Positions 1 through 64,000 of a stretch of 64,000 nt of DNA are shown here, in pieces. The notes beneath the pieces were generated by a model. The model saw nothing but the letters and a program-made list of their open reading frames with translations, did not search any database and was not told the origin of the DNA. This DNA comes from Streptomyces bungoensis (lineage in GTDB: Bacteria > Actinomycetota > Actinomycetes > Streptomycetales > Streptomycetaceae). Where the stretch lies: the NCBI RefSeq assembly GCF_001514215.1, contig NZ_KQ948868.1, positions 62,001 to 126,000 on the forward strand, in the 5' to 3' direction. The translations under genes were made by a program, and so were the position numbers. Numbering within the stretch: the first letter of the stretch is position 1; each line of letters begins with the position of its first letter.

Positions 1-426
1 CGCCTCGAACTCGTCGTCCGCCCGGTCGATCTCGTCCACCAGCAGCACCGACGGCTGCGTCTGCAGCGCCCGCAGCAGCGGCCGGGCGATGAGGAAGCGC
101 CGGTCGTACAGCTCGCTCTCGAGACGGTCGGCGTCCGTGGCCCCGGCGGCCTCCGCGGCCCGCAGGTGCAGCAGCTGGCGCGGGAAGTCCCAGTCGTACA
201 GGGCCTGCGCGGCGTCGATGCCCTCGTGGCACTGCAGCCGGATCAGCGGCGCGTCCAGCGTCTGGGCGAGGGCGGTCGCGAGCGCGGTCTTGCCCACGCC
301 CGCGTCGCCCTCGCAGAACAGCGGCCGGTGCAGCTTCAGCGCCAGGAAGCAGGTGACGGCCAGCCCTTCGTCGACGAGGTACCCCGTCTCCTCCAGGCGG
401 GCCCGCACCTGCTCCGGGTCGTCCAT
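1..426 (-). CDS. MoxR/CoxD-like AAA+ ATPase (C-terminus outside window)
   Basis: The first 142 codons of a MoxR-family AAA+ ATPase; the gene continues past position 1. A Walker A (EGDAGVGKTAL) lies near residues 33-43 and a Walker B (LLVDEIDRAD) near residues 128-137, followed by the acidic EFEA stretch usual in MoxR proteins. It starts 15 bp after the coxM stop in the same direction, so it is the fourth gene of the cox operon. CoxD, the MoxR ATPase of known cox operons, helps mature the Mo/Cu active site, and that is the likely role here. The ATG at 424-426 is the first in-frame start after the coxM stop. Family assignment is firm; the maturation role is inferred from context. Confidence 0.85.
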   Translation of the reverse strand, partial: MDDPEQVRARLEETGYLVDEGLAVTCFLALKLHRPLFCEGDAGVGKTALATALAQTLDAPLIRLQCHEGIDAAQALYDWDFPRQLLHLRAAEAAGATDADRLESELYDRRFLIARPLLRALQTQPSVLLVDEIDRADDEFEA

Positions 427-441
427 GCGGGTGATCGGCGC

Positions 442-1296
442 TCACCCCGTTCCGGTGGCGGTCAGCACCGCCCGCCTGGTCAGCACCCGCGCGAGGTGCT
501 CCCGGTACTCGGGCGAGGCGGACAGGTCCTGGGAGGGCCGGGTGCCCTCGGCCGCCGCCTCGGCCGCGCGGGCCACGGCCCCGGGGCCGTCGGCGCCGGT
601 CAGCGCCTCCTCGGCGGCCGTGGCGCGCAGCGGGGTCGGGCCCATGTTGGTCAGTGCGACGCGTGCCTCGGCGATGTGCCCGTCGTCGCGCCGCACGAGC
701 GCCGCGACGGCGACGATGGCCCAGGACTGGGCGACCGCGTGGAACTTCTCGTAGTGGAAGCCCCAGCCGGCCCGCTTCGGGATCCGCACCTCCAGCAGCA
801 GCTCGTCGGGTGCGAGCGCCGACTGGAGGTAGTCGACGAAGAACTCCCGCGCCGGGACCGTGCGCCGCCCGCCCGGGCCCGCCACGACCAGTGCGGCGTC
901 GAGGGCGAGGGCGACGGCGGGCAGGTCGCCGGCGGGGTCGGCGTGCGCGAGCGAGCCGCCGAGGGTGCCCCGGTGCCGTACGGCGGGGTCGGCCACCGTG
1001 GCCGTCGCCTGCGCCAGCAGACCGGCGTGCCGGCGCACCAGCGGGTCGTGGACCACGTCGTGGTGCGTGGTCATCGCGCCGATGACGAGCGTGTCGCCGT
1101 CCTCGCGGACGCCGCGCAGCTCCGGGATCCGGCCGACGTCCACGACCAGTTCCGGGAAGGCGAGCCTCAGCCGCAGCAGCGGCAGCAGGCTCTGCCCGCC
1201 GGCCAGCACCTTCGCCTCCTCGCCGGCGTCGGCCAGCGCGCGCACCGCCTCGTCGACGCTGCCGGGACGGGTGTACTCGAACGCGGGGGGAATCAT
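442..1296 (-). CDS. coxM: FAD-binding medium subunit of xanthine dehydrogenase/CO dehydrogenase family (CoxM-like)
   Basis: 284 residues, the normal size for the FAD subunit of molybdenum hydroxylases. The N-terminal FAD-binding motif AGGQSLLPLLRLRL sits near residues 32-45 and the second FAD motif TLGGSLAHADPAGD near 110. The subunit passes electrons from the 2Fe-2S centres of the small subunit to an acceptor. The ATG start overlaps the stop of coxL by the ATGA arrangement (1293-1296), so translation is coupled. Gene order S-L-M matches form II cox operons rather than the M-S-L order of proven CO dehydrogenases. The substrate is not established by sequence. Confidence 0.9.
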   Translation of the reverse strand: MIPPAFEYTRPGSVDEAVRALADAGEEAKVLAGGQSLLPLLRLRLAFPELVVDVGRIPELRGVREDGDTLVIGAMTTHHDVVHDPLVRRHAGLLAQATATVADPAVRHRGTLGGSLAHADPAGDLPAVALALDAALVVAGPGGRRTVPAREFFVDYLQSALAPDELLLEVRIPKRAGWGFHYEKFHAVAQSWAIVAVAALVRRDDGHIAEARVALTNMGPTPLRATAAEEALTGADGPGAVARAAEAAAEGTRPSQDLSASPEYREHLARVLTRRAVLTATGTG

Positions 1297-3797
1297 GCCG
1301 GACCCTCCTTGCCGGACGAGCCGGTGTCTCCGGACGAGCCGGTGTCGCCGTACTGGCCGATGTCGCCGCCCTGCGCGGCCTGCCCGGACTGCCCGGACTG
1401 CGCGGGTCCCGTCCCGGCCGGCTCGGCGGCCCGGCCGGACCGGGCCGCCCGGACGGCCTGCCAGACCCGGTGCGGCGCGCACGGCATCCGCACGTCGTCC
1501 ACGCCCAGCGGCCTCAGCGCGTCCACGACGGCGTTCACGACGGCCGGCGTCGACGCGATCGTCCCCGCCTCGCCGACGCCCTTGACCCCCATGGAGTTCG
1601 AGGCCGCCGGGGTCTCCGTGCGGTCGGTGACGAACTCCGGCAGGTCGGCGGCCGAGGGCACGAGGTAGTCGGCCATGGTGCCGGAGACGAGGTTGCCCTC
1701 GTCGTCGTAGACGGCCTCCTCGTACAGCGCCTGCGCGATGCCCTGCGCGAGTCCGCCGTGCACCTGGCCCTCGACGATCATCGGGTTGACGACGTGGCCG
1801 ACGTCGTCGACGCAGACGTACTTCCGGATCTCTGTCTTCCCGGTCTCCGTGTCGACCTCCACGGCGCACAGGTGGGTGCCGTGCGGGTAGGAGAAGTTCT
1901 CCGGGTCGACCAGCGACTCGGCGTTGATGGTCGGCTCGACGCCGTCGGGCAGGTTGTGCGCCATGAACGTCTCCAGGGCGATCTCCTGGATCGTCTTGCG
2001 GGCCTCCGGCGAACCCCTGACGGAGAACACGCCGGCCTGGAACTCCAGGTCCTGCTCGCTCGCCTCCAGCAGGTGCGCGGCGACCTTCCGGGCCTTGTCC
2101 ACCACCTTGACCGCCGCCCGGTGCACGGCCTCGCCGCCGACGGTCAGCGAGCGCGAGCCGTAGGTGTCCATGCCCTGCGGGGCCGCCTTGGTGTCGCCGT
2201 GCACCACCTCGACGTCCTCGAAGGGGACGCCGAGCACGTCGGCCGCGATCTGGCTCCAGCAGGTGACGTGGCCCTGCCCGTGCGGGCTGGTGCCGGTGAC
2301 GACCTCCACCGTGCCGGTGGGCAGCATGCGGATGCTCGCCGCCTCCCAGCCGCCGGCCCCGTACCTGAGGTCGCGCAGCACCCGGCTCGGCGCGAGCCCG
2401 CACATCTCCGTGAAGGTCGACACGCCGATGCCGAGGCGTACGGTGTCGCCGCGCTCGGCGCGCCCCCGCTGCTCGGCGCGCAGGTCGTCGTAGCCGAACA
2501 GGGCGAGGGCCTTGTCGGTGGCCGACTCGTAGTCGCCGGTGTCGTAGGTCAGTCCGGCGATGGTGGTGTACGGGAACTCCTCGTGCCGGATCCAGTTGCG
2601 GCGCCGCAGCTCGATCGGGTCGAGGCCGAGTTCGTGGGCCAGGTCGTCCATGATCCGCTCGATGGCGAAGGTGGCCTCGGGGCGCCCGGCACCGCGGTAG
2701 GCGTCGGTCGGGGTGCGCGTGGTGAAGACACCGGTGCAGGTGAACGCGTAGGAGTCCATCTTGTAGATCGCCGGGTACATGAACGCGCCGAGGATCGGGA
2801 TGCCCGGGGTGACGAGCATCAGGTAGGCGCCCATGTCGGCGGTCAGGTCCACCTTCAGCCCGAGCAGCCTGCCCTCCCGGGTCGCGGCGATCTCGACGTC
2901 CTGGATCATGCCGCGGCCGTGGTGGGTGGCGAGGTACCCCTCGGAACGGGACTCGGTCCACTTCACGGGGCGGCCGAGTCTCCGGGCCACGGCCAGCGCC
3001 AGGGCCTCCTCGCCGTACACCTGGAGCTTGGAGCCGAAGCCGCCGCCCACGTCGGGGGCGATCACCCGGAGCTTGTGCTCGGGGACGCCGGTGACGGCCG
3101 ACAGCATGATCCGCAGGATGTGCGGGATCTGGGTCGCCGAGTACACCGTGTACTCGCCGGAGGCGGCGAGCGGGGTGACGACGACCGCGCGCGGCTCCAT
3201 GGCGTTGGGGATCAGCCGCTGCTGGTGGTAGCGGCGCCTGAGGGTGACCTCGGCGCGCTCCCGGACGGCCTCGAAGCTCTCGCCGGTGGCGAGCGGCCAG
3301 GTGTAGCAGCGGTTGGTGCCCTTGTCGGCGTGGACCAGCGGCGCGCCGTCCGCGAGCGCGGCCTCCAGGTCCAGCACCGGGGGCAGCGGCTCGTAGTCGA
3401 CCTCGATCGCCTCCAGCGCGTCGGCGGCCGCGTACCGGTCGCGGGCCGCCACCACCGCGACCGGGTCCCCGGCGTAGCGGACCTCGTCCACGGCGATCGG
3501 CGGGTGCTCGGGCAGCACGATGTCCTCGGTGACCGGCCAGGCGCAGGGCAGCGACCCCAGCCCCTCGGCGAGGTCGGCGCCGCTGAAGGCGGCGAACACC
3601 CCGGGGCGTTCGAGGGCGGGGGAGACGTCGACGCGGGTGACGCGGGCGTGGGCCATCGGGCTGCGCAGGATCGCCAGGTGGAGCAGGCCGGCGACCTGGA
3701 TGTTGTCGGTCCAGTTGGTCTGGCCCGTGATCAGCCGCGCGTCCTCCTTGCGCAGCCGGGCGCGGCCGATCTCGGGTTCGACGGCTTGGCCGGTCAT
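1293..3797 (-). CDS. coxL: Molybdopterin-binding large subunit, form II CoxL-like aldehyde/xanthine oxidase family
   Basis: 834 residues, the usual large-subunit length. It starts MTGQAVEPEIGRARLRKEDA at the ATG overlapping the coxS stop (ATGA at 3794-3797). The active-site loop reads AYRGAGR, the form II signature; the AYXCSFR loop with the copper-binding cysteine of form I CO dehydrogenase is absent. Glycine-rich molybdopterin motifs (GGGFGSK; GQGHVT) and the C-terminal catalytic-Glu region GVKGVGEAGTIAS are present. It is therefore a molybdenum hydroxylase of uncertain substrate (CO, an aldehyde or an N-heterocycle). The long open frames on the opposite strand are shadows. Confidence 0.9.
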   Translation of the reverse strand: MTGQAVEPEIGRARLRKEDARLITGQTNWTDNIQVAGLLHLAILRSPMAHARVTRVDVSPALERPGVFAAFSGADLAEGLGSLPCAWPVTEDIVLPEHPPIAVDEVRYAGDPVAVVAARDRYAAADALEAIEVDYEPLPPVLDLEAALADGAPLVHADKGTNRCYTWPLATGESFEAVRERAEVTLRRRYHQQRLIPNAMEPRAVVVTPLAASGEYTVYSATQIPHILRIMLSAVTGVPEHKLRVIAPDVGGGFGSKLQVYGEEALALAVARRLGRPVKWTESRSEGYLATHHGRGMIQDVEIAATREGRLLGLKVDLTADMGAYLMLVTPGIPILGAFMYPAIYKMDSYAFTCTGVFTTRTPTDAYRGAGRPEATFAIERIMDDLAHELGLDPIELRRRNWIRHEEFPYTTIAGLTYDTGDYESATDKALALFGYDDLRAEQRGRAERGDTVRLGIGVSTFTEMCGLAPSRVLRDLRYGAGGWEAASIRMLPTGTVEVVTGTSPHGQGHVTCWSQIAADVLGVPFEDVEVVHGDTKAAPQGMDTYGSRSLTVGGEAVHRAAVKVVDKARKVAAHLLEASEQDLEFQAGVFSVRGSPEARKTIQEIALETFMAHNLPDGVEPTINAESLVDPENFSYPHGTHLCAVEVDTETGKTEIRKYVCVDDVGHVVNPMIVEGQVHGGLAQGIAQALYEEAVYDDEGNLVSGTMADYLVPSAADLPEFVTDRTETPAASNSMGVKGVGEAGTIASTPAVVNAVVDALRPLGVDDVRMPCAPHRVWQAVRAARSGRAAEPAGTGPAQSGQSGQAAQGGDIGQYGDTGSSGDTGSSGKEGPA

Positions 3798-4276
3798 GCC
3801 GTGGCCTCCTCGGCGACCTGCTGTCCGGCGGCGGCGAGCACCGCGTGGACGATGTTCTGGTAGCCGGTGCACCGGCAGAGGTTGCCCTCCAGGGCGTGCC
3901 GGACCTCCTCGGCGCCGGGATGCGGGTTCTCGCGCAGCAGGTCCCGCGCGGCCATGAGCATCCCGGGGGTGCAGTAGCCGCACTGCAGGGCGTGCCGCTC
4001 GTGGAAGGCCCGCTGCAGCCGTGTCCACTCGCCGTCCTTCGCCAGCCCCTGGACGGTGGTCACCTCGCACCCGTCCGCCTGCACGGCGAGCACCGAGCAG
4101 CTCTTGGCGCTCGCCCCGTCCAGCTCGACGGTGCAGGCCCCGCAGTTGGAGGTGTCGCAGCCGATCGGCGTACCGGTCAGGCCGAGGCGGTCGCGCAGGT
4201 AGTGGACCAGGAGGAGACGGGGCTCCACGTCGTCCTCGTACGTCGTGCCGTCCACCTTCACCGTGATGTGGGTCAT
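3794..4276 (-). CDS. coxS: [2Fe-2S] small subunit of CoxSLM-type molybdenum hydroxylase
   Basis: 160 residues with the two iron-sulfur motifs of the family: a plant-ferredoxin type cluster (GCDTSNCGACTVELDG, cysteines near 39, 44 and 47 with a fourth at about 59) and the C-terminal CGYCTPGML...CRCTGYQNIV cluster. It relays electrons from the molybdenum site in CoxL to FAD in CoxM. It is the first gene of the operon; a GGAGG lies 5 bp before the ATG. The operon start faces a 255-bp divergent region that carries a Crp-like palindrome (4326-4339). Confidence 0.92.
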   Translation of the reverse strand: MTHITVKVDGTTYEDDVEPRLLLVHYLRDRLGLTGTPIGCDTSNCGACTVELDGASAKSCSVLAVQADGCEVTTVQGLAKDGEWTRLQRAFHERHALQCGYCTPGMLMAARDLLRENPHPGAEEVRHALEGNLCRCTGYQNIVHAVLAAAGQQVAEEATA

Positions 4277-4325
4277 ACGGCCTCCAGACCGTGCGGGCAG
4301 GAGTGAGGGGCATCAGCCGAACGGC

Positions 4326-4339
4326 GTGATGCAGATCAC
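4326..4339. promoter_or_regulatory. Crp-like palindrome upstream of cox operon
   Basis: GTGATGCAGATCAC is a perfect inverted repeat with the layout GTGA-N6-TCAC, the core of Crp/FNR-family operators. It lies 50 bp upstream of the coxS start codon and about 190 bp upstream of the divergent ribosomal protection gene. Binding by a Crp-family protein is inferred from the pattern only. Confidence 0.4.
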
Positions 4340-4467
4340 TCTATGACCGGGCCCGGAAGGCGGCGAGCGCTGCGAGACGCAGCTGTTGAGCGTTAATCCA
4401 TTGCGGTCGCCGGGACGGCGTGCTGCACTGCCCGGGACCCGTCGGCACCACCGAGAGGAGCACACCG

Positions 4468-4578
4468 ATGCGCCCTGCGTGCATGTCCCCCCAGGCAGGA
4501 ATCCCACCCACGGCGAAGGACATCACGCTCAGTGCATCTGCTCAATCTCGGCATCCTCGCGCACGTCGACGCGGGTAA
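4468..4578 (+). CDS. Possible leader peptide (36 aa) overlapping the ribosomal protection gene start
   Basis: An ATG at 4468 sits 7 bp after a strong ribosome binding site (GAGAGGAG, 4453-4460). It opens a 36-codon frame, MRPACMSPQAGIPPTAKDIT and onward, that ends at TAA 4576-4578. Its last 15 codons overlap the first codons of the tet-like gene, which has only a weak site (GAAGGA) before its GTG. A short, well-initiated ORF overlapping a ribosome-protection gene suggests regulation by leader translation, as is known for tet(M) leaders. No homologue is recognised, so coding status is uncertain. Confidence 0.4.
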   Translation: MRPACMSPQAGIPPTAKDITLSASAQSRHPRARRRG

Positions 4579-6520
4579 GACCAGCCTGACCGAACGGCTG
4601 CTGCACACCGCCGGAGTCACCGACGAGCTCGGCAGCGTCGACGCCGGCAGCACCCGGACGGACACCCTCGCGCTGGAGCGCCGGCGCGGCATCACCATCA
4701 AGGCGGCGGTCGTGTCGTTCCCGCTCGACACGGTGACCGTCAACCTCATCGACACCCCCGGCCACCCCGACTTCATCGCCGAGGTGGAACGGGTGCTCGG
4801 CGTGCTCGACGGCGCCGTCCTGGTCGTCTCGGCCGTCGAGGGCGTCCAGGCGCAGACCCGCGTCCTCATGCGGACCCTGCGCCGGCTGCGCATCCCCACC
4901 CTGGTCTTCGTCAACAAGATCGACCGGCGCGGCGCCCGGGGCGGGGCCGTGCTGGCCGAGATGACCCGCAGGCTGGCCGTACCGCTGGTGCCGGCCGGGA
5001 CGGCGCACGGGCTCGGCACGCGCGACGCCCGCTTCGTCCAGCGGCTCGGGCCGGCCGCGCTGGACGCGCTCGCCGACCACGACGACGACCTCCTCGCCGC
5101 CTACGTGGCCGGCCGCCTGCGCGACGACCGTCCGGACGACGACGGCCGCCTGCTCCGCTCCCTCGCCGACCGGACCCGACGGGCACTGGTCCATCCGGTC
5201 TACTTCGGGTCGGCTCTCACCCGCGCGGGAGTGGACGAGCTGGTGACCGGCATCGAACGGCTGCTGCCCGCCGCCGGCGGCGACCCGGACGGCCCGCCCT
5301 CCGCCGCGGTGTTCAAGGTGGAGCGGGGCCCGGCGGGGGAGAAGGTCGCCTACGCGCGGGTCTTCACCGGCACCCTGCGCGTACGCGACCGTATTCCGTT
5401 CGGGGACGCGGGGGAGGAGGGCAGGATCACCGCGCTCGCCGTCTTCGACCGGGGCGCCGACGCCCCGCGGGAGAGCGCCGGCGCCGGCAGCATCGCCAAG
5501 GTGTGGGGCCTCGGCGGCATCCGGGTCGGCGACGCGCTCGGCGTGCCGGGACGGCCCCGCGGGCACCACTTCGCGCCGCCCACCCTGGAGACCGTCGTAG
5601 TCCCGGGGCCCGGCACGGACCGGCGCTCCCTGCACCTGGCGCTCACCCAGCTGGCCGAACAGGACCCGCTCATCGGCGTGCGCCACGACGAGGTGCGCGG
5701 GGAGACCTCCGTCTCCCTCTACGGCGAGGTGCAGAAGGAGGTCGTCGAGGCCGCTCTCGCCGAGGACTACGGCCTGGCGGTCACCTTCCGGGAGACCACC
5801 ACGCTGTGCGTCGAACGGCCCGTCGGCACCGGCGAGGCGGTCGAGTTCAACAAGACGGACGGCAACCCGTTCCTCGCCACCGTCGGCCTGCGCGTCGAGC
5901 CGGCCCCACCCGGGGCGGGCGTCGCGTTCCGCCTGGAGGTGGAGCTGGGCTCCATGCCGTACGCCTTCTTCAAGGCCGTCGAGGACACCGTCCGCGAGAC
6001 CCTCGGCCAGGGCCTGCACGGCTGGCCGATCCCCGACTGCACGGTCACCATGACCCACAGCGGCTACTCGCCCCGCCAGAGCCACGCCCACCAGCGCTTC
6101 GACAAGAGCATGTCGAGCACCGGCCACGACTTCCGCGGCCTGACCCCGCTCGTGCTGACCGAGGCGTTGCGCCGGGCGGGCACCCGGGTGCACGAGCCGG
6201 TGCACCGCTTCCGCGTCGAGGCGCCGGCGGACACCCTGGGCGTACTGCTGCCGGTGCTGACCCGGCTGGGCGCCGTACCGGCGGCCACCGAGGCGCGGGG
6301 CCCGGCCTGCGTCCTCGAGGGCGCGGTGCCCGCCGCGCGGATCCACGAACTGGAGCAGCGGCTGCCCGGGCTCACCCGGGGCGAGGGCGAGCTGGAGACC
6401 GCCTTCGACCACTACGCGCCCGTCACCCGGGGGCCGGTCCCCGAGCGGCCGCGCACCGACCACAACCCTCTCGACCGGAAGGAGTACCTGCTGCACGTGA
6501 CGCGCCGGACGGGCGACTGA
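4532..6520 (+). CDS. TetM/OtrA-type ribosomal protection protein (EF-G-like GTPase)
   Basis: 662 residues, matching the size of OtrA/TetM proteins. GTPase motifs are complete: AHVDAGKTSL (G1, about residues 10-19), RRGIT (G2), DTPGHPD (G3) and NKID (G4). EF-G-like domains II-V follow, with a domain IV segment (HSGYSPRQSHAHQRFDKSMS) of the ribosomal protection family. Such proteins bind the ribosome and release tetracycline using GTP. The start is a GTG giving MHLLNLGILAHVDAGKTS, which aligns with the family N-terminus. No tetracycline biosynthesis gene is nearby, so the native role may be general ribosome rescue or intrinsic resistance. It ends before a bidirectional terminator at 6557-6593. 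Confidence 0.88.
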   Translation: MHLLNLGILAHVDAGKTSLTERLLHTAGVTDELGSVDAGSTRTDTLALERRRGITIKAAVVSFPLDTVTVNLIDTPGHPDFIAEVERVLGVLDGAVLVVSAVEGVQAQTRVLMRTLRRLRIPTLVFVNKIDRRGARGGAVLAEMTRRLAVPLVPAGTAHGLGTRDARFVQRLGPAALDALADHDDDLLAAYVAGRLRDDRPDDDGRLLRSLADRTRRALVHPVYFGSALTRAGVDELVTGIERLLPAAGGDPDGPPSAAVFKVERGPAGEKVAYARVFTGTLRVRDRIPFGDAGEEGRITALAVFDRGADAPRESAGAGSIAKVWGLGGIRVGDALGVPGRPRGHHFAPPTLETVVVPGPGTDRRSLHLALTQLAEQDPLIGVRHDEVRGETSVSLYGEVQKEVVEAALAEDYGLAVTFRETTTLCVERPVGTGEAVEFNKTDGNPFLATVGLRVEPAPPGAGVAFRLEVELGSMPYAFFKAVEDTVRETLGQGLHGWPIPDCTVTMTHSGYSPRQSHAHQRFDKSMSSTGHDFRGLTPLVLTEALRRAGTRVHEPVHRFRVEAPADTLGVLLPVLTRLGAVPAATEARGPACVLEGAVPAARIHELEQRLPGLTRGEGELETAFDHYAPVTRGPVPERPRTDHNPLDRKEYLLHVTRRTGD

Positions 6521-6556
6521 CGGCGGCGGCCTTGCGGCCGGCGCACCGACGACCGG

Positions 6557-6593
6557 CGTACGGCCTCCAGCGAGCGCTCCTGGAGGCCGTACG
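6557..6593. terminator. Bidirectional hairpin terminator between convergent genes
   Basis: A perfect 14-bp stem (CGTACGGCCTCCAG at 6557-6570 pairing with 6580-6593) with a 9-nt loop lies in the 77-bp gap between the convergent ribosomal protection and beta-propeller genes. There is no U-tract, which is usual for Streptomyces. Confidence 0.75.
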
Positions 6594-6597
6594 TCCG

Positions 6598-7848
6598 TCA
6601 ACTGGCCGACGGGCCCGTCCAGTCGGCCTGCACGTGTCCCAGCCGGACGCGCTGCGGGTGGTCGCCCACCGGGACCGACGCGACCTTCCGCCCGGTGGCG
6701 AAGTCGATCGCGGTGACCTGGTCGGCGCCGCTCTCGGAGACGATGCAGTCCTTGCCGTCGCCGCTGACCGTGGCCCAGTACGGCTTGGACGCGGGCACCA
6801 GCGGACCCTCCTGGAGGGTGGACCGGTCGACCACGGTGGCGTAGTCGTCCATGGTGCCCGCGACGCACAGCTTGGTGCCCTCGGGGTTCATCGAGATGCC
6901 GTGGTGGCGCGAGTCGTTGACCCAGGTGGTGCGGTCCTCGCTGGTCGCGGGGTTCTTCGGCAGCGTCTTCATCCGGGTGATCTTGTCGGCGGCGACGTCG
7001 TACTCCAGGAAGCCGTTGAAGAACGACACCTGGAAGTACAGCTTGGACTCGTCGGGCGAGAAGACCGCGGGCCGGACGGCGTCGGAGAAGTCCTTCAGCC
7101 CGTACGCGTCCAGCCGCTGCCGCATGTCGATGACCTTGACCTGCTTGTACGTCGTCGCGTCCACGACCGTGATGTGCCGGTCGCCCTTGGTCCAGTCCCA
7201 GCCCGGGTCGTCGAGGGAGGTGTTGACGTCCCCGATGGACATGTTCCAGATGTACTTGCCGTCCCTGGTGAAGATGTTCTCGTGCGGCTTGTCGCCGGTC
7301 GCGAACGCCCCCAGCTGCTTGCCGGTGGCGATGTCCAGGACGTGCACGGTGTTCGCGGTGGACGCGGAGACGGCGACCCGGGTGCCGTCCGGCGAGACCG
7401 CCATGTGGTCGGCGCGGTAGCCGGCCACCGGGAAGCGCCAGTTGATCCTTCCGGTGGCCAGGTCGATCGAGACCACGTCCGCGAAGCTCGGCCGGGAGAC
7501 GACCACCGACCTCCCGTCCGGGGTGGAGTACATGTCGTCGGCGAACTGGTCGTGGCCCTCGCCGACGCTGTTGCGGATGGCCTGGAAGTACACCCACTTG
7601 ATCGGGTCGGCGTTGATCTCCGCCATCCGCTGGTCCTTGTCCGGGATGACGTTGATCCGGCCGACCTCGGCGAAGTCGCCGGAGGACTTGATGACGTCCG
7701 CGGTGCCGTCCCAGTTGTTGCCCACGAACAGCACCTCGCGCAGGCCGGAGGCGCCGGACGCGGCGGAGGCGGCGGTCGCCGGGGCGGCGACGGTCAGGAC
7801 GAAAGCGGCGGCCACGGAGCAAAGGTGCCTGGATCTGGAGGCAGGCAT
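6598..7848 (-). CDS. Secreted YncE/YVTN-like beta-propeller protein
   Basis: 416 residues. An N-terminal signal peptide (MPASRSRHLCSVAAAFVLTV, then APATAASA) is followed by repeats of about 40 residues with the pattern DxATGK...V.VG..P...SPDGTRVAVS, typical of YVTN/lactonase-type seven-bladed propellers (blades at about 115-160, 170-215, 300-340 and 350-400). The motif SPDESKLYFQ is another blade edge. No catalytic site can be named; such proteins usually bind ligands or act as extracellular scaffolds. The start at 7848 is chosen for the signal peptide and an upstream GAGGAAAGAG; a longer frame reaching 7953 would bury the signal. It is divergent from a TetR gene with two palindromes between them. 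Confidence 0.8.
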   Translation of the reverse strand: MPASRSRHLCSVAAAFVLTVAAPATAASAASGASGLREVLFVGNNWDGTADVIKSSGDFAEVGRINVIPDKDQRMAEINADPIKWVYFQAIRNSVGEGHDQFADDMYSTPDGRSVVVSRPSFADVVSIDLATGRINWRFPVAGYRADHMAVSPDGTRVAVSASTANTVHVLDIATGKQLGAFATGDKPHENIFTRDGKYIWNMSIGDVNTSLDDPGWDWTKGDRHITVVDATTYKQVKVIDMRQRLDAYGLKDFSDAVRPAVFSPDESKLYFQVSFFNGFLEYDVAADKITRMKTLPKNPATSEDRTTWVNDSRHHGISMNPEGTKLCVAGTMDDYATVVDRSTLQEGPLVPASKPYWATVSGDGKDCIVSESGADQVTAIDFATGRKVASVPVGDHPQRVRLGHVQADWTGPSAS

Positions 7849-7888
7849 GACTGCTCTCTTTCCTCGGGGAAATCTGAACACGGTCGCT

Positions 7889-7915
7889 TTCACAGTGAAC
7901 TTACTGAAAAGTAAG
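7889..7915. promoter_or_regulatory. Tandem palindromes, probable TetR operator region
   Basis: Two perfect inverted repeats stand one base apart in the divergent promoter: TTCAC-A-GTGAA (7889-7899) and CTTACT-GAAA-AGTAAG (7900-7915). They are 41-67 bp upstream of the propeller start (7848) and 85 bp before the TetR start (8000). The stretch is markedly AT-richer than its surroundings. Autoregulation and control of the propeller gene are inferred. Confidence 0.5.
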
Positions 7916-7999
7916 GAGGGTGCGGCCTTCTCGACAAGATGCGTGCACGACAAGATTGGGAGGCCGGCGGGGCGACGGAGGGCGACCGAGGGGGGAAGC

Positions 8000-8662
8000 G
8001 TGACGGGGAGGCTGAGGGCGCCGACGGGCCGCTACGGCGGCCGGTCCGCCGAGGAACGGCAGGCCGAGCGCCGCCGCCGCTTCCTGGAGGCCGCTCTGCA
8101 CCTGTTCGGCGACCACCCGGGCTACCGGGCCACCACGGTCGCCGCGCTGAGCCAGACCGCGGGCCTGTCCACCCGCCAGTTCTACGAGGAGTTCCGCACC
8201 CTCGAGGACGTCCTCGCCGCGCTGCACCTGGAGGTCAACGGCTGGGCGGAACGCGCGGTGCTCGACGCCCTCGCGGCCGCGGAGGGGCTGCCCCTGGCCG
8301 AGCGGGTCGCCGTGCTGTTCCGCGCCTACGCCCGCGACGTCACCTGCGACCCGCGCCGCATCCGGATCACCTTCGTGGAGATCGTCGGAGTCAGCCCCCG
8401 CCTCGAGGAGCAGCGGCTCGCCCGCCGGGCCCGCTGGGTCGACCTGATCCGCGCCGAGGCCGACGCGGCGGTCGCGCGCGGCGAGGCGGCGCCCCGCGAC
8501 TACCGCCTCGCGGCCACGGCCTTCATCGGCAGCGTCAACGGCCTGCTGCACGACTGGAGCGCCGGCTGGGTGGACGCGAGCCTGGACGAGGTCGTCGACG
8601 AGCTCGTCCGCCAGCTGCTCGGCATCCTGCGCCCGGCGGGCTGGCACCCCGGACCCGGCTGA
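8000..8662 (+). CDS. TetR family transcriptional regulator
   Basis: 220 residues. The N-terminal helix-turn-helix (about residues 20-66) reads FLEAALHLFGDHPGYRATTV, then AALSQTAGLSTRQFYEEFRT, the TetR signature. The C-terminal ligand-binding region has no recognisable specificity. The GTG at 8000 follows GAGGGGGGAAGC; the open frame extends far upstream but is non-coding there. It is divergent from the secreted beta-propeller gene and probably represses it through the palindromes at 7889-7915. The next gene downstream is an alcohol dehydrogenase in the same direction, 115 bp away. Confidence 0.88.
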   Translation: MTGRLRAPTGRYGGRSAEERQAERRRRFLEAALHLFGDHPGYRATTVAALSQTAGLSTRQFYEEFRTLEDVLAALHLEVNGWAERAVLDALAAAEGLPLAERVAVLFRAYARDVTCDPRRIRITFVEIVGVSPRLEEQRLARRARWVDLIRAEADAAVARGEAAPRDYRLAATAFIGSVNGLLHDWSAGWVDASLDEVVDELVRQLLGILRPAGWHPGPG

Positions 8663-8777
8663 GGGCCCCGCCGGGTGGCGCCGTGCCGAACCGTTTCGGC
8701 GCGCGCGATCGGTCCGGAGCTGGTCTGCTGGAACGGGGGGGCGACCCACCGATTCGCAGCCGTCTTCGGAGCACCCC

Positions 8778-9803
8778 ATGAGCACGTATCGAGTCGCGCA
8801 GGTGACCGCCTCGGGCGGCACGTTCGAACTGACCGAGCGGGAGGTGCCGCGACCCGGCGCCGGCCAGGTGAGGATCGCCGTCGACGCGTGCGGGATCTGC
8901 CACAGCGATGCGCTCTTCGTGAGCGGGGCGCTGCCCGGCGTGTCGTTCCCGCTGGTGCCCGGGCACGAGATCGCCGGGCGGATCGAGGAGCTCGGCGAGG
9001 GCGCGGCCGACCGCGGCTGGCAGCTGGGCGACCGGGTGGCCGTCGGCTGGTTCGGCGGCTCGTGCGGCCACTGCCGGGCCTGCCGGGAGGGCGACTTCAT
9101 CGTGTGCCGGAACCTGAAGGTGCCCGGGTGGGCCTACGACGGCGGCTTCGGCGGGCAGGTGATCGCACCCGCCGACGCCCTGGCCCGGATTCCCGAGGCG
9201 CTCTCCGCGGCCGACGCCGGGCCCATGGCCTGCGCGGGCGTGACCACGTACAACGGGCTGCGGCGCAGCTCCGCCCGGCCCGGGGACCTGGTCGCCGTGC
9301 TCGGTCTCGGCGGCCTCGGGCATCTCGGGGTGCAGTACGCGGTCGCCATGGGGTTCGAGACGGTCGGGATCGCCCGCGGCGCGGAGAAGGCCGACTTCGC
9401 CAAGCGGCTGGGCGCCCACCACTACATCGACAGCACCTCCGGCACACCGGTCGCCGAGGCGCTGCAGTCCCTGGGCGGCGCCAAGGCCGTCCTGGCCACC
9501 GCCGGGAACTCCGAGGCCATCACGGCCACCGTGGACGGCCTGACGCACCGCGGGGAGCTGGTGGTCATCGGCGCGGACACCGCGCCGCTCGGCGTCAGCC
9601 CCGCCCAGCTGCTGATGAGCGGCCGCGTCGTCCGCGGGCACCCGTCCGGCACCGCGCAGGACGTGGAGGACACCATGGCGTTCAGCGCCCTGCACGGCAT
9701 CCGCCCCATGACCGAGACGGTACCCGTCGACCAGGCGGACGAGGCCTACCGCAAGATGCTCTCCGGCAAGGCCCGCTTCCGGATGGTCCTCACGTACGGC
9801 TGA
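8778..9803 (+). CDS. Zinc-dependent alcohol dehydrogenase (MDR family)
   Basis: 341 residues of a medium-chain dehydrogenase. Catalytic zinc ligands are Cys38 (CGICHSD) and His63 in GHE; the structural zinc loop has Cys96, Cys99, Cys102 and Cys110 (CGHCRACREGDFIVC). The nucleotide-binding Rossmann motif GLGGLGHLG is near residues 175-183. It oxidises primary alcohols or reduces aldehydes with NAD(P)H; substrate is unknown. ATG start, short leader after the TetR gene. It could be co-transcribed with or divergent in function from the regulator at 8000-8662, but no shared operator was seen immediately upstream. Confidence 0.88.
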   Translation: MSTYRVAQVTASGGTFELTEREVPRPGAGQVRIAVDACGICHSDALFVSGALPGVSFPLVPGHEIAGRIEELGEGAADRGWQLGDRVAVGWFGGSCGHCRACREGDFIVCRNLKVPGWAYDGGFGGQVIAPADALARIPEALSAADAGPMACAGVTTYNGLRRSSARPGDLVAVLGLGGLGHLGVQYAVAMGFETVGIARGAEKADFAKRLGAHHYIDSTSGTPVAEALQSLGGAKAVLATAGNSEAITATVDGLTHRGELVVIGADTAPLGVSPAQLLMSGRVVRGHPSGTAQDVEDTMAFSALHGIRPMTETVPVDQADEAYRKMLSGKARFRMVLTYG

Positions 9804-9872
9804 CGTCCTCCCGGGGCGAGGTGCCCACGCCCCCTCATCCGCTCCTCCCTGCTCCCGGCCGGGGCCGGCCGC

Positions 9873-11384
9873 TCAGGTCTCCCGCGCGTTCACCGGACCG
9901 GTGGCGACCTCGTCCGGGCACTTCCGGCGAGTTCCCCGTGTCCGCCGGTCGCGGCGCCAGTCGAACGTCGCGAGGGCGAGGGAGGCCGCCATGCCGACGA
10001 GGGCGGCGCCCAGCGCCGCGAAGAGGGCACCGCGGTAGTCGTCGCTCCCGGCGAGCACCACGTAGAAGAGCCCGGGCAGGGCCGCGGTGCCCACGGCCGC
10101 GCCGAGCCGCTGCCCCGTCTGCAGCGCGCCGCCCGCCGCGCCCGCCATGCGCACCGGCACGTCCCGCAGCGTCATGGTGATGTTGGGGGAGACGACGAAG
10201 CCACCGCCGAAGCCGCCGAGGAACAGCAGCGGGGCGGCGAGCCAGGGAGCGCTGCCGGCGGGCCCGTAGCGCAGCAGCAGCGCGGCGCCGCCGAGCCCGA
10301 GGATCACGCCCGTGAGCCCGCACACCGTGAGCAGCCGGCCGAACCGCTCCACCAGCCGTCCGGCGACCACCGCGGTGATCGCCGAGCCGACGGCGAACGG
10401 GGTCACGGCCAGCCCGGACCGCAGCGGGGTGAAGCCCAGGCCGTGCTGGTAGAAGAGGGCGAAGACCAGCCAGACACCGCTGAAGCCGATGAAGTACAGC
10501 GTGCCGACACCGGCGCCGACGGCGTAGCCGCGCACGGTGGTGAACAGACGCGGGTCGAGCAGCGGCTGCGCGCCCCGGGCGACGAGGCGCCGCTGCCACT
10601 GCGCGAAGACGGCGAGGACCGCGACGCCCACGGGGAACAGCCACCACAGCTGCCCGATGCCGCCCGACTCCGCCTGGACCAGCGGATACATGAGGCAGAG
10701 CACGCCGAGACCCAGCAGCAGGACCCCGGGCACGTCCACGTGCCCCCGGCCGGACCGCCGGGTGCGGGGCAGCAGCCGGCGGCCGAGCAGGACCGCGAGG
10801 ACGCCGATGGGGACGTTGACGTAGAAGATCCACCGCCAGCCCTGGGCGCCGGAGGCGAGGGCGAGGATGACACCCCCGGTGATCGGTCCGACGGCCGAGG
10901 AGATCCCGACGGTCGAGCCGAAGAGCCCGAAGGCGCGACCGCGTTCGGCGCCGCGGAACAGCTGCTGGATGAGCGCGGAGTTCTGCGGGGCCATGAAGCC
11001 CGCGGCCAGGCCCTGGGCCAGCCGGGCCACCACCAGCAGCGTGATGTCGGGGGCCGCGCCGCAGGCCGCGCTGAAGACCACGAAGCCGCTGAGGGCCAGC
11101 AGGAAGATGCGCCGCCGGTCCAGGGCGTCGCCGAGGCGCCCCGCGGTGACGAGGGCGAGGGCGAAGGTGAGGGCGTACCCGGAGACCACCCACTGCACCT
11201 GGGCGGCGGAGGCGTGCAGGTCGCGCTGGACGGTGGGCAGGGCGACCGCCACGATCGTCACGTCGAGCAGGCTCATGAAGCCGGCCACCAGGGTGATCCA
11301 CAGGGCCCGCCAGCGGCGCGGGTCCGGCTCGTACCCGGCCTCCTGGGCGCCCGGGGCCCGCCCGCCCGCCTCCGACGCTGTCAC
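9873..11384 (-). CDS. MFS drug exporter, DHA2/EmrB-QacA family, about 14 TM segments
   Basis: 503 residues, the length of 14-TM drug:proton antiporters. Residues from about 27 on show the first helix and motif D1 ([20 protein letters not shown]), followed by motif A ([14 protein letters not shown], about 85) and motif C (GPITGGVI, about 165). Role: efflux of toxic organic compounds across the membrane. The GTG start at 11384 follows GAGGAG. It is monocistronic and convergent with the alcohol dehydrogenase gene (69-bp gap, no clear hairpin). No dedicated regulator lies beside it. Confidence 0.88.
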
Positions 11385-11667
11385 AGGGGGGTGCTCCTCT
11401 CATCACGCCCGAACCAGGACGCACCAGGTTCCCCCGCCGGGCACGGCGCACACCTGGCCGCCGCCCCGCGTGAGGACCGGCCGGGGCCGCCCCGGGCGGC
11501 CGCCGGTGCCGGGGCCCGTCGCCGCGAGGGCGCGTCCTCAAGGACGCACCGGGCGGCCGGTCGCGGGCGCAGCGCCCGGTACTCCGTCCCGAACCGCCGC
11601 CCAGGCCCGGCCGGGGTCCGGGATTCCCGCGGCGCTGCTCAGGGGACGTGGAGGACTGCAGCGTCCG
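11385..11667. other. Intergenic region, 283 bp
   Basis: Lies upstream of the MFS gene and downstream of the NTF2-like gene. Very GC-rich; no promoter hexamers, repeat or convincing small gene was recognised. Confidence 0.5.
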
Positions 11668-12033
11668 CTACTCGTCCCACGCCTGGATCATGATCTGTTC
11701 GGCTATCTTCCCGTCGCGCAGCGTGATCATCGACTCGGCGAAGACCCGGGTGCCGTCGCCGTACTCGCAGGACTCGCTGAACGCGGCGTGGTCGCCCTGC
11801 ACCACGCACCGGTCCAGCTTGTGCGTCATGTCGCGGCGGTAGACGTCGTCGAGCAGCTCGGCGATCTGGATGCGGCCGTGCAGGACCCGGGGGTGGCTCG
11901 GCCGGCTGTCGCGGTCGACGATGCGGATCTCGGCGTCGTCCGCGTACAGGGACAGCAGGGTGTTGCCGGTGTTCCCCTCGATGCCCCGGCGCAGTTTCTC
12001 GGTGTCGAAGGCAGAGCCTGTCGCGGTACCCAT
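11668..12033 (-). CDS. NTF2/SnoaL-like small protein
   Basis: 121 residues with the cone-shaped alpha+beta fold pattern of SnoaL/NTF2-like proteins: an early helix ending [20 protein letters not shown], then a loop [20 protein letters not shown] and strands ending in [15 protein letters not shown]. The YADDAEI and HGRIQI motifs match the family consensus for ligand-pocket proteins. The ATG at 12033 has an ideal AAGGAGG site. It is divergent from mscR, with 213 bp between. Enzymatic activity cannot be predicted; many relatives are stress-induced or polyketide-modifying. Confidence 0.78.
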
Positions 12034-12246
12034 GGTGACCTCCTTCGGGCGCCCGCGGCCCGGCGGGGAGCGGGCCGCACGGACCCCACGTCCGAGACTC
12101 CTCCGCGCCGGCGGGCCCGGCAAGCGCAGCGGGCACCCCGCCCCCGGGCCCGGAAAGATCCACCGGCGCCGTCGTGTCCGTGCCGCCGCCGATCACCGGC
12201 GCGTAGGGTCGGCACCAAGGCATGTCGATCGAGAAGGGGCCTGGCC

Positions 12247-13335
12247 ATGGCGCAGGAAGTTCGCGGCGTGATCGCACCGGGGAAGGACGAACCCGTACGG
12301 GTCGAGACGATCGTGGTTCCGGACCCGGGACCCGGCGAGGCCGTCGTGCGCGTCCAGGCCTGCGGTGTCTGCCACACCGATCTGCACTACAAACAGGGCG
12401 GAATCTCCGACGACTTCCCGTTCCTCCTCGGCCACGAGGCCTCCGGCGTCGTGGAGTCGGTCGGGGACGGCGTCACCGAGGTGGCCCCCGGTGACTTCGT
12501 CATCCTCAACTGGCGTGCCGTGTGCGGCAACTGCCGGGCCTGTCTGCGCGGGCGCCCCTGGTACTGCTTCGACACCCACAACGCCAGCCAGCGGATGACC
12601 CTCGCCGGCACCGGGCAGGAGCTCTCCCCGGCCCTCGGGATCGGCGCCTTCGCCGAGAAGACGCTCGTCGCGGCCGGGCAGTGCACCAAGGTCGACCCGG
12701 CCGTCTCGCCGGCGGTCGCCGGACTGCTGGGCTGCGGGGTGATGGCCGGCCTCGGCGCCGCGATCAACACCGGCGACGTCGGGCGCGGCGACTCCGTCGC
12801 CGTCATCGGCTGCGGCGGCGTCGGCGACGCGGCGATCGCCGGGTCGAACCTCGCCGGCGCGGCGCGGATCATCGCCGTCGACATCGACGACCGCAAACTG
12901 GAGAAGGCCCGCACGCTCGGTGCCACGCACACCGTCAACTCCAAGGAGACCGACCCGGTCGAGGCGATCCGGGAACTGACCGGCGGGTTCGGCGCCGACG
13001 TCGTCATCGACGCGGTCGGCCGCCCCGAGACCTACCGGCAGGCCTTCTACGCGCGCGACCTGGCCGGCACCGTCGTCCTCGTCGGTGTCCCCACCCCCGA
13101 GATGAAACTCGAACTGCCGCTGCTGGACGTCTTCGGCCGCGGCGGCGCGCTGAAGTCCTCCTGGTACGGCGACTGCCTGCCCTCCCGGGACTTCCCCATG
13201 CTCGTCGACCTGCACCTGCAGGGCCGCCTGCCGCTGGACGCGTTCGTCACCGAGACCATCCGGCTGGACGAGGTGGAGCAGGCCTTCGAGCGGATGCACC
13301 ACGGCGACGTGCTGCGCTCGGTGGTGGTGCTGTGA
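12247..13335 (+). CDS. mscR: S-(hydroxymethyl)mycothiol dehydrogenase
   Basis: 362 residues, class III alcohol dehydrogenase-like. Catalytic zinc ligands are Cys39 and the GHE at 62-64; structural zinc cysteines are 93, 96, 99 and 107 ([15 protein letters not shown]). The NAD motif is [11 protein letters not shown], and the VNSKETDP segment is typical of MscR. It oxidises the formaldehyde-mycothiol adduct in actinobacteria, a cytosolic detoxification step that also handles S-nitrosomycothiol. It overlaps the metallo-hydrolase by GTGA, as in mycobacterial mscR-Rv2260-type pairs. MscR was chosen over other ADHs for this pairing and overall sequence. Confidence 0.92.
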
Positions 13336-13964
13336 CGACCGCCCGCATCGAACGCCTGGTCACCTCCGGGCAGTTCACCCTCGACGGCGGCACCTGGGAC
13401 GTCGAGAACAACGTGTGGATCGTCGGCGACGACCACGAGGTGATCGTCATCGACGCCGCCCACGACGCCGAGGCCATCGCCGCCGCGGTCGGCGACCGCC
13501 GCCTGACCGCCATCGTGTGCACCCACGCCCACAACGACCACATCGACGCCGCGCCGGCCCTCGCCGACCTCACCGGCGCCACGATCTGGCTGCACGCCGA
13601 CGACATGCCGCTGTGGAAGCTCACCCACCCCCACCGCGACCCCGACCGGCACCTCGTCGACGGGCAGGTCCTCGAGGCCGCCGGCGCCGACCTGACCGTC
13701 CTGCACACCCCGGGCCACGCGCCCGGCGCCGTCTGCCTGTACGACCCCGGGCTCGCGACGGTGTTCACCGGCGATACCCTCTTCCGGGGCGGACCCGGCG
13801 CCACCGGGCGCTCCTACTCCCACTTCCCGACGATCATCGACTCCGTCCGGGACCGGCTCCTCACCCTCCCGCCCGAGACGAAGGTCCTCACCGGCCACGG
13901 CGACTCCACCACCATCGGCGAGGAGGCCCCGCACCTGGAGGAATGGATCCGGCGCGGCCACTGA
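13332..13964 (+). CDS. MBL-fold hydrolase paired with mscR (putative S-formylmycothiol hydrolase)
   Basis: 210 residues with the metallo-beta-lactamase motif THAHNDHID (ligands His65, His67, Asp69, His70), a later HTPGHAPG and FTGDTLF, and the terminal [13 protein letters not shown] histidine. The GTG start overlaps the mscR stop by GTGA, indicating translational coupling. By context it probably hydrolyses the S-formylmycothiol made by MscR to formate and mycothiol; this is inferred and the homologues have not all been tested. A glyoxalase II-like thioesterase is the closest generic description. Confidence 0.85.
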
Positions 13965-14019
13965 GGACCCGCCCGGCCGGGCGGCCCGGCGCCTTCCGCC
14001 GTCCTCCCGGCCGGGGCCT

Positions 14020-14183
14020 CACCCCGGCGGCCGCCCTGGACAACGTGGCCACCGAGTAGTTGGCGCGCCGGGCCATCTCCCGTACGTCATACCGCCGGCC
14101 TCCCGGCGCAGCTCGCGCACCTCGGACGCGAAGCGCTGCACCGGGCCGGCCGCCGGGTCCAACGCGCCTTCGCGACGCGCCAT
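14020..14183 (-). pseudogene. Frameshifted N-terminal remnant of HTH (XRE/WD40-type) gene
   Basis: From the ATG at 14183 one reads MARREGALDPAAGPVQRFAS, then EVRELRREAGGMTY, the characteristic N-terminus of Streptomyces helix-turn-helix proteins fused to large NACHT/WD40 regions. At about 14081 the frame breaks; restoring one C gives REMARRANYSVATLSRAAAG, the continuation of the same HTH. Similarity ends about 20 codons later, so roughly 55 codons remain of a gene usually over 1 kb. It is a decay product left between the mscR pair and the L,D-transpeptidase. Confidence 0.7.
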
Positions 14184-14727
14184 CCCCGTCCCCCGCTGAC
14201 GACTCCGACCGGTCAGGCACCCCCGTCGCATCGCCCCGAACCCGTGGCAACGCCTCTGAACAGCGCGTTCCGGCCGATTTCCGGCACGGTTCACCCGCTC
14301 GCCCAAGGTGCCGCCCCGGCCTCGCGGAGACGTCCTGACCGGTGCTGCACGGCGGGCGCCGTGCCTCCGCCCGGCTGGGGGACGGCGTGGTACCGCTGAA
14401 GAAGCGCGGGGTACGGCGCCGGACCCCGGTGGCGGCGACAGGACGGGGCGACGTCACGGTGCCGGGGCCGGCGGCTGACCGTCGAATGGACGGGCGGCGG
14501 GGCTCGGACGGCGGCGAGCGGGCCGACGTCACCTGCGACCCCGCGGACCCGGCGGTGGCGCTGCTCGTCCGACCGTGCGCGGTAGTTCACCGTTGCGTCA
14601 CAGCCTGGCCGGAACCACAACCATCGGCCCGCCGCACTGGTCTAGTAGGCCGAGAGCGCGGGAACCGCGCAGGGAACGCCCCGGGGCATGCCCCAGGGGA
14701 CCGAGGGGACAAGGGGAAGAGGCCGAC
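14184..14727. other. Intergenic region, about 540 bp, no gene seen
   Basis: Between the HTH remnant and the L,D-transpeptidase. Open frames here have no domain, weak starts and no family resemblance. The last 150 bp are a little less GC-rich and must contain the transpeptidase promoter, but no confident -35/-10 pair was identified. It may be further eroded remains of the truncated HTH gene's neighbourhood. Confidence 0.5.
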
Positions 14728-15423
14728 ATGGGGGACATACGCAGAAGGGGTGCCGTCGCCCTGGGCGTCACCGGACTGGTGGCACCGCTCACGCTCGCCA
14801 TCACCGCGGCACCGGCCCAGGCCGCGAGCTGCACCACGCAGGCGGGCCCGTACCAGAAGCAGGTGGAGAAGTTCCTCGGCCGCCCGGTCGACGGAAGGCA
14901 GTCCTCCACCGACTGCAAGGCCATCCAGGCCTTCCAGAACAAGCACGGCATCACGCCCGCCATCGGCTACGCCGGCCCCGTCACCTGGGGCGTGATGGAC
15001 CTGATGAACAAGCAGAAGGCCGTGGGGGACAACCCCAACAAGGCCGGCAAGTGCCCGGTGAACAAGGGCCGCATCGCCTGCGTGAACCTCACGCTCCAGC
15101 TCAGCTGGATCCAGGACGGCAGCAGGCTCGTGTACGGGCCGGTCCCCGTGCGCACCGGCCGCAAGGGGTACGTCACCCGCACCGGCCTGAAGAAGATCTA
15201 CTGGCGGGACATCGACCACGTCTCGAACATCTACGACGTGCCGATGCCCTACAGCCAGTTCTTCGACGGCGGTCAGGCCTTCCACTCGGTGAACCTCAGC
15301 ATGTGGAACCCGCCGGGATCCCACGGCTGCGTGAACATGACGACGACGACCGCCAAGAAGTACTGGTCGCTGCTGAAGACGGGGGACGACGTCTTCGTCT
15401 ACGGCCGCAAGCCCGGCACCTGA
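14728..15423 (+). CDS. Secreted L,D-transpeptidase (YkuD) with peptidoglycan-binding domain
   Basis: 231 residues. A signal peptide (positive MGDIRRRG, hydrophobic core, AQA cleavage near residue 32) precedes a PG_binding_1-like domain (about 36-95; KAIQAFQNKHGITP and GPVTWGVMDLM). The catalytic YkuD domain (about 115-231) carries the HGCVNM motif with nucleophile Cys201 (SHGCVNM) and the upstream conserved His (FHSVN, about 186). It makes 3-3 crosslinks in peptidoglycan outside the membrane. The ATG follows AAGGGGAAGAGG. It appears monocistronic and ends at a hairpin (15428-15447). Confidence 0.9.
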   Translation: MGDIRRRGAVALGVTGLVAPLTLAITAAPAQAASCTTQAGPYQKQVEKFLGRPVDGRQSSTDCKAIQAFQNKHGITPAIGYAGPVTWGVMDLMNKQKAVGDNPNKAGKCPVNKGRIACVNLTLQLSWIQDGSRLVYGPVPVRTGRKGYVTRTGLKKIYWRDIDHVSNIYDVPMPYSQFFDGGQAFHSVNLSMWNPPGSHGCVNMTTTTAKKYWSLLKTGDDVFVYGRKPGT

Positions 15424-15427
15424 GCCG

Positions 15428-15447
15428 CCGGCGGGACCGGCCGCCGG
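15428..15447 (+). terminator. Hairpin after L,D-transpeptidase gene
   Basis: CCGGCGG-GACCGG-CCGCCGG, a perfect 7-bp stem directly after the transpeptidase stop codon. Probably terminates that transcript. Confidence 0.5.
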
Positions 15448-15554
15448 AGGCGTGCGCGCGGCGTATTGACGTGATGAGCAACACGGTCCGGTATGTCCGG
15501 TTCCGGCGCCTTTATTCACAGCGCCTTCACGTCCTCCGGCATATGCTTCACAGC

Positions 15555-15728
15555 ATGTCCACCACTGTTGAAACCGCCTCCGAGCGATCGGCCGCGGAGG
15601 TCAACGAGGAGATCCGGGCCCTGTGGCGCCGGTCGGGCGGGACACTGACCACCGAGCAGCGCGCGGAGTACCAGCGCCTCGTGTTGGAGTGGGCCGCCGC
15701 GGCCCCGCAGCCGTCCCGGGCGGCCTGA
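15555..15728 (+). CDS. Small conserved actinobacterial hypothetical protein (57 aa)
   Basis: MSTTVETASERSAAEVNEEI continues with an amphipathic helix pair, IRALWRRSGGTLTTEQRAEY and QRLVLEWAAA. It is soluble, charged and mostly helical, with no known motif. I recall similar short proteins in other Streptomyces, but no function is known to me. The ATG at 15555 is preferred; in-frame starts at 15543 and 15474 would add residues without a better ribosome site. A TTGACG at 15466-15471 could be a -35 element. It is followed by a strong hairpin at 15761-15784. Confidence 0.6.
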   Translation: MSTTVETASERSAAEVNEEIRALWRRSGGTLTTEQRAEYQRLVLEWAAAAPQPSRAA

Positions 15729-15760
15729 CCCGGCGGGGCGGGCACCGCCCCGGCCACCCC

Positions 15761-15784
15761 GGCACCCGTGAACGCACGGGTGCC
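15761..15784. terminator. Strong hairpin terminator between convergent genes
   Basis: GGCACCCGTG-AACG-CACGGGTGCC: a perfect 10-bp stem with a tetraloop, followed by CTTCTC. It lies between the small protein gene and the convergent S1 protease gene. Confidence 0.75.
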
Positions 15785-15852
15785 CTTCTCGTGACACCTT
15801 CCCTCCCCGATCACCACAAAGAGCCTGGCCGGCGCCCGCGAGGGCCCGGCCG

Positions 15853-17232
15853 TCAGCCCCACGTCGCGGAGTAGTACCGCTGGTACGCCTTGCGGTCCTG
15901 CTCCGCACGGATGTAGCGGGTCGCGACGAGGGCGATCAGGCTGCCGGCGATCACCAGCAGCCCGGGACCGAGGTTGCGGGTGTCCGTCAGCCGGGCCAGC
16001 AGCGTCTCGCCCTGTGCGGTACCCGTCACCGGCGCCGAGGAGCCGGGCGAGGCCGCGCTCGGCGCCACCGCACCCTGCGTGGCCGACGGCGCGGGCGCCG
16101 GCGAGGCGTTCCGGGCGCCGCCGGCGTTCTGCGCCGACACCAGCAGCTTGACGTTCAGCGCCGCCAGCGCCCTGGTCACCGGCTGGAAGAACGTCGTGCC
16201 GCCCGTGGTGCAGTCCCCGCTGCCGCCCGAGGTGACGCCCAGCGCGACGCCCTCGGAGAACAACGGGCCGCCGCTGTCCCCCGGTTCGGCGCACACGTCG
16301 GTCTGGATCAGCCCGGTCACCGTCCCCTCGGGGTAGTTGACCGTCGCGTTCAGCCCGGTCACCTGCCCGTCGTGCAGGCCGCTCGTGCTGCCGCTGCGGA
16401 ACACCCGCTGCCCTACGGCCGGATCGGCGACCCCGGTGATCCGCACGCCCTTGCCGCCGCCGACGGCCACCACGTCGGCCCCGTCACCGGCCCGGCCCGA
16501 GGTGTACTGGACCAGCGAGAAGTCGTTGCCGGGGAAGGTGCTGCTGACCGTCCGCCCCAGCTGCTGGTTGCCCTGGTTGTCGGCGAACCAGATGGACCCG
16601 GAGGGGCCGCAGTGGCCGGCGGTGAGGATGAAGTCGGTCCGGCCGTCGGTCACGTTGAAGCCGGCCGAGCAGCGCCCGCCCGTCGACAGGATCGGCTGCG
16701 CCCCGTTCAGTCGGGTGGTGAAGGTGCCCTGCGTGCGCTCCATCCGCACGAAACCGCCGATGCGGGCGGCGACCCGGGTCATCCGCGACCAGTCGGCGGC
16801 CGACACGGTGCGGTCGGCCTGCACCACGACCCGGTTGGTCCGGTAGTCCACGGACCAGGCCGTGCCCGCCACCCGGGGCGCCGACCGCAGCGTGGCGGTC
16901 GCCGACTTCAGCTCGTCCATGCTGTGCGCGACGAGCTTCGGCTCGGCCCCCGCGCGCCGCACCACCCGGGCCGCAGAGGAGTCGGTCACCGCCACCACGG
17001 GACGCCCGTCGGCGCCGATCCAGTCGCCCGCGGTCCGCGCCGTGCCGAGCTCCGCCACCAGTGCGGCACCGGTGCCCGTGGCCGTCCCGGGCGAGCTGAG
17101 CGCTCGGGCGGACGCCGGGGGCGTCTCGCTCGCCATGGCCGCCTGGGTGACCATCGCTCCTCCCAGGAGGAGTCCGCCGACCGCCGCCAGCCGTGTCACC
17201 CGCCTCACGACCCGTCGTCGTGCGTGCCTCAT
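15853..17232 (-). CDS. Membrane-anchored trypsin-like (S1, streptogrisin-type) protease precursor
   Basis: 459 residues. A long signal peptide (MRHARRRVVRRVTRLAAVGG then a hydrophobic core to about 34) is followed by a pro-region (about 37-180) and a chymotrypsin-fold domain with triad His207 (LTAGHC), Asp237 (GNDFSLV) and Ser320 (CAEPGDSGGP). A Ser/Pro/Ala-rich linker (about 370-410) leads to one transmembrane helix (about 422-440) and a basic tail RYIRAEQDRKAYQRYY. Unlike secreted streptogrisins it should stay attached to the cell surface. ATG start after GGGAGCC. The longer open frame upstream is not used since it would bury the signal. Confidence 0.88.
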   Translation of the reverse strand: MRHARRRVVRRVTRLAAVGGLLLGGAMVTQAAMASETPPASARALSSPGTATGTGAALVAELGTARTAGDWIGADGRPVVAVTDSSAARVVRRAGAEPKLVAHSMDELKSATATLRSAPRVAGTAWSVDYRTNRVVVQADRTVSAADWSRMTRVAARIGGFVRMERTQGTFTTRLNGAQPILSTGGRCSAGFNVTDGRTDFILTAGHCGPSGSIWFADNQGNQQLGRTVSSTFPGNDFSLVQYTSGRAGDGADVVAVGGGKGVRITGVADPAVGQRVFRSGSTSGLHDGQVTGLNATVNYPEGTVTGLIQTDVCAEPGDSGGPLFSEGVALGVTSGGSGDCTTGGTTFFQPVTRALAALNVKLLVSAQNAGGARNASPAPAPSATQGAVAPSAASPGSSAPVTGTAQGETLLARLTDTRNLGPGLLVIAGSLIALVATRYIRAEQDRKAYQRYYSATWG

Positions 17233-17468
17233 GCCTGGCTCCCGAAACCCCGACGCGCGATGCCCGAACGGCACCGCGGGGCCCTCCGGTCGCGAGCGCC
17301 CGACTCTCAGTACGCGCCCCGGCCCGGCACCGTTCAGCCGCGCGGTGATCTTCCGGGCCGGCCGGGCCGGTTCAGCGTCCTCTTCTGCGTCCTCGCGGAC
17401 GCGCACACGCCCCGTCCGTCCGGCCCGCCCCGTTTCCGCTCATGCCACAGGCCCCTATCTTGGGCCGC

Positions 17469-18647
17469 ATGACCAGCATCCCGCAGCACCCGCCCGGCGA
17501 ACCCGACCCGCTGCGCGCCCTGACCCTCGGGCAGCTGCGTCGGCGGACGAGCATGAAGTGGCGCACCTACCCCGAGGACGTGCTGCCGCTGTGGGTGGCC
17601 GAGATGGACGTCCCGCTCGCCGGGCCCGTCGTCCGCGCCGTCACCGACGCGCTCGCCCTCGGGGACACCGGCTATCCGGCGGGCACCGGCTACGCCGAGG
17701 CGCTGGCCGGCTTCGCCGCCAAGCGCTGGAACTGGGACGGGATCGCCGTGGAGCGCACGGCGATCGTTCCGGACGTGATGCTCGGCGTGGTCGAGATGCT
17801 CCGGCTGGTCACCGGGCCCGGCGATCCGGTGATCGTCAACTCCCCGGTGTACCCGCCGTTCTACCAGTTCGTCACCCACCTGAACCGCCGCGTGGTGGAG
17901 GCCCCGCTCGGCGCCGGTCTGCGCCTCGACCTCGACCTGCTGGAGACGACGTTCCGGGCGGCCACCGCGGGCGGCGGCCGGGCCGCGTTCCTGCTGTGCA
18001 GCCCGCACAACCCCACCGGCACCGTGCACACCGCCGCCGAGCTCGCGGCCGTCGCGGAGCTCGCCGAGCGCCACGGCGTCCGGGTCGTCGCGGACGAGAT
18101 CCACGCCCCGCTCGTCGCCCCCGGCGTCACCTTCGTGCCGTATCTCAGCGTGCCCGGCGCCGGGCGGGGCCTGTCGCTGATGTCCGCGTCCAAGGGCTGG
18201 AACCTGGCCGGCCTCAAGGCGGCGCTGGCCGTCGCCGGGCCCGGAGCCGCCGCCGACCTCGCCCGGATGCCGGAGGAGGTCGGCCACGGCGCCAGCCACG
18301 TCGCCGTCATCGCCCACACCGCCGCCCTGAACGACGCCACCGGCTGGCTGGACGCGCTGCTGGCCGGCCTCGACGCCAACCGGCGCCTGCTCACCGCGCT
18401 GCTGGCCGAGCACCTGCCCGCGGTCCGCCCCCACCCGGGCCGGGCCACTTACCTGGCCTGGCTCGACTGCCGGGCGCTCGGCCTCGGCCACGACCCGGCG
18501 GCGGTCTTCCTCGACCGCGGCCGCGTCGCCCTCAACTCCGGGCTGCCCTTCGGCACCGGCGGCGCCGGGCACGTGCGCCTGAACCTGGCGACCTCACCGG
18601 AGATCCTCACCGAGGGGGTGCGGCGCATGGCGGCGGCGCTCACCTGA
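17469..18647 (+). CDS. PatB/MalY-type PLP-dependent aminotransferase (cystathionine beta-lyase-like)
   Basis: 392 residues, fold-type I PLP enzyme. Family motifs: [20 protein letters not shown] near the N-terminus (the MalY/PatB signature), [17 protein letters not shown] with the PLP-contacting Asp, and the lysine motif [12 protein letters not shown] (Schiff-base Lys near 240). The C-terminal arginine region is RLNLATSP. These enzymes cleave the C-S bond of cystathionine or related thioethers and some act as regulators. ATG at 17469; the upstream 27 bp of open frame are not needed. Divergent from the protease gene with 236 bp between. Confidence 0.88.
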
Positions 18648-18714
18648 GGCGCCCGCGCGCCACGACAGCCCCCGCGCCGTGCCCGGGCGAGGCGCGCCCT
18701 CCTAGACTGCCGCC

Positions 18715-19101
18715 ATGGACGACACGCGGCTGGACCGGCTCGGCGCCGGAAAGTACCTGCTCGTCACCAGCTACCGCAAGGACGGCCGGCCCGTGGCCAC
18801 GCCCGTGTGGGTGGTCCGGGACGGCGACGCCCTGGGGGTGTGGACGGCCGCCGACAGCTTCAAGGTCAAGCGGATCCGCCGCCGCGCCGACGTCCTCGCC
18901 AGCCCCTGCGACGTGCGCGGCCATCCCACCGGCGACCAGCTCCCGGCCACCGCGCAGATCGCCGACGCGGCCACCACCGCCCGCTACCGCGATCTCATCG
19001 CCCGCAAGTACGGCCTCATGGGCCGCCTCACCCTGCTGGGCAGCCGGCTGCGGCGCGGCGTGGACGGCACGGTCGGGATCCGGGTGACCCTCAAGCCCTG
19101 A
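18715..19101 (+). CDS. PPOX-class F420/FMN split-barrel oxidoreductase
   Basis: 128 residues. The N-terminal LGAGKYLLVTSYRKDGRPVA and TPVWVVRDGDALGVWTAADS match the F420-dependent PPOX-class consensus, followed by FKVKRIRRRADVLASPCDVR, the cofactor-phosphate binding loop. It probably reduces small electrophiles with F420H2 in the cytosol; FMN use cannot be excluded. The gene starts 67 bp after the aminotransferase stop and may be co-transcribed. It ends inside a 19-bp perfect hairpin shared with the convergent hydrolase. Confidence 0.85.
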   Translation: MDDTRLDRLGAGKYLLVTSYRKDGRPVATPVWVVRDGDALGVWTAADSFKVKRIRRRADVLASPCDVRGHPTGDQLPATAQIADAATTARYRDLIARKYGLMGRLTLLGSRLRRGVDGTVGIRVTLKP

Positions 19102-19137
19102 GGCTCCGGGGAGCCGGCGCTCCCCGGAGCCTCAGGG
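19096..19137. terminator. Bidirectional terminator with 19-bp perfect stem
   Basis: The arm at 19096-19114 pairs exactly with 19119-19137 around a CGGC loop. The left arm includes the stop codon of the split-barrel gene and the right arm ends 3 bp before the hydrolase stop. One of the strongest hairpins in the window; no U-tract. Confidence 0.85.
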
Positions 19138-19140
19138 CGG

Positions 19141-21903
19141 CTACGGCGCGTCGAGCACGGTGCCGGTCATCTCCAGCCCGCCGGAGCGCGGCTCACCGGT
19201 CTGCGGGTCGATCTGCCGGAACCGCACCGACTCCGCGGGTTCGGCGACCCGGTCCGTCACCGTGGGGACGGCGACGTCGGCGCTGGTCTTCCCGGGCGGG
19301 ATGTCCACCCACAGGGCGAGGCCGCCGTCCACCTTCGACAGGGGCCGCTCGGGGTCCGGCGACGCCCCGGCGGTGTCGCGCAGCCAGCGCGCGGACACGT
19401 CCTTGGTCGACAGCTCCGGCGACACCGGTACGGCGGCGAAGATCGTGCCCATGTCCACGTCCACGGCCTCCGACAACGCCACTCGCCACTTGAGGGACTG
19501 GCCCTCGGTGACCCGGTCGGCGACGGGGGTGACGGTCACCGCGGGCGCCGGGTCGTCGTCGTGCACGGTGAGCCCGCCCCGGTAGGAGCCCACTACCGCG
19601 CCCCGCACCGCCTTGACGAGGATGTCGTGCGACACGTCGGTGCCGTAGCGGGTGTTGCCCCGCACCTCGACCGGCACGTCGATGTCGTGGCCGCCCGGAT
19701 GCACCGTGACCAGCCGGTTCTTCGTCCGGCCGGTGTCCGGGTCGATCACGTACACCCGGACCTGGCCGCTGCCGTGCCCGGACACCTCGACCGGCACCCG
19801 GTAGGTGCGCACCCCGGAGTCGCCCTCGTCGACGCTGGTGCGGCCGACGTCCACCCGCGGCAGGGCGGCCGCCCGCACCGCCGGCAGGCCCGGCCGCCAG
19901 CCCCAGGCGTCCATCAGCCAGGCCCGGCCCGAACCCGAACGGGGCGTCAGCTCCAGCGACCTGACGTGCCGCAGGTCCAGGTGCGCCCGCCCGGCCGCCG
20001 CCAGCGGCAGGCGGAACTCGCGGGCCCAGTAGGACGCGGTGCGCTCACTGCCCGGCAGCCCGTCGGCGTCGATCCGGCCGAGGAGCGCCCGGCGGCCGGA
20101 GGCGTCGGTGACCGCCACGTCCAGGCGGGTGCCCCGGGAGTTCGGCGGCACGAACAGCCGCAGCGCCAGCGCCTTGTCGCCCGCCAGCGACAACGGTTCC
20201 GCGGCCCGCACCCGGGCCGCGGAACCGGCCCGCGTCCAGTGCAGCGCGACAGCGTGCCGGCCGGCCTCCGGCCCCGTCTCCCACTGCGCGAAGTGCGGCG
20301 AGACGCCCTTGGCGCCCTGGTCCAGACACGACTTGGCGGGGGAGGAGTCCACCGCCGAGCACAGCCGCCCGCCGGTGACGGACACCGTGCCGTCCGGCAG
20401 GAACCCGGCGCCCCGGCGCCCGCCCACCGCGTGCGTGAGGACCCGCGCCGGATCCGCCGACGGCGCCCGCTTCCCGGAGCCGTCCAGCAGCGGCCGGACC
20501 CGGTCGTCACCGGCGACGAACAGCCGCGCGGCCGCCGCGATGTAGGTCGAGCCGGCCCGGTGCTGCTGGTCGGCGGTCAGCCGGGTGGCCGCCCGCTTGC
20601 CGCACACCGGGTCGGGGTGGTGCGGGTCGTCCGAGAAGTCGTCCTCGGCGGGCGCGGCGGCCTGCCCCGGAGTCCACTCGGAGTTGAAGAAGTTGTGGTC
20701 GGCGCCGACCACGTACACGGCGCTGTGCAGGGCGGTGCCGCGGCTGACGGCGCGCGTGCCGTCGACGTACACCTCGCCCTGCAGGTCGGAGACGTCTCCG
20801 TCGCAGCCCGGCAGGATCGTCGCCGACGGCACGTCGGGCACCGGGTTCTGGCCGAAGACGGTCGGGCCGATGAGGACCAGGCCGCGCACGGTCCAGCGCA
20901 CCGGGCCGTGGTAGCCGTCCTGCGCGGCGGGCGGCGGGTACAGGCTGTCCAGCGCCGCCCGGCTCACCCCCTCGCCGCCGCGCGAGTGACCGACCAGCAG
21001 GACGCGGGACAGGTCGGCGCGGGGCGCGTCCCGTACGACGGCCGGCGCCGTCGCGGGGTGTGCGGACCAGTCGGCCCAGTGCGCCAGATGCAGCCGCACC
21101 AGGGACGAGCGGGCCTGCGCGCCGCCGTCCTCGGCGGCGAAGTCCTGGCCGTTGACGCCGTTCGCGGAGATCGACACGGTGTCGTAGCCCTGGGAGGCCA
21201 GCAGCTTCTGGTCGCGCAGGTAGCCGCGGTGGCTGGGCACGGCCTTGGTGCCGGCCGGGCAGGGCCAGTCGCCGGTGATGTCGTGGCCCTTGTAGCAGGT
21301 GTAGTGGCGGCCGTGCAGGAACAGCGCGAGCGGACGCGGGCCGTGCGCACCGGTGGGGGAGACCACCACCGCCCGCATCTCCACCGGGGCGGCGAAGCCC
21401 GGCAGCCGCACCGAACGGAGCCGGTACTCGCCGGACTTGGTGTGGTACGGCCCCGGCTTGCCCGGGTCCACGGCATTGGCGGGCAGCGGGGCGGGCGGGC
21501 GGACCGCTGCGCCGGGGGAAGCGGTGGGCCCCGTGCCGTCCAGCCGGCGTCCGCCGGACCAGACCTGCAGGCCCCGCAGTTCACCGGTCCGCGGTCCGTC
21601 GAGGCGCAGCCCGAAGGTGTGCCCGTCCCCGCCCGGCCGCGGGACTCCCAACAGCCTTCCGTCCGCCCGGAATTCGACGCGGGCGTCGCCCATGGGCACC
21701 GGCCGGTCCGACCGCCACACCAGCCGCGGCGCCGACCGCCCGCCAGTGATCGCCCAACCGGGCGGCAGCGTCCGGCCCTCCGTGACGCTCGACGCCCCTG
21801 TCGCCGACGGTGGTTGATCCTCCGCGACTGCCGCCCCTGGGGATGCTCCCGCCACCGCGAGCAACGCGGTGGCGGTGACCCATATGTGCCGGGCACGGAC
21901 CAC
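19141..21903 (-). CDS. Large secreted alpha/beta hydrolase with C-terminal Calx-beta-like repeats
   Basis: 920 residues. A GTG start at 21903 (GAGGAGG 5 bp upstream) gives a signal peptide (VVRARHIWVTATALLAVAGA). An alpha/beta hydrolase core follows (about 150-480) with the oxyanion-side LFLHGRHY, the nucleophile elbow GHSRGGEG (Ser at about 307) and a late GADHNFFNSEW that may supply the catalytic His. A jelly-roll-like region precedes two immunoglobulin-like segments beginning VDVGRTSVDEGDSG and VTVTPVADRVTEGQSLKWRV, Calx-beta type. Probably an extracellular esterase or polymer hydrolase; substrate unknown. Cysteines near CYKGHDITGDWPC and CDGD suggest disulfides. Confidence 0.82.
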   Translation of the reverse strand: MVRARHIWVTATALLAVAGASPGAAVAEDQPPSATGASSVTEGRTLPPGWAITGGRSAPRLVWRSDRPVPMGDARVEFRADGRLLGVPRPGGDGHTFGLRLDGPRTGELRGLQVWSGGRRLDGTGPTASPGAAVRPPAPLPANAVDPGKPGPYHTKSGEYRLRSVRLPGFAAPVEMRAVVVSPTGAHGPRPLALFLHGRHYTCYKGHDITGDWPCPAGTKAVPSHRGYLRDQKLLASQGYDTVSISANGVNGQDFAAEDGGAQARSSLVRLHLAHWADWSAHPATAPAVVRDAPRADLSRVLLVGHSRGGEGVSRAALDSLYPPPAAQDGYHGPVRWTVRGLVLIGPTVFGQNPVPDVPSATILPGCDGDVSDLQGEVYVDGTRAVSRGTALHSAVYVVGADHNFFNSEWTPGQAAAPAEDDFSDDPHHPDPVCGKRAATRLTADQQHRAGSTYIAAAARLFVAGDDRVRPLLDGSGKRAPSADPARVLTHAVGGRRGAGFLPDGTVSVTGGRLCSAVDSSPAKSCLDQGAKGVSPHFAQWETGPEAGRHAVALHWTRAGSAARVRAAEPLSLAGDKALALRLFVPPNSRGTRLDVAVTDASGRRALLGRIDADGLPGSERTASYWAREFRLPLAAAGRAHLDLRHVRSLELTPRSGSGRAWLMDAWGWRPGLPAVRAAALPRVDVGRTSVDEGDSGVRTYRVPVEVSGHGSGQVRVYVIDPDTGRTKNRLVTVHPGGHDIDVPVEVRGNTRYGTDVSHDILVKAVRGAVVGSYRGGLTVHDDDPAPAVTVTPVADRVTEGQSLKWRVALSEAVDVDMGTIFAAVPVSPELSTKDVSARWLRDTAGASPDPERPLSKVDGGLALWVDIPPGKTSADVAVPTVTDRVAEPAESVRFRQIDPQTGEPRSGGLEMTGTVLDAP

Positions 21904-22065
21904 AGTTCCTCCTCGAACCCCGACCTCGGGCGTCCCGGCGGTCCCGGGCGCCCCTCGCCTCACGGAGGACGGGGAGGACACCCTGTGGGTTGTCTGTGTG
22001 GAGGAAGTGGATGATCACCATGCGCGGTTATCGGCCAACCAGGGGCGGGCGCACGGCCGATGGGC

Positions 22066-22482
22066 TCAGGTCCAGGCGCGGTACGGCTCGTCGACCAGCT
22101 GGAAGACCGGCTCGCCGCGCACCGGGTCCTTGGCGGTGGACAGCCGCACCCGGTCGCCGCTGTGGATGCCGACGGGCGGCCCCATCACCCGGCCCCGGAC
22201 GACGAAGCCCTCGGCCATCTCGATCAGGGACACGTTGCGCGCCGCCGGGGTGTTGCGGTGCACCACGGTGGAGTGGCGCACCGTGCCGATGCCCTCGCTG
22301 CGTTCCGTGCGCAGGTCGCTGCCCTGGCACACCGGGCACAGCAGCCGGTGGTACATCGCGGTGCCGCACCAGGTGCAGCGCTGGAAGCAGATGGCGTCCC
22401 TGGAGTCCGCGGCCCCGGGTTCGAGCACACCCGTCGCGGAGCCGGCCGCCGGGTGCGAGACGCTTGCTGAGTGGTGGAACAC
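22066..22482 (-). CDS. Zinc-ribbon/OB-fold protein (DUF35 family)
   Basis: 138 residues. A rubredoxin-like zinc ribbon (CTWCGTAMYHRLLCPVCQGS, CX2C...CX2C near residues 40-56) precedes an OB-fold ending FVVRGRVMGPPVGIHSGDRV. DUF35 proteins bind acyl-CoA or nucleic acid and usually partner a thiolase; in steroid side-chain enzymes they form hydratase/aldolase complexes. No thiolase lies beside it here, which is unusual. GTG at 22482 after AGGGAG. A palindrome matching the operators of the next gene upstream (TetR) lies 103 bp before its start. Confidence 0.85.
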   Translation of the reverse strand: MFHHSASVSHPAAGSATGVLEPGAADSRDAICFQRCTWCGTAMYHRLLCPVCQGSDLRTERSEGIGTVRHSTVVHRNTPAARNVSLIEMAEGFVVRGRVMGPPVGIHSGDRVRLSTAKDPVRGEPVFQLVDEPYRAWT

Positions 22483-22584
22483 GCTGGTAACTCCCTGCGC
22501 TCGGCCGGAATCCGGCGTGCCCGGACGCAAGCCGCGCACGCCTGTGCGCGGTTGCCGTGCCACCGTGCACGAGCGACAGGGTAT

Positions 22585-22597
22585 GGCACTCAGTGTC
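22585..22597. promoter_or_regulatory. Putative TetR operator A upstream of zinc-ribbon gene
   Basis: GGCACTCAGTGTC is a near-perfect odd-centred palindrome with the core CACT-C-AGTG, about 103 bp upstream of the DUF35 start. The same core recurs at 23479-23491 and, on the other strand, at 23511-23523, beside the TetR gene. Confidence 0.55.
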
Positions 22598-22669
22598 ACT
22601 CGTAAAGGCACTCCGTACCCCGAATCTGTGGAGACCCGGTGTGCGCGCAGGGCCGGGGTCCGGGCCGGG

Positions 22670-23446
22670 TCAGGCCCGGCCGAGCGCCGCCTCGAGTTCC
22701 CGCACCATCCGCCACAGCGGTGCGTCGCGCCGCGTGACGAGCACGACCACGTCGTCGGGCCGCTCCGACCACGCGCCCGCGCCGGCCGGGGCGGCACGCG
22801 CGGTAGGTGCGACGGTCGGGACCGGTGCCGCCGGTGTTGCCGGGGCGGGCTCCGGCCGGGCGAACGCGGTCTGCACGTACCCCAGCGCGTGGTCGACCCA
22901 CGCGTCCGCGTCGCCCTCGCCGTCCGAACGCAGCCAGGAGCGCAGGGCGTTGTTGTGCGCCGCCACCACCGCGGCGGCGATCACGTCGGCCCGCAGCGTC
23001 CCGTCCGGCCGCCCGGCCAGCCGCGTGCGCAGGTACTCGGCGAGCGCGCGCTCGTAGCGCCACACCACCGACAGCTCGTAGGCGCGCAGGCCTGGCACCC
23101 GCTTGGTGAGCCGGTAGCGCTGCACCGAGAAGGCCGGGTTCTCGGCGTACATCCGCAGCACCAGCCGGGCCGCGTCGCAGACCCGCCGCACCGGCTCGTC
23201 CTCCTCCCCGCTCGCGGCGAGGAACGCGGTCATGTCGGCGAGGCAGCGCTCGTGGTCCGGGAAGACCACGTCCTCCTTGGAGGGGAAGTAGCGGAAGAAG
23301 GAGCGCCGGCCCACCCCGGCCAGCGCCACGATGTCGTCCACCGTCGTCTGCTCGTACCCGCGTTCCAGGAAGAGCTGGAAGGCCGCCGCCACCAGGGCGT
23401 CCCGCATCGGCGGCTTCGCGGCGGGCGCCGCGCTGCTGGAGCTCAT
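22670..23446 (-). CDS. TetR family transcriptional regulator
   Basis: 258 residues. The HTH (about 14-62) contains DALVAAAFQLFLERGYEQTT and VDDIVALAGVGRRSFFRYFP. The ligand domain follows, then an Ala/Pro-rich linker (about 202-232) and a short C-terminal tail WRMVRELEAALGRA. The linker and tail are longer than in typical TetR proteins. It is divergent from the ATP-grasp gene; two copies of the CACTCAGTG palindrome occupy that promoter and a third lies before the DUF35 gene downstream, so it probably represses all three. ATG at 23446; the ribosome site is weak. Confidence 0.88.
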   Translation of the reverse strand: MSSSSAAPAAKPPMRDALVAAAFQLFLERGYEQTTVDDIVALAGVGRRSFFRYFPSKEDVVFPDHERCLADMTAFLAASGEEDEPVRRVCDAARLVLRMYAENPAFSVQRYRLTKRVPGLRAYELSVVWRYERALAEYLRTRLAGRPDGTLRADVIAAAVVAAHNNALRSWLRSDGEGDADAWVDHALGYVQTAFARPEPAPATPAAPVPTVAPTARAAPAGAGAWSERPDDVVVLVTRRDAPLWRMVRELEAALGRA

Positions 23447-23478
23447 GAACGGGAACGTAGCACCCGGCGGCAGTTCAT

Positions 23479-23491
23479 GACACTCAGTGCA
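23479..23491. promoter_or_regulatory. Putative TetR operator B
   Basis: GACACTCAGTGCA, core palindrome CACT-C-AGTG, 33 bp upstream of the TetR start. Its centre is 32 bp, about three helical turns, from operator C. Confidence 0.55.
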
Positions 23492-23510
23492 GTGATTGCC
23501 CCCTCGTGAG

Positions 23511-23523
23511 GGAACTGAGTGCT
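23511..23523. promoter_or_regulatory. Putative TetR operator C
   Basis: GGAACTGAGTGCT on the plus strand; its complement contains GCACTCAGTT, matching operators A and B with one change. It lies 74 bp before the ATP-grasp start. Confidence 0.5.
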
Positions 23524-23596
23524 CTGACGTAACCTTTCTCCACCGTCGCCGCCCCGGCCCCCGTGCCGGTGCCGGCCCTGCTCGAGGAGACCCCGC

Positions 23597-24439
23597 ATGC
23601 CCGCCGCCCGCCCCCGTCTCCTCTACGTCACCGACCTGGCGTACCAGGCCCGCGGGCGCCGCTACTGCGACGAGGACATCCTGCTCACCTCCCGGCTGCG
23701 CGAACACTTCGACCTGGCCCTGTGCCACCCGCTGGACGCGACCGCCCTCATGCCCGGCCACGACGCCGTCGTCGTCCGCAACAGCGGGCCCGTCCTCGGC
23801 TACCAGAGCGAGTACGAGGCCTTCCGCACCCGTGCGCTCGCCGACGGGATCCCGGTCTACAACCCGCTCACCGGCAAGGCGGACATGGCCGGCAAGCAGT
23901 ACCTGCTCGACCTCGGCGCCGCCGGCTTCCCCGTCATCCCCACCGTCGACCGCGCCGCCGACGTGCAGCGGCTGCCGGTGGCGGAGCGGTACGTGGTCAA
24001 GCCGAAGCTCGGCGCGGACTCGCTCGGCCTGCGCGTCCTGCCCGCCGGGCGGCTCACCGGCCTCGCCGACGGCGCCCTGCTCATCCAGCCGTGCGTCGAC
24101 TTCTCCTACGAGGTGTCGTTCTACTTCGTCGACGACGACTTCCAGTACGCCCTGTACGCCCCGGACCCGGCGCGCCGCTGGGAGCTGGAGCCGTACCCGG
24201 CCACCGCGGCCGACCTGGAGTTCGCCCGCCGCTTCATCGACTGGAACGGCCTCGGCCACGGCATCCAGCGCGTCGACGCCTGCCGCGCCCCGGACGGCGA
24301 ACTGCTGCTGGTCGAACTGGAAGACCTCAACCCCTACCTCTCCCTGGACGCCCTCGCGGAGGACGCCCGGGAGGCCTTCGTCGCCGCGCTGACGTCCTCC
24401 CTGGGCCGGTTCGTCCACGCGGCGCGCGTCCCGGCCTGA
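23597..24439 (+). CDS. Orphan ATP-grasp ligase-like protein (RimK/GshB fold)
   Basis: 280 residues. The N-terminal part (LLYVTDLAYQARGRRYCDED; VVRNSGPVLGY) resembles a pre-ATP-grasp domain. The central segment KQYLLDLGAAGFPVIPTV, the lysine motif RYVVKPKLGADSLGLRV and the C-terminal LLLVELEDLNPYLSLD (metal-binding Glu/Asn) form an ATP-grasp fold. Such enzymes join a carboxylate to an amine or thiol using ATP. No peptide substrate gene or partner enzyme is adjacent, so the product is unknown. It begins 150 bp from the divergent TetR gene and shares its operators. Confidence 0.78.
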   Translation: MPAARPRLLYVTDLAYQARGRRYCDEDILLTSRLREHFDLALCHPLDATALMPGHDAVVVRNSGPVLGYQSEYEAFRTRALADGIPVYNPLTGKADMAGKQYLLDLGAAGFPVIPTVDRAADVQRLPVAERYVVKPKLGADSLGLRVLPAGRLTGLADGALLIQPCVDFSYEVSFYFVDDDFQYALYAPDPARRWELEPYPATAADLEFARRFIDWNGLGHGIQRVDACRAPDGELLLVELEDLNPYLSLDALAEDAREAFVAALTSSLGRFVHAARVPA

Positions 24440-24507
24440 ACGGGGCGGCCGCTCCCGCCGTATCCCCGCACGGGACCGCGACTCCCGTGGACGGAGAGGA
24501 GAGCAGA

Positions 24508-25206
24508 GTGCCGACACCGCCCGACCCCCACCGGCCGCCCCCGGGTCCGGTCCTGGAACCCGTCCGCGTGCAGCGGCTGCGCCGTTTCGACGCCCTCGCC
24601 GAGCTGATGCGGGAGATGCGCCCGGAGCGGGAGACGTACGAGTCCTTCGGCCCCGCGCCCCGGCCGGACACGGCGACGCCCCGGCCACCCCGCGCCGAGG
24701 ACGAGACCCGGGAACTCCCCCCGTTCCCGGCCGGCGGCCGAGGCGGCGCCCCCGGAGCCTCCGGCCACGGCCGCGGCCTGCGCCGGGCCGCGGTCACGGT
24801 CGCCGTCGGCGCGGCCGCCCTGGTCGGCTTCGCCTGCGCCCTGCTGCTGCCCGGCCGGCCCGCGACCGCCACCGCGGAGCCCGCCCGCACCGCCCCGACG
24901 ACCCCGGCCGCCACCACCGCCCCGGCCCCACCCGTCACCACCGCACCCGCCGACGACCCCGACGGCGCCGGCACCCTGCGCCAGGGCGACTCCGGCCCCC
25001 GGGTCACCGACCTGCAACTGCGCCTGCTGCGCATCCCCGACGTCTACCGCGACGGCTCCACCAGCGGCACCTACGACGCGGTCCTCACCGAGGCCGTGGC
25101 CCGCTTCCAGCTCTGGTACGGCATCAGCGGCGACGAGAGGGGCGTCTACGGCGACGACACCCGGCGCGCCCTGGAGTCCCGGACCGGCCCGGGCACCGGC
25201 GGCTGA
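24508..25206 (+). CDS. Single-pass membrane protein with C-terminal peptidoglycan-binding domain
   Basis: 232 residues. The charged, Pro-rich cytoplasmic part (1-90) contains a short helix, VQRLRRFDALAELMREMRPE. A transmembrane helix (about 94-114, AAVTVAVGAAALVGFACALL) and a Thr/Ala/Pro linker follow, then a PG_binding_1 domain (about 155-225; LRQGDSGPRVTDLQLRLLRI and GVYGDDTRRALES). It should anchor to the membrane and bind the wall. Similar proteins often sit beside sigma factors or secreted hydrolases; none is here. GTG start after GGAGAGGAGAG. Confidence 0.75.
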   Translation: MPTPPDPHRPPPGPVLEPVRVQRLRRFDALAELMREMRPERETYESFGPAPRPDTATPRPPRAEDETRELPPFPAGGRGGAPGASGHGRGLRRAAVTVAVGAAALVGFACALLLPGRPATATAEPARTAPTTPAATTAPAPPVTTAPADDPDGAGTLRQGDSGPRVTDLQLRLLRIPDVYRDGSTSGTYDAVLTEAVARFQLWYGISGDERGVYGDDTRRALESRTGPGTGG

Positions 25207-25280
25207 CCCGAGGGCCGCGTCGGACGCGTGTCCCGGGGCATGCTGAGGACGCGGCGACGGCGCGGAGGGAGCGGAGCGGC

Positions 25281-25763
25281 ATGACGGACCTGGACGGCTT
25301 CTTCGACCGGCTCGACCCGGACATGTGCGTCGTGACGGCGACGGCGGACGGTGAACGGGCGGGCTGCCTGGTGGGCTTCGCCTCGCAGTGCTCGATGCGG
25401 CCCCGGCGGTTCGTGGTGTGGCTGTCCAAGGCCAACCGCACCTACCGGGTGGCCCGCTCCGCGCACTGCCTCGCCGTCCACCTGCTCACCCGGGAGAAGC
25501 GCGGTCTCGCGGAACTCTTCGGCGGGGAGACCGGCGACGAGGTCGACAAGTTCGCCCGGGTGGCGTGGCACGAAGGACACGGCGGGGCGGCCGTCCTCGC
25601 GGACGCGGCGGCCTGGTTCGTCGGCACCGTCCTGCACCGCACCGACGGCGGTGACCACGTCGGCTTCGTCCTCGACCCGGTCCGGTGGGGCGAGGGCCCC
25701 GGCGGGCCCCTGCTGCGGCTGTCGGACGCGCTGCCGATCGAGGCCGGGCACCCCGTGGAGTGA
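25281..25763 (+). CDS. Flavin reductase-like FMN-binding protein
   Basis: 160 residues of the flavin reductase-like split barrel. CVVTATADGERAGCLVGFAS (FMN-binding T-x-x-x-x-x-R-x-x-C type), RPRRFVVWLSKANRTYRVAR and the later VGTVLHRTDGGDHVGFVLDP are family features. It may supply reduced flavin or act as an oxidoreductase itself; no monooxygenase is adjacent. ATG after GGAGGGAGCGGAG. Convergent with the phosphatase gene (47-bp gap). Confidence 0.82.
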   Translation: MTDLDGFFDRLDPDMCVVTATADGERAGCLVGFASQCSMRPRRFVVWLSKANRTYRVARSAHCLAVHLLTREKRGLAELFGGETGDEVDKFARVAWHEGHGGAAVLADAAAWFVGTVLHRTDGGDHVGFVLDPVRWGEGPGGPLLRLSDALPIEAGHPVE

Positions 25764-25810
25764 CACCGGCGGGACCGGGACGGCGACCGGGGAGGGCGGG
25801 TGGCCGGACG

Positions 25811-28210
25811 CTACTCGCCGTCCACCGGCATCCGGATGTCCAGCAGGCACACGTCGTCCCGCCGCCGCTGGCCGAGCATCGTGTCGAGCAGCGCGTCCAG
25901 GGACCCGGAGGGGCCGCAGGTGTGCACCCGGACCGCCTCGGCCAGCCGGGCGAAGCCCATGTCCAGGCCCTCGCCGAGGCGCTCCATGAGACCGTCGGTG
26001 TACATCAGCAGCCGGTCTCCGGGCTCCAGGCGGATCTCGGCCGACTCGTAGACCGGGTTCGCGCTCGCGCCGAGCAGCATGCCGCCGGGGCGATCCAGGA
26101 AGCGCACCTTGCCGTCGCGCACCAGCAGCGGCGGCGGGTGGCCGGCCTGCGCCCAGGTCAGGACGCGGCTGCCGGGGTGGTAGCGGGCGAGGACCATGGT
26201 GGCGGTGGTCCGGCTGTCCCTGGAGTGCAGCAGCAGCCGGTTCAGCCGGCCGAGGGCCCCGGTCAGCGACGAGCCGGTGCTGACCATGCCCTTGGCGGTG
26301 AACCGGAGCTGGGCCATCGTCGCCACGGCGCCGATGCCGTGGCCCGCCACGTCGCCGACCACGAACAGTGCGTCGTCGTTGGGCAGTTCGACGGCGCTGA
26401 ACCAGTCGCCGCCGACGTGGATGCCCGACTGCGCGGGCAGGTAGGCGACGTCGACGCACAGCCCGGCCAGCCGCACCGGCTCGCTGGGCAGCGGCAGCAG
26501 CGCGTGCTGCAGCCGGGCGGCCAGCGCCCGCTCGGCCTGCAGGATCCCGCGCTGCAGCAGCACCGCTCGCTCGCTCTCCACCAGGGCCAGTTCGGCACTG
26601 CGCTGGGGGGTGAGGTCCTGGACGAAGCCGTGCACCTCGGCGGGGGTGCCGTCCGGCTCGGTGACGGCTTCGGCGACGAACCTGAGGTGCCGTACGTCTT
26701 CGGCGGCGCGGACCCGGAACGGCACGTCGAACGGCCGGCCGTGCCGGACCAGGTCGGCGATGGCGTGGGCCAGGGTGCCCGCGTCCTCCGGCAGCGCCAG
26801 GTCCGGCAGCTCCTCCAGGCGGACCGGCCCGCGGGCGGGGGCGCGGCCGAGCACCGCGTACGCCTGCGCGGACCAGGCGATCTCCTGGGTGACCAGGTTC
26901 CAGTTGGCCCAGCCGAGATTGCCCAGGCGCTGCACGTCGGACAGCCGCTGCTCCTGGCGCTCCACGGGGTCGTGCCGCAGCCAGGTCACCAGCAGCCCGG
27001 CGCCGAGCGGGGCGGCCCGCACCGAGTAGGTGGCGGTGACGGGCACCCCGTCGGCGACGTCCTGGTAGGCGAACGGCTCGCTCTCGAAGGGCACCTTGGT
27101 GGTGAGCGCGTCCAGGTAGCCGCGCCACAGCGGCTCACCCGCGACGGACGGATAACTCTCGAGGATGTGCTTGCCGAGCATGTCCCGTCCGGCCCGGCCG
27201 AACACGTCGACCGCCTCGGGGGTGGCCGCGTCGATGCGGTAGTCCTCCACCTCGCCGGAGCCGGAGAGCAGCGGGGTCAGCAGCACCGTCGCACCCGGCA
27301 GGGCGTCGAGCACCGCCTGCACGGTCTGCGCGACACGGTCCCCGGTACCCTCCTGCGGGGCGTCGAAGGCGCGCAGCCGGCCCGCGCACAGCCGGGCGAC
27401 GGCCCGCAGCAGCTCCCGCTGGCGCCGCGGGAACGGGCCCGCCTGGCGGCGCATCACCCCGAGCGCGACGCCGGGGGAGCCACCGGGCGGAACGGGCAGC
27501 CAGGCCCGCGACGGCCACCGCTCGGGCCGGCCCCCGATCAGCAGGTGCCCCTGACGTTCCCGGGACACGTCCTCGAGCCAGCACGCCTCCCTGGTCTCCA
27601 GGATGTCCAGCGGCGTGACGCCGCTCAGGGGCGGCACCCGGCGCCACTGCGCGGCGAGGGGCGCGTCCAGACCGGCGTGCCCCATCAGTTCGAGCCCGCC
27701 CTCGGGCAGCCGCCCGTAGAAGATCACCGCGTCGGCGCCCACTTCGGGCCCGAGGTGCTCCAGCAGGCATCCGGCCAGCTCCTGCGGGGAACGCACCCCG
27801 ACCAGGTCCCGGCCGACGCGGGCGAGGACCTCGGCGATGTCCCCGGTGCCGGCGGGCGCGCTCTCCCAGACGGCGGCGGAAGGGGCGTCCGCCGCCCCGG
27901 GCGGTTCCAGCCCGGCCGTCGCGGCGGCCTGCTGCTCCGGCGGCAGCAGGGCGCCCAGGGCGAGCCAGCACTCCTCCAGCAGCGTGCGGCCCCCTGCCTT
28001 GGCGCGCTGCACCAGCTCCTCGTGCGCGCTGTCGGGGGAACAACCGGTCGTCGCCATCAGGGCGCCCTTGGCGCGCTCCAGTACGGCCGTGACCGCGGCC
28101 GCGTTCCGCAGCCGCTCCATCTCGGCCCGCTGCCGGGCCACGACCTTGGCCAGCGCCGTCACGTCGGTGCCGGTGCCGGGGTCCACGGAGGGCGCGGGCT
28201 CGCTCGTCAC
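25811..28210 (-). CDS. ANTAR-GAF-PAS-PP2C (SpoIIE) multidomain phosphatase
   Basis: 799 residues. An N-terminal coiled segment and ANTAR-like domain (about 30-80: AVLERAKGALMATTGCSPDS, AHEELVQRAKAGGRTLLEEC) is followed by a GAF domain (about 120-270), a first PAS-like region (about 285-400), a second PAS (about 410-525, WANWNLVTQEIAWSAQAYAV) and a PP2C/SpoIIE phosphatase (about 560-795; GGDWFSAVELPNDDALFVVG, YTDGLMERLGEGLDMG). It should dephosphorylate anti-anti-sigma factors in response to a small-molecule or redox input. The GTG at 28210 is uncertain: no clear ribosome site. ANTAR domains bind RNA hairpins, so this may join RNA and phosphatase signalling. Confidence 0.85.
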   Translation of the reverse strand: MTSEPAPSVDPGTGTDVTALAKVVARQRAEMERLRNAAAVTAVLERAKGALMATTGCSPDSAHEELVQRAKAGGRTLLEECWLALGALLPPEQQAAATAGLEPPGAADAPSAAVWESAPAGTGDIAEVLARVGRDLVGVRSPQELAGCLLEHLGPEVGADAVIFYGRLPEGGLELMGHAGLDAPLAAQWRRVPPLSGVTPLDILETREACWLEDVSRERQGHLLIGGRPERWPSRAWLPVPPGGSPGVALGVMRRQAGPFPRRQRELLRAVARLCAGRLRAFDAPQEGTGDRVAQTVQAVLDALPGATVLLTPLLSGSGEVEDYRIDAATPEAVDVFGRAGRDMLGKHILESYPSVAGEPLWRGYLDALTTKVPFESEPFAYQDVADGVPVTATYSVRAAPLGAGLLVTWLRHDPVERQEQRLSDVQRLGNLGWANWNLVTQEIAWSAQAYAVLGRAPARGPVRLEELPDLALPEDAGTLAHAIADLVRHGRPFDVPFRVRAAEDVRHLRFVAEAVTEPDGTPAEVHGFVQDLTPQRSAELALVESERAVLLQRGILQAERALAARLQHALLPLPSEPVRLAGLCVDVAYLPAQSGIHVGGDWFSAVELPNDDALFVVGDVAGHGIGAVATMAQLRFTAKGMVSTGSSLTGALGRLNRLLLHSRDSRTTATMVLARYHPGSRVLTWAQAGHPPPLLVRDGKVRFLDRPGGMLLGASANPVYESAEIRLEPGDRLLMYTDGLMERLGEGLDMGFARLAEAVRVHTCGPSGSLDALLDTMLGQRRRDDVCLLDIRMPVDGE

Positions 28211-28531
28211 GCGACGAGCATCGCACAAGTGGGCCGCTCCGATCACTCGTCTGCCCGGCCGTCTTCCCACCTGGACGCCTCGGCCGGGGGTGGCGCCCAC
28301 GGGTTCACGGGGCTCCGGGGGATACGACCGAAACGACCAGGGCTTGCCCAGAGGGAGTCCGGGCCCGGCCCTCGCGGAAAGGGCACGGAGACTCCGTGAT
28401 CGGCTCGCGGTCGGTGAACTGTCGGTAAGAATGCGGGGAGAGGGCCCTCGGGGCTGCCCGGGGAAGGCGCGTCCGGTTTCCGGGCCGCCTTCGGGTGCCT
28501 GGGCCGCCGCGGGGGCGCGTACGGGAAGGCG

Positions 28532-28906
28532 TCAGCGGCCGGTGCCGCGTGCCGCCAGTGCCTCGGTCACCGCGCGGACGCTGCGGGCGATGTGCTGGAG
28601 CTGCAGCACCTCGGCCGCGTACAGCTTGATCGTGTGTTCGATGACCGACTCCGGCAGGCCGAGGACGGGCAGCTCGGCCCGGGCGGTCTGCAGCGCGGTC
28701 CGGGCCACCCGTATCTCCTGCTGGACCTGGATCTGCGCGTGCCGGGCGAGCAGCACCGGATGCCGCATCAGCGCCGGGTAGCTGGCGTAGCGCGCGGGGA
28801 TCAGGTCGCGCAGCCACTTGGCCGCCGAGCGTTCCCAGTCGTAGCTGCCGGGCATCTTGACCTGGCAGGGCCAGTCGGGGCTCGTGCGCGTGGTGGTCAG
28901 GGGCAT
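28532..28906 (-). CDS. Conserved helical hypothetical protein
   Basis: 124 residues. A short N-terminal segment, MPLTTTRTSPDWPCQVKMPG, precedes a helical body (WERSAAKWLRDLIPARYASY; HAQIQVQQEIRVARTALQTA; VIEHTIKLYAAEVLQLQHIA). No transmembrane segment and no enzyme motif. I recognise no family. The ATG follows GGAAGCGAAG. Its promoter presumably lies in the 409-bp region 28907-29315, which has an AT-rich island. The 320-bp gap to the phosphatase gene downstream holds nothing obvious. Confidence 0.65.
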   Translation of the reverse strand: MPLTTTRTSPDWPCQVKMPGSYDWERSAAKWLRDLIPARYASYPALMRHPVLLARHAQIQVQQEIRVARTALQTARAELPVLGLPESVIEHTIKLYAAEVLQLQHIARSVRAVTEALAARGTGR

Positions 28907-29315
28907 GGTCTTCGCTTCCGGTGTGCGGCGTCGTGAGGGTGGTCCGACGGTGTGGGGCGGCCCCGGCCTAGGGGATGACCGGGGCCGCCACGGGCGCGTC
29001 GCCGAGGCGGCGCGCCACCGAACACCCGCGGCGCCGACGTGGGTAGGGGACGGCGGCTTGGGGTGTCCGAGCGGGGGCCCCGTCGGTCGGGAACCGGCGC
29101 GTCGAGCGGGTGTGCAGGCGCATGGGCGGTTCGTCGACTTTCTCGGGGCGGTGGTGCGAGCGTGGGGCCCGCGGGGTGGAACGCGCCGGGATGGGTCGGG
29201 TGCGATCCGTGAGCAGTATTTATATATGCCGTCCGCTTGGCAAGACGTATGAAAACATTCATGCGTGCTGGGTGGTGAATGATCCCCGTACGGTGGGAGG
29301 ATCTCCGCCCGCGCC
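28907..29315. other. Intergenic region with AT-rich island and palindrome
   Basis: Between the RpiR gene's 3' end and the start of the helical hypothetical. Positions 29205-29285 are strikingly AT-rich for this genome (TATTTATATATG at about 29217) and include ATGAA-AACA-TTCAT (29249-29262). This looks like a promoter/operator for the minus-strand hypothetical gene; open frames covering it lack family features. Confidence 0.5.
29249..29262. promoter_or_regulatory. Palindrome in AT-rich promoter island
   Basis: ATGAAAACATTCAT, perfect 5-bp arms with a 4-bp spacer, within the AT-rich stretch. The binding protein is unknown; the adjacent RpiR regulator is one candidate. Confidence 0.4.
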
Positions 29316-30233
29316 TCAGTCCCTGAGGAAGAACTGCTGCTGGTCGGCCACTTGCTCGTACTTCTCCAGCCGTCCCTGGGTGCGCTCCGGGTCCGCGTCG
29401 GTCATGGCCTGCAGCAGCGCGGCGGCCATCAGGCCGGGCGCCGCGTAGGAGTCGAAGACCAGGCGGGAGCCGGTACCGGTGGCGAAGGTGACGTCGGCCT
29501 CGTCGGCCAGCGGACCGAGCGCCAGGTCGGTGATCAGCGCGACCTTCAGACCCGCGTCGCGCGCGACCCGCAGCGCGGTGAGCGTCTCCTGCGCGTGCCG
29601 GGGCATCGCGAACGCCAGCACCCAGGTGCCGCCGGCCTCACGGGACTGCAGCAGCGCGTCGTAGGCCACGCTGCCGCCCCGCGTCACCAGCCGTACGTCG
29701 GGATGGATGCGGCGGGCGGCGTAGCCGAAGTACTCGGCCAGCGACACGGAGATGCGCAGGCCCAGCACGGTCAGCGGGGCGGAGCGGGACAGCTCGCGGC
29801 CGACCCGGATCACCCGGTCCGGGTCGGCGAAGTCGCGGCGCAGGTTCTCCAGGTTCTGGATCTCGGCGTCGACCGCCGCCTGGAGCTCGTTGGCGCGGTT
29901 CACCTCACCCGGCCCCCCGGCCAGCGTGCTCAGCGCGATCGACTGCAGCTTCTCCCGCAGCGCGGGATAGCCGCTGAAGCCGACCGCGGCGGCGAAGCGC
30001 GTCACCGAGGGCTGGCTCACGCCGACGCGGTCCGCCAGCTCGGTGATCGACAGGAAGGCCGCCTCGGTGATGTGCTCGATCAGGTACTGCGCGACCCGGC
30101 GCTGCCCCGGGGACAGCCGGGGTCCGTCGAACAGCTCCCTGAGCTGGGAGGTCGGCGCGGCCTCGGCCTCCGGCGCGGTCTTCCCGGACCTGATCGCTGA
30201 CGCCTGGGCGCGTGCCTGCTGCGGCGAGGACAC
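29316..30233 (-). CDS. RpiR/HexR-family regulator (HTH + SIS domain)
   Basis: 305 residues. The N-terminal HTH_6 (about 30-105; RRVAQYLIEHITEAAFLSIT, ELADRVGVSQPSVTRFAAAV) is followed by a SIS domain (about 140-290; VLGLRISVSLAEYFGYAARR, LAFAMPRHAQETLTALRVAR, VALITDLALGPLADEADVTF). SIS domains bind sugar phosphates, so it should sense a phosphosugar. GTG at 30233 after AAAGGAGG; the ATG-like upstream frame to 30263 is less likely. It transcribes away from the PAP2 phosphatase gene region. Confidence 0.9.
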   Translation of the reverse strand: MSSPQQARAQASAIRSGKTAPEAEAAPTSQLRELFDGPRLSPGQRRVAQYLIEHITEAAFLSITELADRVGVSQPSVTRFAAAVGFSGYPALREKLQSIALSTLAGGPGEVNRANELQAAVDAEIQNLENLRRDFADPDRVIRVGRELSRSAPLTVLGLRISVSLAEYFGYAARRIHPDVRLVTRGGSVAYDALLQSREAGGTWVLAFAMPRHAQETLTALRVARDAGLKVALITDLALGPLADEADVTFATGTGSRLVFDSYAAPGLMAAALLQAMTDADPERTQGRLEKYEQVADQQQFFLRD

Positions 30234-30730
30234 CGGTCGGCCTCCTTTGTCTCCCACGACCACTCAACATAGTGCACCGGCCGCGTCTAGCAGGGACGAT
30301 GACGGTCGGTACGCTGTCGCAGCCGTCTCCTTCGCGCAGGGCGGGCGGTACCGGGAGTGCGACGTCCGGGGAGCCTGCCATGACCGCCGTCGGCCGGATC
30401 AGGTGCGGCAGCGGCGCGTACGGTGCCGCCGCCGTCAGCCGTCAGCCGTCAGCCGTCAGCCGCCGGCCGCACCGCGCGCCGTGACGGCGCTGAGGATCGC
30501 CGTCAGGAACCGCTGCCGGACCCATTACGGCGCATCCGCTCTCCGCACGCCGTCACCCGGCCCCCGGCCGCGCGGCGCCCGGGGCGTGCCGGGGCCTGCT
30601 CAGGTCCCAGGGGCCCGGGGCGACGAAGGGGAGGTGTGCCCCCTGCGGCTGCCGTGCGCCCGGCTCCAGCACGGTGAGAGCGGGGTCCCGAGGAGCACCG
30701 CCCCAGCGACACTCCCGCCCCCCGGCGGCG
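30234..30730. other. Intergenic region, about 500 bp, with a 7-bp tandem repeat
   Basis: Between the RpiR start and the PAP2 stop. It contains GCCGTCA repeated four times (30431-30458) plus GCCG. Otherwise GC-rich with short frames that lack domains or good ribosome sites. The RpiR promoter must lie at its left end. Confidence 0.5.
30431..30462. repeat. GCCGTCA tandem repeat (4.6 units)
   Basis: Four exact copies of the 7-mer GCCGTCA from 30431 to 30458, then GCCG. Likely a slippage-prone microsatellite; not in a gene. Confidence 0.9.
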
Positions 30731-32656
30731 TCACCGCCTCACGAGTCGTACCGACAGGCCCTCCGCCGTGTACACCGGTACGGCCCGCAGCCCGGCGCTG
30801 TCGACCTCCACGCGGGCGAACTGCCCGCACAGCCGGGGCGCGGCGAGTACCGGCACGGTGCTGCCCGGTGCCGGCGGCCGCCGCTCGTCGAGGCGCAGCG
30901 ACAGCACGGCCGAGCGGCCCAGCACCGCCAGGTGCCTGACCATGAGCGGAGCCTTGCCGCCCGCGCGCAGGGTGACCTCCAGCGTGCCCGCGTCCTGGGC
31001 GTGGCCGCCGCGCACCCGCAGCCGCCCCGGCACCCGCAGGGTGCCGTCCGAGACCCGCACGTCACCGTGGCCGAGGGCGTCCTCGGAGCCCGCGACCAGC
31101 GTGCCCCCGGCCAGCACCGTGCCGCCCGTGTAGCGGTTCCGGCCGGTCAGGGCCAGCGTGCCCGTGCCCCGCTTGGTCAGGCCGCCCCGCCCGTCGATGT
31201 CGTTGCGCCAGGCGTCGGCCGCCGAGAAGCCGCCGGCGGCCGCGTCCAGGGTGACCGTGACGCCGGAGTCGAAGGCGCCGTAGCCGTCGGCCGCCGCGAA
31301 CAGGTTCAGCCGGCCCCACTGCTCGAAGCCGTCGAGCAGCACGTACCCGGAGGGCAGCCCGGTGGTGCGCAGCACCTCGCGGCGCTGGGCCGCGTCCAGG
31401 TAGGGCAGCCGGGTCTCCAGCAGCACCTCGGCGCCCTTCGGCACGGTCAGCGGCAGGTCGCGGCCCTGCCGGGTGAGCGCGTACGTCAGCCGGGCGCGCA
31501 CCGCGCGGGCGTTGGCCTCCCGGTCGGCGTACGGGTCGGTGTCCGGGTGCGCGTAGGCGCACAGCGAGTCGGCGGTGGTGCCGGTCCGCTCGGTGAAGTA
31601 CGCCAGGGCCTGGGCGCGGGCCGCCGCCTTCAGGCCGGCGTTGGCCGGGTCGGCGAGGGCGGCGGCCGCCAGGGCGGTGGCCATGATCCGGCCGCCGATG
31701 ACGTCGACGGTGTGGTGCATGCCCGCCACGATCCGGGTGTGGCTCAGTTCGAAGGCGCGCGTCACCAGCTCCTGGAACCGCTCCGGCACGGCGTACGCGT
31801 AGGCCAGCGCGGCCAGGTGGAAGGCGTTGGTGTGGCCGCTCGGGAAGCCGCCGTCGTCGGCCGCGGAGGTGCCGCGCTGGCGCAGCAGCTGGGGCGCGAC
31901 GACCACGGGGGAGTCGTACACCGGGAAGCCGAACGCGTCGGTCCTGCCGGTGTCGACGACCTCGCTGTCCTCGTTCAGCCGCCACGGGCGCGGGTACTGG
32001 TAGGCGTACTTGGCGGGGTTGCCGGAGGCGAACGGGCCGCGCACGGTGTCGACCAGTTCGGCGACCCTGCCGAGCGCGGAGTCGTGGGAGCCCGCGCCGA
32101 GCGCGGAGCCGGCCGGGGCGTCCGGGGGCAGGATGTCGCTCACCGTCGTCGCCGGGGTGCCGTCGGGGGCGCTGGTGATCGAGGTGACCGCCTTGGCGCC
32201 CGCCGTGTACAGGCCGGCCAGCGGGCCGAGGCCGTCGATCATGGCGTAGCTCTGGTGCCGGCGGTCGTAGACGAAGGCCTCTTTCGCCTGTGCGTCCGTG
32301 CGCTCGGCGGTGGCCCGGGCGCAGTAGCGCATGTCGGCGCGCAGCACCTCGGGGCTCAGCGGGACGCCGGTGTTCCAGGCGGAGCCGGTCTTCCACACCT
32401 GGGCGAAGCCGCCGAGGACCCGGACGACGGCGTTGGTCTCCGGGGTCAGGTTCGCGGCGGTGTTGCTCCTGTAGTCGTCGACGAACGCGGCGGGGGCGGT
32501 CGCGGCCTTCGCGTCGGCCGCTGACAGCCAGGCGGCGAAGGTGGGGGTGGCCAGCACGCCCGCCGAGGCGCCCAGCGAGGTCTTCAGGAACCCGCGCCGG
32601 TCCGGAGCGGCGGCGCGGGCCGGCGAGGAGGTGCGGTGCCCGGCGAGTGACGGCAT
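30731..32656 (-). CDS. Tat-exported PAP2/vanadium haloperoxidase-type phosphatase with PATR-like repeat
   Basis: 641 residues. The N-terminus contains a Tat signal (DRRGFLKTSLGASAGVLATP). The PAP2 domain (about 90-360) has the conserved histidine motifs FPSGHTNAFH and SHTRIVAGMHHTVDVIGGR, as in class A acid phosphatases. After a linker, GLTKRGTGTLALTGRNRYTG and GTVLAGGTLVAGSEDALG match the autotransporter-associated beta-strand (PATR) repeat, followed by more beta-rich sequence. It should hydrolyse phosphate monoesters outside the cell. A PATR element in a Gram-positive enzyme without a beta-barrel is unusual. ATG at 32656 after GAGAGG. Confidence 0.85.
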   Translation of the reverse strand: MPSLAGHRTSSPARAAAPDRRGFLKTSLGASAGVLATPTFAAWLSAADAKAATAPAAFVDDYRSNTAANLTPETNAVVRVLGGFAQVWKTGSAWNTGVPLSPEVLRADMRYCARATAERTDAQAKEAFVYDRRHQSYAMIDGLGPLAGLYTAGAKAVTSITSAPDGTPATTVSDILPPDAPAGSALGAGSHDSALGRVAELVDTVRGPFASGNPAKYAYQYPRPWRLNEDSEVVDTGRTDAFGFPVYDSPVVVAPQLLRQRGTSAADDGGFPSGHTNAFHLAALAYAYAVPERFQELVTRAFELSHTRIVAGMHHTVDVIGGRIMATALAAAALADPANAGLKAAARAQALAYFTERTGTTADSLCAYAHPDTDPYADREANARAVRARLTYALTRQGRDLPLTVPKGAEVLLETRLPYLDAAQRREVLRTTGLPSGYVLLDGFEQWGRLNLFAAADGYGAFDSGVTVTLDAAAGGFSAADAWRNDIDGRGGLTKRGTGTLALTGRNRYTGGTVLAGGTLVAGSEDALGHGDVRVSDGTLRVPGRLRVRGGHAQDAGTLEVTLRAGGKAPLMVRHLAVLGRSAVLSLRLDERRPPAPGSTVPVLAAPRLCGQFARVEVDSAGLRAVPVYTAEGLSVRLVRR

Positions 32657-32899
32657 GCGTGTGCCTCTCTTCAGTTCTGATCTTCGGTGGTGCGACACGG
32701 GGGAGGGCCCACGGGAACACCGCTCGCGTTGTGCGCGGTTGTGCGATCCCGTCGGGAAAGCAGGGGAGACGGAGGGGAAATAAGCAGGAAAATGGTGAAC
32801 GGGTGCATGTCTAGGACTGGTTGATGACCCGGCGGGGAGGCGGCGGCCGCCCGGAGGTGTGCGACGGGTGAACGCGTAGTGCGCCGCTCACCGCGCCGG

Positions 32900-33799
32900 T
32901 CACCGCAGCGAACGCGCCAGCTCCACCGCACCGTTGACGGGCGGCACCCGCAGCGGCCGCGGCCGGGCCCCCGGCAGCGCCTCGGCCAGCGCGGCGGTGA
33001 AGGCGCCGTACAGCGGCGGCTGGACGAGCACGGTGCTGCCCGCCACCACCACGTCGTCCACGACGACACCGCGGCCGGCGAGCCGGCCGACGAGCGCGGC
33101 CAGCGAGCGGCCCCCGGCGTCGATCACCTCGCGCGCGAGCCGGGAGCCCGCCGCGGCCGCCGAGAAGACGACGGGGGCGTGCCGCCCCCACTCGGCGGAG
33201 ACGTCCGTGGCGCTTTCCAGCGCCGCTCCCAGCGCGGGTACCTCGGGTACGCCGAAGGCCTCGGTGAGGGCGCCGGCCAGCGCGTCGGGCGGCTCGCCGC
33301 GGTCGTGGGCGGCCCAGCAGGCCCGCGCGGCCTCCCGGACCAGGCCCGCCGAGCCGCCCTCGTCCCCGAGGACCGCGCCCCAGCCGCCGACCTGCACCCG
33401 GGTGCCGTCGGCCGCACGGCCCACCGCGACCGAGCCGGTGCCCGCGACGAGACCGACGCCCTTGTCCAGCCCGGCGGCCGGTACGAGGAGTTCGGCGTCG
33501 CCGACGACCAGCGCGGGCGCGTCGACGTACGACCGGAGAGCGGTGCGGATCTCCGCGCACTGGCGCGGGGTCTCGCAGGCGTGGCCGCCCACGGCCAGGG
33601 CGGACGGGCGCACACCCGCGGGCAGGGCGTCGGTGACCAGGCGGGCGAGCCAGCCGGCGGCGGCCGCGGGGTCGTGCGGCCGCCAGCCGCTGCTCGCGCG
33701 GACGCGGTCGGCCACCAGGGCGTCACCCGCGAGGGCGCGCAGACGCGTCTTGGTGCCCCCCACGTCGATGCCGACCCACAGGGGCGGGGAATCGTGCAC
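32900..33799 (-). CDS. BadF/BcrA-type sugar kinase (N-acetylglucosamine kinase-like)
   Basis: 299 residues of the ASKHA superfamily. Phosphate-1 motif VGIDVGGTKTRLRAL near the start, LVAGTGSVAVG (about 117-127), and GWGAVLGDEGGSAGLVREAA (about 140) with the BadF ATPase signature; adenosine motif VVVAGSTVLVQ near the C-terminus. Family members phosphorylate GlcNAc or other hexoses in the cytosol. GTG at 33799 after AAAGAGG. It diverges from the ROK regulator across a 24-bp palindrome and so belongs to the sugar island at 33-40 kb. Confidence 0.85.
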   Translation of the reverse strand: MHDSPPLWVGIDVGGTKTRLRALAGDALVADRVRASSGWRPHDPAAAAGWLARLVTDALPAGVRPSALAVGGHACETPRQCAEIRTALRSYVDAPALVVGDAELLVPAAGLDKGVGLVAGTGSVAVGRAADGTRVQVGGWGAVLGDEGGSAGLVREAARACWAAHDRGEPPDALAGALTEAFGVPEVPALGAALESATDVSAEWGRHAPVVFSAAAAGSRLAREVIDAGGRSLAALVGRLAGRGVVVDDVVVAGSTVLVQPPLYGAFTAALAEALPGARPRPLRVPPVNGAVELARSLR

Positions 33800-33928
33800 G
33801 GGACCTCTTTCGTCGGGCGCTGAGCTGCGACGGCGGGCGAACCGTGCCGGGAACGGAACACGAGGCGGAGCGGTAGGGAAGCCCCGGGACGGGCCTCTGG
33901 CGGAGCACGGCAGGCGAGTACCGTGAGG

Positions 33929-33952
33929 TTCGTTAGGAAATTAACTAACGAA
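33929..33952. promoter_or_regulatory. 24-bp palindrome, probable ROK operator
   Basis: TTCGTTAG-GAAATTAA-CTAACGAA: 8-bp arms are perfectly complementary around an AT-rich 8-bp spacer. It lies midway between the divergent kinase (33799) and ROK regulator (34087) starts. AT-rich TTAG...CTAA palindromes are known for NagC/Mlc-type ROK repressors. Confidence 0.65.
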
Positions 33953-34086
33953 GTACAGTGCGTCAAGAGCGCCGCGCACCCGGCCCGGAACGCCCGTGGC
34001 GCCGGGCGCGCGGCGCCGGACATCCCATGGCCGCACTCCCTGGGCACCAGGGCTCACCGGGTGCGGCCCTGATCCGTGGGAGAACC

Positions 34087-35220
34087 GTGGAACACGACGT
34101 GGCTGCAGCCCCCCGCCTCACCGAGAGCGCCGGCGCGGTGTTCGCCGTGCTGGCCCAGGCGGGCAGCGCGACCAGGCCGCAACTGGCGAGCCTGGCCGGC
34201 CTCTCCAAACCGACGGTGTCCGCCGCCGTCGCGGAACTCCAGGGCGCGCGGCTCGCCGCCCTCTCCGGCACGGCCTCCAGCGGCACCGGCCGCACGGCCG
34301 CCGTCTACCGGCTCGGACCGGCCGCGGGCGCGGTGCTCGCCGTCGACCTCGGCCCCGCTCTCACCCGGGTCCGGGGCTGCGCCCTGGACGGCACCCTGCT
34401 GGCCGAGGCCACCGGCTCCCGGGCGGGTGCCGCGGACGCCGTCCGCGAGGCGCTCGGCGCCCTGCCCGCCGGGGCCCCGCTGCGCGGTGTGGTCGTCGCC
34501 GTCGGCGACGTCGCCGAGCGGCAGGGCGCGGGCATGCGGCCCGCGACCGCCAAGGCCGGCCCCGTCTTCGACGCCATGGCCGTCGCGCTGCCGCCGGGTG
34601 TCCCGGTCCACCTGGAGAACAACGTCAACTGCGCGGCCCTCGCCGAGCTGCACGAGGGCGCCGCCCGCGGCCGCCGCACCTTCGGCTACCTGCGCATCGG
34701 CGTGGGCGTCGGCCTCGGCATCGTCATCGGCGGCCGGGTGGTGCGGGGCGCGAACGGCGCCGCGGGTGAGCTGGCCCGGCTGCCCTACCCCTGGGACGAG
34801 GGCCGGGAACCGCGCCTGGAGGCGCTGGAGGACTACATGGGCGCCCGCTCCCTGCTGCGCCGGGCCGCCGGGGCCTGGCGGGACGGCGACGGCCCGTGCC
34901 CGCGGACCACCGAGCGGCTGTTCGCGCTCGCCGCGCAGGGGCTGGAGCCGGCCCGCGCCGTCGTCGCCCGTCATGCCGCGGACGTCGGGCGGCTCGCCGC
35001 CGCCGTGGTCGCCGTCCTCGATCCCGGGCTGATCGTGCTGGGCGGCGGCACCGGGGCCGACCCGCAGCTCCTGCCCGGGGTGCGGGCCGAACTGGCGCGC
35101 CTGAGCTGGCCCACCGAGGTGGTCAGCAGCACGCTCGGTGAACTCGGCACCGTCGTGGGCGCCGCCCGGCTCGCCGTCGCCCGGGGTGTCCAAAACGTGA
35201 CCGAGGCCTCGCGCCCCTGA
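34087..35220 (+). CDS. ROK family transcriptional repressor
   Basis: 377 residues. An N-terminal winged helix (about 10-65; TRPQLASLAGLSKPTVSAAV, AELQGARL) precedes a ROK sugar-binding domain (about 80-375) with VHLENNVNCAALAELHEGAA and FGYLRIGVGVGLGIVIGG. The usual ROK zinc motif (CxCGxxGC) is absent; GAAGELARLPYPWDEGRE stands in that place, so it probably has no kinase activity and may lack zinc. GTG at 34087 is preferred (GGGAGA upstream), an ATG at 34027 being an alternative. It likely controls the kinase and the ABC transporter 279 bp downstream. Confidence 0.88.
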   Translation: MEHDVAAAPRLTESAGAVFAVLAQAGSATRPQLASLAGLSKPTVSAAVAELQGARLAALSGTASSGTGRTAAVYRLGPAAGAVLAVDLGPALTRVRGCALDGTLLAEATGSRAGAADAVREALGALPAGAPLRGVVVAVGDVAERQGAGMRPATAKAGPVFDAMAVALPPGVPVHLENNVNCAALAELHEGAARGRRTFGYLRIGVGVGLGIVIGGRVVRGANGAAGELARLPYPWDEGREPRLEALEDYMGARSLLRRAAGAWRDGDGPCPRTTERLFALAAQGLEPARAVVARHAADVGRLAAAVVAVLDPGLIVLGGGTGADPQLLPGVRAELARLSWPTEVVSSTLGELGTVVGAARLAVARGVQNVTEASRP

Positions 35221-35223
35221 GGA

Positions 35224-35252
35224 TTGACGGCTCACGCTCGGTCTGCCAATGT
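35224..35252 (+). promoter_or_regulatory. Probable promoter of ABC transporter operon
   Basis: TTGACG (35224-35229), 17-bp spacer, CAATGT (35247-35252). Two palindromes follow closely: TGTCCGGACA (35250-35259) and the LacI-like AAGCGCTT (35259-35266). The transporter start is 250 bp downstream, so the leader is long. Confidence 0.45.
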
Positions 35253-35307
35253 CCGGACAAGCGCTTTCTACGGCCGGTCGGGACACCGGCCCGGGTGAGC
35301 GTCCTGA

Positions 35308-35324
35308 CCGTACGCGACGTACGG
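35308..35324. promoter_or_regulatory. 17-bp palindrome in the ABC operon leader
   Basis: CCGTACG-CGA-CGTACGG, a perfect inverted repeat of 7-bp arms, 175 bp upstream of the lipoprotein start. Could be an operator or RNA hairpin. Confidence 0.4.
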
Positions 35325-35499
35325 CGACCGCGCGAGGGCGTGCTCGTGCGGCCCGGCCCGGAGGGCCGGGGACCGCTCCCGACACGGGCGGCGCGGCCGG
35401 GCGAGGCCGCACCCCGGTGAGCGCACCTTCCGGACACACATGCACCCTTGGCCGCCCGGCGGCCGGGGAAATCCGTCACGCACCCTCAGGGAGGACCCG

Positions 35500-36831
35500 G
35501 TGGGTCACCAGATCCCGCGCAGAACCCTCTTCCGCACCGCGAGCGGGCTGGCCGTCGCCGGCGCACTCGGCGGCACGCTCGCCGCCTGCGCCGGAGGCAC
35601 CGGTGCCGGCAGCAGGAGCGACAAGCTGACCATGACGTGGTGGGGCAGCGACGACCGGCACGCGGCCTACAAGAAGGCGCTCGCCCAGTTCCGCGAGAAG
35701 CACCCGGACATCGGCATCCAGGAGACCTACCAGGGCTACGACGGCTACTTCGACAAGTTCAACACCAACATCGCCGGCGGCAGCGCCCCCGACCTGCTGC
35801 AGATGGACACCGCCCTGGTAGCCCAGTACGCGCGCAAGGGCGTCCTCGCCTCGCTCGACTCCTACGTCGGCAAGAGCCTGGACCTCACCGGCTTCTCCAA
35901 GACCCTGCTGGCCGCCGGCACCGTCGACGGCAAGCTCTACGGCGTCCCCTCCGGCATCGGCGTCAACCAGCTCACCGTCAACCGCAGCGGCCTGGAGAAG
36001 CTGGGCCTGAAGTACCCGGACCCCGAGTGGACGTGGGCCGACCTGAGGAAGACGGCCCAGGACGTCTACAAGAAGAGCGGCGGGAAGACGTACGGCGTCG
36101 ACGACGGCGGCGGCTCCACCCTCCAGTGCTTCGAGATCTTCGCCCGCGAGAAGGGGCAGCAGTTCTTCTCCGGCGACGGCAAGAAGCTCGGCTTCACCGC
36201 CGACACGTTGCAGGAGTGGTGGGAGTACTGGGCGCAGATGCGCCGGACGCACGCCTGCCCGCCGCCCGCGGTCACCTCCGCCGCGCACAACGACCTCACC
36301 AAGAACGCCGTCGTCATCGGCAAGGCCCTGTTCACCTTCGACTCCGGCGTCTACGGCGCGGGCGGCTCCATCACCGACGCCCAGCTGGACTTCCTGCCGA
36401 CCCCGCAGGGCGACTTCTCCGGCGCCCGCGAGGGCAACTTCGTCAACGGCGGTGTGCTGCTGAGCGCCACCAGGGCGAGCAAGCGGGTCGCCGAATCCGT
36501 GCAGATCATGGACTTCTTCGCCCAGGACCCCACCGCCATCAAGGACATGCGGCTGCTGCGCGGCATCCCGCCGACACAGAAGGCCCGGAGCCTGATCTCC
36601 GCCGGCCTGAACGACACGGACAAGCGGAACATGGCGACGGCGGACTACATCTCCAGGCGCGTGTCCAAGGCCACCGACGCCCTGCCCGCCCCCGTGCCGC
36701 CGCCCCAGGGCGCCGACCAGATCTGGGACCTGCTGTTCCAGTCCAACCTCGCCGTCGCCTTCGGCAAGAAGTCGATCAAGGCGCAGCTGGGCGAGTTCTT
36801 CGACCAGGCGGCCGGGATCCTGGCCAAGTAG
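35500..36831 (+). CDS. Sugar ABC transporter substrate-binding lipoprotein
   Basis: 443 residues. A lipoprotein signal ends in the lipobox LAAC (near residue 30) after the run RTLFRTASGLAVAGALGGTL. The mature protein matches family 1 solute-binding proteins (MTWWGSDDRHAAYKKALAQF; FDKFNTNIAGGSAPDLLQMD). Two lobes bind an oligosaccharide outside the membrane and deliver it to the permeases that follow. GTG start after AGGGAGG. First gene of the operon with 36873-40577. Confidence 0.93.
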   Translation: MGHQIPRRTLFRTASGLAVAGALGGTLAACAGGTGAGSRSDKLTMTWWGSDDRHAAYKKALAQFREKHPDIGIQETYQGYDGYFDKFNTNIAGGSAPDLLQMDTALVAQYARKGVLASLDSYVGKSLDLTGFSKTLLAAGTVDGKLYGVPSGIGVNQLTVNRSGLEKLGLKYPDPEWTWADLRKTAQDVYKKSGGKTYGVDDGGGSTLQCFEIFAREKGQQFFSGDGKKLGFTADTLQEWWEYWAQMRRTHACPPPAVTSAAHNDLTKNAVVIGKALFTFDSGVYGAGGSITDAQLDFLPTPQGDFSGAREGNFVNGGVLLSATRASKRVAESVQIMDFFAQDPTAIKDMRLLRGIPPTQKARSLISAGLNDTDKRNMATADYISRRVSKATDALPAPVPPPQGADQIWDLLFQSNLAVAFGKKSIKAQLGEFFDQAAGILAK

Positions 36832-36872
36832 GCCGCGCCGCACCTTCGCAAGACCCGGGAGAGGCCAGGGAG

Positions 36873-37856
36873 ATGAGTATGACCACCGCGACAACCGACG
36901 AGGTCGCCGAGGAGCCGCCCGCTCCGGCGGCACCGTCCGACCAGCGGGAGCGCGACCGCATGCGCCGGCGCCTCGCCAGACGGCGGGGCGGCGGCTGGTG
37001 GCCGTACCTCTTCCTGGCCCCCTGGTTCGTCGGCCTGTTCGGCCTGACGATCTATCCGATGCTGGACTCGCTGTACCTGTCCTTCACCGACTTCGACCTG
37101 CTCACCCCCGCCAGGTGGGTCGGCCTGGACAACTACACCCGCATGTTCGCCGACGACCCGGTCTTCTGGGACTCGGTGCACGCCACCCTCGTCTACGTCC
37201 TCGTCTCCGTGCCGCTGAAGCTGGCCCTCGCCCTCGGCGTGGCGATGCTGCTCAACCGGGACCTGAAGGGCATCGGCCTGTACCGGGCCGCGTTCTACCT
37301 GCCGTCCCTGCTGGGCGGGGCGGTGGCCGTCGCCATCGTGTGGCGGCAGGTCTTCGGCGGGGACGGCCTGTTCAACGACTTCCTCGCCTGGTTCGGCATC
37401 AAGGGCCAGGACTGGATCTCCAGCCCCGACAGCGCCCTCTACACGCTCGTCCTGCTGGCCGTATGGCAGTTCGGCACCCCGATGGTCATCTTCCTGGCCG
37501 GCCTGAAGCAGCTGCCGAAGGACGTCTACGAGGCGGCCGCGCTCGACGGCGCCCGCCCCGTCACCCGGTTCTTCCGCATCACCCTGCCGCTGCTGACGCC
37601 GATCGTCTTCTTCAACGTCGTCCTGCAGATCATCGACGCGTTCAAGACCTTCACGCCCGCCTTCGTGATCAGCAACGGCTCCGGCGGGCCGCTCGATTCG
37701 ACGATGCTGTACTCCCTCTACCTGTACAAGAAGGGCTTCACCGACCTGCAGATGGGATACGCCTCGGCGCTGGCCTGGGTGCTGTTCCTGGTGATCGCCG
37801 GCTTCACGGCGGTCAACTTCGTCGCCAGCCGCTACTGGGTCCACTACGACGACTGA
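36873..37856 (+). CDS. Sugar ABC transporter permease, MalF-type
   Basis: 327 residues. A charged N-terminal extension of about 40 residues precedes six transmembrane helices; the EAA loop YEAAALDGARPVTRFFRITL is near residues 225-245. Typical CUT1 permease paired with the next gene. ATG after CCAGGGAG. No ATPase gene is present in the window, which is normal in Streptomyces because a shared MsiK-type ATPase serves many CUT1 systems. Confidence 0.93.
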   Translation: MSMTTATTDEVAEEPPAPAAPSDQRERDRMRRRLARRRGGGWWPYLFLAPWFVGLFGLTIYPMLDSLYLSFTDFDLLTPARWVGLDNYTRMFADDPVFWDSVHATLVYVLVSVPLKLALALGVAMLLNRDLKGIGLYRAAFYLPSLLGGAVAVAIVWRQVFGGDGLFNDFLAWFGIKGQDWISSPDSALYTLVLLAVWQFGTPMVIFLAGLKQLPKDVYEAAALDGARPVTRFFRITLPLLTPIVFFNVVLQIIDAFKTFTPAFVISNGSGGPLDSTMLYSLYLYKKGFTDLQMGYASALAWVLFLVIAGFTAVNFVASRYWVHYDD

Positions 37857-37874
37857 GCGAGGAGTAGCTCACCC

Positions 37875-38753
37875 ATGTCCGCCCTCACCCCGAACGCGTC
37901 CCCGCTCGCGAGGCTCCGCTCGCTCACCGGCTCCCGCCGCATCCTCGTGCACACCCTGCTCGTCGGCGTGGCCGTCGTCATGCTCTACCCGCTGCTGTGG
38001 ATGCTGAGCAGCTCCCTCAAGCCCGACACCGACATCTTCACCCACCCCGGCCTGATCCCCGGCCGCGTCCGCCCGGAGAACTACTCCGAGGGCTGGAGCG
38101 GCTCCGGCAACTCCTTCTCCCTGTACATCGTCAACTCGCTGATCGTCACGATCGGCGCGGTGATCGGCAACGTCGTCTCCTGCTCGCTGGCCGCCTACGC
38201 CTTCGCGCGCTTCGAGTTCCGCGGCAAGAGGATCTGGTTCGGCCTGATGCTCGGCACCCTGATGCTGCCCACCCAGGCCGTGCTGATCCCGCAGTACACG
38301 ATCTTCTACAACCTGACCTGGATCAACACCTACCTGCCGCTGATCGTGCCCAAGTTCCTCGCGGTGGACGCCTTCTTCATCTTCCTGATGGTCCAGTTCA
38401 TCCGCTCCGTACCGCGCGAGCTCGACCAGGCGGCCATGGTGGACGGCGCCAACCCGTGGAGCATCTACTGGCGGATCATCCTGCCGCTGATGCGGCCGGC
38501 CCTGATCACCACCACGATCTTCACCTTCATCTGGACCTACGACGACTTCCTCCACCAGCTGGTCTACCTCCAGCAGAACGACCGCTTCACCGTCCCCCTC
38601 GGCCTGACCCTGTTCCTCGACCAGACCAGCGGCTCCTCCTACGGCGCGATGTTCGCCATGTCGACACTCGCCCTGCTGCCCACGCTGATCTGCTTCCTGG
38701 TCTTCCAGAAGAGGCTGGTGGAAGGCATGGCGACCTCCGGTATGAAGGGCTGA
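37875..38753 (+). CDS. Sugar ABC transporter permease, MalG-type
   Basis: 292 residues, six transmembrane segments; the EAA motif is ELDQAAMVDGANPWSIYWRI, then ILPLMRPALITT, followed by FTFIWTYDDFLHQLVYLQ. Starts 18 bp after the partner permease with a GAGGAGTAG site. Pairs with the MalF-type protein to form the membrane channel of the importer. Confidence 0.93.
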   Translation: MSALTPNASPLARLRSLTGSRRILVHTLLVGVAVVMLYPLLWMLSSSLKPDTDIFTHPGLIPGRVRPENYSEGWSGSGNSFSLYIVNSLIVTIGAVIGNVVSCSLAAYAFARFEFRGKRIWFGLMLGTLMLPTQAVLIPQYTIFYNLTWINTYLPLIVPKFLAVDAFFIFLMVQFIRSVPRELDQAAMVDGANPWSIYWRIILPLMRPALITTTIFTFIWTYDDFLHQLVYLQQNDRFTVPLGLTLFLDQTSGSSYGAMFAMSTLALLPTLICFLVFQKRLVEGMATSGMKG

Positions 38754-38759
38754 CCCGGT

Positions 38760-40577
38760 ATGCACCTCCCGCACCAGCGCGGCCCGCTGCACGACCTGCC
38801 CGACACCCCCGACGCGTACGACGCCGTCCTCGCCGGCGTCACCGAGCAGGCCCTGGCCCGGATGACGCCGGAAGGCAGCCTCGAACACCCCGACGCCGTC
38901 GACGACGTCGGCGACACCTCTCTCGGCATCACCTCCCTGCTCGCCCTCGCCTGGCAGCGCGGCAAGGACCCCCGGCTGCCGGACGCGGTGCGCCGCAGCC
39001 TCGCCTTCCACCTGCGCGAACGCGTCTTCACCGAGGACAACCCCGGCTACCCGAACCTGCGCACCACCGGCTCCGGCCTGCCGTACGCCCGGTACGTCGT
39101 GGAGGCCGGCGCCCATCCGATCGGCGACTGGCCGAGCACCGTGTGGGCGCTGCTCCAGGCGGTGAACGTCCTCGACGCGGCCGACGGCCTCCTCGACGAC
39201 GCACAGCGCGCCGAGCTGCTCCGGGTGGCCCACGGCTACTGGCGCTGGCTGACCGAGGCCACCTTCTTCAACCCGCAGGAGGCCGGCAACCAGGCCATCG
39301 GCTGCGTGGCCGGCGGCCTGATGCTGGCCCGCCACCTGCCCGGCGCCGACGGCGCGGCGGTCCGCGCCCGCGCCCTCGCCCTGTACGCCGGGGAGATCCG
39401 CGCCCACCGGGTCCGCGACCGGGGCGCCCTGCTGCCGCCGGAGCACGGCGGGGCGTACGACAACAACTACGGGCCGATCTCCCTGTCCTTCCTCGCCCAG
39501 GCCCACCGGGTCAGCGGCGAGGAGGTGTTCGCCGAGGACGGCGACACGCTCGCCCGCTACCTCGACGCCCGCCTGAGCAACGGCGGCTACGACCAGGGCG
39601 GCCCGCGTTACAGCGAGCAGCACTCCGGGTTCGAAGCCGTCCTGGGCCTCAGGTACTTCGGCGCCCGCATCGGCTCCGACCTGGGCCGCTACCGGGGCGA
39701 CACCCGCTGGGGGCGGCACGCGGTGCAGCGGGACGGCGGGGTCGACGGGCACTTCGCCTTCATGCTGGTCTGGCAGATCCAGGACCCCACCCGCTGGCAC
39801 CGCACCCCGTCGGCGGCCCCCGCCCGGCACCAGCTGCGCTCCGGCACGGTGTCCGTCGCCTTCGACAGCCGGATGACGCCCTCGCTCGTCGAGGCGGGCG
39901 GCACCTACTACCTGCCGGCGGCCGTACGCCGCCGGCACGGCTTCGGCCCGGTGACGGAGGGCTTCCTGCTGTGCCGGCCCATGGGCGAGGTGCGCGTCCG
40001 CGACGTGCGCGGCGGCGCGCTGACGGCCAAGCTGGTCACCAAGCCGGTCGTCGGACGCGACCACGTGCTGCGCCACGTCCGCTCGTTGTACGTCACCGAC
40101 GGCACCCGCCTGTGGGTGACGGTCGCCGTCGAGCGGCTCGACGGGACACCGTACCTGCTGTCCGGGCTGCCGTACGCCGCCGACGACGGCGACCGGGTCC
40201 GCCGCACCGCCGACGGCGAGGTCGCCTCGGCGGGCGGACTGCGCCTCACCCACCCGCGCGAGACGGGCCCCGACCACTTCGACACCCGGGCCGAACTCAC
40301 CCAGGAGCAGGCGGCGTTCGCGCTCGCCGCCGACCCGCGCGGCTACGGCGACCCCGACGAGGGCTGGCGCCACCTGGTCGGCTCCTCCGCCCTCGAAGCC
40401 GGCCCCGCCCCCGGCGCGCCGGACGGCCTGCACGTGTTCGCCGTGCGCTACGGGCCCGGCGGCCCCTTCACTGCCGCCTTCGACACCGGCCCGGACGGGC
40501 TGACGGTCCGCACGGAGGCGTTCACGGCGGTGGTCGGGGAGCCCGTCGGCGATGCCGGACTCGACCTCACCTGCTGA
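38760..40577 (+). CDS. Unrecognised 605-aa enzyme, toroid plus beta-sandwich, in sugar operon
   Basis: 605 residues without a signal peptide. The first ~330 residues are helical repeats with NPQEAGNQAIGCVAGGLMLA, PPEHGGAYDNNYGPISLSFL and GGYDQGGPRYSEQHSGFEAV, resembling an (alpha/alpha) toroid. The remainder is beta-rich (TVSVAFDSRMTPSLVEAGGT, AKLVTKPVVGRDHVL). This layout recalls polysaccharide lyases and some intracellular glycoside hydrolases, but I cannot place it in a family. It starts 6 bp after the permease, so it is translated with the transporter and probably acts on the imported oligosaccharide. Candidate catalytic residues are the conserved-looking Asn-Asn-Tyr and the His/Glu of YSEQHSGFE. 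Confidence 0.6.
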   Translation: MHLPHQRGPLHDLPDTPDAYDAVLAGVTEQALARMTPEGSLEHPDAVDDVGDTSLGITSLLALAWQRGKDPRLPDAVRRSLAFHLRERVFTEDNPGYPNLRTTGSGLPYARYVVEAGAHPIGDWPSTVWALLQAVNVLDAADGLLDDAQRAELLRVAHGYWRWLTEATFFNPQEAGNQAIGCVAGGLMLARHLPGADGAAVRARALALYAGEIRAHRVRDRGALLPPEHGGAYDNNYGPISLSFLAQAHRVSGEEVFAEDGDTLARYLDARLSNGGYDQGGPRYSEQHSGFEAVLGLRYFGARIGSDLGRYRGDTRWGRHAVQRDGGVDGHFAFMLVWQIQDPTRWHRTPSAAPARHQLRSGTVSVAFDSRMTPSLVEAGGTYYLPAAVRRRHGFGPVTEGFLLCRPMGEVRVRDVRGGALTAKLVTKPVVGRDHVLRHVRSLYVTDGTRLWVTVAVERLDGTPYLLSGLPYAADDGDRVRRTADGEVASAGGLRLTHPRETGPDHFDTRAELTQEQAAFALAADPRGYGDPDEGWRHLVGSSALEAGPAPGAPDGLHVFAVRYGPGGPFTAAFDTGPDGLTVRTEAFTAVVGEPVGDAGLDLTC

Positions 40578-40581
40578 AGGT

Positions 40582-41301
40582 TCAGTCCTGCGGCGGCAGC
40601 GCGCCGGGCGGTACCACCAGGTCCGCCCGGTCCCGGGTCGCCGCGACCAGGTCGGCGTTGCGCTGGTCCGTGCCCCGCACCCACGCCACGGCCGCCGCAC
40701 GGTCCTTGCCGAACTCCTCGTGCCGGGCGACCAGGCGCCGGATCCGCTCCTCCTCGTCCAGCTCGCAGAACCACACCTCGTCCAGACAGGGCCGTACCCG
40801 GGCCCAGCAACCCTCCCGCAGCAACAGGTAGTTGCCCTCGGTCACCACCAGCCGGGCGGCCGGCGGCACCGGGATCGCGCCCGCGAGCGGCTGCTCCAGC
40901 ACCCGCTCGAAACCGGGCGCGTACACCACCTCGTCGGTGTCCTCGCGCAGCCGCCGCAGCAGCGCCGCGTACCCGGCCGCGTCGAAGGTGTCCGGCGCGC
41001 CCTTGCGCTCCCGGCGGCCCAGCCGGTCCAGTTCGGCGTCCGCGAGGTGGAAGCCGTCCATGGGGACGTGCGCCACCCAGGGCGGGCCGCCGGCGTTCAG
41101 GGCGGCCACCAGGTGCTCGGCCAGCGTGGTCTTGCCCGCGCCCGGGCCGCCCGCGATCCCGAGGATCGCGCGCCGCCCGCCCCCGGTCAGGGCGCGGGCA
41201 CGCAGCAGCAGGTCGTCGAAGGTCAGCGGCACACCGCAGAGTGTGTCATCCGCGGCCGCGCGGTGGGACGCCGGTGTGAAGGCGCGAAAGTGCGCCGTCA
41301 T
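40582..41301 (-). CDS. P-loop nucleoside/sugar kinase (uridine kinase-like)
   Basis: 239 residues as drawn. Walker A GIAGGPGAGKTTLAEHL near residue 49, followed by HVPMDGFHLADAELDRLGRR (the substrate Asp loop of the uridine/pantothenate kinase fold) and VVTEGNYLLL, then the lid EEERIRRLVARHEEFGKDRA. Some relatives phosphorylate fructose or other sugars. A GTG at 41232 (start VPLTFDDLL) may be the real start; neither start has a good ribosome site. It converges on the 605-aa gene with a 4-bp gap. Confidence 0.8.
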   Translation of the reverse strand: MTAHFRAFTPASHRAAADDTLCGVPLTFDDLLLRARALTGGGRRAILGIAGGPGAGKTTLAEHLVAALNAGGPPWVAHVPMDGFHLADAELDRLGRRERKGAPDTFDAAGYAALLRRLREDTDEVVYAPGFERVLEQPLAGAIPVPPAARLVVTEGNYLLLREGCWARVRPCLDEVWFCELDEEERIRRLVARHEEFGKDRAAAVAWVRGTDQRNADLVAATRDRADLVVPPGALPPQD

Positions 41302-41351
41302 GTGGCGCTCGCCACCCCCTTAACGGCGTCTCATGGGGAACAGTGCTGGGT

Positions 41352-42092
41352 ATGACTCAGCTCGGTCTGCCCGACACCATCCAGGCCTGCCTCTTCGACC
41401 TCGACGGGGTCGTCACCAAGACGGCCGTCGTGCACGCGGCCGCCTGGAAGGAGACGTTCGACGCGTTCCTGCGCGAGCACGAGGGGCCCCAGGCACGGCC
41501 GTTCGACGAGGTCGCCGACTACGACGAGTACGTCGACGGCCGCCCGCGCGCCGACGGGGTCCGCGCCTTCCTCGACTCGCGCGGCATCCACCTGCCCGAG
41601 GGCGGTCCCGACGACCCGCCGGAAGCCGCCACCGTGCACGGCCTCGGAAACCGCAAGAACGTCCTGCTGCTGGAGAAGATCCGGTCCGGCGGCGTGGAGG
41701 CCTACGAGGGCACCCTGCGCTACCTGGAGGCGGTCCGCGCCGCGGGTCTGCGCACCGCGATCGTCTCCTCCAGCGCCAACTGCCGTGACGTGCTGCGGGC
41801 CGTGGACGCCGAGCACTTCTTCGACGTCCGCATCGACGGCGTCGTCGCCGCCGAGCGGCACCTGCCAGGCAAGCCGCACCCCGACACCTTCCTGGCCGCC
41901 GCCCGGGACCTGGGCGTCGAGGCGGCGCGGGCGGCCGTCTTCGAGGACGCCCTGGCCGGCATGGACGCGGGCCGCGCGGGCGGCTTCGGATACGTCGTCG
42001 GCCTCGACCGGACCGGCCAGGCCGACGCGCTGTACGCGCACGGCGCCAGCGTCGTCGTCAAGGACCTCGCCGAGCTGGGGGGCAAGCGTTGA
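41352..42092 (+). CDS. HAD phosphatase, beta-phosphoglucomutase-like
   Basis: 246 residues. Nucleophile motif CLFDLDGVVTKTAVVHAAAW (Asp16, Asp18), motif II IVSSSANCRDVL, and motif [29 protein letters not shown] segment is typical of the beta-PGM/trehalose-linked group. It probably isomerises beta-glucose-1-phosphate to glucose-6-phosphate, made by the GH65 phosphorylase whose TTG start overlaps its stop. A GTG at 41343 is an alternative start. Divergent from the P-loop kinase (50 bp between). Confidence 0.85.
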   Translation: MTQLGLPDTIQACLFDLDGVVTKTAVVHAAAWKETFDAFLREHEGPQARPFDEVADYDEYVDGRPRADGVRAFLDSRGIHLPEGGPDDPPEAATVHGLGNRKNVLLLEKIRSGGVEAYEGTLRYLEAVRAAGLRTAIVSSSANCRDVLRAVDAEHFFDVRIDGVVAAERHLPGKPHPDTFLAAARDLGVEAARAAVFEDALAGMDAGRAGGFGYVVGLDRTGQADALYAHGASVVVKDLAELGGKR

Positions 42093-44431
42093 TCACCCAC
42101 CGGTCGTACACCGTCGAGCCCTGGGCGGTGCGCGAGACCGCCCTCAACCTCGACGTCCTCGCGCAGAGCGAGTCGGTGTTCGCGCTGTCCAACGGCCACG
42201 TCGGCTGGCGCGGCAACCTGGACGAGGGCGAACCGCACGGCCTGCCCGGCAGCTACCTCAACGGCGTGCACGAGGTGCACCCGCTGCCGTACGCCGAGGC
42301 CGGCTACGGCTACCCGGAGTCCGGGCAGACGGTCATCAACGTCACCAACGGCAAGATCCTCCGACTGCTCGTGGACGACGAGCCGTTCGACCTGCGCTAC
42401 GGCCGGCTCGTCGCCCACGAGCGGGTCCTGGACCTGCGCCGCGGGGTGCTGGAGCGGACCTGCGAGTGGACGTCCCCGGCCGGGTCCACGGTCCGGGTGC
42501 GCTCGACCCGGCTGGTGTCGCTGACCCAGCGGGCGGTCGCGGCCGTCGCGTACGAGGTGGAGGCCGTCGGCAGCCGCAGCCGGGTCGTCATCCAGTCCGA
42601 GCTGGTCGCCAACGAGCAGCTGCCCGGGTCCGACGGCGACCCGCGCGCCGCCGTCGCCCTGGAGTCCCCGCTGGAGCAGGAGGACGCCTTCGCCGCGGGC
42701 AGCCGGCTGCGGCTGGTGCACCGCACCCGGCGCAGCGGCCTCCGGGTCGCCGTGGCCGCCGACCACACGGTCACCGGGCCCGAGCGCACCACCACCCGCA
42801 GCGAGAGCGACCGCGACGTGGCCCGGCTCACCGTCACCTCCGTCCTGGAGCCCGGCCAGACGCTGCGCGTGGAGAAGCTGGTCGCCCACGGCTGGTCCGG
42901 CACCCGGTCGCTGCCCGCGATGGCCGACCAGGTCGACGCCGCCCTCGCCGCCGCCGCGCACGACGGCTGGCAGGGACTGCTCGACGACCAGCGCGCGCAC
43001 CTGGACGACTTCTGGGCCCGCGCCGACGTCGAGGTGGACGGCGACGAGGAGATCCAGCAGGCCGTCCGGTTCGCGCTGTTCCACGTCCTGCAGGCCGGCG
43101 CCCGCGCCGAGCAGCGGGCGATACCCGCCAAGGGGCTCACCGGCTCCGGCTACGACGGGCACGCCTTCTGGGACACCGAGATGTTCGTGCTGCCCGTCCT
43201 CACCCACACCGCCCCCGGCGCCGTCGCCGAGGCGCTGCGCTGGCGGTACAACACGCTGGACGAGGCACGCGAGCGCGCGGCCCAACTCGGCCTCGGCGGG
43301 GCCGCGTTCCCCTGGCGGACCATCGCCGGCCCGGAGGGCTCGGCGTACTGGCCGGCCGGTACCGCGGCCTTCCACGTCAACGCCGACATCGCCGACGCGG
43401 TGGTGCGCTACGTCGAGGCCACGGGCGACACCGCCTTCGAGCGCGAGGTGGGGGTGGAGCTGCTGGTGGAGACGGCCCGGCTGTGGCGCTCGCTCGGCCA
43501 TCACGACCACCGCGGCGTCTTCCACATCGACGGCGTCACCGGCCCCGACGAGTACAGCGCGGTCGCCGACGACAACACGTACACCAACCTCATGGCCCGG
43601 GCCAACCTGCTGGCGGCGGCCGACGCCGTCGAGCGCCACCCGCGCCGGGCGGAGCAGCTCGGCGTGGACGAGGAGGAGAGCGCGGCCTGGCGGGACGCGG
43701 CGGAGGCCATGTTCCTGCCCTACAACCACGAACTCGGCGTGCACGAGCAGCACGCCGGATTCACCCGCTACCAGCGCTGGGACTTCGCCGGCACCCGCCC
43801 CGACCAGTACCCGCTGCTGCTGAACTTCCCGTACTTCGACCTCTACCGCAAGCAGGTCGTCAAGCAGGCCGACCTGGTGCTGGCGATGTACACGTGCGGT
43901 GCGCACTTCGACGACGAGCAGGTCGCCCGCAACTTCGCCTACTACGAGCCGCTGACGGTGCGCGACTCCTCCCTGTCCGCCTGCTGTCAGGCCGTCATCG
44001 CCGCCCAGGCCGGCCATCTGCGGCTCGCCTACCACTACACGGCCGAGGCGGCGCTGATGGACCTGGCGGACCTGGAGCACAACACCCGGGACGGGCTGCA
44101 CATCGCCTCCCTGGCCGGGACCTGGATGGCGCTCGTCGCCGGCTTTGGCGGCATGCGCCGCGACGGCGGGGGCCTGCGCTTCGCCCCGCGCCTGCCGGAG
44201 CGGCTGCGCCGCCTGGCCTTCAACCTCCAGTTCCGGGACCGCCGGCTGAGGGTGGAGATCCACGCGGACAAGGCGTCGTACACCCTGCTCGCCGGGCCGC
44301 CCCTCACCTTCGACCACCACGGGGAGCCGGTGACGGTCGGCACCGACGACCCCGCGGTCCGCGCGATCCCGCGGGCCCCGATCCGCCCGACCCCGGCCCA
44401 GCCGCCGCACCGGGCTCCCCACGGCGGCTGA
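42089..44431 (+). CDS. GH65 glycoside phosphorylase (maltose/trehalose/kojibiose phosphorylase-like)
   Basis: 780 residues, the normal GH65 length. N-terminal beta-sandwich (MITHRSYTVEPWAVRETALN; FALSNGHVGWRGNLDEGEPH), then an (alpha/alpha)6 barrel. The catalytic acid is Glu488 in GVTGPDEYSAV, corresponding to Glu487 of Lactobacillus maltose phosphorylase; the phosphate-site region follows HAFWDTEMFVLP. It splits an alpha-disaccharide with phosphate to beta-glucose-1-phosphate and glucose. The TTG start overlaps the HAD stop (TTGA), an uncommon start codon in tight coupling. Exact disaccharide specificity cannot be read. Confidence 0.9.
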   Translation: MITHRSYTVEPWAVRETALNLDVLAQSESVFALSNGHVGWRGNLDEGEPHGLPGSYLNGVHEVHPLPYAEAGYGYPESGQTVINVTNGKILRLLVDDEPFDLRYGRLVAHERVLDLRRGVLERTCEWTSPAGSTVRVRSTRLVSLTQRAVAAVAYEVEAVGSRSRVVIQSELVANEQLPGSDGDPRAAVALESPLEQEDAFAAGSRLRLVHRTRRSGLRVAVAADHTVTGPERTTTRSESDRDVARLTVTSVLEPGQTLRVEKLVAHGWSGTRSLPAMADQVDAALAAAAHDGWQGLLDDQRAHLDDFWARADVEVDGDEEIQQAVRFALFHVLQAGARAEQRAIPAKGLTGSGYDGHAFWDTEMFVLPVLTHTAPGAVAEALRWRYNTLDEARERAAQLGLGGAAFPWRTIAGPEGSAYWPAGTAAFHVNADIADAVVRYVEATGDTAFEREVGVELLVETARLWRSLGHHDHRGVFHIDGVTGPDEYSAVADDNTYTNLMARANLLAAADAVERHPRRAEQLGVDEEESAAWRDAAEAMFLPYNHELGVHEQHAGFTRYQRWDFAGTRPDQYPLLLNFPYFDLYRKQVVKQADLVLAMYTCGAHFDDEQVARNFAYYEPLTVRDSSLSACCQAVIAAQAGHLRLAYHYTAEAALMDLADLEHNTRDGLHIASLAGTWMALVAGFGGMRRDGGGLRFAPRLPERLRRLAFNLQFRDRRLRVEIHADKASYTLLAGPPLTFDHHGEPVTVGTDDPAVRAIPRAPIRPTPAQPPHRAPHGG

Positions 44432-44464
44432 GCACGCACCGGTGCGGGCCGGGGCGGCCCGCTC

Positions 44465-45358
44465 TCAGTGCAGGGCGCCGGACAGCAGGGCGAGCAGGTC
44501 GGACGTGGCGTCGGCGGCGAGGAGGGCCGGGAGGGCGCCCAGGGCGAGGACGGCCGCCGCCGCGGGCCACAGCCGGGGCGGCGGGCCGGCCAGCAGGGCC
44601 GCGATGCGCAGGGTGACGGAGCGGTCGGTGAAGTTCAGGGCGCAGGCCGGGCCGGAGCGGCCCGCGGTGAGGGCGGCGCGGGCCAGCGCGCGAGCGGTGG
44701 TCCGGCGGTCGCCGACGGCGGCCGCCGCCTGCTCGTCGGCCCAGCGCTCCACCAGGAACACGGCCGCCGACCGCACCGGACCCAGCAGCGGGTTGGCCGC
44801 CGCGGCGAGCGTGGCCGCCGTCACCAGCGCGCCGTGCCGGTGCGCCAGGTGCGCGCGCTCGTGGGCCAGCAGGACCCGCCGTTCGGCCGGCTCCAGGGCG
44901 CTCAGCATCGCGGACGTGACCAGGATCCGGCCCGGCCGGCCCGGAATCGCGAACGCCCGCGGCACCTGGGAGGCGGCGACGACGAGCTCCGTGTCCGCCG
45001 GCTGTCCCGCGCACAGCCGGCGCAGCGCCCGCCGGGTGCGCCGCTCGGCGCGCACGGCCCGGTACACCCGCCAGGCGACGACCGCCAGCGCCGCGGCGGC
45101 AGCGACACCGACCGCCTCCGGTACCGGGTCCACCAGCCGGTGCCCGTCCTCCCGGGCCTCGCGCACGACCGGCGGCGCGTCGCCGAGCAGCGCGGTGGCC
45201 AGCAGGACCAGCGACCAGGTCGTGGCCACCGCGGTCAGGACGGCCGCCGAGGTCAGCACGCGGGCGGCGAGCGCCGGGCCGACCCGGCCGACGACCACCG
45301 GCGCGACGACGGACAGCAGCAGCGACACGACCAGCGGGGTGTACACGTCGATCCTCAT
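44465..45358 (-). CDS. M56-family (BlaR1-like) membrane metalloprotease
   Basis: 297 residues. Transmembrane segments near 8-30, 35-58 and 82-98, then the zinc protease motif LLAHERAHLAHRHG (HExxH, His166 and His170) with the third ligand in VERWADEQAA (Glu204), and two C-terminal helices. Unlike BlaR1 it has no penicillin-binding sensor domain, so its signal is unknown. M56 proteins cleave or destabilise the partner BlaI repressor. The start overlaps the BlaI stop (ATGA at 45355-45358), a coupled pair. Confidence 0.88.
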   Translation of the reverse strand: MRIDVYTPLVVSLLLSVVAPVVVGRVGPALAARVLTSAAVLTAVATTWSLVLLATALLGDAPPVVREAREDGHRLVDPVPEAVGVAAAAALAVVAWRVYRAVRAERRTRRALRRLCAGQPADTELVVAASQVPRAFAIPGRPGRILVTSAMLSALEPAERRVLLAHERAHLAHRHGALVTAATLAAAANPLLGPVRSAAVFLVERWADEQAAAAVGDRRTTARALARAALTAGRSGPACALNFTDRSVTLRIAALLAGPPPRLWPAAAAVLALGALPALLAADATSDLLALLSGALH

Positions 45359-45738
45359 GCGCCGCCCCCGGCGAGCAGCGCGCGCAGGGCCCGCTCCTCC
45401 TCGGGGCTGAGACCGGTGACGAACTGCTGGAGCGCCGCGATCGGATCCGGTCCCCGGTCCAGGGCCTCGTGCATCGCCTCGGCGGTCAGCTCGGCCGCGT
45501 TCTTCGCCGGACGGTAGGCACCGCGCCGCCCGTCGGCGTCGCGCAGCACCAGCCCCTTGTCGTACAGGCGCTTGAGGATGGTGTGCACCGTGTTGTAGGC
45601 GAGGCCGCCGCCGATGTCGGCCTGGATCTCGGCCGGGGTCAGCGGCCGATCGGTGGCCCAGAGGGCGGCCAGCACCTCGCTCTCCAGCGCTCCCGCGCTG
45701 CGCCGCTCCGCCCTGCCGCGGGACTCCGTGCCAGCCAT
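45355..45738 (-). CDS. BlaI/MecI/CopY-family repressor
   Basis: 127 residues. Winged helix (about 17-80; EVLAALWATDRPLTPAEIQA, NTVHTILKRLYDKGLVLRDA) and a C-terminal dimerisation region with the AEAMHEALDRGPDPIAALQQ tail where BlaI proteins are cleaved. First gene of the BlaI-M56 pair. Three palindromes of type CCCTAC-N5-GTAGGG lie in the 167-bp divergent promoter, one 8 bp upstream of this start codon, so it should repress itself and the divergent envelope genes. Confidence 0.9.
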   Translation of the reverse strand: MAGTESRGRAERRSAGALESEVLAALWATDRPLTPAEIQADIGGGLAYNTVHTILKRLYDKGLVLRDADGRRGAYRPAKNAAELTAEAMHEALDRGPDPIAALQQFVTGLSPEEERALRALLAGGGA

Positions 45739-45745
45739 ACGCCAA

Positions 45746-45762
45746 CCTTACAGTGCGTAGGG
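45746..45762. promoter_or_regulatory. BlaI-type operator site 1
   Basis: CCTTACAGTGCGTAGGG: an imperfect copy of the palindrome found at sites 2 and 3 (one mismatch in the left arm), 8 bp upstream of the blaI start codon. Confidence 0.6.
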
Positions 45763-45848
45763 TCTCTCACCGGATGGCCCTGTCCGCCCGGCAGACCGAG
45801 GTGATCCGGGTTAGTTTGGCCGTGCTTTCCCGGAACCTCCGGCCCCAG

Positions 45849-45865
45849 CCCTACGTCTTGTAGGG
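45849..45865. promoter_or_regulatory. BlaI-type operator site 2
   Basis: CCCTAC-GTCTT-GTAGGG, perfect 6-bp arms. Centre at 45857, 26 bp from the centre of site 3. Confidence 0.7.
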
Positions 45866-45874
45866 TGACGAACG

Positions 45875-45891
45875 CCCTACAACTCGTAGGG
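45875..45891. promoter_or_regulatory. BlaI-type operator site 3
   Basis: CCCTAC-AACTC-GTAGGG, perfect 6-bp arms, ending 15 bp before the ATG of the GT-C-like membrane protein and next to its ribosome site AGAGAGG. Confidence 0.7.
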
Positions 45892-45905
45892 GCAGAGAGG
45901 TGGTC

Positions 45906-47393
45906 ATGGCCGGCAGTACCCGAGTCACAGCCGTCGCGGCCCGGCGTGAGCGCTCCCGCCGGGTCTTCCCCGCCCCGGCGCGGCCTCGAGGGAGCCGGCC
46001 GCTCGCGGCCGTCGCCGCCGCCTTCACCCTGGCCCAACTGCTCCTCGTCCGGCCCGGCATGGGTCTCGGCTGGGACGAGACCGTGTACGTCAGCCAGGTC
46101 AGCGGACACGCGCCCGCCGCCTTCTTCAGCGCACCCCGCGCCCGCGGCGTCTCCCTGCTCGTGGCCCCCGTCGCCGCCTGGTCGTCGTCCACGGCACTGC
46201 TGCGCGTCTACCTCGCCGTCCTGTCCGGCCTCGCCCTGTACCTGGCCCTGCGCACCTGGCGGGGGCAGTTCCCGACGCGCGTGCTCGCCCTGGCCGGCGC
46301 CCTGTTCGCCTCCCTGTGGGTGACCCTGTTCTACGGCCCTCAGGCCATGCCCAACTACTGGGTGGCCGTCGGCGCCCTCGCCGCCGCCGGCTGCTTCCTG
46401 CGCGCCCGCGCCGCCCGCTCCGACCGGGCCGCCCTGTGGGGCCTGGCCGCGAGCGCCGCGCTGATGGCCTGGATGCGGCCCACCGATGCCGTCTTCGCCA
46501 CTCTGCCGCTCCTCGCCCTCGGCCTGGCCCGCCGCACCTGGCGGCCGACGCTCGTCCTGCTCGGCGGGCTCGCCGCCGGTGCGGCCGAGTGGGTCGTCGA
46601 GGCGTACACCGCCTACGGCGGTCTCGCCCGCCGGCTGCACGACGGCTCGGAGATCCAGGGCGGCCTCGGCTTCCACGTCGCCGTCACCGACCAGCTGCGC
46701 AGCCTCGGCGGCCGGGCCCTGTGCCGGCCGTGCACCGGAGACCTGCCCGATCCGAGCGTGACCCTCTGGTGGTTCGTCCTGCCGCTGCTCGCCGCAGTCG
46801 GCCTCGTGATCGCCGTCCGGGCCCGGCACACGCTGCCGACGCTGCTCGCGCTCGCCTGCGCGGCGACGGCCGGCTTCCCCTACCTGTTCATGATCGGCTA
46901 CGCGGCGCCCCGCTTCCTGCTCCCGTACTACGCCCTGCTGGCCCTGCCGGTCGCCGCCGCGCTCGTCCACCTGACCACCGCGCCCGCCCGGCCCTGGCGG
47001 CAGGTCGCCGTGACCCTCGTCGTGCTCGGGCTCGCCGCCCACCTCGCCGTCCAGCTCGCCGTCCTGACCCGCACCGTGGAGCGCACCACCGCCGCACACC
47101 GCGCCTGGTCCCGCACCGCGGCCACCCTGCACCGGGTCGGCGTCACACCGCCCTGTCTGCTCACCGGGCACGAGGCCATCCCGGTGGCCTTCTACGCCGG
47201 CTGTTCCTCGGCCGCCGCTTCCGGGCACAACGCCAACAGCACGGTAGCGGCCATCGCCGGCACCGCACGCCGCACCCCGGTGGCCGTCCTGGTCGCCCAC
47301 GGCTCCCGGCCACCCGGGTACGCCGCCCACTGGCCGTCCGTGCCGCTCGACGGACTGCGCCTCTACTACGCCGTACCCGAGGCCCGTTCGTGA
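45906..47393 (+). CDS. Polytopic membrane glycosyltransferase-like protein (GT-C fold)
   Basis: 495 residues with roughly ten to twelve transmembrane helices. The first periplasmic loop holds GLGWDETVYVSQVSG, the DE-type motif expected of GT-C (PMT/ArnT/GT39/GT83) transferases, and a large C-terminal loop contains CLLTGHEAIPVAFYAGCSS. It probably moves a lipid-linked sugar to an acceptor outside the membrane. ATG at 45906 follows AGAGAGG. It lies directly behind BlaI operators 2 and 3 and is followed 34 bp later by a UPF0104 protein. Confidence 0.75.
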   Translation: MAGSTRVTAVAARRERSRRVFPAPARPRGSRPLAAVAAAFTLAQLLLVRPGMGLGWDETVYVSQVSGHAPAAFFSAPRARGVSLLVAPVAAWSSSTALLRVYLAVLSGLALYLALRTWRGQFPTRVLALAGALFASLWVTLFYGPQAMPNYWVAVGALAAAGCFLRARAARSDRAALWGLAASAALMAWMRPTDAVFATLPLLALGLARRTWRPTLVLLGGLAAGAAEWVVEAYTAYGGLARRLHDGSEIQGGLGFHVAVTDQLRSLGGRALCRPCTGDLPDPSVTLWWFVLPLLAAVGLVIAVRARHTLPTLLALACAATAGFPYLFMIGYAAPRFLLPYYALLALPVAAALVHLTTAPARPWRQVAVTLVVLGLAAHLAVQLAVLTRTVERTTAAHRAWSRTAATLHRVGVTPPCLLTGHEAIPVAFYAGCSSAAASGHNANSTVAAIAGTARRTPVAVLVAHGSRPPGYAAHWPSVPLDGLRLYYAVPEARS

Positions 47394-47427
47394 CCTGGCG
47401 CCGTGACAGACGCAGGGGAGGGGGTCC

Positions 47428-48432
47428 ATGACCCAGCACGCCGTACCGGAGGCCCCGCCCGACGCCCCGTGCCCGCTCCCGGGCCCGCCGGCCACCGCCG
47501 CCGCGGACGTCCGGCCCGGCCGCCGGCAGGCCTGCTGGCACACCCTTGTCTGCCTCACCCTCCTGCTCGGCGCGGCCTACCTGGGCCGGCGGCACTGGCC
47601 CCTCGTGGAGAGCGGCGCGCTGCGGCTGGCCGTCGCCCGCCAGGGCTGGCTACTGGCCGGTGCCGTGGCGGCCCTGGGCACCTGGCCCGCCGCGGCGCTC
47701 GCCCAGCAGGGCGCGGTCGCCCGGCGCCTGCCCGGACCCCGGCTGCTCGCCGCGCAGTTCGCCGCCTCCGCCGCCAACCACCTGCTCCCGGCCGGGCTCG
47801 GCGCGGGCGCGGTGAACCTGCGGTTCCTGATGCGCTGCGGGCTGCCCGTCGGCCGCTCGGCCGGCGCGCTCGCCGTCAAGGCCACCGCCGGCGCCGCCGT
47901 CCGTCTCGTCCTCATCGCGGCGCTCGCCCCGCTCTGCCCCGGCCTGCTGCGCCTGCCGCCCGTCTCACCCGCCGCGCTCGCCGCCGTCACCGGACTGGCC
48001 GTCCTGCTCGCCGCGCTCCTCGCCGGGCCCCTGCGCCCGCGCTGCCGCCGCGCGCTCGCGGCCGTCCTGACCGACATCCGCGCGGTCCACGCCCGCCCGG
48101 CCCGGGCGGCAGCCCTGTGGGGCGGCTCGCTGGGCTTCACCGCCCTGCACGCGCTGGTACTCGTCGCCATGGCCCAGGCCGTCGGACTGTCCCTGCCGCC
48201 GCTCCAGGTGGCCCTGCTCTACCTCGCCGCGAGCGGCGCGGCGGCCCTCCTGCCCACCCCGGGCGGCTTCGGCTCCCTGGACGCCGCGCTGGCCCTCGCA
48301 CTGACCATGTCCGGCGCACCGGGCGCGACCGCGGCCTCCGCCGTCCTCGGCTACCGACTGCTGACGGTCTGGCTGCCACTGCTGCCGGGCCTGGTGGTGC
48401 TGGGGGTGCTGGTGCGGCGCCGGGCTGTGTGA
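47428..48432 (+). CDS. UPF0104/lysylphosphatidylglycerol synthase TM-region protein (YbhN-like)
   Basis: 334 residues with about eight transmembrane helices. The family motif PTPGGFGSLDAALAL is near residues 270-284, and ANHLLPAGLGAGAVNLRFLM is the other conserved segment. The domain is the membrane half of MprF without the synthetase; relatives move lipids between leaflets. ATG after AGGGGG. It continues the operon begun by the GT-C-like gene. Its 3' end is the first copy of the triplicated junction (48400-48985). Confidence 0.85.
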   Translation: MTQHAVPEAPPDAPCPLPGPPATAAADVRPGRRQACWHTLVCLTLLLGAAYLGRRHWPLVESGALRLAVARQGWLLAGAVAALGTWPAAALAQQGAVARRLPGPRLLAAQFAASAANHLLPAGLGAGAVNLRFLMRCGLPVGRSAGALAVKATAGAAVRLVLIAALAPLCPGLLRLPPVSPAALAAVTGLAVLLAALLAGPLRPRCRRALAAVLTDIRAVHARPARAAALWGGSLGFTALHALVLVAMAQAVGLSLPPLQVALLYLAASGAAALLPTPGGFGSLDAALALALTMSGAPGATAASAVLGYRLLTVWLPLLPGLVVLGVLVRRRAV

Positions 48433-48580
48433 GACGGCGGGATCAGTCGCGGCGGCCAGGGGCGCGGGGCGCGTGCCCGTCCGGGGCGGCGCCGAGCCGG
48501 CACCGGCTTCGGCTGCTCTCGACCGCCAGGCCGCCGCGCACAGCCGGGCAGTTGGCCGGCCGACGGCGAAGACCCAGCTC
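48400..48580. repeat. Tandem junction repeat, copy 1
   Basis: Covers the 3' end of the UPF0104 gene, its stop and a sequence resembling the 3' end of the PAP2 gene on the opposite strand (GATCAGTC, GCGCCGAGCCGGCACCGG, CCAGGCCGCCGCGCACAGCC). Copies 2 and 3 follow with roughly 180-220 bp spacing. Confidence 0.75.
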
Positions 48581-48758
48581 CGGGCTGCTGTTGCCGGCGG
48601 TGCTGGTTCTGCTCCGGGCGCTGTGAAACCGCGAGAACAGTTCTGGCGGCCAGGGCTTCTGGAGCAGCGCCGAGCCGGCACCGGATGCGGCGGGTATCAG
48701 CCGTCAGGCCGTCGCGCACGGCCAGGCGCCGAGCCGGCCGAAGGCGATCGGTCATGCC
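48581..48758. repeat. Tandem junction repeat, copy 2 (most decayed)
   Basis: Contains a degraded UPF0104 3' end (GCTCCGGGCGCTGTGA) followed by the same PAP2-like segment (GCGCCGAGCCGGCACCGGAT, TCAGGCCGTCGCGCACGGCC). The PAP2 stop codon equivalent is mutated (GAACAGTT in place of GATCAGTC). It is not coding. Confidence 0.75.
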
Positions 48759-48985
48759 TGGCCTGCCGGTGCGGGCGAAGTCGATGCGGCGCCGGGCCGT
48801 TGAGACCGCGGGATCAGTCCCGACGGCCGGTGTCCCGGGGCGCGTGCCCCTCCGGGGGAGCCCCGGCCGCATCACCACCGGCCAGGGCGCCGGAACCGGA
48901 CGCGGCGGCGGGTATCAGCCGATCGGGCAGCCACCAGGCCGCCGCGCACAGCCAGGCGCCGAGCCAGCCGACGGCGAACAGCCAG
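48759..48985. repeat. Tandem junction repeat, copy 3 (includes true PAP2 3' end)
   Basis: Begins with GCGGCGCCGGGCCGTTGAGA, like the UPF0104 3' end, then GATCAGTC (the PAP2 stop) and the intact PAP2 C-terminal coding region with the shared block CCAGGCCGCCGCGCACAGCC (about 48934-48953). Confidence 0.75.
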
Positions 48986-49560
48986 CCGCCCAGCACATCG
49001 GTGGCCCAGTGCACGCCGAGGTAGACCCGGGTCAGGCCCACCCCGGCCGCCCAGCAGGCCACCGCCAGGCACATCCGAAGGCGGCCGTGCCGGGCGCGCA
49101 GGCAGAGCGCGAGGAGCAGCAGCCCGGCCGTCAGGGCCGAGGTGGTGGTGTGCCCCGACGGGAACGACAAGCCGGAGGCGTGGGTCTGCCAGTACCGGTA
49201 CGGCGGCCGGGCCCGGCCGGTCAGCTCCATGACGCCGTACCGCACGGCCTGGCCCGACGCGAGACAGGCCACGCCGAGCAGCGCGGTGACCGGCCGCTGC
49301 CGCCGGGAGCCGCCCACCAGCAGGCCGGCCAGGGCCACCAGCGCGTACGGCAGTACGCCCGTGCCGGTGGCCGTCAGTCCCCGCGCCACGGCCACCGCCG
49401 TCGCCGGGCGGTGGCCGACGGACCAGCTCAGCAGCGAGCGGTCCAGGTGCAGGGGAGCCCCGTGCCCGCCGGTCACGACGAGTGCCAGCACCGCGAACCC
49501 CGCCCAGGCGCCCAGCGCGGCGCTGCCGGCCAGTTCGGCGACGCCCTTGCGGTTCGTCAT
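48814..49560 (-). CDS. PAP2-family membrane phosphatase
   Basis: 248 residues with about six transmembrane helices. Phosphatase motifs: RYGVMELTGRARPPYRYW (KxxxxxRP-like), GLSFPSGHTTTSAL and GLTRVYLGVHWATDVLGG. Such proteins dephosphorylate lipid phosphates such as undecaprenyl pyrophosphate or phosphatidate. ATG at 49560; 40 bp after the DedA gene, same direction, so the two are probably co-transcribed. The C-terminal 60 codons lie in repeat copy 3, so the protein tail may have been altered by the duplication. Confidence 0.88.
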   Translation of the reverse strand: MTNRKGVAELAGSAALGAWAGFAVLALVVTGGHGAPLHLDRSLLSWSVGHRPATAVAVARGLTATGTGVLPYALVALAGLLVGGSRRQRPVTALLGVACLASGQAVRYGVMELTGRARPPYRYWQTHASGLSFPSGHTTTSALTAGLLLLALCLRARHGRLRMCLAVACWAAGVGLTRVYLGVHWATDVLGGWLFAVGWLGAWLCAAAWWLPDRLIPAAASGSGALAGGDAAGAPPEGHAPRDTGRRD

Positions 49561-49600
49561 GTGATCGGCCCGGCCACGGACGAGCCCCTGCCCGCGCCGA

Positions 49601-50263
49601 TCATCCGCGCGCCCCCTTGGCCGCCCGACGAGAACGCAGCACCTCGGCGCCCAGCGGGATCAGGGACACGGCGACGATCAGCGCGACCAGCGGCAGCAGA
49701 TAGGTGTCGACGTTCGGGATCGCGGACCCGAGCGCGTACCCGGCCAGGGTGAGGCCGAGGCTCCACACCAGGCCGCCCACCGTCTGCCAGAGCGTGAACG
49801 CGCGGGCGGGCACCCCGAGCGCGCCCGCCAGCGGGTTCAGCACCGTCCGCACCACCGGCACGAAGCGGGCGAGGACGATCGCCTTGGCGTGCCCGTACCG
49901 CTCCAGCAGCTCCTCGGCGCGGGCGGCCCCCTCGTGCAGCCGGGCCGACCGGCTGCGGGCCAGCAGTGCGCCGCCCGCCCTGCGCCCCAGCAGATAGCCG
50001 CACTGCGCGCCCGCGAGCGCACCGACGGCCGCCGCCACCAGCAGCGGACCCAGGGAGAGGTGCACGCTCCGGCCGGACGTGCCCGTGCACAGCAGACCCG
50101 CCGTGAACAACAGGGAGTCGCCGGGCAGGAAGAAGCCGATCAGCAGGCCCGTCTCGGCGAACAGCACCACCCCGACCCCGAGCACGCCGAACGCGGCCAG
50201 CAGTGAGTGGGCGTCGAGCACGTTGACCGCGAGCTGCGACGACAGGTCGGAGGGAGTGGCCAT
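49601..50263 (-). CDS. DedA family membrane protein
   Basis: 220 residues with four to six transmembrane helices. The family segments are FAETGLLIGFFLPGDSLLFT near residue 40 and YGHAKAIVLARFVPVVRTVL then NPLAGALGVPARAF near 130. DedA proteins recycle undecaprenyl phosphate or phospholipids across the membrane, which matches the PAP2 phosphatase next to it. ATG at 50263 after AAAGGG; the frame up to 50299 is an alternative. A palindrome CTACA-CATT-TGTAG lies 45 bp upstream. Confidence 0.87.
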   Translation of the reverse strand: MATPSDLSSQLAVNVLDAHSLLAAFGVLGVGVVLFAETGLLIGFFLPGDSLLFTAGLLCTGTSGRSVHLSLGPLLVAAAVGALAGAQCGYLLGRRAGGALLARSRSARLHEGAARAEELLERYGHAKAIVLARFVPVVRTVLNPLAGALGVPARAFTLWQTVGGLVWSLGLTLAGYALGSAIPNVDTYLLPLVALIVAVSLIPLGAEVLRSRRAAKGARG

Positions 50264-50588
50264 GGCCGCACGCCCTTTCCTTCGGTGGCTTCCGAACACA
50301 AGTGTGACTACACATTTGTAGACGCATTAGTGGACCATGAACGACCGACAAGCCCGCACCGTTCCCGGGCTTTGCCTCGACATTGCCGTTTCATGGCCGG
50401 CCGAATGCACTTGACGTGGACGGCGGGCCTCGGCGGGGAGCGGCCGAGCAGGTGGTGTCTCTCCGGTCGTGATCACGGCGGGGCGCGGCCCGGTTCGCGA
50501 CCTGGTCTGATGGGAACTTGCGACAGAGGCGGCCCCGTGCGGGCAACCCCGGCAACCCGTGCGACCCGCGCAGAGAGGACGAGTACGT
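50264..50588. other. Intergenic region, 325 bp
   Basis: Divergent promoter region between dedA and gadB. Besides the palindrome at 50308-50321 it shows no recognised element; the gadB-proximal part ends with GAGAGGACGAGTACGT before the start codon. Confidence 0.5.
50308..50321. promoter_or_regulatory. Palindrome upstream of DedA gene
   Basis: CTACACATTTGTAG: 5-bp perfect arms with a 4-bp spacer, in a locally AT-rich stretch. It shares TAC...GTA with the BlaI sites but has a 6-bp rather than 5-bp interval, so BlaI binding is doubtful; another repressor may act here. Confidence 0.4.
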
Positions 50589-52010
50589 ATGGCGGTGCAT
50601 CACAACCGCGGTCAGAACCGTGACCTGGAGATCAACCCGGTGTTCAGCCGCGAGCCCGTCCGCGTGCCCCGGTACGCGCTGCCGCGCGGGGAGATGGAGC
50701 CGGACACCGCCTACCAGGTGGTGCACGACGAGCTGATGCTCGACGGGAACGCCCGGCAGAACCTGGCCACGTTCGTCTCCACCTGGGCCGAACCCGAGGC
50801 CCGGCGGCTGATGGACGAGTGCGCCGAGAAGAACATGATCGACAAGGACGAGTATCCGCAGACCGCGGAGCTCGAGGCGCGCTGCGTGCACATGCTCGCC
50901 GGGCTCTGGCACGCGGAGAACCCCCGCCAGGCGATCGGCTGCTCGACCACCGGGTCGAGCGAGGCGGCCATGCTCGGCGGGCTGGCGCTCAAACGGCGCT
51001 GGCAGCACCGCCGCCGCGCCGAGAACAAGCCGACCGACCGGCCCAACATCGTCATGGGCATCAACGTGCAGATCTGCTGGGAGAAGTTCGCCGACTACTT
51101 CGAGGTCGAACCCCGCTACGTGCCCATGGACGGGGACCGCTACCACCTCACGCCCGACAAGGCGGTCGAGCTGTGCGACGAGAACACCATCGGCGTCGTC
51201 GCCGTGCTCGGCTCCACCTTCGACGGCAGCTACGAACCCGTCGCGGACATCGCCGCGGCCCTGGACGACCTGCAGGCCCGCACCGGACTCGACGTCCCCG
51301 TCCACGTCGACGGCGCGTCCGGGGCGATGATCGCCCCCTTCCTCGACCCGGACCTGGAGTGGGACTTCCGGCTGCCGCGGGTCGCCTCGATCAACACGTC
51401 CGGGCACAAGTACGGCCTGGTCATGCCCGGTGTCGGCTGGGCCCTGTGGCGCGACAAGGACGCCCTGCCCGACGACCTGGTCTTCCACGTCAACTACCTC
51501 GGCGGCGACATGCCGACCTTCGCGCTCAACTTCTCCCGGCCCGGCGCCCAGGTCGTCGCCCAGTACTACAACTTCCTGCGTCTGGGCTTCGAGGGCTACC
51601 GGCGGGTCCAGCAGACCGCCCGTGACGTCGCCACCCGGCTGGCCCGGGAGATCGCGCGGCTGGGTCCGTTCGAGCTGATCACCGACGGCAGCGACATCCC
51701 CGTCTTCGCCTTCCGGGTGCGCGAGGGCATCGACCACTTCAGCGTCTTCGACGTGTCCGCCGCCCTGCGCGAACGCGGCTGGCTCGTGCCCGCGTACACC
51801 TTCCCGAAGAACCGGACCGACCTCGCCGTCCTGCGCGTCGTGGTCCGCAACGGCTTCAGCCACGACCTGGCCGATCTGCTCCTGGAGGACCTGCGCCGCG
51901 TCCTGCCCCGGCTGGACAAGCAGGGGGAGCCGCACCGCGACGAGGACGACGCCGGCGGCTTCGCCCACGGCGCCGAGACCAAGAACCCCCGCCGCCACGG
52001 CCGCCACTGA
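50589..52010 (+). CDS. gadB: Glutamate decarboxylase (PLP)
   Basis: 473 residues, the size of GadA/GadB. N-terminal GADs motif PVFSREPVRVPRYALPRGEM, then GCSTTGSSEAAMLGGLALKR, VHVDGASGAMIAPFLDP (Asp contact to PLP) and the lysine motif INTSGHKYGLV (Lys274). It converts glutamate to GABA and consumes a proton, an acid-tolerance or GABA-shunt reaction in the cytosol. ATG at 50589 after GAGAGGA. The APC permease at 54513-55985 is a plausible partner, though it is 2.5 kb away and oppositely oriented. Confidence 0.95.
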   Translation: MAVHHNRGQNRDLEINPVFSREPVRVPRYALPRGEMEPDTAYQVVHDELMLDGNARQNLATFVSTWAEPEARRLMDECAEKNMIDKDEYPQTAELEARCVHMLAGLWHAENPRQAIGCSTTGSSEAAMLGGLALKRRWQHRRRAENKPTDRPNIVMGINVQICWEKFADYFEVEPRYVPMDGDRYHLTPDKAVELCDENTIGVVAVLGSTFDGSYEPVADIAAALDDLQARTGLDVPVHVDGASGAMIAPFLDPDLEWDFRLPRVASINTSGHKYGLVMPGVGWALWRDKDALPDDLVFHVNYLGGDMPTFALNFSRPGAQVVAQYYNFLRLGFEGYRRVQQTARDVATRLAREIARLGPFELITDGSDIPVFAFRVREGIDHFSVFDVSAALRERGWLVPAYTFPKNRTDLAVLRVVVRNGFSHDLADLLLEDLRRVLPRLDKQGEPHRDEDDAGGFAHGAETKNPRRHGRH

Positions 52011-52025
52011 CCACCGACCACGACC

Positions 52026-52055
52026 GCCGGCCCGCCACCACGACGGCGGGCCGGC
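52026..52055 (+). terminator. Hairpin after gadB
   Basis: GCCGGCCCGCC-N8-GGCGGGCCGGC: perfect 11-bp arms beginning 16 bp after the gadB stop. It lies 16 bp before the next gene, so it may terminate or attenuate. Confidence 0.6.
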
Positions 52056-52070
52056 CCCCGGAGGAAGCCC

Positions 52071-52940
52071 GTGTGCCGCCTTTTCGGCCTCAGCAGCGCC
52101 CCGCTCCGCACGCACGCCACCTTCTGGCTCCTCGACGCCCCCGACAGCCTGAGCCGGCAGAGCCACCGCGACCCCGACGGCACCGGCCTCGGCCACTTCA
52201 CCGCCGACGGCACCCCGCGGGTCGACAAGGCGCCCATCGCCGCCTACCGCGACCGCGCCTTCGCCGAGGAGGCCCGGCAGGAGGAGTCGGCGACCTTCAT
52301 CGCCCACGTCCGCTACGCCTCCACCGGAAGCCTCGACGTCCGCAACACCCATCCCTTCGAGCAGGACGGGCGGCTCTTCGCGCACAACGGGGTGATCGAG
52401 GGCCTCGACAGGCTCGACGACCACTTGGGCGAGGACCGTTCGTCGGTCCGGGGCGACACGGACTCCGAGCGCTTCTTCGCCCTGATCACCCGGGAGACCC
52501 GGCGGCACGGCGGTGACGTCACCGCCGGCATCCGGCAGGCCGCCGGGTGGATCGCCGGGAACCTGCCCGTCTTCGCGATGAACCTGATCCTCGTCACCCC
52601 GCGAGAACTGTGGGCCCTGCGGTACCCGGACACTCACGAGCTGTACGTCCTGGAGCGTCCGGCGGGCGGCCAGCACGGCAGCCGGCACCTCGACCACAGC
52701 GGCAGTCACGGCCGGATGCGCGTCCACTCGTCGCACCTCGCCGAGCACCCCGCCGTCATCGTCGCCAGCGAGCGCATGGACGACAACCCCCACTGGCGCC
52801 TGCTGGAGCCCGGCGAGCTCCTCCACGTCGGCCCCGAGCTGCACGTCACCCACCAGATCGCCCTGCCGGATCCTCCGGCGCACCGGCTCACCCTCGACGA
52901 CCTGCGCCCGGACGCCGCCGCTTCCCAGAAAGCGGCCTGA
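52071..52940 (+). CDS. Class II glutamine amidotransferase (YafJ/EgtC-like)
   Basis: 289 residues. After the start GTG the sequence is MCRLFGLSS, so Cys2 can be the N-terminal nucleophile once Met is removed. Further motifs are SHRDPDGTGLGHF, IAHVRYASTGSLD and NTHPFEQDGRLFAHNGVIEG, as in class II GATase proteins of the YafJ/EgtC type. The synthetase partner is not in the window, so the enzyme's substrate is unknown. GTG after GGAGGAAGCCC; 60 bp from gadB with a hairpin between. Confidence 0.85.
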   Translation: MCRLFGLSSAPLRTHATFWLLDAPDSLSRQSHRDPDGTGLGHFTADGTPRVDKAPIAAYRDRAFAEEARQEESATFIAHVRYASTGSLDVRNTHPFEQDGRLFAHNGVIEGLDRLDDHLGEDRSSVRGDTDSERFFALITRETRRHGGDVTAGIRQAAGWIAGNLPVFAMNLILVTPRELWALRYPDTHELYVLERPAGGQHGSRHLDHSGSHGRMRVHSSHLAEHPAVIVASERMDDNPHWRLLEPGELLHVGPELHVTHQIALPDPPAHRLTLDDLRPDAAASQKAA

Positions 52941-52990
52941 CGGCGCGGGAGTTCGCCGTACGCGCCGCGCATCGGGACGGGCGGAAAACA

Positions 52991-53017
52991 GTAGCCATGT
53001 ACATAGTAGCCATGTAC
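52991..53017. promoter_or_regulatory. Direct repeat in promoter of winged-helix gene
   Basis: GTAGCCATGTAC occurs twice (52991-53002 and 53006-53017), a 15-bp period, and the joint forms the palindrome ATGTACAT. The start codon is 41 bp downstream. It is probably the operator of the regulator just downstream. Confidence 0.55.
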
Positions 53018-53057
53018 GGTATCGGTACGTGAAGGCAGCCGACGAAGAGGAGCAGCC

Positions 53058-53504
53058 ATGACCACCACCGCGCCCGGCCTCAACGGCCGGGTCATAGCCC
53101 TGGCGCACTACGCCGCGCGAGCCCTCCTGGAGGGCGTCCTGACCCGCCGCGGCACCACCTTCCACCAGAACGTGACGCTCCGGGCCGTGGTCGCCGCGGG
53201 CGGGGCCCTCGGCCGGGACGAACTCGTCGCCGACGTCACCGGTTCGCTGAAGGTGGACGAGTCGGCCGTGCGCGGCACGCTCGGCGAGCTGACGGCCGCG
53301 CGGCTGCTGGAGCAGGACCCCGCGCAGCCCTCCCGGGTCCGGCTCACGGACGCCGGACGGGAGCTGTACGAGGGCGCCGCCGCCGAGACCGCCGGGATCT
53401 CCGCGCGGCTGTACGCCGGTATCCCGGCCGAGGACCTCGCCGTCGCCGGCCGCGTGCTGGAGCTGATCACGCAACGCGCGAACGCCGAGCTGGCCGCCGC
53501 CTGA
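53058..53504 (+). CDS. Small winged-helix (MarR-like) regulator
   Basis: 148 residues. A helix bundle (MTTTAPGLNGRVIALAHYAA) and winged-helix region (TLRAVVAAGGALGRDELVAD; VDESAVRGTLGELTAARLLE; RVRLTDAGRELYEGAAAETA) resemble MarR proteins. The wing PSRVRLTDAGRE is clear. A direct repeat upstream suggests autoregulation. ATG after AAGAGGAG. It converges on the hypothetical at 53539 with a 34-bp gap and a small hairpin. Confidence 0.75.
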   Translation: MTTTAPGLNGRVIALAHYAARALLEGVLTRRGTTFHQNVTLRAVVAAGGALGRDELVADVTGSLKVDESAVRGTLGELTAARLLEQDPAQPSRVRLTDAGRELYEGAAAETAGISARLYAGIPAEDLAVAGRVLELITQRANAELAAA

Positions 53505-53524
53505 GCCACCCCGTCCCCGGTGGC
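53505..53524. terminator. Small hairpin between convergent genes
   Basis: GCCACC-N8-GGTGGC immediately after the winged-helix stop. Short stem; tentative. Confidence 0.35.
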
Positions 53525-53538
53525 GCGGCCCGGCACCC

Positions 53539-54498
53539 TCAGCCGCGCAGCCCCAGTTCCCTGCGCCACTTCGTCAGTTGCTGCACCGGATCTCCCGTGT
53601 ACGACCACGGGGTGCGGGTGGCGCGGCGGCCCAGCATGCGCAGCACCGCCGCCGCGACGTCCGCCGTGCCGGCCAGGCAGGCCGCGTGCGCCAGGTAGCC
53701 GAGGTCCCGCCACTCGACCGGGGCGACGTCGCCGTCCGGGCGGCCCCGCACCCAGCGCTCCCAGGTCCGCCGTACGTCGTTGACCGCGCCGTCGTGGTCC
53801 CAGTGCTGGCCGATCCGCACCGAACTCCGCTGGCCCCGCGCGCCGTCGAGGACGTACCGGTACTCCTCGACCCGCGCGTACTGCACCAGCACCGGCAGCG
53901 CGCAGCCGGGCGGCGCCACCCCGGCCGCGTCCCGGGCGAAGTCGTACATCAGGCCGTGCGTGCCGTGCCAGCGGGCCGAGTAGTAGTGCAGGACCTGCAG
54001 GTGGCCCTCCGCACTGTACGGGTCCCGCCCGTACAACTCGTCCCACCAGCGGGCCAGTTCGCGCCGCCGGACGCCGGTCGGGTACAGCCGGGCGACCGAG
54101 ATCAGGGACACCCACGGCGTGGGGTCCTCCGGGCAGGCCTCGGCGGCGTGCAGGCAGGCCAGTACCGCGGTGTCGATGCGGTCCCGGTCGATCGGCACGC
54201 CCCGCCCGGCGGTGATGGCCAGGTGGAACGCCCGGGCCGTCTCCGTGGCGGCGCGCAGCACCTGCGCGTCCGCGCTCGCCGGTTCGGCGGCGAGCCACGA
54301 CTCCACCGTCGAACTGCCCGCGCAGGCCTGGGCGAGCAGCCGGATCCGGTGGCCGCGCAGGGTCCAGTCGTCGCCGGTGACCCACAGCAGGTCCCTGAGG
54401 CCCTGCCAGCGGCCGATGACGATGTCCTGCCGTGCCGAGGTGAGCGGCGCGTCGCCGCAGTCAGGGTCGAAGTCGGGTGAGAAACGGTCTCGCGCCAT
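53539..54498 (-). CDS. Conserved hypothetical protein (319 aa, helical repeats)
   Basis: MARDRFSPDFDPDCGDAPLT is followed by helical repeats rich in Ala and Leu (SWLAAEPASADAQVLRAATE; CLHAAEACPEDPTPWVSLIS; ARWWDELYGRDPYSAEGHLQ; YLAHAACLAGTADVAAAVLR), TPR-like in spacing. Soluble, no signal. I cannot name the family. ATG after GAGGACC; 14 bp from the APC permease stop, so probably its operon partner. Function unknown. Confidence 0.65.
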   Translation of the reverse strand: MARDRFSPDFDPDCGDAPLTSARQDIVIGRWQGLRDLLWVTGDDWTLRGHRIRLLAQACAGSSTVESWLAAEPASADAQVLRAATETARAFHLAITAGRGVPIDRDRIDTAVLACLHAAEACPEDPTPWVSLISVARLYPTGVRRRELARWWDELYGRDPYSAEGHLQVLHYYSARWHGTHGLMYDFARDAAGVAPPGCALPVLVQYARVEEYRYVLDGARGQRSSVRIGQHWDHDGAVNDVRRTWERWVRGRPDGDVAPVEWRDLGYLAHAACLAGTADVAAAVLRMLGRRATRTPWSYTGDPVQQLTKWRRELGLRG

Positions 54499-54512
54499 GG
54501 CGGGGTCCTCCC

Positions 54513-55985
54513 TCAGAAGTCGGTGGGGAGACCCTCGTGCAGCCGGGACGGCACGGCGGCCGCGCCGTCGGGGAGGTAGTCCGCCTCCACCGTGCGGGCC
54601 GCGTCCAGCTTCGCGGGACGGTAGTACTCGCTGCCCTGCCGCCAGTACCAGAGCATCGGGACCAGCCCGGCCGCGAGGCCGCCGATCCCGATCGCGATCG
54701 CCGGAGCGCTCAGGTCGCCCAGCGACTCGACGAAGATCCAGAACATGAACACCGCGCCGAACAGCGGCCACAGCCCGCCGAGCACGAAGTTGCCGACCGA
54801 CTTCAGCAGCATCCTGCGGTAGGCGACGACGACCGCGAGACCGGTCAGGCCGTAGTAGACGGCGATCTGCAGGCCGATCGCCGAGATCGCGTCGGAGAGG
54901 ATCTCGCCCACCGAGCCGAGCGCGTTGGAGGCGATGAACATCGCCAGCGCCACCGCACCGACCACCACGATCGCCACCCACGGCGTGTTCCACGTGCGGT
55001 GCACCCGGCCCAGCGCGGGCGGCATCGTACGGTCGCGGCCCATCGCGAAAAGCGAGCGCGTGACCTGGATCAGCGTGGTCTCCAGCGTGGCGATCGTGGA
55101 CAGCATCACCGCCACCACGAGCAGCTTGCCGCCCCAGCCCGGCCATACCTCCTCGCCCAGCACCGCCAGCACGTTGGCGTCGTTCTCCTCGATCTGCCTC
55201 GACGACAGGACGACGTTCACCGCGATGGTGAACACCTCGAACAGCAGGAACACGATGCCCACGCCGATCAGGCCCGCGAGCCCGGTCGTCCGGCGGCTGT
55301 TGCGGGTCTCTTCGCTGAGGTTGCTGGTGACGTCCCAGCCCCAGTAGTAGAACGCGGCGACGAGAGCGCCGGAGGCGAACCCGCTCACACCGTCGAAGTG
55401 CGAGAAGCCCAGCCAGGACCAGTCGAAGGCACGGGCGTCATGTCCGTGGAAGACGGCGAGCACCGCGAACAGCGCGAGCACGGCCAGCTCCACACCCGAC
55501 ATCAGCAGCTGGGCGCGGACGGTGAGCCGGGCCCCGCCCAGCACCACGCCCAGCATGACGAGGAACCAGACGGCACCGACCACCGTGGACAGGCCCGTGT
55601 CGTCGGCCAGCCGCTCGTCGAAGAGGGACAGCGTCATCGCCCCGGCGGGCAGTGAGCCGGCCACCATGAAGATGGTCGCCGAGACCACCAGCGACCAGCC
55701 GCTGAGGAAGCCCAGGAACGGGTGCAGGGTGCGCCCCACCCACGAGTAGCTGGCGCCCGCGTTGACGTCGATCCGGCTGAGGTAGCTGAAGGCGAGCGCG
55801 ATGCCCAGCATGGGTATCGCGCAGTACAGCAGGGCGGCCGGGCCGGCCAGGCCCACCGCGCCGACGAGGACGGCGGTGGTCGCGGCGAGCGAGTACGCCG
55901 GCGCGCTGCCGGCCACCGCCATCACCACGGTGTCGAACGTGCCGAGGACGTTGGCCTGGAGACCTCTGCCCCTGTTGTTGCTCAT
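54513..55985 (-). CDS. APC superfamily amino acid permease
   Basis: 490 residues, 12 transmembrane helices. N-terminal AVAGSAPAYSLAATTAVLVG fits the APC binding-site helix; FFLPGD-type motifs are absent, while YYWGWDVTSNLSEETRNSRR carries the conserved Glu of loop 6. Likely amino acid or GABA/glutamate uptake or exchange, given the gadB gene at 50589. ATG at 55985. Its promoter is probably TTGAAA-N16-TATCAT at 56185-56212 (minus strand). Confidence 0.88.
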   Translation of the reverse strand: MSNNRGRGLQANVLGTFDTVVMAVAGSAPAYSLAATTAVLVGAVGLAGPAALLYCAIPMLGIALAFSYLSRIDVNAGASYSWVGRTLHPFLGFLSGWSLVVSATIFMVAGSLPAGAMTLSLFDERLADDTGLSTVVGAVWFLVMLGVVLGGARLTVRAQLLMSGVELAVLALFAVLAVFHGHDARAFDWSWLGFSHFDGVSGFASGALVAAFYYWGWDVTSNLSEETRNSRRTTGLAGLIGVGIVFLLFEVFTIAVNVVLSSRQIEENDANVLAVLGEEVWPGWGGKLLVVAVMLSTIATLETTLIQVTRSLFAMGRDRTMPPALGRVHRTWNTPWVAIVVVGAVALAMFIASNALGSVGEILSDAISAIGLQIAVYYGLTGLAVVVAYRRMLLKSVGNFVLGGLWPLFGAVFMFWIFVESLGDLSAPAIAIGIGGLAAGLVPMLWYWRQGSEYYRPAKLDAARTVEADYLPDGAAAVPSRLHEGLPTDF

Positions 55986-56328
55986 GGACGTGCCGCTTTC
56001 GGTTGTGCCCGGTGCCCGGGCACGGCCCGACGGCTACGGGGTGGGGGGTGGTGAACCCACCCGGACCCGGGGGAGGGGTGGTCCCGGAGTCAGGGCAGGG
56101 CGGGACGGCGAGAGGGGTGGTGGAACAAAGGGTGGTGAGCACCGTGCGCCCAGTGTCGGCGGCCGGTCACCGTGTGTGGGTGCGATGATAGCGGCACCTG
56201 TTGACCTTTCAAGATGACCAACCGGTAACGTCCGCTGACCTGTTCGGAAGGCGGCCCCGGGGGATTAGGGGCGGGGTGCGCGGGATACGCGGACCGGGAC
56301 CGACCGCGTGCCGACAAGGAGGGCCACG
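55986..56328. other. Divergent promoter region, 343 bp
   Basis: Separates the APC permease (minus) from the acidic protein gene (plus). The part 56185-56235 holds a good minus-strand promoter and possibly a plus-strand one (TTGACC 56201-56206, N19, TAACGT 56226-56231). Nothing else was recognised. Confidence 0.5.
56185..56212 (-). promoter_or_regulatory. Probable sigma-70-type promoter of APC permease
   Basis: On the minus strand: TTGAAA (56207-56212), 16-bp spacer, TATCAT (56185-56190). 200 bp upstream of the permease start. One of the clearest consensus-like promoters in the window. Confidence 0.6.
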
Positions 56329-56826
56329 ATGACCGAGCCGACCCCCATGGCCGATGACGCCTACCAGCCCACCGGGACCAACGAGGAACAGGAGGACGCG
56401 GCGCCCCTGGACCTCGAGGACGCGCTCGGCGAACGCGACTACGACGACATCCTCGACGAGGGCTACTCCCCGCCCGAACGGCCCCTCGGCGTCACCAAGC
56501 ACGGCACCACGGCCGCCGAGCAGCACGAGGGCGAGACCCTGGACGAGCGGCTCGGCCAGGAGGTGCCGGACGTGACCGCGCCGCCCGGCGACGGCATCGG
56601 CGACCTGCCCGGCGGGGAGGGAGAACCGCTGGACCCCGAGGCCGGTGATCGGCGGGCGGGCCGGCTGGTGGCCCCCGACGAGGGAGCGCACACCGACACC
56701 GTCAAGGAGGAGGTCGCCGCTGACGTGGGCATCGACGGGGGAGCGGCGGGGGCGGAGGAGGCCGCGGTCCACGTCGTGCCCGACGAGACGGAACTGTCCG
56801 AGAGCGGTGGCGACGGCAGGGGCTGA
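56329..56826 (+). CDS. DUF5709-like acidic protein
   Basis: 165 residues, strongly acidic and low in hydrophobic residues (many Glu, Asp, Gly). Features DLEDALGERDYDDILDEGYS, PPERPLGVTKHGTTAAEQHE and GETLDERLGQEVPDV, typical of the DUF5709 family of actinobacteria. Probably intrinsically disordered; no function is known. ATG at 56329 after AAGGAGGG. A strong hairpin follows at 56849-56899. Confidence 0.8.
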   Translation: MTEPTPMADDAYQPTGTNEEQEDAAPLDLEDALGERDYDDILDEGYSPPERPLGVTKHGTTAAEQHEGETLDERLGQEVPDVTAPPGDGIGDLPGGEGEPLDPEAGDRRAGRLVAPDEGAHTDTVKEEVAADVGIDGGAAGAEEAAVHVVPDETELSESGGDGRG

Positions 56827-56848
56827 CCGCCGTACGGCACGGCACAGG

Positions 56849-56899
56849 GCGCCGGGCGGGGCGCGCGCCGCATCACGGCGTGCGCGCCCCGCCCGGCGC
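56849..56899. terminator. Bidirectional terminator, 18-bp perfect stem
   Basis: Arms 56849-56866 and 56882-56899 pair perfectly; the 15-nt loop has a further GCCG/CGGC pairing. Lies between the DUF5709 gene and the convergent small gene at 56935. Confidence 0.85.
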
Positions 56900-56934
56900 C
56901 TCCCCGTCGAGTTCCGCTCCGCTCCCGGGCGCCC

Positions 56935-57141
56935 CTAGGGAAGCAGCTTCTCGATCGCGGCCTGGCCCTCGGTCTCCAGCTTGCGGCGCGCCCAGTCGAG
57001 CGTGGCCGGGGTGACGTCCCTGCCCGTCGCCATCACCAGGTCCTCCGGGGTGAGATCCCTCGAAGGAGCCGAGTGGAGCAGGGCGTCCGGGGTGCAGTGG
57101 TCGTCGGACGACCGGGACTCTTCGGGTGTGGATGTCGACAT
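56935..57141 (-). CDS. Small conserved hypothetical protein (68 aa)
   Basis: MSTSTPEESRSSDDHCTPDA, then LLHSAPSRDLTPEDLVMATG and RDVTPATLDWARRKLETEGQ, ending AAIEKLLP. A charged N-terminus and a helical C-terminal half; no signal or membrane segment. Unknown family, but the good GGAGG site before the ATG and codon use support coding. 217 bp divergent from the GH15 gene. Confidence 0.7.
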   Translation of the reverse strand: MSTSTPEESRSSDDHCTPDALLHSAPSRDLTPEDLVMATGRDVTPATLDWARRKLETEGQAAIEKLLP

Positions 57142-57358
57142 GATGCCTCCTCCTCGGTCCGGATGACCGCATCCGTGCCGGTGCCGCCGAACGGGGCACC
57201 CTCTCACCATTCCCCGCCTCCGCCCACCCTGCATCCGGAAGGGCGCCGGAGGACCGGGTGACAAGCACCTGCCCACCTCGTCGCGGAGCACTCGCCCGTA
57301 AGCTGGAAAAGCGTCACAAGCCGGAAACGAGGAGCACCCGGCACCGGGAGGCCGAGCG

Positions 57359-59206
57359 ATGGCCGAGACCCCCTTCCAGCCCCTCCCGCGGGATGCGTCC
57401 GCGGGCCCCCGCTACCTGCCGATCGCCGACCACGGCCTGATCGGCGACCTGCGCAGCGTCGCGCTGGTCGGCACCGACGGCACCATCGACTGGTACTGCA
57501 GCCCTTCCTTCGACTCGCCCAGCGTCTTCGCGGCCGTCCTGGACGCCGACCGCGGCGGCTGCTTCGAACTGGCCGCCGCCGTGGCGGCGCGCACCAAGCA
57601 GTTCTACTTCCCCGACACCAACGTGCTGATCACCCGCTTCTTCACCGACGACGGCGTCGGTGAGATCCAGGACTTCATGCCGGTCACCGCCGAGACGTCC
57701 CGGGAGGCGGGCCGGCACCGGCTGATCCGGCGCGTGGTCTGCGTGCGCGGCACGGTGCCCTTCCGCGCCCTGATCGCCCCCCGCTTCAACTACGGCGCCG
57801 ACCCGCACACCGCGCGCAGCCTGGACGGCCTCGTCCTCTTCGAGTCCCCGCAGCGCGCCCTGGCGCTGACCTCCAGCGTCGCCATGGAGTGCGACGGCCG
57901 CGACGCACGGGCCGACTTCAAGCTCGCCGAGGGCGAGACGGCGGTGTTCGCGCTGGACCAGGTCGGCGGCGAGGTGGCCCCCCGCGGCTGCGCCTGCGCC
58001 GAGGCCGAGCACCAGTTCAACGCCACCGTCGCCTACTGGCGGCGGTGGCTGCACCAGTCCCGCTACCGCGGCCGCTGGCGGGAGATGGTGCACCGCTCCG
58101 CCCTCACCCTCAAGCTCCTCACCTACGCCCCCACCGGCGCCATCGTGGCCGCACCCACCACCAGCCTCCCCGAGCAGCCCGGCGGCGAACGCAACTGGGA
58201 CTACCGCTACGTGTGGGTCCGCGACGCCGCGTTCTGCGTGTACGCGCTGCTGCGGCTCGGCTTCACCGGTGAGGCGGAGGCGTTCATGGGGTTCATGACC
58301 ACGCACGTCAGCCCCGGCTGCGACGACGGCTCCGGGCCGCTGCAGATCATGTACGGCATCGACGGCCGCGCCGACCTGCCCGAGCGTGAACTGCCGCACC
58401 TGGAGGGACACCAGGGCTCCGCCCCCGTCCGGGTCGGCAACGCGGCCGCCGGGCAGCTGCAGCTCGACATCTACGGCGCGCTGATCGACTCGATCTACCT
58501 CTACGACAAGTGGGCCCAGCCCATCTCCAGCGACCAGTGGGACGACGTGTGCCATCTGGTCGACTGGGTCTGCGACCACTGGGACCAGCCCGACGAGGGC
58601 GTGTGGGAGACCCGCGGCGGCCGCAAGAACTTCCTGTACTCGCGGCTGATGTGCTGGGTGGCGATCGAGCGCGCCATCCGCCTCGCCAACCGCCGCGGAC
58701 TGCCCGCCGACCTGACCCTCTGGTACCGGTCCCGCGACGCGATCTACCGGCGGATCATGGACCGCGGCTGGTCCGCGCGCCGGGGTGCCTTCGTCCAGCA
58801 CGAGGGAGGCGACGTGCTGGACGCCTCCGTGCTGATGATGCCGCTGGCCAAGTTCATCGCGCCCACCGACCCCAAGTGGCTGTCCACCCTGGACGCCCTC
58901 ACCGACGACCTGGTCTCCGATTCGCTCGTCTACCGCTACGACCCGCAGGCCAGCCCCGACGGGCTGCGCGGCGACGAGGGCACCTTCTCCATCTGCTCCT
59001 TCTGGTACGTCGAGGCCCTCGTCCGTGCCGGGCGGCTCGACGAGGGCCGGCTGGCCTTCGAGAAGATGCTCACCTACGCAAACCACCTCGGCCTGTACGC
59101 CGAGGAGATCGGCCGCACCGGCGAACAGCAGGGCAACTTCCCGCAGGCCTTCACCCACCTGTCCCTCATCAGCGCCGCCTACAACCTCGACCGCGCCCTC
59201 GGCTGA
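57359..59206 (+). CDS. GH15 family glycoside hydrolase (glucoamylase/trehalase-like)
   Basis: 615 residues, no signal peptide. N-terminal beta-sandwich: YLPIADHGLIGDLRSVALVG and GTIDWYCSPSFDSPSVFAAV, the cytosolic GH15 trehalase-like signature. The (alpha/alpha)6 barrel has NWDYRYVWVRDAAFCVYALL, DQPDEGVWETRGGRKNFLYS (general acid Glu) and the C-terminal YAEEIGRTGEQQGNFPQAFT (general base Glu). It probably hydrolyses trehalose or an alpha-glucoside in the cytosol. ATG after GGGAGGCC. Confidence 0.9.
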   Translation: MAETPFQPLPRDASAGPRYLPIADHGLIGDLRSVALVGTDGTIDWYCSPSFDSPSVFAAVLDADRGGCFELAAAVAARTKQFYFPDTNVLITRFFTDDGVGEIQDFMPVTAETSREAGRHRLIRRVVCVRGTVPFRALIAPRFNYGADPHTARSLDGLVLFESPQRALALTSSVAMECDGRDARADFKLAEGETAVFALDQVGGEVAPRGCACAEAEHQFNATVAYWRRWLHQSRYRGRWREMVHRSALTLKLLTYAPTGAIVAAPTTSLPEQPGGERNWDYRYVWVRDAAFCVYALLRLGFTGEAEAFMGFMTTHVSPGCDDGSGPLQIMYGIDGRADLPERELPHLEGHQGSAPVRVGNAAAGQLQLDIYGALIDSIYLYDKWAQPISSDQWDDVCHLVDWVCDHWDQPDEGVWETRGGRKNFLYSRLMCWVAIERAIRLANRRGLPADLTLWYRSRDAIYRRIMDRGWSARRGAFVQHEGGDVLDASVLMMPLAKFIAPTDPKWLSTLDALTDDLVSDSLVYRYDPQASPDGLRGDEGTFSICSFWYVEALVRAGRLDEGRLAFEKMLTYANHLGLYAEEIGRTGEQQGNFPQAFTHLSLISAAYNLDRALG

Positions 59207-59324
59207 CACCGGGCGGACATGACCGATTCGCACCGGTTCCGGGCGGTGTGTCCGCAGGTCGCACGGGTACCCGGGCGTCTCCGAAGCGCCATCGGCACAG
59301 GGTCGACCGAAGGAGGAAACCCGT

Positions 59325-59561
59325 ATGACCAGCACCAGCGAGACCGGCGAGGTCACCGGCACCCGGGACAAGGACTACGACCTGATCTGGTTCGTCGAGG
59401 CGTGCCTGAGCAACGCCCTGCGGCTGGAGCAGTACATCCAGGACGCCGAGCGCGGCAAGGACGACGAGATCGTCGAGCTGTTCCGCAAGGCCCAGGCCGA
59501 CAGCCGCAAGGGCGCCGAGCTGGGCAAGCGGCTGCTGCGCTCCCGGCTGGACGGCAGCTGA
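59325..59561 (+). CDS. Small helical hypothetical protein (78 aa)
   Basis: MTSTSETGEVTGTRDKDYDL then WFVEACLSNALRLEQYIQDA and IVELFRKAQADSRKGAELGK. Two amphipathic helices, charged, no signal. Good GGAGG site 8 bp before the ATG. Unknown function; similar small proteins occur beside glycoside hydrolases in Streptomyces but I cannot name a family. Confidence 0.7.
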   Translation: MTSTSETGEVTGTRDKDYDLIWFVEACLSNALRLEQYIQDAERGKDDEIVELFRKAQADSRKGAELGKRLLRSRLDGS

Positions 59562-59612
59562 CCACACCTCCCGGGCGACACACCCCGCCCAGGTGGACCG
59601 GGAACCCGGTAC

Positions 59613-59648
59613 GGGCCCGGCGGACATCAGGCGAAGTCCGCCGGGCCC
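59613..59648. terminator. Bidirectional hairpin terminator
   Basis: GGGCCCGGCGGAC (59613-59625) pairs with GTCCGCCGGGCCC (59636-59648) with a 10-nt loop, between the convergent small gene and the phosphatase gene. Confidence 0.8.
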
Positions 59649-59675
59649 TCGCCGTGCCCGGGCCCGGCGGCACGG

Positions 59676-62414
59676 TCAGGGCAGCGGCTGCTCCGCCCAG
59701 ATGATCTTGCCCTGAGCGGTGTAGCGGGTGCCCCAGCGCTCCGCGAGCTGCGCGACCAGGAACAGCCCCCGCCCGCCCTCGTCGGTGCTCGCCGCGTACC
59801 GCAGGTGCGGGGAGGTGGTGCTGCGGTCGGAGACCTCGCAGATCAGCGTCCGGTCGCGCAGCAGCCGCACCCCGATCGGGCCGCGCCCGTAGCGGATCGC
59901 GTTCGTGACCAGCTCGCTCAGCACCAGCTCCGTCGTGAACGACAGCTCCTCCAGACCCCAGTCGGCGAGCTGCCGGGTGACCGAGGCCCGCACCTGCGAG
60001 ACGGCCGCCGGATCGGACGGCACCTGCCACTCGGCGACCCGGTCGGGCCCGAGGACGCGGGTGCGGGCCACGATCAGCGCCACGTCGTCCCTCGGCCGGT
60101 TCGGGAGGTGGTCGAGCACGGTCCGGCAGGTGTCCTCCGGCGAGGCGCCGGGAGCGCGTCTCAGGGCGTCGCGCAGCAGGTCCAGGCCCACGTCGATGTC
60201 CCGGTCCCGGTCCTCCACCAGCCCGTCGGTGTACAGCACCAGCCGGCTGCCCTCCGCCAGCTCCAGGTCGGCGGTCTCGAACGGCAGCCCGCCCAGGCCC
60301 AGCGGCGGCCCCGCCGGGACGTCCGGGAACTCCACGCTGCCGTCCGGGCGCACCAGCGCGGGCGGCGGATGACCGGCCCGGGCCACGGTGCAGCGCCGGG
60401 CCACCGGGTCGTACACCGCGTACAGACAGGTCGCGCCGGTGACCGCGGCGGCGCCGTCCGCCGGGGTCTCGTCCTGGTCGATCCGGCCCACCAGCTCGTC
60501 CAGCAGGCCGAGCAGCTCGTCCGGCGGCAGGTCCAGCGCGGAGAAGTTGTGCACCGCCGTGCGCAGCCGGCCCATCGTCGCCGCCGCGTGCAGCCCGTGC
60601 CCCACGACGTCCCCCACCACCAGCGCCACCCGGGCGCCCGACAGCGGCAGCACGTCGAACCAGTCGCCGCCCACCCCCGACTGCGCCGGCAGGTAGCGGT
60701 AGGCGATGTCCAGCGCCCCCTGCTCGGGCAGCGAGCGCGGCAGCAGGCTGCGCTGCAGGGTCACCGCCATGCTGTGCTCGCGGGTGTAGCGGCGCGCGTT
60801 GTCGATGGACACGGCGGCCCGCGCGACCAGCTCCTCGGCGAGGGCCAGCTCCTCGCTGTCGAACGGCTGCGGCTTCTGCGAGCGCCAGAAGTGCGCCAGG
60901 CCGAGCACCAGGCTGCCCGCCCGCAGCGGCACGGTGATCAGCGAGTGGATGCCGTACGCGAGGACCCGCTCGGTGCGCTCCGGGTCCTGCGCCCGCCAGC
61001 CGGGCGCCTCGCGCAGCCGGGGCTCCACCACCGACTGCCCGGTCGTCAGGCTGCGCGCCTGCGGGGAGGCCGCCACGAACCGGATCCGCTCACCCACCGG
61101 ATACAGCGGGGCGTCCTTGCGGACGCCGGTGAACGCGGCCCGGCGCAGCGAGGTCCCCGGCTTCGGCTCCTCCCCGTTCAGCACCGCGTCGAACAAGTCG
61201 ACGCTTGCGAAGTCCGCGAACCGGGGCACCGCCAGCTCGACGAGCTCCTGCGCCGTGCGGGCCACGTCCAGGCTGGTGCCGATGCCCACCCCGGCGTCGT
61301 ACAGCATGTTCAGCCGCTCGCGCGCCACCTCCGCACGGCCGGACAGCGCGCGCAGCTCCGTGGAGTCGCGCAGCGTGGTCACGCTGCCCGGCGGGCCGCC
61401 GCGCACGCCGGTGGGGCGCTGGTTGATGGCCAGCAGCCGGTCCTTGACCAGGTGCACCTCGTCCGTCGCCACCCGCCCGGAGGCCAGCAGCCCGGCCGTC
61501 TCGTCGTCCAGCCCCAGCTCCAGCACGTGCCGCTGCTCGGCGTCCGCGGGCAGCTCCAGCAGGCGCTGCGCCTCGTCGTTGGCGAGCAGCAGCCGGCCGT
61601 CGCCGCCGACGATGAGCACACCCTCCCGCACGGCGTGCAGCACCGCGTCGTGGTGCTCGTACATGCGCGTCATCTCGGACGGACCGAGGCCGTGCGTCTG
61701 GCGCAGCAGCCGTCTGCTGACCAGCGCCGTGCCCGCGGTGGCCAGCGCGAGCGCCGCCGCTGCCGCCGCGAGCAGCAGCGGCAGCTGCTGGTCGGCGGCC
61801 CCGCCCACGTGCGCGGTGGTGATGCCGGCCGACACCAGGCCCACCACCTTGCCGCCGGAGTCCTTCACCGGCACCACGACCTGTACGAGCGGGCCGATCG
61901 TCCCGTTGACCTCCTCGGTGACGGTGCCCCCGGCCACGGCGGGCCCGATGGTGCCCACGAACCTCTTGCCGATGCGGTCCGGATTGGGGTGGGTGTAGCG
62001 GATGCCCTCGGTGTTCATCACGACGACGAAGTCCACGCCGGTCGCCGTGCGGGTGGCCTCCGCGCGCGGCTGCAGGACCGCCGTCGGATCGGGGGAGCGC
62101 AGCGCGGCCGCCGTCCCCGGCGCGTTGGCGAACGACTCGGCGACGGCGAGGGAGCGGTTGCGCGCCTCCAGCTTGCTGTCGTGGCGCACCTGCAGCACCT
62201 GGGCCACCACCGCCGACACGACCAGCAGCAGCACGATCACGACTTGGAGGACGAAGACCTGCCCGGCCACACTGCGCCGGGTCACCGCCGACCGCAGCAC
62301 CCCGGCCCGGCCACCGCCCGCGCCGCCCGCGTCCCGGCGCGGCCCCTGGGGTGCGCGCGGGCGCCCGGGTGAACGGGGCGGCCGCGTGTCGGGCCGGCCG
62401 GGCAGTCGGACCAT
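59676..62414 (-). CDS. Membrane sensor phosphatase: Cache-PAS-GAF-PP2C-HATPase
   Basis: 912 residues. N-terminal transmembrane helix (about 50-72), an extracytoplasmic single-Cache-like region (NRSLAVAESFANAPGTAAAL to VVPVKDSGGKVVGLVSAGIT), a second TM helix (about 208-230), PAS (about 255-330), GAF (about 370-530), SpoIIE phosphatase (about 555-760; GGDWFDVLPLSGARVALVVG, YTDGLVEDRDRDIDVG) and an anti-sigma-type HATPase (about 785-905; ELVLSELVTNAIRYG, DEGGRGLFLVAQL). It combines a phosphatase and an ATPase of the RsbW type, to control a partner-switching sigma-factor circuit. ATG at 62414 with no strong ribosome site. Confidence 0.88.
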   Translation of the reverse strand: MVRLPGRPDTRPPRSPGRPRAPQGPRRDAGGAGGGRAGVLRSAVTRRSVAGQVFVLQVVIVLLLVVSAVVAQVLQVRHDSKLEARNRSLAVAESFANAPGTAAALRSPDPTAVLQPRAEATRTATGVDFVVVMNTEGIRYTHPNPDRIGKRFVGTIGPAVAGGTVTEEVNGTIGPLVQVVVPVKDSGGKVVGLVSAGITTAHVGGAADQQLPLLLAAAAAALALATAGTALVSRRLLRQTHGLGPSEMTRMYEHHDAVLHAVREGVLIVGGDGRLLLANDEAQRLLELPADAEQRHVLELGLDDETAGLLASGRVATDEVHLVKDRLLAINQRPTGVRGGPPGSVTTLRDSTELRALSGRAEVARERLNMLYDAGVGIGTSLDVARTAQELVELAVPRFADFASVDLFDAVLNGEEPKPGTSLRRAAFTGVRKDAPLYPVGERIRFVAASPQARSLTTGQSVVEPRLREAPGWRAQDPERTERVLAYGIHSLITVPLRAGSLVLGLAHFWRSQKPQPFDSEELALAEELVARAAVSIDNARRYTREHSMAVTLQRSLLPRSLPEQGALDIAYRYLPAQSGVGGDWFDVLPLSGARVALVVGDVVGHGLHAAATMGRLRTAVHNFSALDLPPDELLGLLDELVGRIDQDETPADGAAAVTGATCLYAVYDPVARRCTVARAGHPPPALVRPDGSVEFPDVPAGPPLGLGGLPFETADLELAEGSRLVLYTDGLVEDRDRDIDVGLDLLRDALRRAPGASPEDTCRTVLDHLPNRPRDDVALIVARTRVLGPDRVAEWQVPSDPAAVSQVRASVTRQLADWGLEELSFTTELVLSELVTNAIRYGRGPIGVRLLRDRTLICEVSDRSTTSPHLRYAASTDEGGRGLFLVAQLAERWGTRYTAQGKIIWAEQPLP

Positions 62415-62495
62415 GAGCTCATGTCTACACTGCCCGGCCCCGTCAGGCGAGACCGTCTGCGCAGCGACCGCCGGCGGCCCGGGCGCCGGCCGTGG

Positions 62496-64000
62496 TCACC
62501 GGGGGTGCGGGGTGCGCCGGGTGGCGAGCAGCAGCGCCACGTCGTCGGGCCGGTGGGCGGTGTACCGCGCGGTCGCGGTGAGCCGGTCGGCGACCCCGGC
62601 CAGCGAGCGCCCGCCCCGCCGCCCGGCCGCCGCCCCCGCCTTCGCCAACGCCAGCCGCAGCGCGTTGATGCCGTCGTCTATGTCGGTGCCGGGCCGCTCC
62701 ACCAGACCGTCCGTGTAGAGGGCGAGGATCGCGTCCGGCTCCAGCTCCAGCTCGGTCACCGGGTACTGCGCCTGCGGATCGACACCGAGGACGACACCAC
62801 CGGGGATGTCCAGCACCCGCGTGGTGCCGTCGGGGTGGCGCAGCAGCGGCGGCGGATGCCCGGCCCGGGCGACCTGGGCGCACCCGGTGGCCGGGTCGAG
62901 GCGGAGGTAGCAGCAGCTGGCGAACTGGCCCGGGTCCAGGTCGATCAGCAGCCGGTTGGTGCCGCTCATCACCTCGTCGGGCGCGTGGTCGCCGAGCGCG
63001 AAGGCCCGCACGGCGCTGCGCAGCTGCCCCATGGTCGCCGCCGCCTGCACCCCGTGTCCCTGCACGTCGCCGATGACCAGCGCCAGCCCGTTCCCGGCGT
63101 CCACCACGTCGTACCAGTCGCCGCCCACGTCCAGGCCCTGGGTGCCCGGCAGATAGCGGCCCGCCGTCTCCACCCCGGGATGGACCGACAGCCGCCGCGG
63201 CAGCAGGGCCTGCTGGAGGCCGCGGGCCAGGGCCGCCTCGCTGTCGTAGCGCTGCGCCCGCTCCATCGCGTGGGCGATGAGCCCGGCGAGCGCGGTGAGG
63301 ACCGTGCGTTCCTGGCTGCTGAAGCTGCGCTCGCGGTCGAAGCCGAGGATGCAGGAGCCGATCGGCCGGCCCGAGGAGATCAGCGGCAGGAAGGCCCGGG
63401 CGCCCTCGTCGGCGTCCAGCGGGAGCCCCGGGTAGGTGGCCCCCAGCTGCGTCATCGACTCGAAGAAGAGGGGGCGCCCGGTGGTGAGGGTCTCCACGCC
63501 CGGTATGCGCGCGTCGAGGCCGACGCCGTCGAAGGGGGCGAGGAAGCCCTGCGGGAAGCCGGTCTCCCAGGCCAGGTAGAGGTGCCGGTCCTGCAGCAGG
63601 TAGATGGCCAGGCGGCGGCCGCCGAACGCGGGCAGCAGCTCCTGCATGACGACCGCCGACACCTGCCGCGCGGTCACCGCGTCCGTCAGCGCGATGGCGA
63701 GGGCGATGGGCCGGTACAGCGGCGCCAGCGCGTGCTCGCCGGCCATCGTCTCCTCCAGGGCGTGCGCACCGGCGTGCGCGGGCACTTCGTGGGCCGGACC
63801 GGCCGGGGCGTCGACACGGCTGGCCGGGACCAGGGTGCAGGTCAGCACGTCGGGCCCCGGATGCACCGACAGGGCGAGCCAGTCGCCGTCACCGGCCGGC
63901 TCACGGCCGCCGGCCGGCCGCCGCACGTGCAGGTGGACCGGCTCCTGGGACAGCAGCACACTGCGCAGGTGGTCGTCGCACGGCGGCCCGGTCAGCCACG
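62496..64000 (-). CDS. GAF-PP2C (SpoIIE) phosphatase, 5' end outside window
   Basis: At least 501 codons; the frame is open through 64000, with the GTG at 63959 only an internal candidate. A GAF domain ([40 protein letters not shown]) precedes the SpoIIE domain ([40 protein letters not shown]) at the C-terminus. The upstream codons [20 protein letters not shown] look coding, implying another N-terminal domain. Lies 81 bp upstream of the membrane phosphatase gene, same direction. Cytosolic, soluble; likely acts on anti-anti-sigma factors. Confidence 0.85.

Follow-up and report, generated by a model that had tools for sequence, protein, structure and literature searches.

Candidate BlaI-type control of a split MprF and an ArnT-fold glycosyltransferase through one dispersed operator word in Streptomyces

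We analysed a 64,000-nt stretch of Streptomyces DNA (hereafter the window) in which a blaI-M56 operon and a gene for a GT-C-fold membrane protein are transcribed divergently, with candidate operators between them (Table 1). The start of the M56 gene and the stop of blaI overlap by 4 bp. The first-pass annotation had described three CCCTAC-N5-GTAGGG sites in this interval; the sites at 45849 and 45875 are indeed exact, whereas the one at 45746 has one mismatch. When read on the minus strand, this proximal operator ends in GTAAGG, of which we placed AAGG as the Shine-Dalgarno sequence of blaI. A promoter scan of positions 45700-45950 found no sigma-70-type promoter.

Table 1. Genes and candidate operators at the blaI locus (window positions).
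Feature	Position	Strand	Description	Family or basis
M56 gene	44465..45358	-	BlaR1-like membrane metalloprotease, 297 aa, no penicillin-binding sensor	
blaI	45355..45738	-	BlaI/MecI-family repressor, 127 aa	PF03965
blaI-proximal operator	45746..45762		CCTTAC-N5-GTAGGG, 1 mismatch	
Distal operator 1	45849..45865		exact CCCTAC-N5-GTAGGG	
Distal operator 2	45875..45891		exact; 26 bp from operator 1; immediately 5' of GT-C Shine-Dalgarno	
GT-C gene	45906..47393	+	GT-C-fold membrane glycosyltransferase, 495 aa	predicted fold
LPG_synthase_TM gene	47428..48432	+	MprF flippase-like half, 334 aa	PF03706

The presence of a BlaI/M56 pair, proposed earlier for this locus, was borne out by domain and structure comparisons. 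In Pfam, BlaI scored 76 bits for PF03965 (Penicillinase_R winged helix; cut-off 22.6), and a profile built from 8 orthologs had one sequence match in the PDB, 2g9w (E 6.2e-13), which we take to be Rv1846c. The M56 protein scored 42.8 bits for M48 (cut-off 20.3) and 20.7 bits for M56, below the cut-off of 31, and a PDB profile search with it returned no relative. Its predicted model aligned best to S. aureus BlaR1 (8exs; Z 10.0, rmsd 4.2, 206 residues, model residues 3-247), and the top five VIA hits were all BlaR1 with Z values of 7.0-10.0, a moderate level given that the protein is helical; with Foldseek by itself the match was weak (E 1.1). The motifs HERAH (166-170) and ERWADE (204-209) were invariant in 25 of 25 aligned sequences. 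The alignment spans the membrane and protease part of BlaR1, the last predicted helix of the M56 protein occupies residues 264-296, and its Pfam matches were limited to M48 and M56, with no penicillin sensor domain among them, in keeping with the earlier description of this protein as sensorless.

The divergent gene had been called GT-C-like, and the predicted fold agrees. The protein had no Pfam match, and a PDB profile search yielded four chance-level matches and no relative. Its AlphaFold2 model (pLDDT 75) matched ArnT (5f15) best in Foldseek with E 7.7e-6, and VIA gave Z values of 16-19 to Pmt4, ALG12, AftA, OST and ArnT, so the protein has a predicted fold in common with ArnT and other GT-C glycosyltransferases at 7-18% identity in the structural alignments. 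The motif GWDE (55-58) was invariant in 27 of 27 sequences and puts the acidic pair D57-E58 into the first outer loop, in a region of the model (residues 50-95) where pLDDT is below 50. The next gene, previously described as encoding a UPF0104 protein, encodes PF03706 LPG_synthase_TM (96 bits), which aligns to residues 68-297 of the NCBIfam MprF model NF033480; a PDB sequence search with it returned no relative.

A search of the 8.4-Mb genome found three exact CCCTAC-N5-GTAGGG sites, two of them at the blaI locus. The sole other one lies on another contig, 5' of LPGS, an MprF/LysX-type phosphatidylglycerol aminoacyltransferase gene, and of u93, a gene for a small two-helix membrane protein that is paired with a D-aminopeptidase (M55) gene. 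A 1-mismatch neighbour is located 462 bp beyond this exact site, and the two flank LPGS and u93/M55. The synthase domain of LPGS was well recognised (PF09924, 346 bits; PDB 4v36, E 1.5e-25), the PF03706 flippase domain was not among its matches and sits on a separate protein, and LPGS aligned to residues 325-831 of NF033480, which together with the stretch covered by LPG_synthase_TM tiles MprF. Ten other places in the genome match the word with one mismatch, and some of these may be targets too.

The window as a whole contained 6 matches with up to two mismatches, against 2.5 expected, and 6 were reached in 5 of 100 shuffles, so the window count alone is weak. A segment of 146 bp holds the window's two exact matches and its single 1-mismatch match. 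What decides against chance is position, conservation of the trans site and the paralog control. A backward control motif gave 31 matches against 15 for the operator motif in this genome at one mismatch, 14 against 15 exact matches in 8 genomes with BlaI, 8 against 2 in 14 genomes without it, and 56 against 92 in 50 genomes. Since the backward motif was about equally common, we base the case on where the sites lie and on the BlaI-minus genomes (2 sites in 14), leaving raw counts aside.

We followed the position of the operators across 80 named BlaI orthologs (81-96% identity). The blaI-proximal operator was kept, with up to two mismatches, in 77 of the 80 loci, and its mismatch position was an A in 60 of 60 distinct sites. 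GT-C stands beside blaI in 57 of the loci and LPG_synthase_TM in 58. A distal operator (at most one mismatch) accompanied 46 of the 57 loci with GT-C first, 9 of the 13 with LPG_synthase_TM first and none of the 10 with neither; its absence from 11 and 4 loci of the first two groups counts against the regulon. In named loci with two distal sites, neighbouring pairs were spaced 24-28 bp apart in 30 of 30 cases. In five genomes where the GT-C operon is found away from blaI (L236-L240), an exact site moves with the operon. These relocations and the existence of a trans target locus sustain the earlier proposal that the BlaI/M56 pair is wired to envelope genes. At the trans locus, all 36 LPGS ortholog loci (33 distinct) had a site within 1200 bp upstream at no more than one mismatch; it was within 150 bp of the start in 31, and in the remaining 5 the sole site was farther off and may belong to a neighbouring gene. 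The 24 LPGS paralog loci had none, even at two mismatches. Streptomyces cellostaticus DSM 40189 (L128) has all these parts together: blaI, M56, GT-C, LPG_synthase_TM and distal sites, along with an LPGS of 87% identity that has its site. In S. griseofuscus DSM 40191 (L133), the LPGS site is retained but GT-C lacks a distal operator.

The genome comparison pointed the same way, with exceptions. An LPGS ortholog was found in 6 of 8 BlaI-plus and 0 of 14 BlaI-minus genomes (p 3.8e-4), and an exact site in 7 of 8 and 2 of 14 (p 1.5e-3), where the genomes are related and both counts and p values thus describe non-independent cases. Counting against the regulon, a close LPGS ortholog was missing in 13 of 50 BlaI-bearing genomes, and one genome with no close BlaI (G009) has an exact site 5' of its GT-C gene. 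The blaI stretch of G011 had no site at one mismatch or fewer and that of G003 only a 2-mismatch one, and the sites at L245, L246 and in G004 (L252) had no clear regulon gene. It could be argued that the operators are read by another regulator, or are conserved through promoter or ribosome-binding constraints alone, given that the proximal operator and the blaI Shine-Dalgarno sequence share bases and that the two BlaI-minus genomes with an exact site carry one each. We consider this highly improbable: the same palindrome occurs at unlinked promoters and with relocated genes, none of the 24 paralog loci has it, nor do any of the 10 loci lacking GT-C and LPG_synthase_TM carry it on their distal side, and its half-sites share a TAC/GTA core with the known BlaI motif TACA/TGTA (PMC4549145).

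The M56 gene followed blaI directly in 64 of the 80 loci. The 16 loci where it is missing all kept the blaI-proximal operator, and the best M56 matches in those genomes had 40-52% identity, compared with 71-86% in the controls (6 of 6). Its absence from these loci weakens M56 as a universal sensor. Instead, a cytoplasmic ligand, for instance a peptidoglycan dipeptide, might release BlaI, and M56 would be an accessory lost in some lineages. The M56-less genomes are consistent with this, as are the D-aminopeptidase gene, present in 13 of 36 LPGS loci (flanks of 1500 bp), and the loosening of BlaI/MecI from DNA in vitro by a peptidoglycan dipeptide at ~2 mM (PMC3305447). The retention of M56 directly 3' of blaI in most loci and its invariant zinc motif count against this; where the gene is missing, a paralogous M56 could work in trans, and draft assemblies can miss genes. 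We regard release by a ligand as unlikely on balance, and prefer the protease wherever it is encoded.

From gene families, operator positions, conservation, specificity and predicted folds, all taken from sequence, we infer BlaI binding, repression, proteolytic release, a lipid product and a phenotype. BlaI would bind operators of the CCCTAC-N5-GTAGGG type and repress both its own blaI-M56 operon and the GT-C/LPG_synthase_TM operon opposite it. Its trans targets would be LPGS and u93; in some of the strains, the D-aminopeptidase gene has its control region in common with u93. LPGS as the synthase half and LPG_synthase_TM as the flippase-like half would together constitute a split MprF. Upon envelope stress, BlaI would lose its activity, in strains with the sensorless M56 protease probably through that enzyme, and the derepressed cell would synthesise and display aminoacylated phosphatidylglycerol and a sugar transferred by GT-C. 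The resulting less negative surface charge would raise tolerance to cationic or lipopeptide antibiotics. In many Streptomyces, a relative of the classic penicillin-resistance repressor appears to control, via one dispersed operator word, the addition of amino acids and sugars to the envelope instead of an enzyme that destroys an antibiotic. We judge it fairly probable that a split MprF and an ArnT-fold enzyme are here under a switch resembling the bla divergon, as a small dispersed regulon for inducible envelope modification.

The same regulon could serve lipid-linked glycans. In that case, a polyprenyl-phosphate would donate the sugar that GT-C attaches to an envelope polymer, LPG_synthase_TM would flip the donor or acceptor, LPGS would be a separate parallel output, and the signal would be lipid-carrier or cell-wall precursor stress. 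The GT-C folds of PMT, ArnT, ALG and AftA use polyprenyl donors, and the predicted GT-C fold resembles theirs. GT-C and LPG_synthase_TM frequently adjoin blaI, as counted above, LPG_synthase_TM may serve the GT-C pathway given its location in that operon, and exact sites lie 5' of a TarS-like gene and a teichoic-acid polymerase-like gene in two species, which also fits the split-MprF reading. Against this, 13 of the 80 loci have LPG_synthase_TM next to blaI and no GT-C, and the site at LPGS orthologs is without exception. The aminoacyl-phosphatidylglycerol synthase in trans, the strongest new element, points to membrane charge over a lipid carrier, and we find the glycan reading rather doubtful. 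As for the split MprF, a more far-reaching version can be put forward tentatively: in part of Streptomyces, the penicillinase switch may have been rewired into an inducible membrane-charge switch, in which one BlaI word joins the split MprF halves in trans, the ArnT-fold glycosyltransferase and the two-helix membrane protein, with teichoic-acid genes added in individual species, and in M56-less lineages the repressor itself would sense an envelope-derived signal.

The arrangement resembles the bla divergon of Bacillus licheniformis and Staphylococcus aureus (BlaI-BlaR1-BlaP/BlaZ), which likewise combines BlaI, a co-operonic M56 protease, a divergent target, three operators (in B. licheniformis between the divergent units; PMC3305447) and a TAC/GTA core (PMC4549145). 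It differs in its GT-C divergent target, its sensorless M56, the 5-base centre with CCC/GGG flanks and the presence of further targets on a separate contig. Mycobacterium tuberculosis BlaI (Rv1846c) and BlaR (Rv1845c) offer a second likeness, being an actinobacterial BlaI, a BlaR already known to lack the sensor domain (PMC5473688) and several unlinked targets. The targets named in the available portions of two reports, blaC, ATP synthase and cytochrome bd (PMC5473688) and the Rv1303 and Rv2151c promoters (PMC12565901), include none of the present lipid genes. LPGS shares the synthase domain with MprF/LysX and LPG_synthase_TM the flippase-type domain, but here the two are genes on different contigs joined by one operator word, and LPGS has no lysyl-tRNA synthetase domain. 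Envelope-stress control of an MprF-like gene has a precedent in Streptomyces coelicolor mprF (SCO3397), which is sigmaE-dependent (PMC6767563), in contrast to the BlaI-type operators here. A literature search of titles and abstract openings, mostly outside subscription journals, brought up no paper that we recognised as dealing with this BlaI regulon. If the proposed switch is correct, BlaI-type control extends to tolerance of cationic peptides and lipopeptides, a second class of envelope-active antibiotics, in antibiotic producers. It would also suggest that Streptomyces MprF can function as two separately encoded, co-regulated parts, and with its few promoters and one palindrome would be a simple system for asking what a sensorless BlaR-type protease detects, with the natural M56-less strains as contrast.

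Several further genes of the window had been discussed in connection with this locus. A Pfam scan of 18 window proteins (17 of 37 predicted genes plus M56) matched no beta-lactamase or PBP family, in agreement with the stated absence of such a gene, and an L,D-transpeptidase (YkuD) is encoded at 14575-15423. The divergent target has a GT-C fold and the trans target is LPGS; neither is a beta-lactamase or PBP2a. The PAP2 and DedA genes noted nearby were confirmed by Pfam, but their suggested inclusion in the regulon was dropped, since no CCCTAC-N5-GTAGGG word lies near either. DedA has a different word, CTAC-N6-GTAG. This N6 pattern gave 65 and 72 matches at one mismatch against 56 and 53 for the backward control, among the matches listed; it was thus not enriched there, and only its four exact places were used. 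The DedA word GACTACACATTTGTAGAC (N6) at 50306-50323 matches two sites of a paralogous BlaI-DedA locus on contig C1, and is therefore shared with a different BlaI.

Three CCCTAC-N5-GTAGGG operators had been proposed in the first-pass annotation between blaI and the divergent gene for a GT-C-fold membrane glycosyltransferase (GT-C). The two sites on the GT-C side (distal) are exact, and the site on the blaI side (proximal) carries one mismatch. Comparison of orthologous sequences argues that this mismatch is not decay, because the same position is A in 60/60 distinct sites. The A yields an AAGG, placed from the sequence 7 bases 5' of the blaI ATG, which suggests that the proximal operator doubles as the blaI ribosome-binding site. 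The layout equals that of the bla divergon, where three operators are likewise reported between blaI-R1 and the target (PMC3305447), and autorepression together with repression of the divergent operon by BlaI would be its natural reading.

Coordinates of genes and operators in the window and at related loci (L-numbers)
Feature	Position	Strand	Remark
M56	44465-45358	-	overlaps blaI by 4 bp
blaI	45355-45738	-	overlaps M56 by 4 bp
Operators between blaI and GT-C	45746; 45849; 45875		one mismatch; exact; exact
GT-C	45906-47393	+	divergent from blaI-M56
LPG_synthase_TM	47428-48432	+	after GT-C, divergent from blaI-M56
DedA	49601-50299	-	GACTACACATTTGTAGAC directly upstream, 50306-50323
LPGS	L004:5880-7661	-	593 aa
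Exact operators before TarS-like glycosyltransferase and teichoic-acid polymerase-like genes	L241:5050-5066; L243:5213-5229		
Exact operators before GT-C gene beside homolog of 42089-44431	L078:6051-6067; L244:4901-4917		
GH65-like gene	42089-44431		named by eye
EF-G-like GTPase gene	4532-6520		
L,D-transpeptidase (YkuD) gene	14575-15423		
SpoIIE-domain genes	25811-28300; 59676-62414; 62496-63959		
BlaI orthologs without adjoining M56	L159, L166, L169, L170, L171, L175, L177, L181, L187, L189, L192, L196, L197, L201, L204, L205		

The predicted GT-C model (pLDDT 75) supported the assignment as a GT-C-like membrane protein, with ArnT as the best Foldseek match (E 7.7e-6) and only GT-C enzymes in the top VIA structural comparison rows (Z 16-19). 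For M56, a BlaR1-like membrane metalloprotease whose zinc motifs are invariant in 25/25, the predicted model (pLDDT 74) returned S. aureus BlaR1 in all five highest-ranking VIA rows, the best with a Z of 10.0, moderate for a helical protein, and rmsd 4.2 over 206 residues; Foldseek alone gave a weak match to BlaR1 (E 1.1). The model leaves no room for a penicillin sensor, in agreement with the earlier claim that M56 lacks one. The mycobacterial BlaI/BlaR system is similar in these respects, its BlaR being reported to lack a sensor and its BlaI to have unlinked targets (PMC5473688; PMC12565901).

A search for the operator word elsewhere in the 8.4-Mb genome, as the first-pass annotation had suggested, returned a sole other exact site, on contig C22. 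It lies ~29 bp upstream of LPGS, a gene of the MprF/LysX-type phosphatidylglycerol aminoacyltransferases, whose product joins a synthase domain (PF09924, 346 bits) to a LysX-type membrane part; a domain search of the protein found no tRNA-synthetase domain. A one-mismatch copy 462 bp from the exact site sits between an M55 D-aminopeptidase gene and u93, which encodes a 93-aa membrane protein with two helices (judged by eye) and no match in a Pfam search. LPG_synthase_TM, the flippase-like half of MprF (PF03706), aligns to residues 68-297 of the NCBIfam bifunctional MprF (E 5.1e-15) and LPGS to residues 325-831 (E 9.3e-55), each below the cut-off set for the whole fused protein. By these alignments the cis and trans targets together tile MprF. 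From knowledge of the MprF and GT-C families, the output would be surface-exposed aminoacyl-phosphatidylglycerol and a transferred sugar.

In S. coelicolor the MprF-like gene SCO3397 is reported to be under sigmaE, and its mutant to be vancomycin- and bacitracin-sensitive (PMC6767563), which argues that such genes are part of envelope stress defence in Streptomyces. The papers listed by our literature search showed, by title and opening of the abstract, no BlaI link to mprF-type genes. A S. aureus blaI mutant is described as more cathelicidin-sensitive with unchanged surface charge (PMC4549145), so its mechanism would differ from the one proposed here.

The nearest 80 named BlaI orthologs are titled Streptomyces in 79 cases, the other being Actinobacteria bacterium OK074, and close orthologs (81-95%) occur in 7/36 other genomes of the genus. 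Exact operator sites were found in 7/8 genomes with close BlaI versus 2/14 hand-picked among those without, and close LPGS orthologs (>=78%) in 6/8 versus 0/14 (p 3.8e-4). Among 50 of these 80 named genomes, 37 have a close LPGS ortholog and 13 do not; at least 23 of the 37 carry an exact site <=1500 bp upstream of it. All 36 LPGS ortholog loci scanned (33 distinct, three being the same strains seen twice) have an operator with <=1 mismatch <=1200 bp upstream, exact in 30. The site lies <=150 bp from the start in 31/36; in the remaining 5 the nearest one is farther away and may serve u93 or GT-C instead. The 24 LPGS paralog loci (48-68% identity) show no site even when 2 mismatches are allowed; for one of them the upstream DNA scanned was limited to 450 bp.

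A proximal operator (<=2 mismatches) is present in 77 of the 80 named blaI loci. Distal operators (<=1 mismatch) accompany 46/57 loci with GT-C first, 9/13 with LPG_synthase_TM first and 0/10 with neither gene; they are often paired, spaced 24-28 bp in 30/30 neighbouring pairs. Where GT-C/LPG_synthase_TM lie away from blaI, in five genomes, an exact site precedes the separate operon (L236-L240; in L237 LPG_synthase_TM falls outside the stretch examined). GT-C adjoins LPGS with a site between both in G104 and again in G106 (L247, L250), and in G097 u93 stands apart from LPGS and retains its site (L249). Exact sites also lie 5' of TarS-like glycosyltransferase and CDP-glycerol glycerophosphotransferase-domain (teichoic-acid polymerase-like) genes in S. 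filipinensis (L136, G066) and S. naganishii (L194, G095). These patterns fit an operator that goes with the target genes, not with the blaI neighbourhood. In G009, one of the two BlaI-minus genomes with an exact site, the site again precedes GT-C. No blaI lies between GT-C and the GH65-like homolog in L078 (G009, without a close BlaI ortholog) or L244 (G099, with blaI elsewhere, at L202).

M56 is not found behind blaI in 16/80 named loci, all 16 of which retain the proximal operator. The best M56 anywhere in these genomes is 40-52% identical, versus 71-86% in 6/6 control genomes. A gene can drop out of a draft assembly, but gaps are unlikely to account for 16 losses of the same gene beside a present blaI, which argues that either a paralogous M56 acts in trans or BlaI is freed by another route. 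One candidate for the latter is a peptidoglycan fragment, which is reported to release the B. licheniformis BlaI in vitro (PMC3305447).

The DedA gene is preceded by an N6-spaced version of the word. Exact matches to this pattern in the genome are the window DedA site, two on contig C1 and one further on C22. Both C1 sites precede a paralogous BlaI-M56 pair facing an 82%-identical DedA gene (L017), and the shared word points to a further BlaI regulon that would include DedA genes, the two BlaI proteins appearing to read operators of different spacing. Elsewhere in the window, the EF-G-like GTPase gene resembles tetracycline ribosomal-protection proteins by eye.
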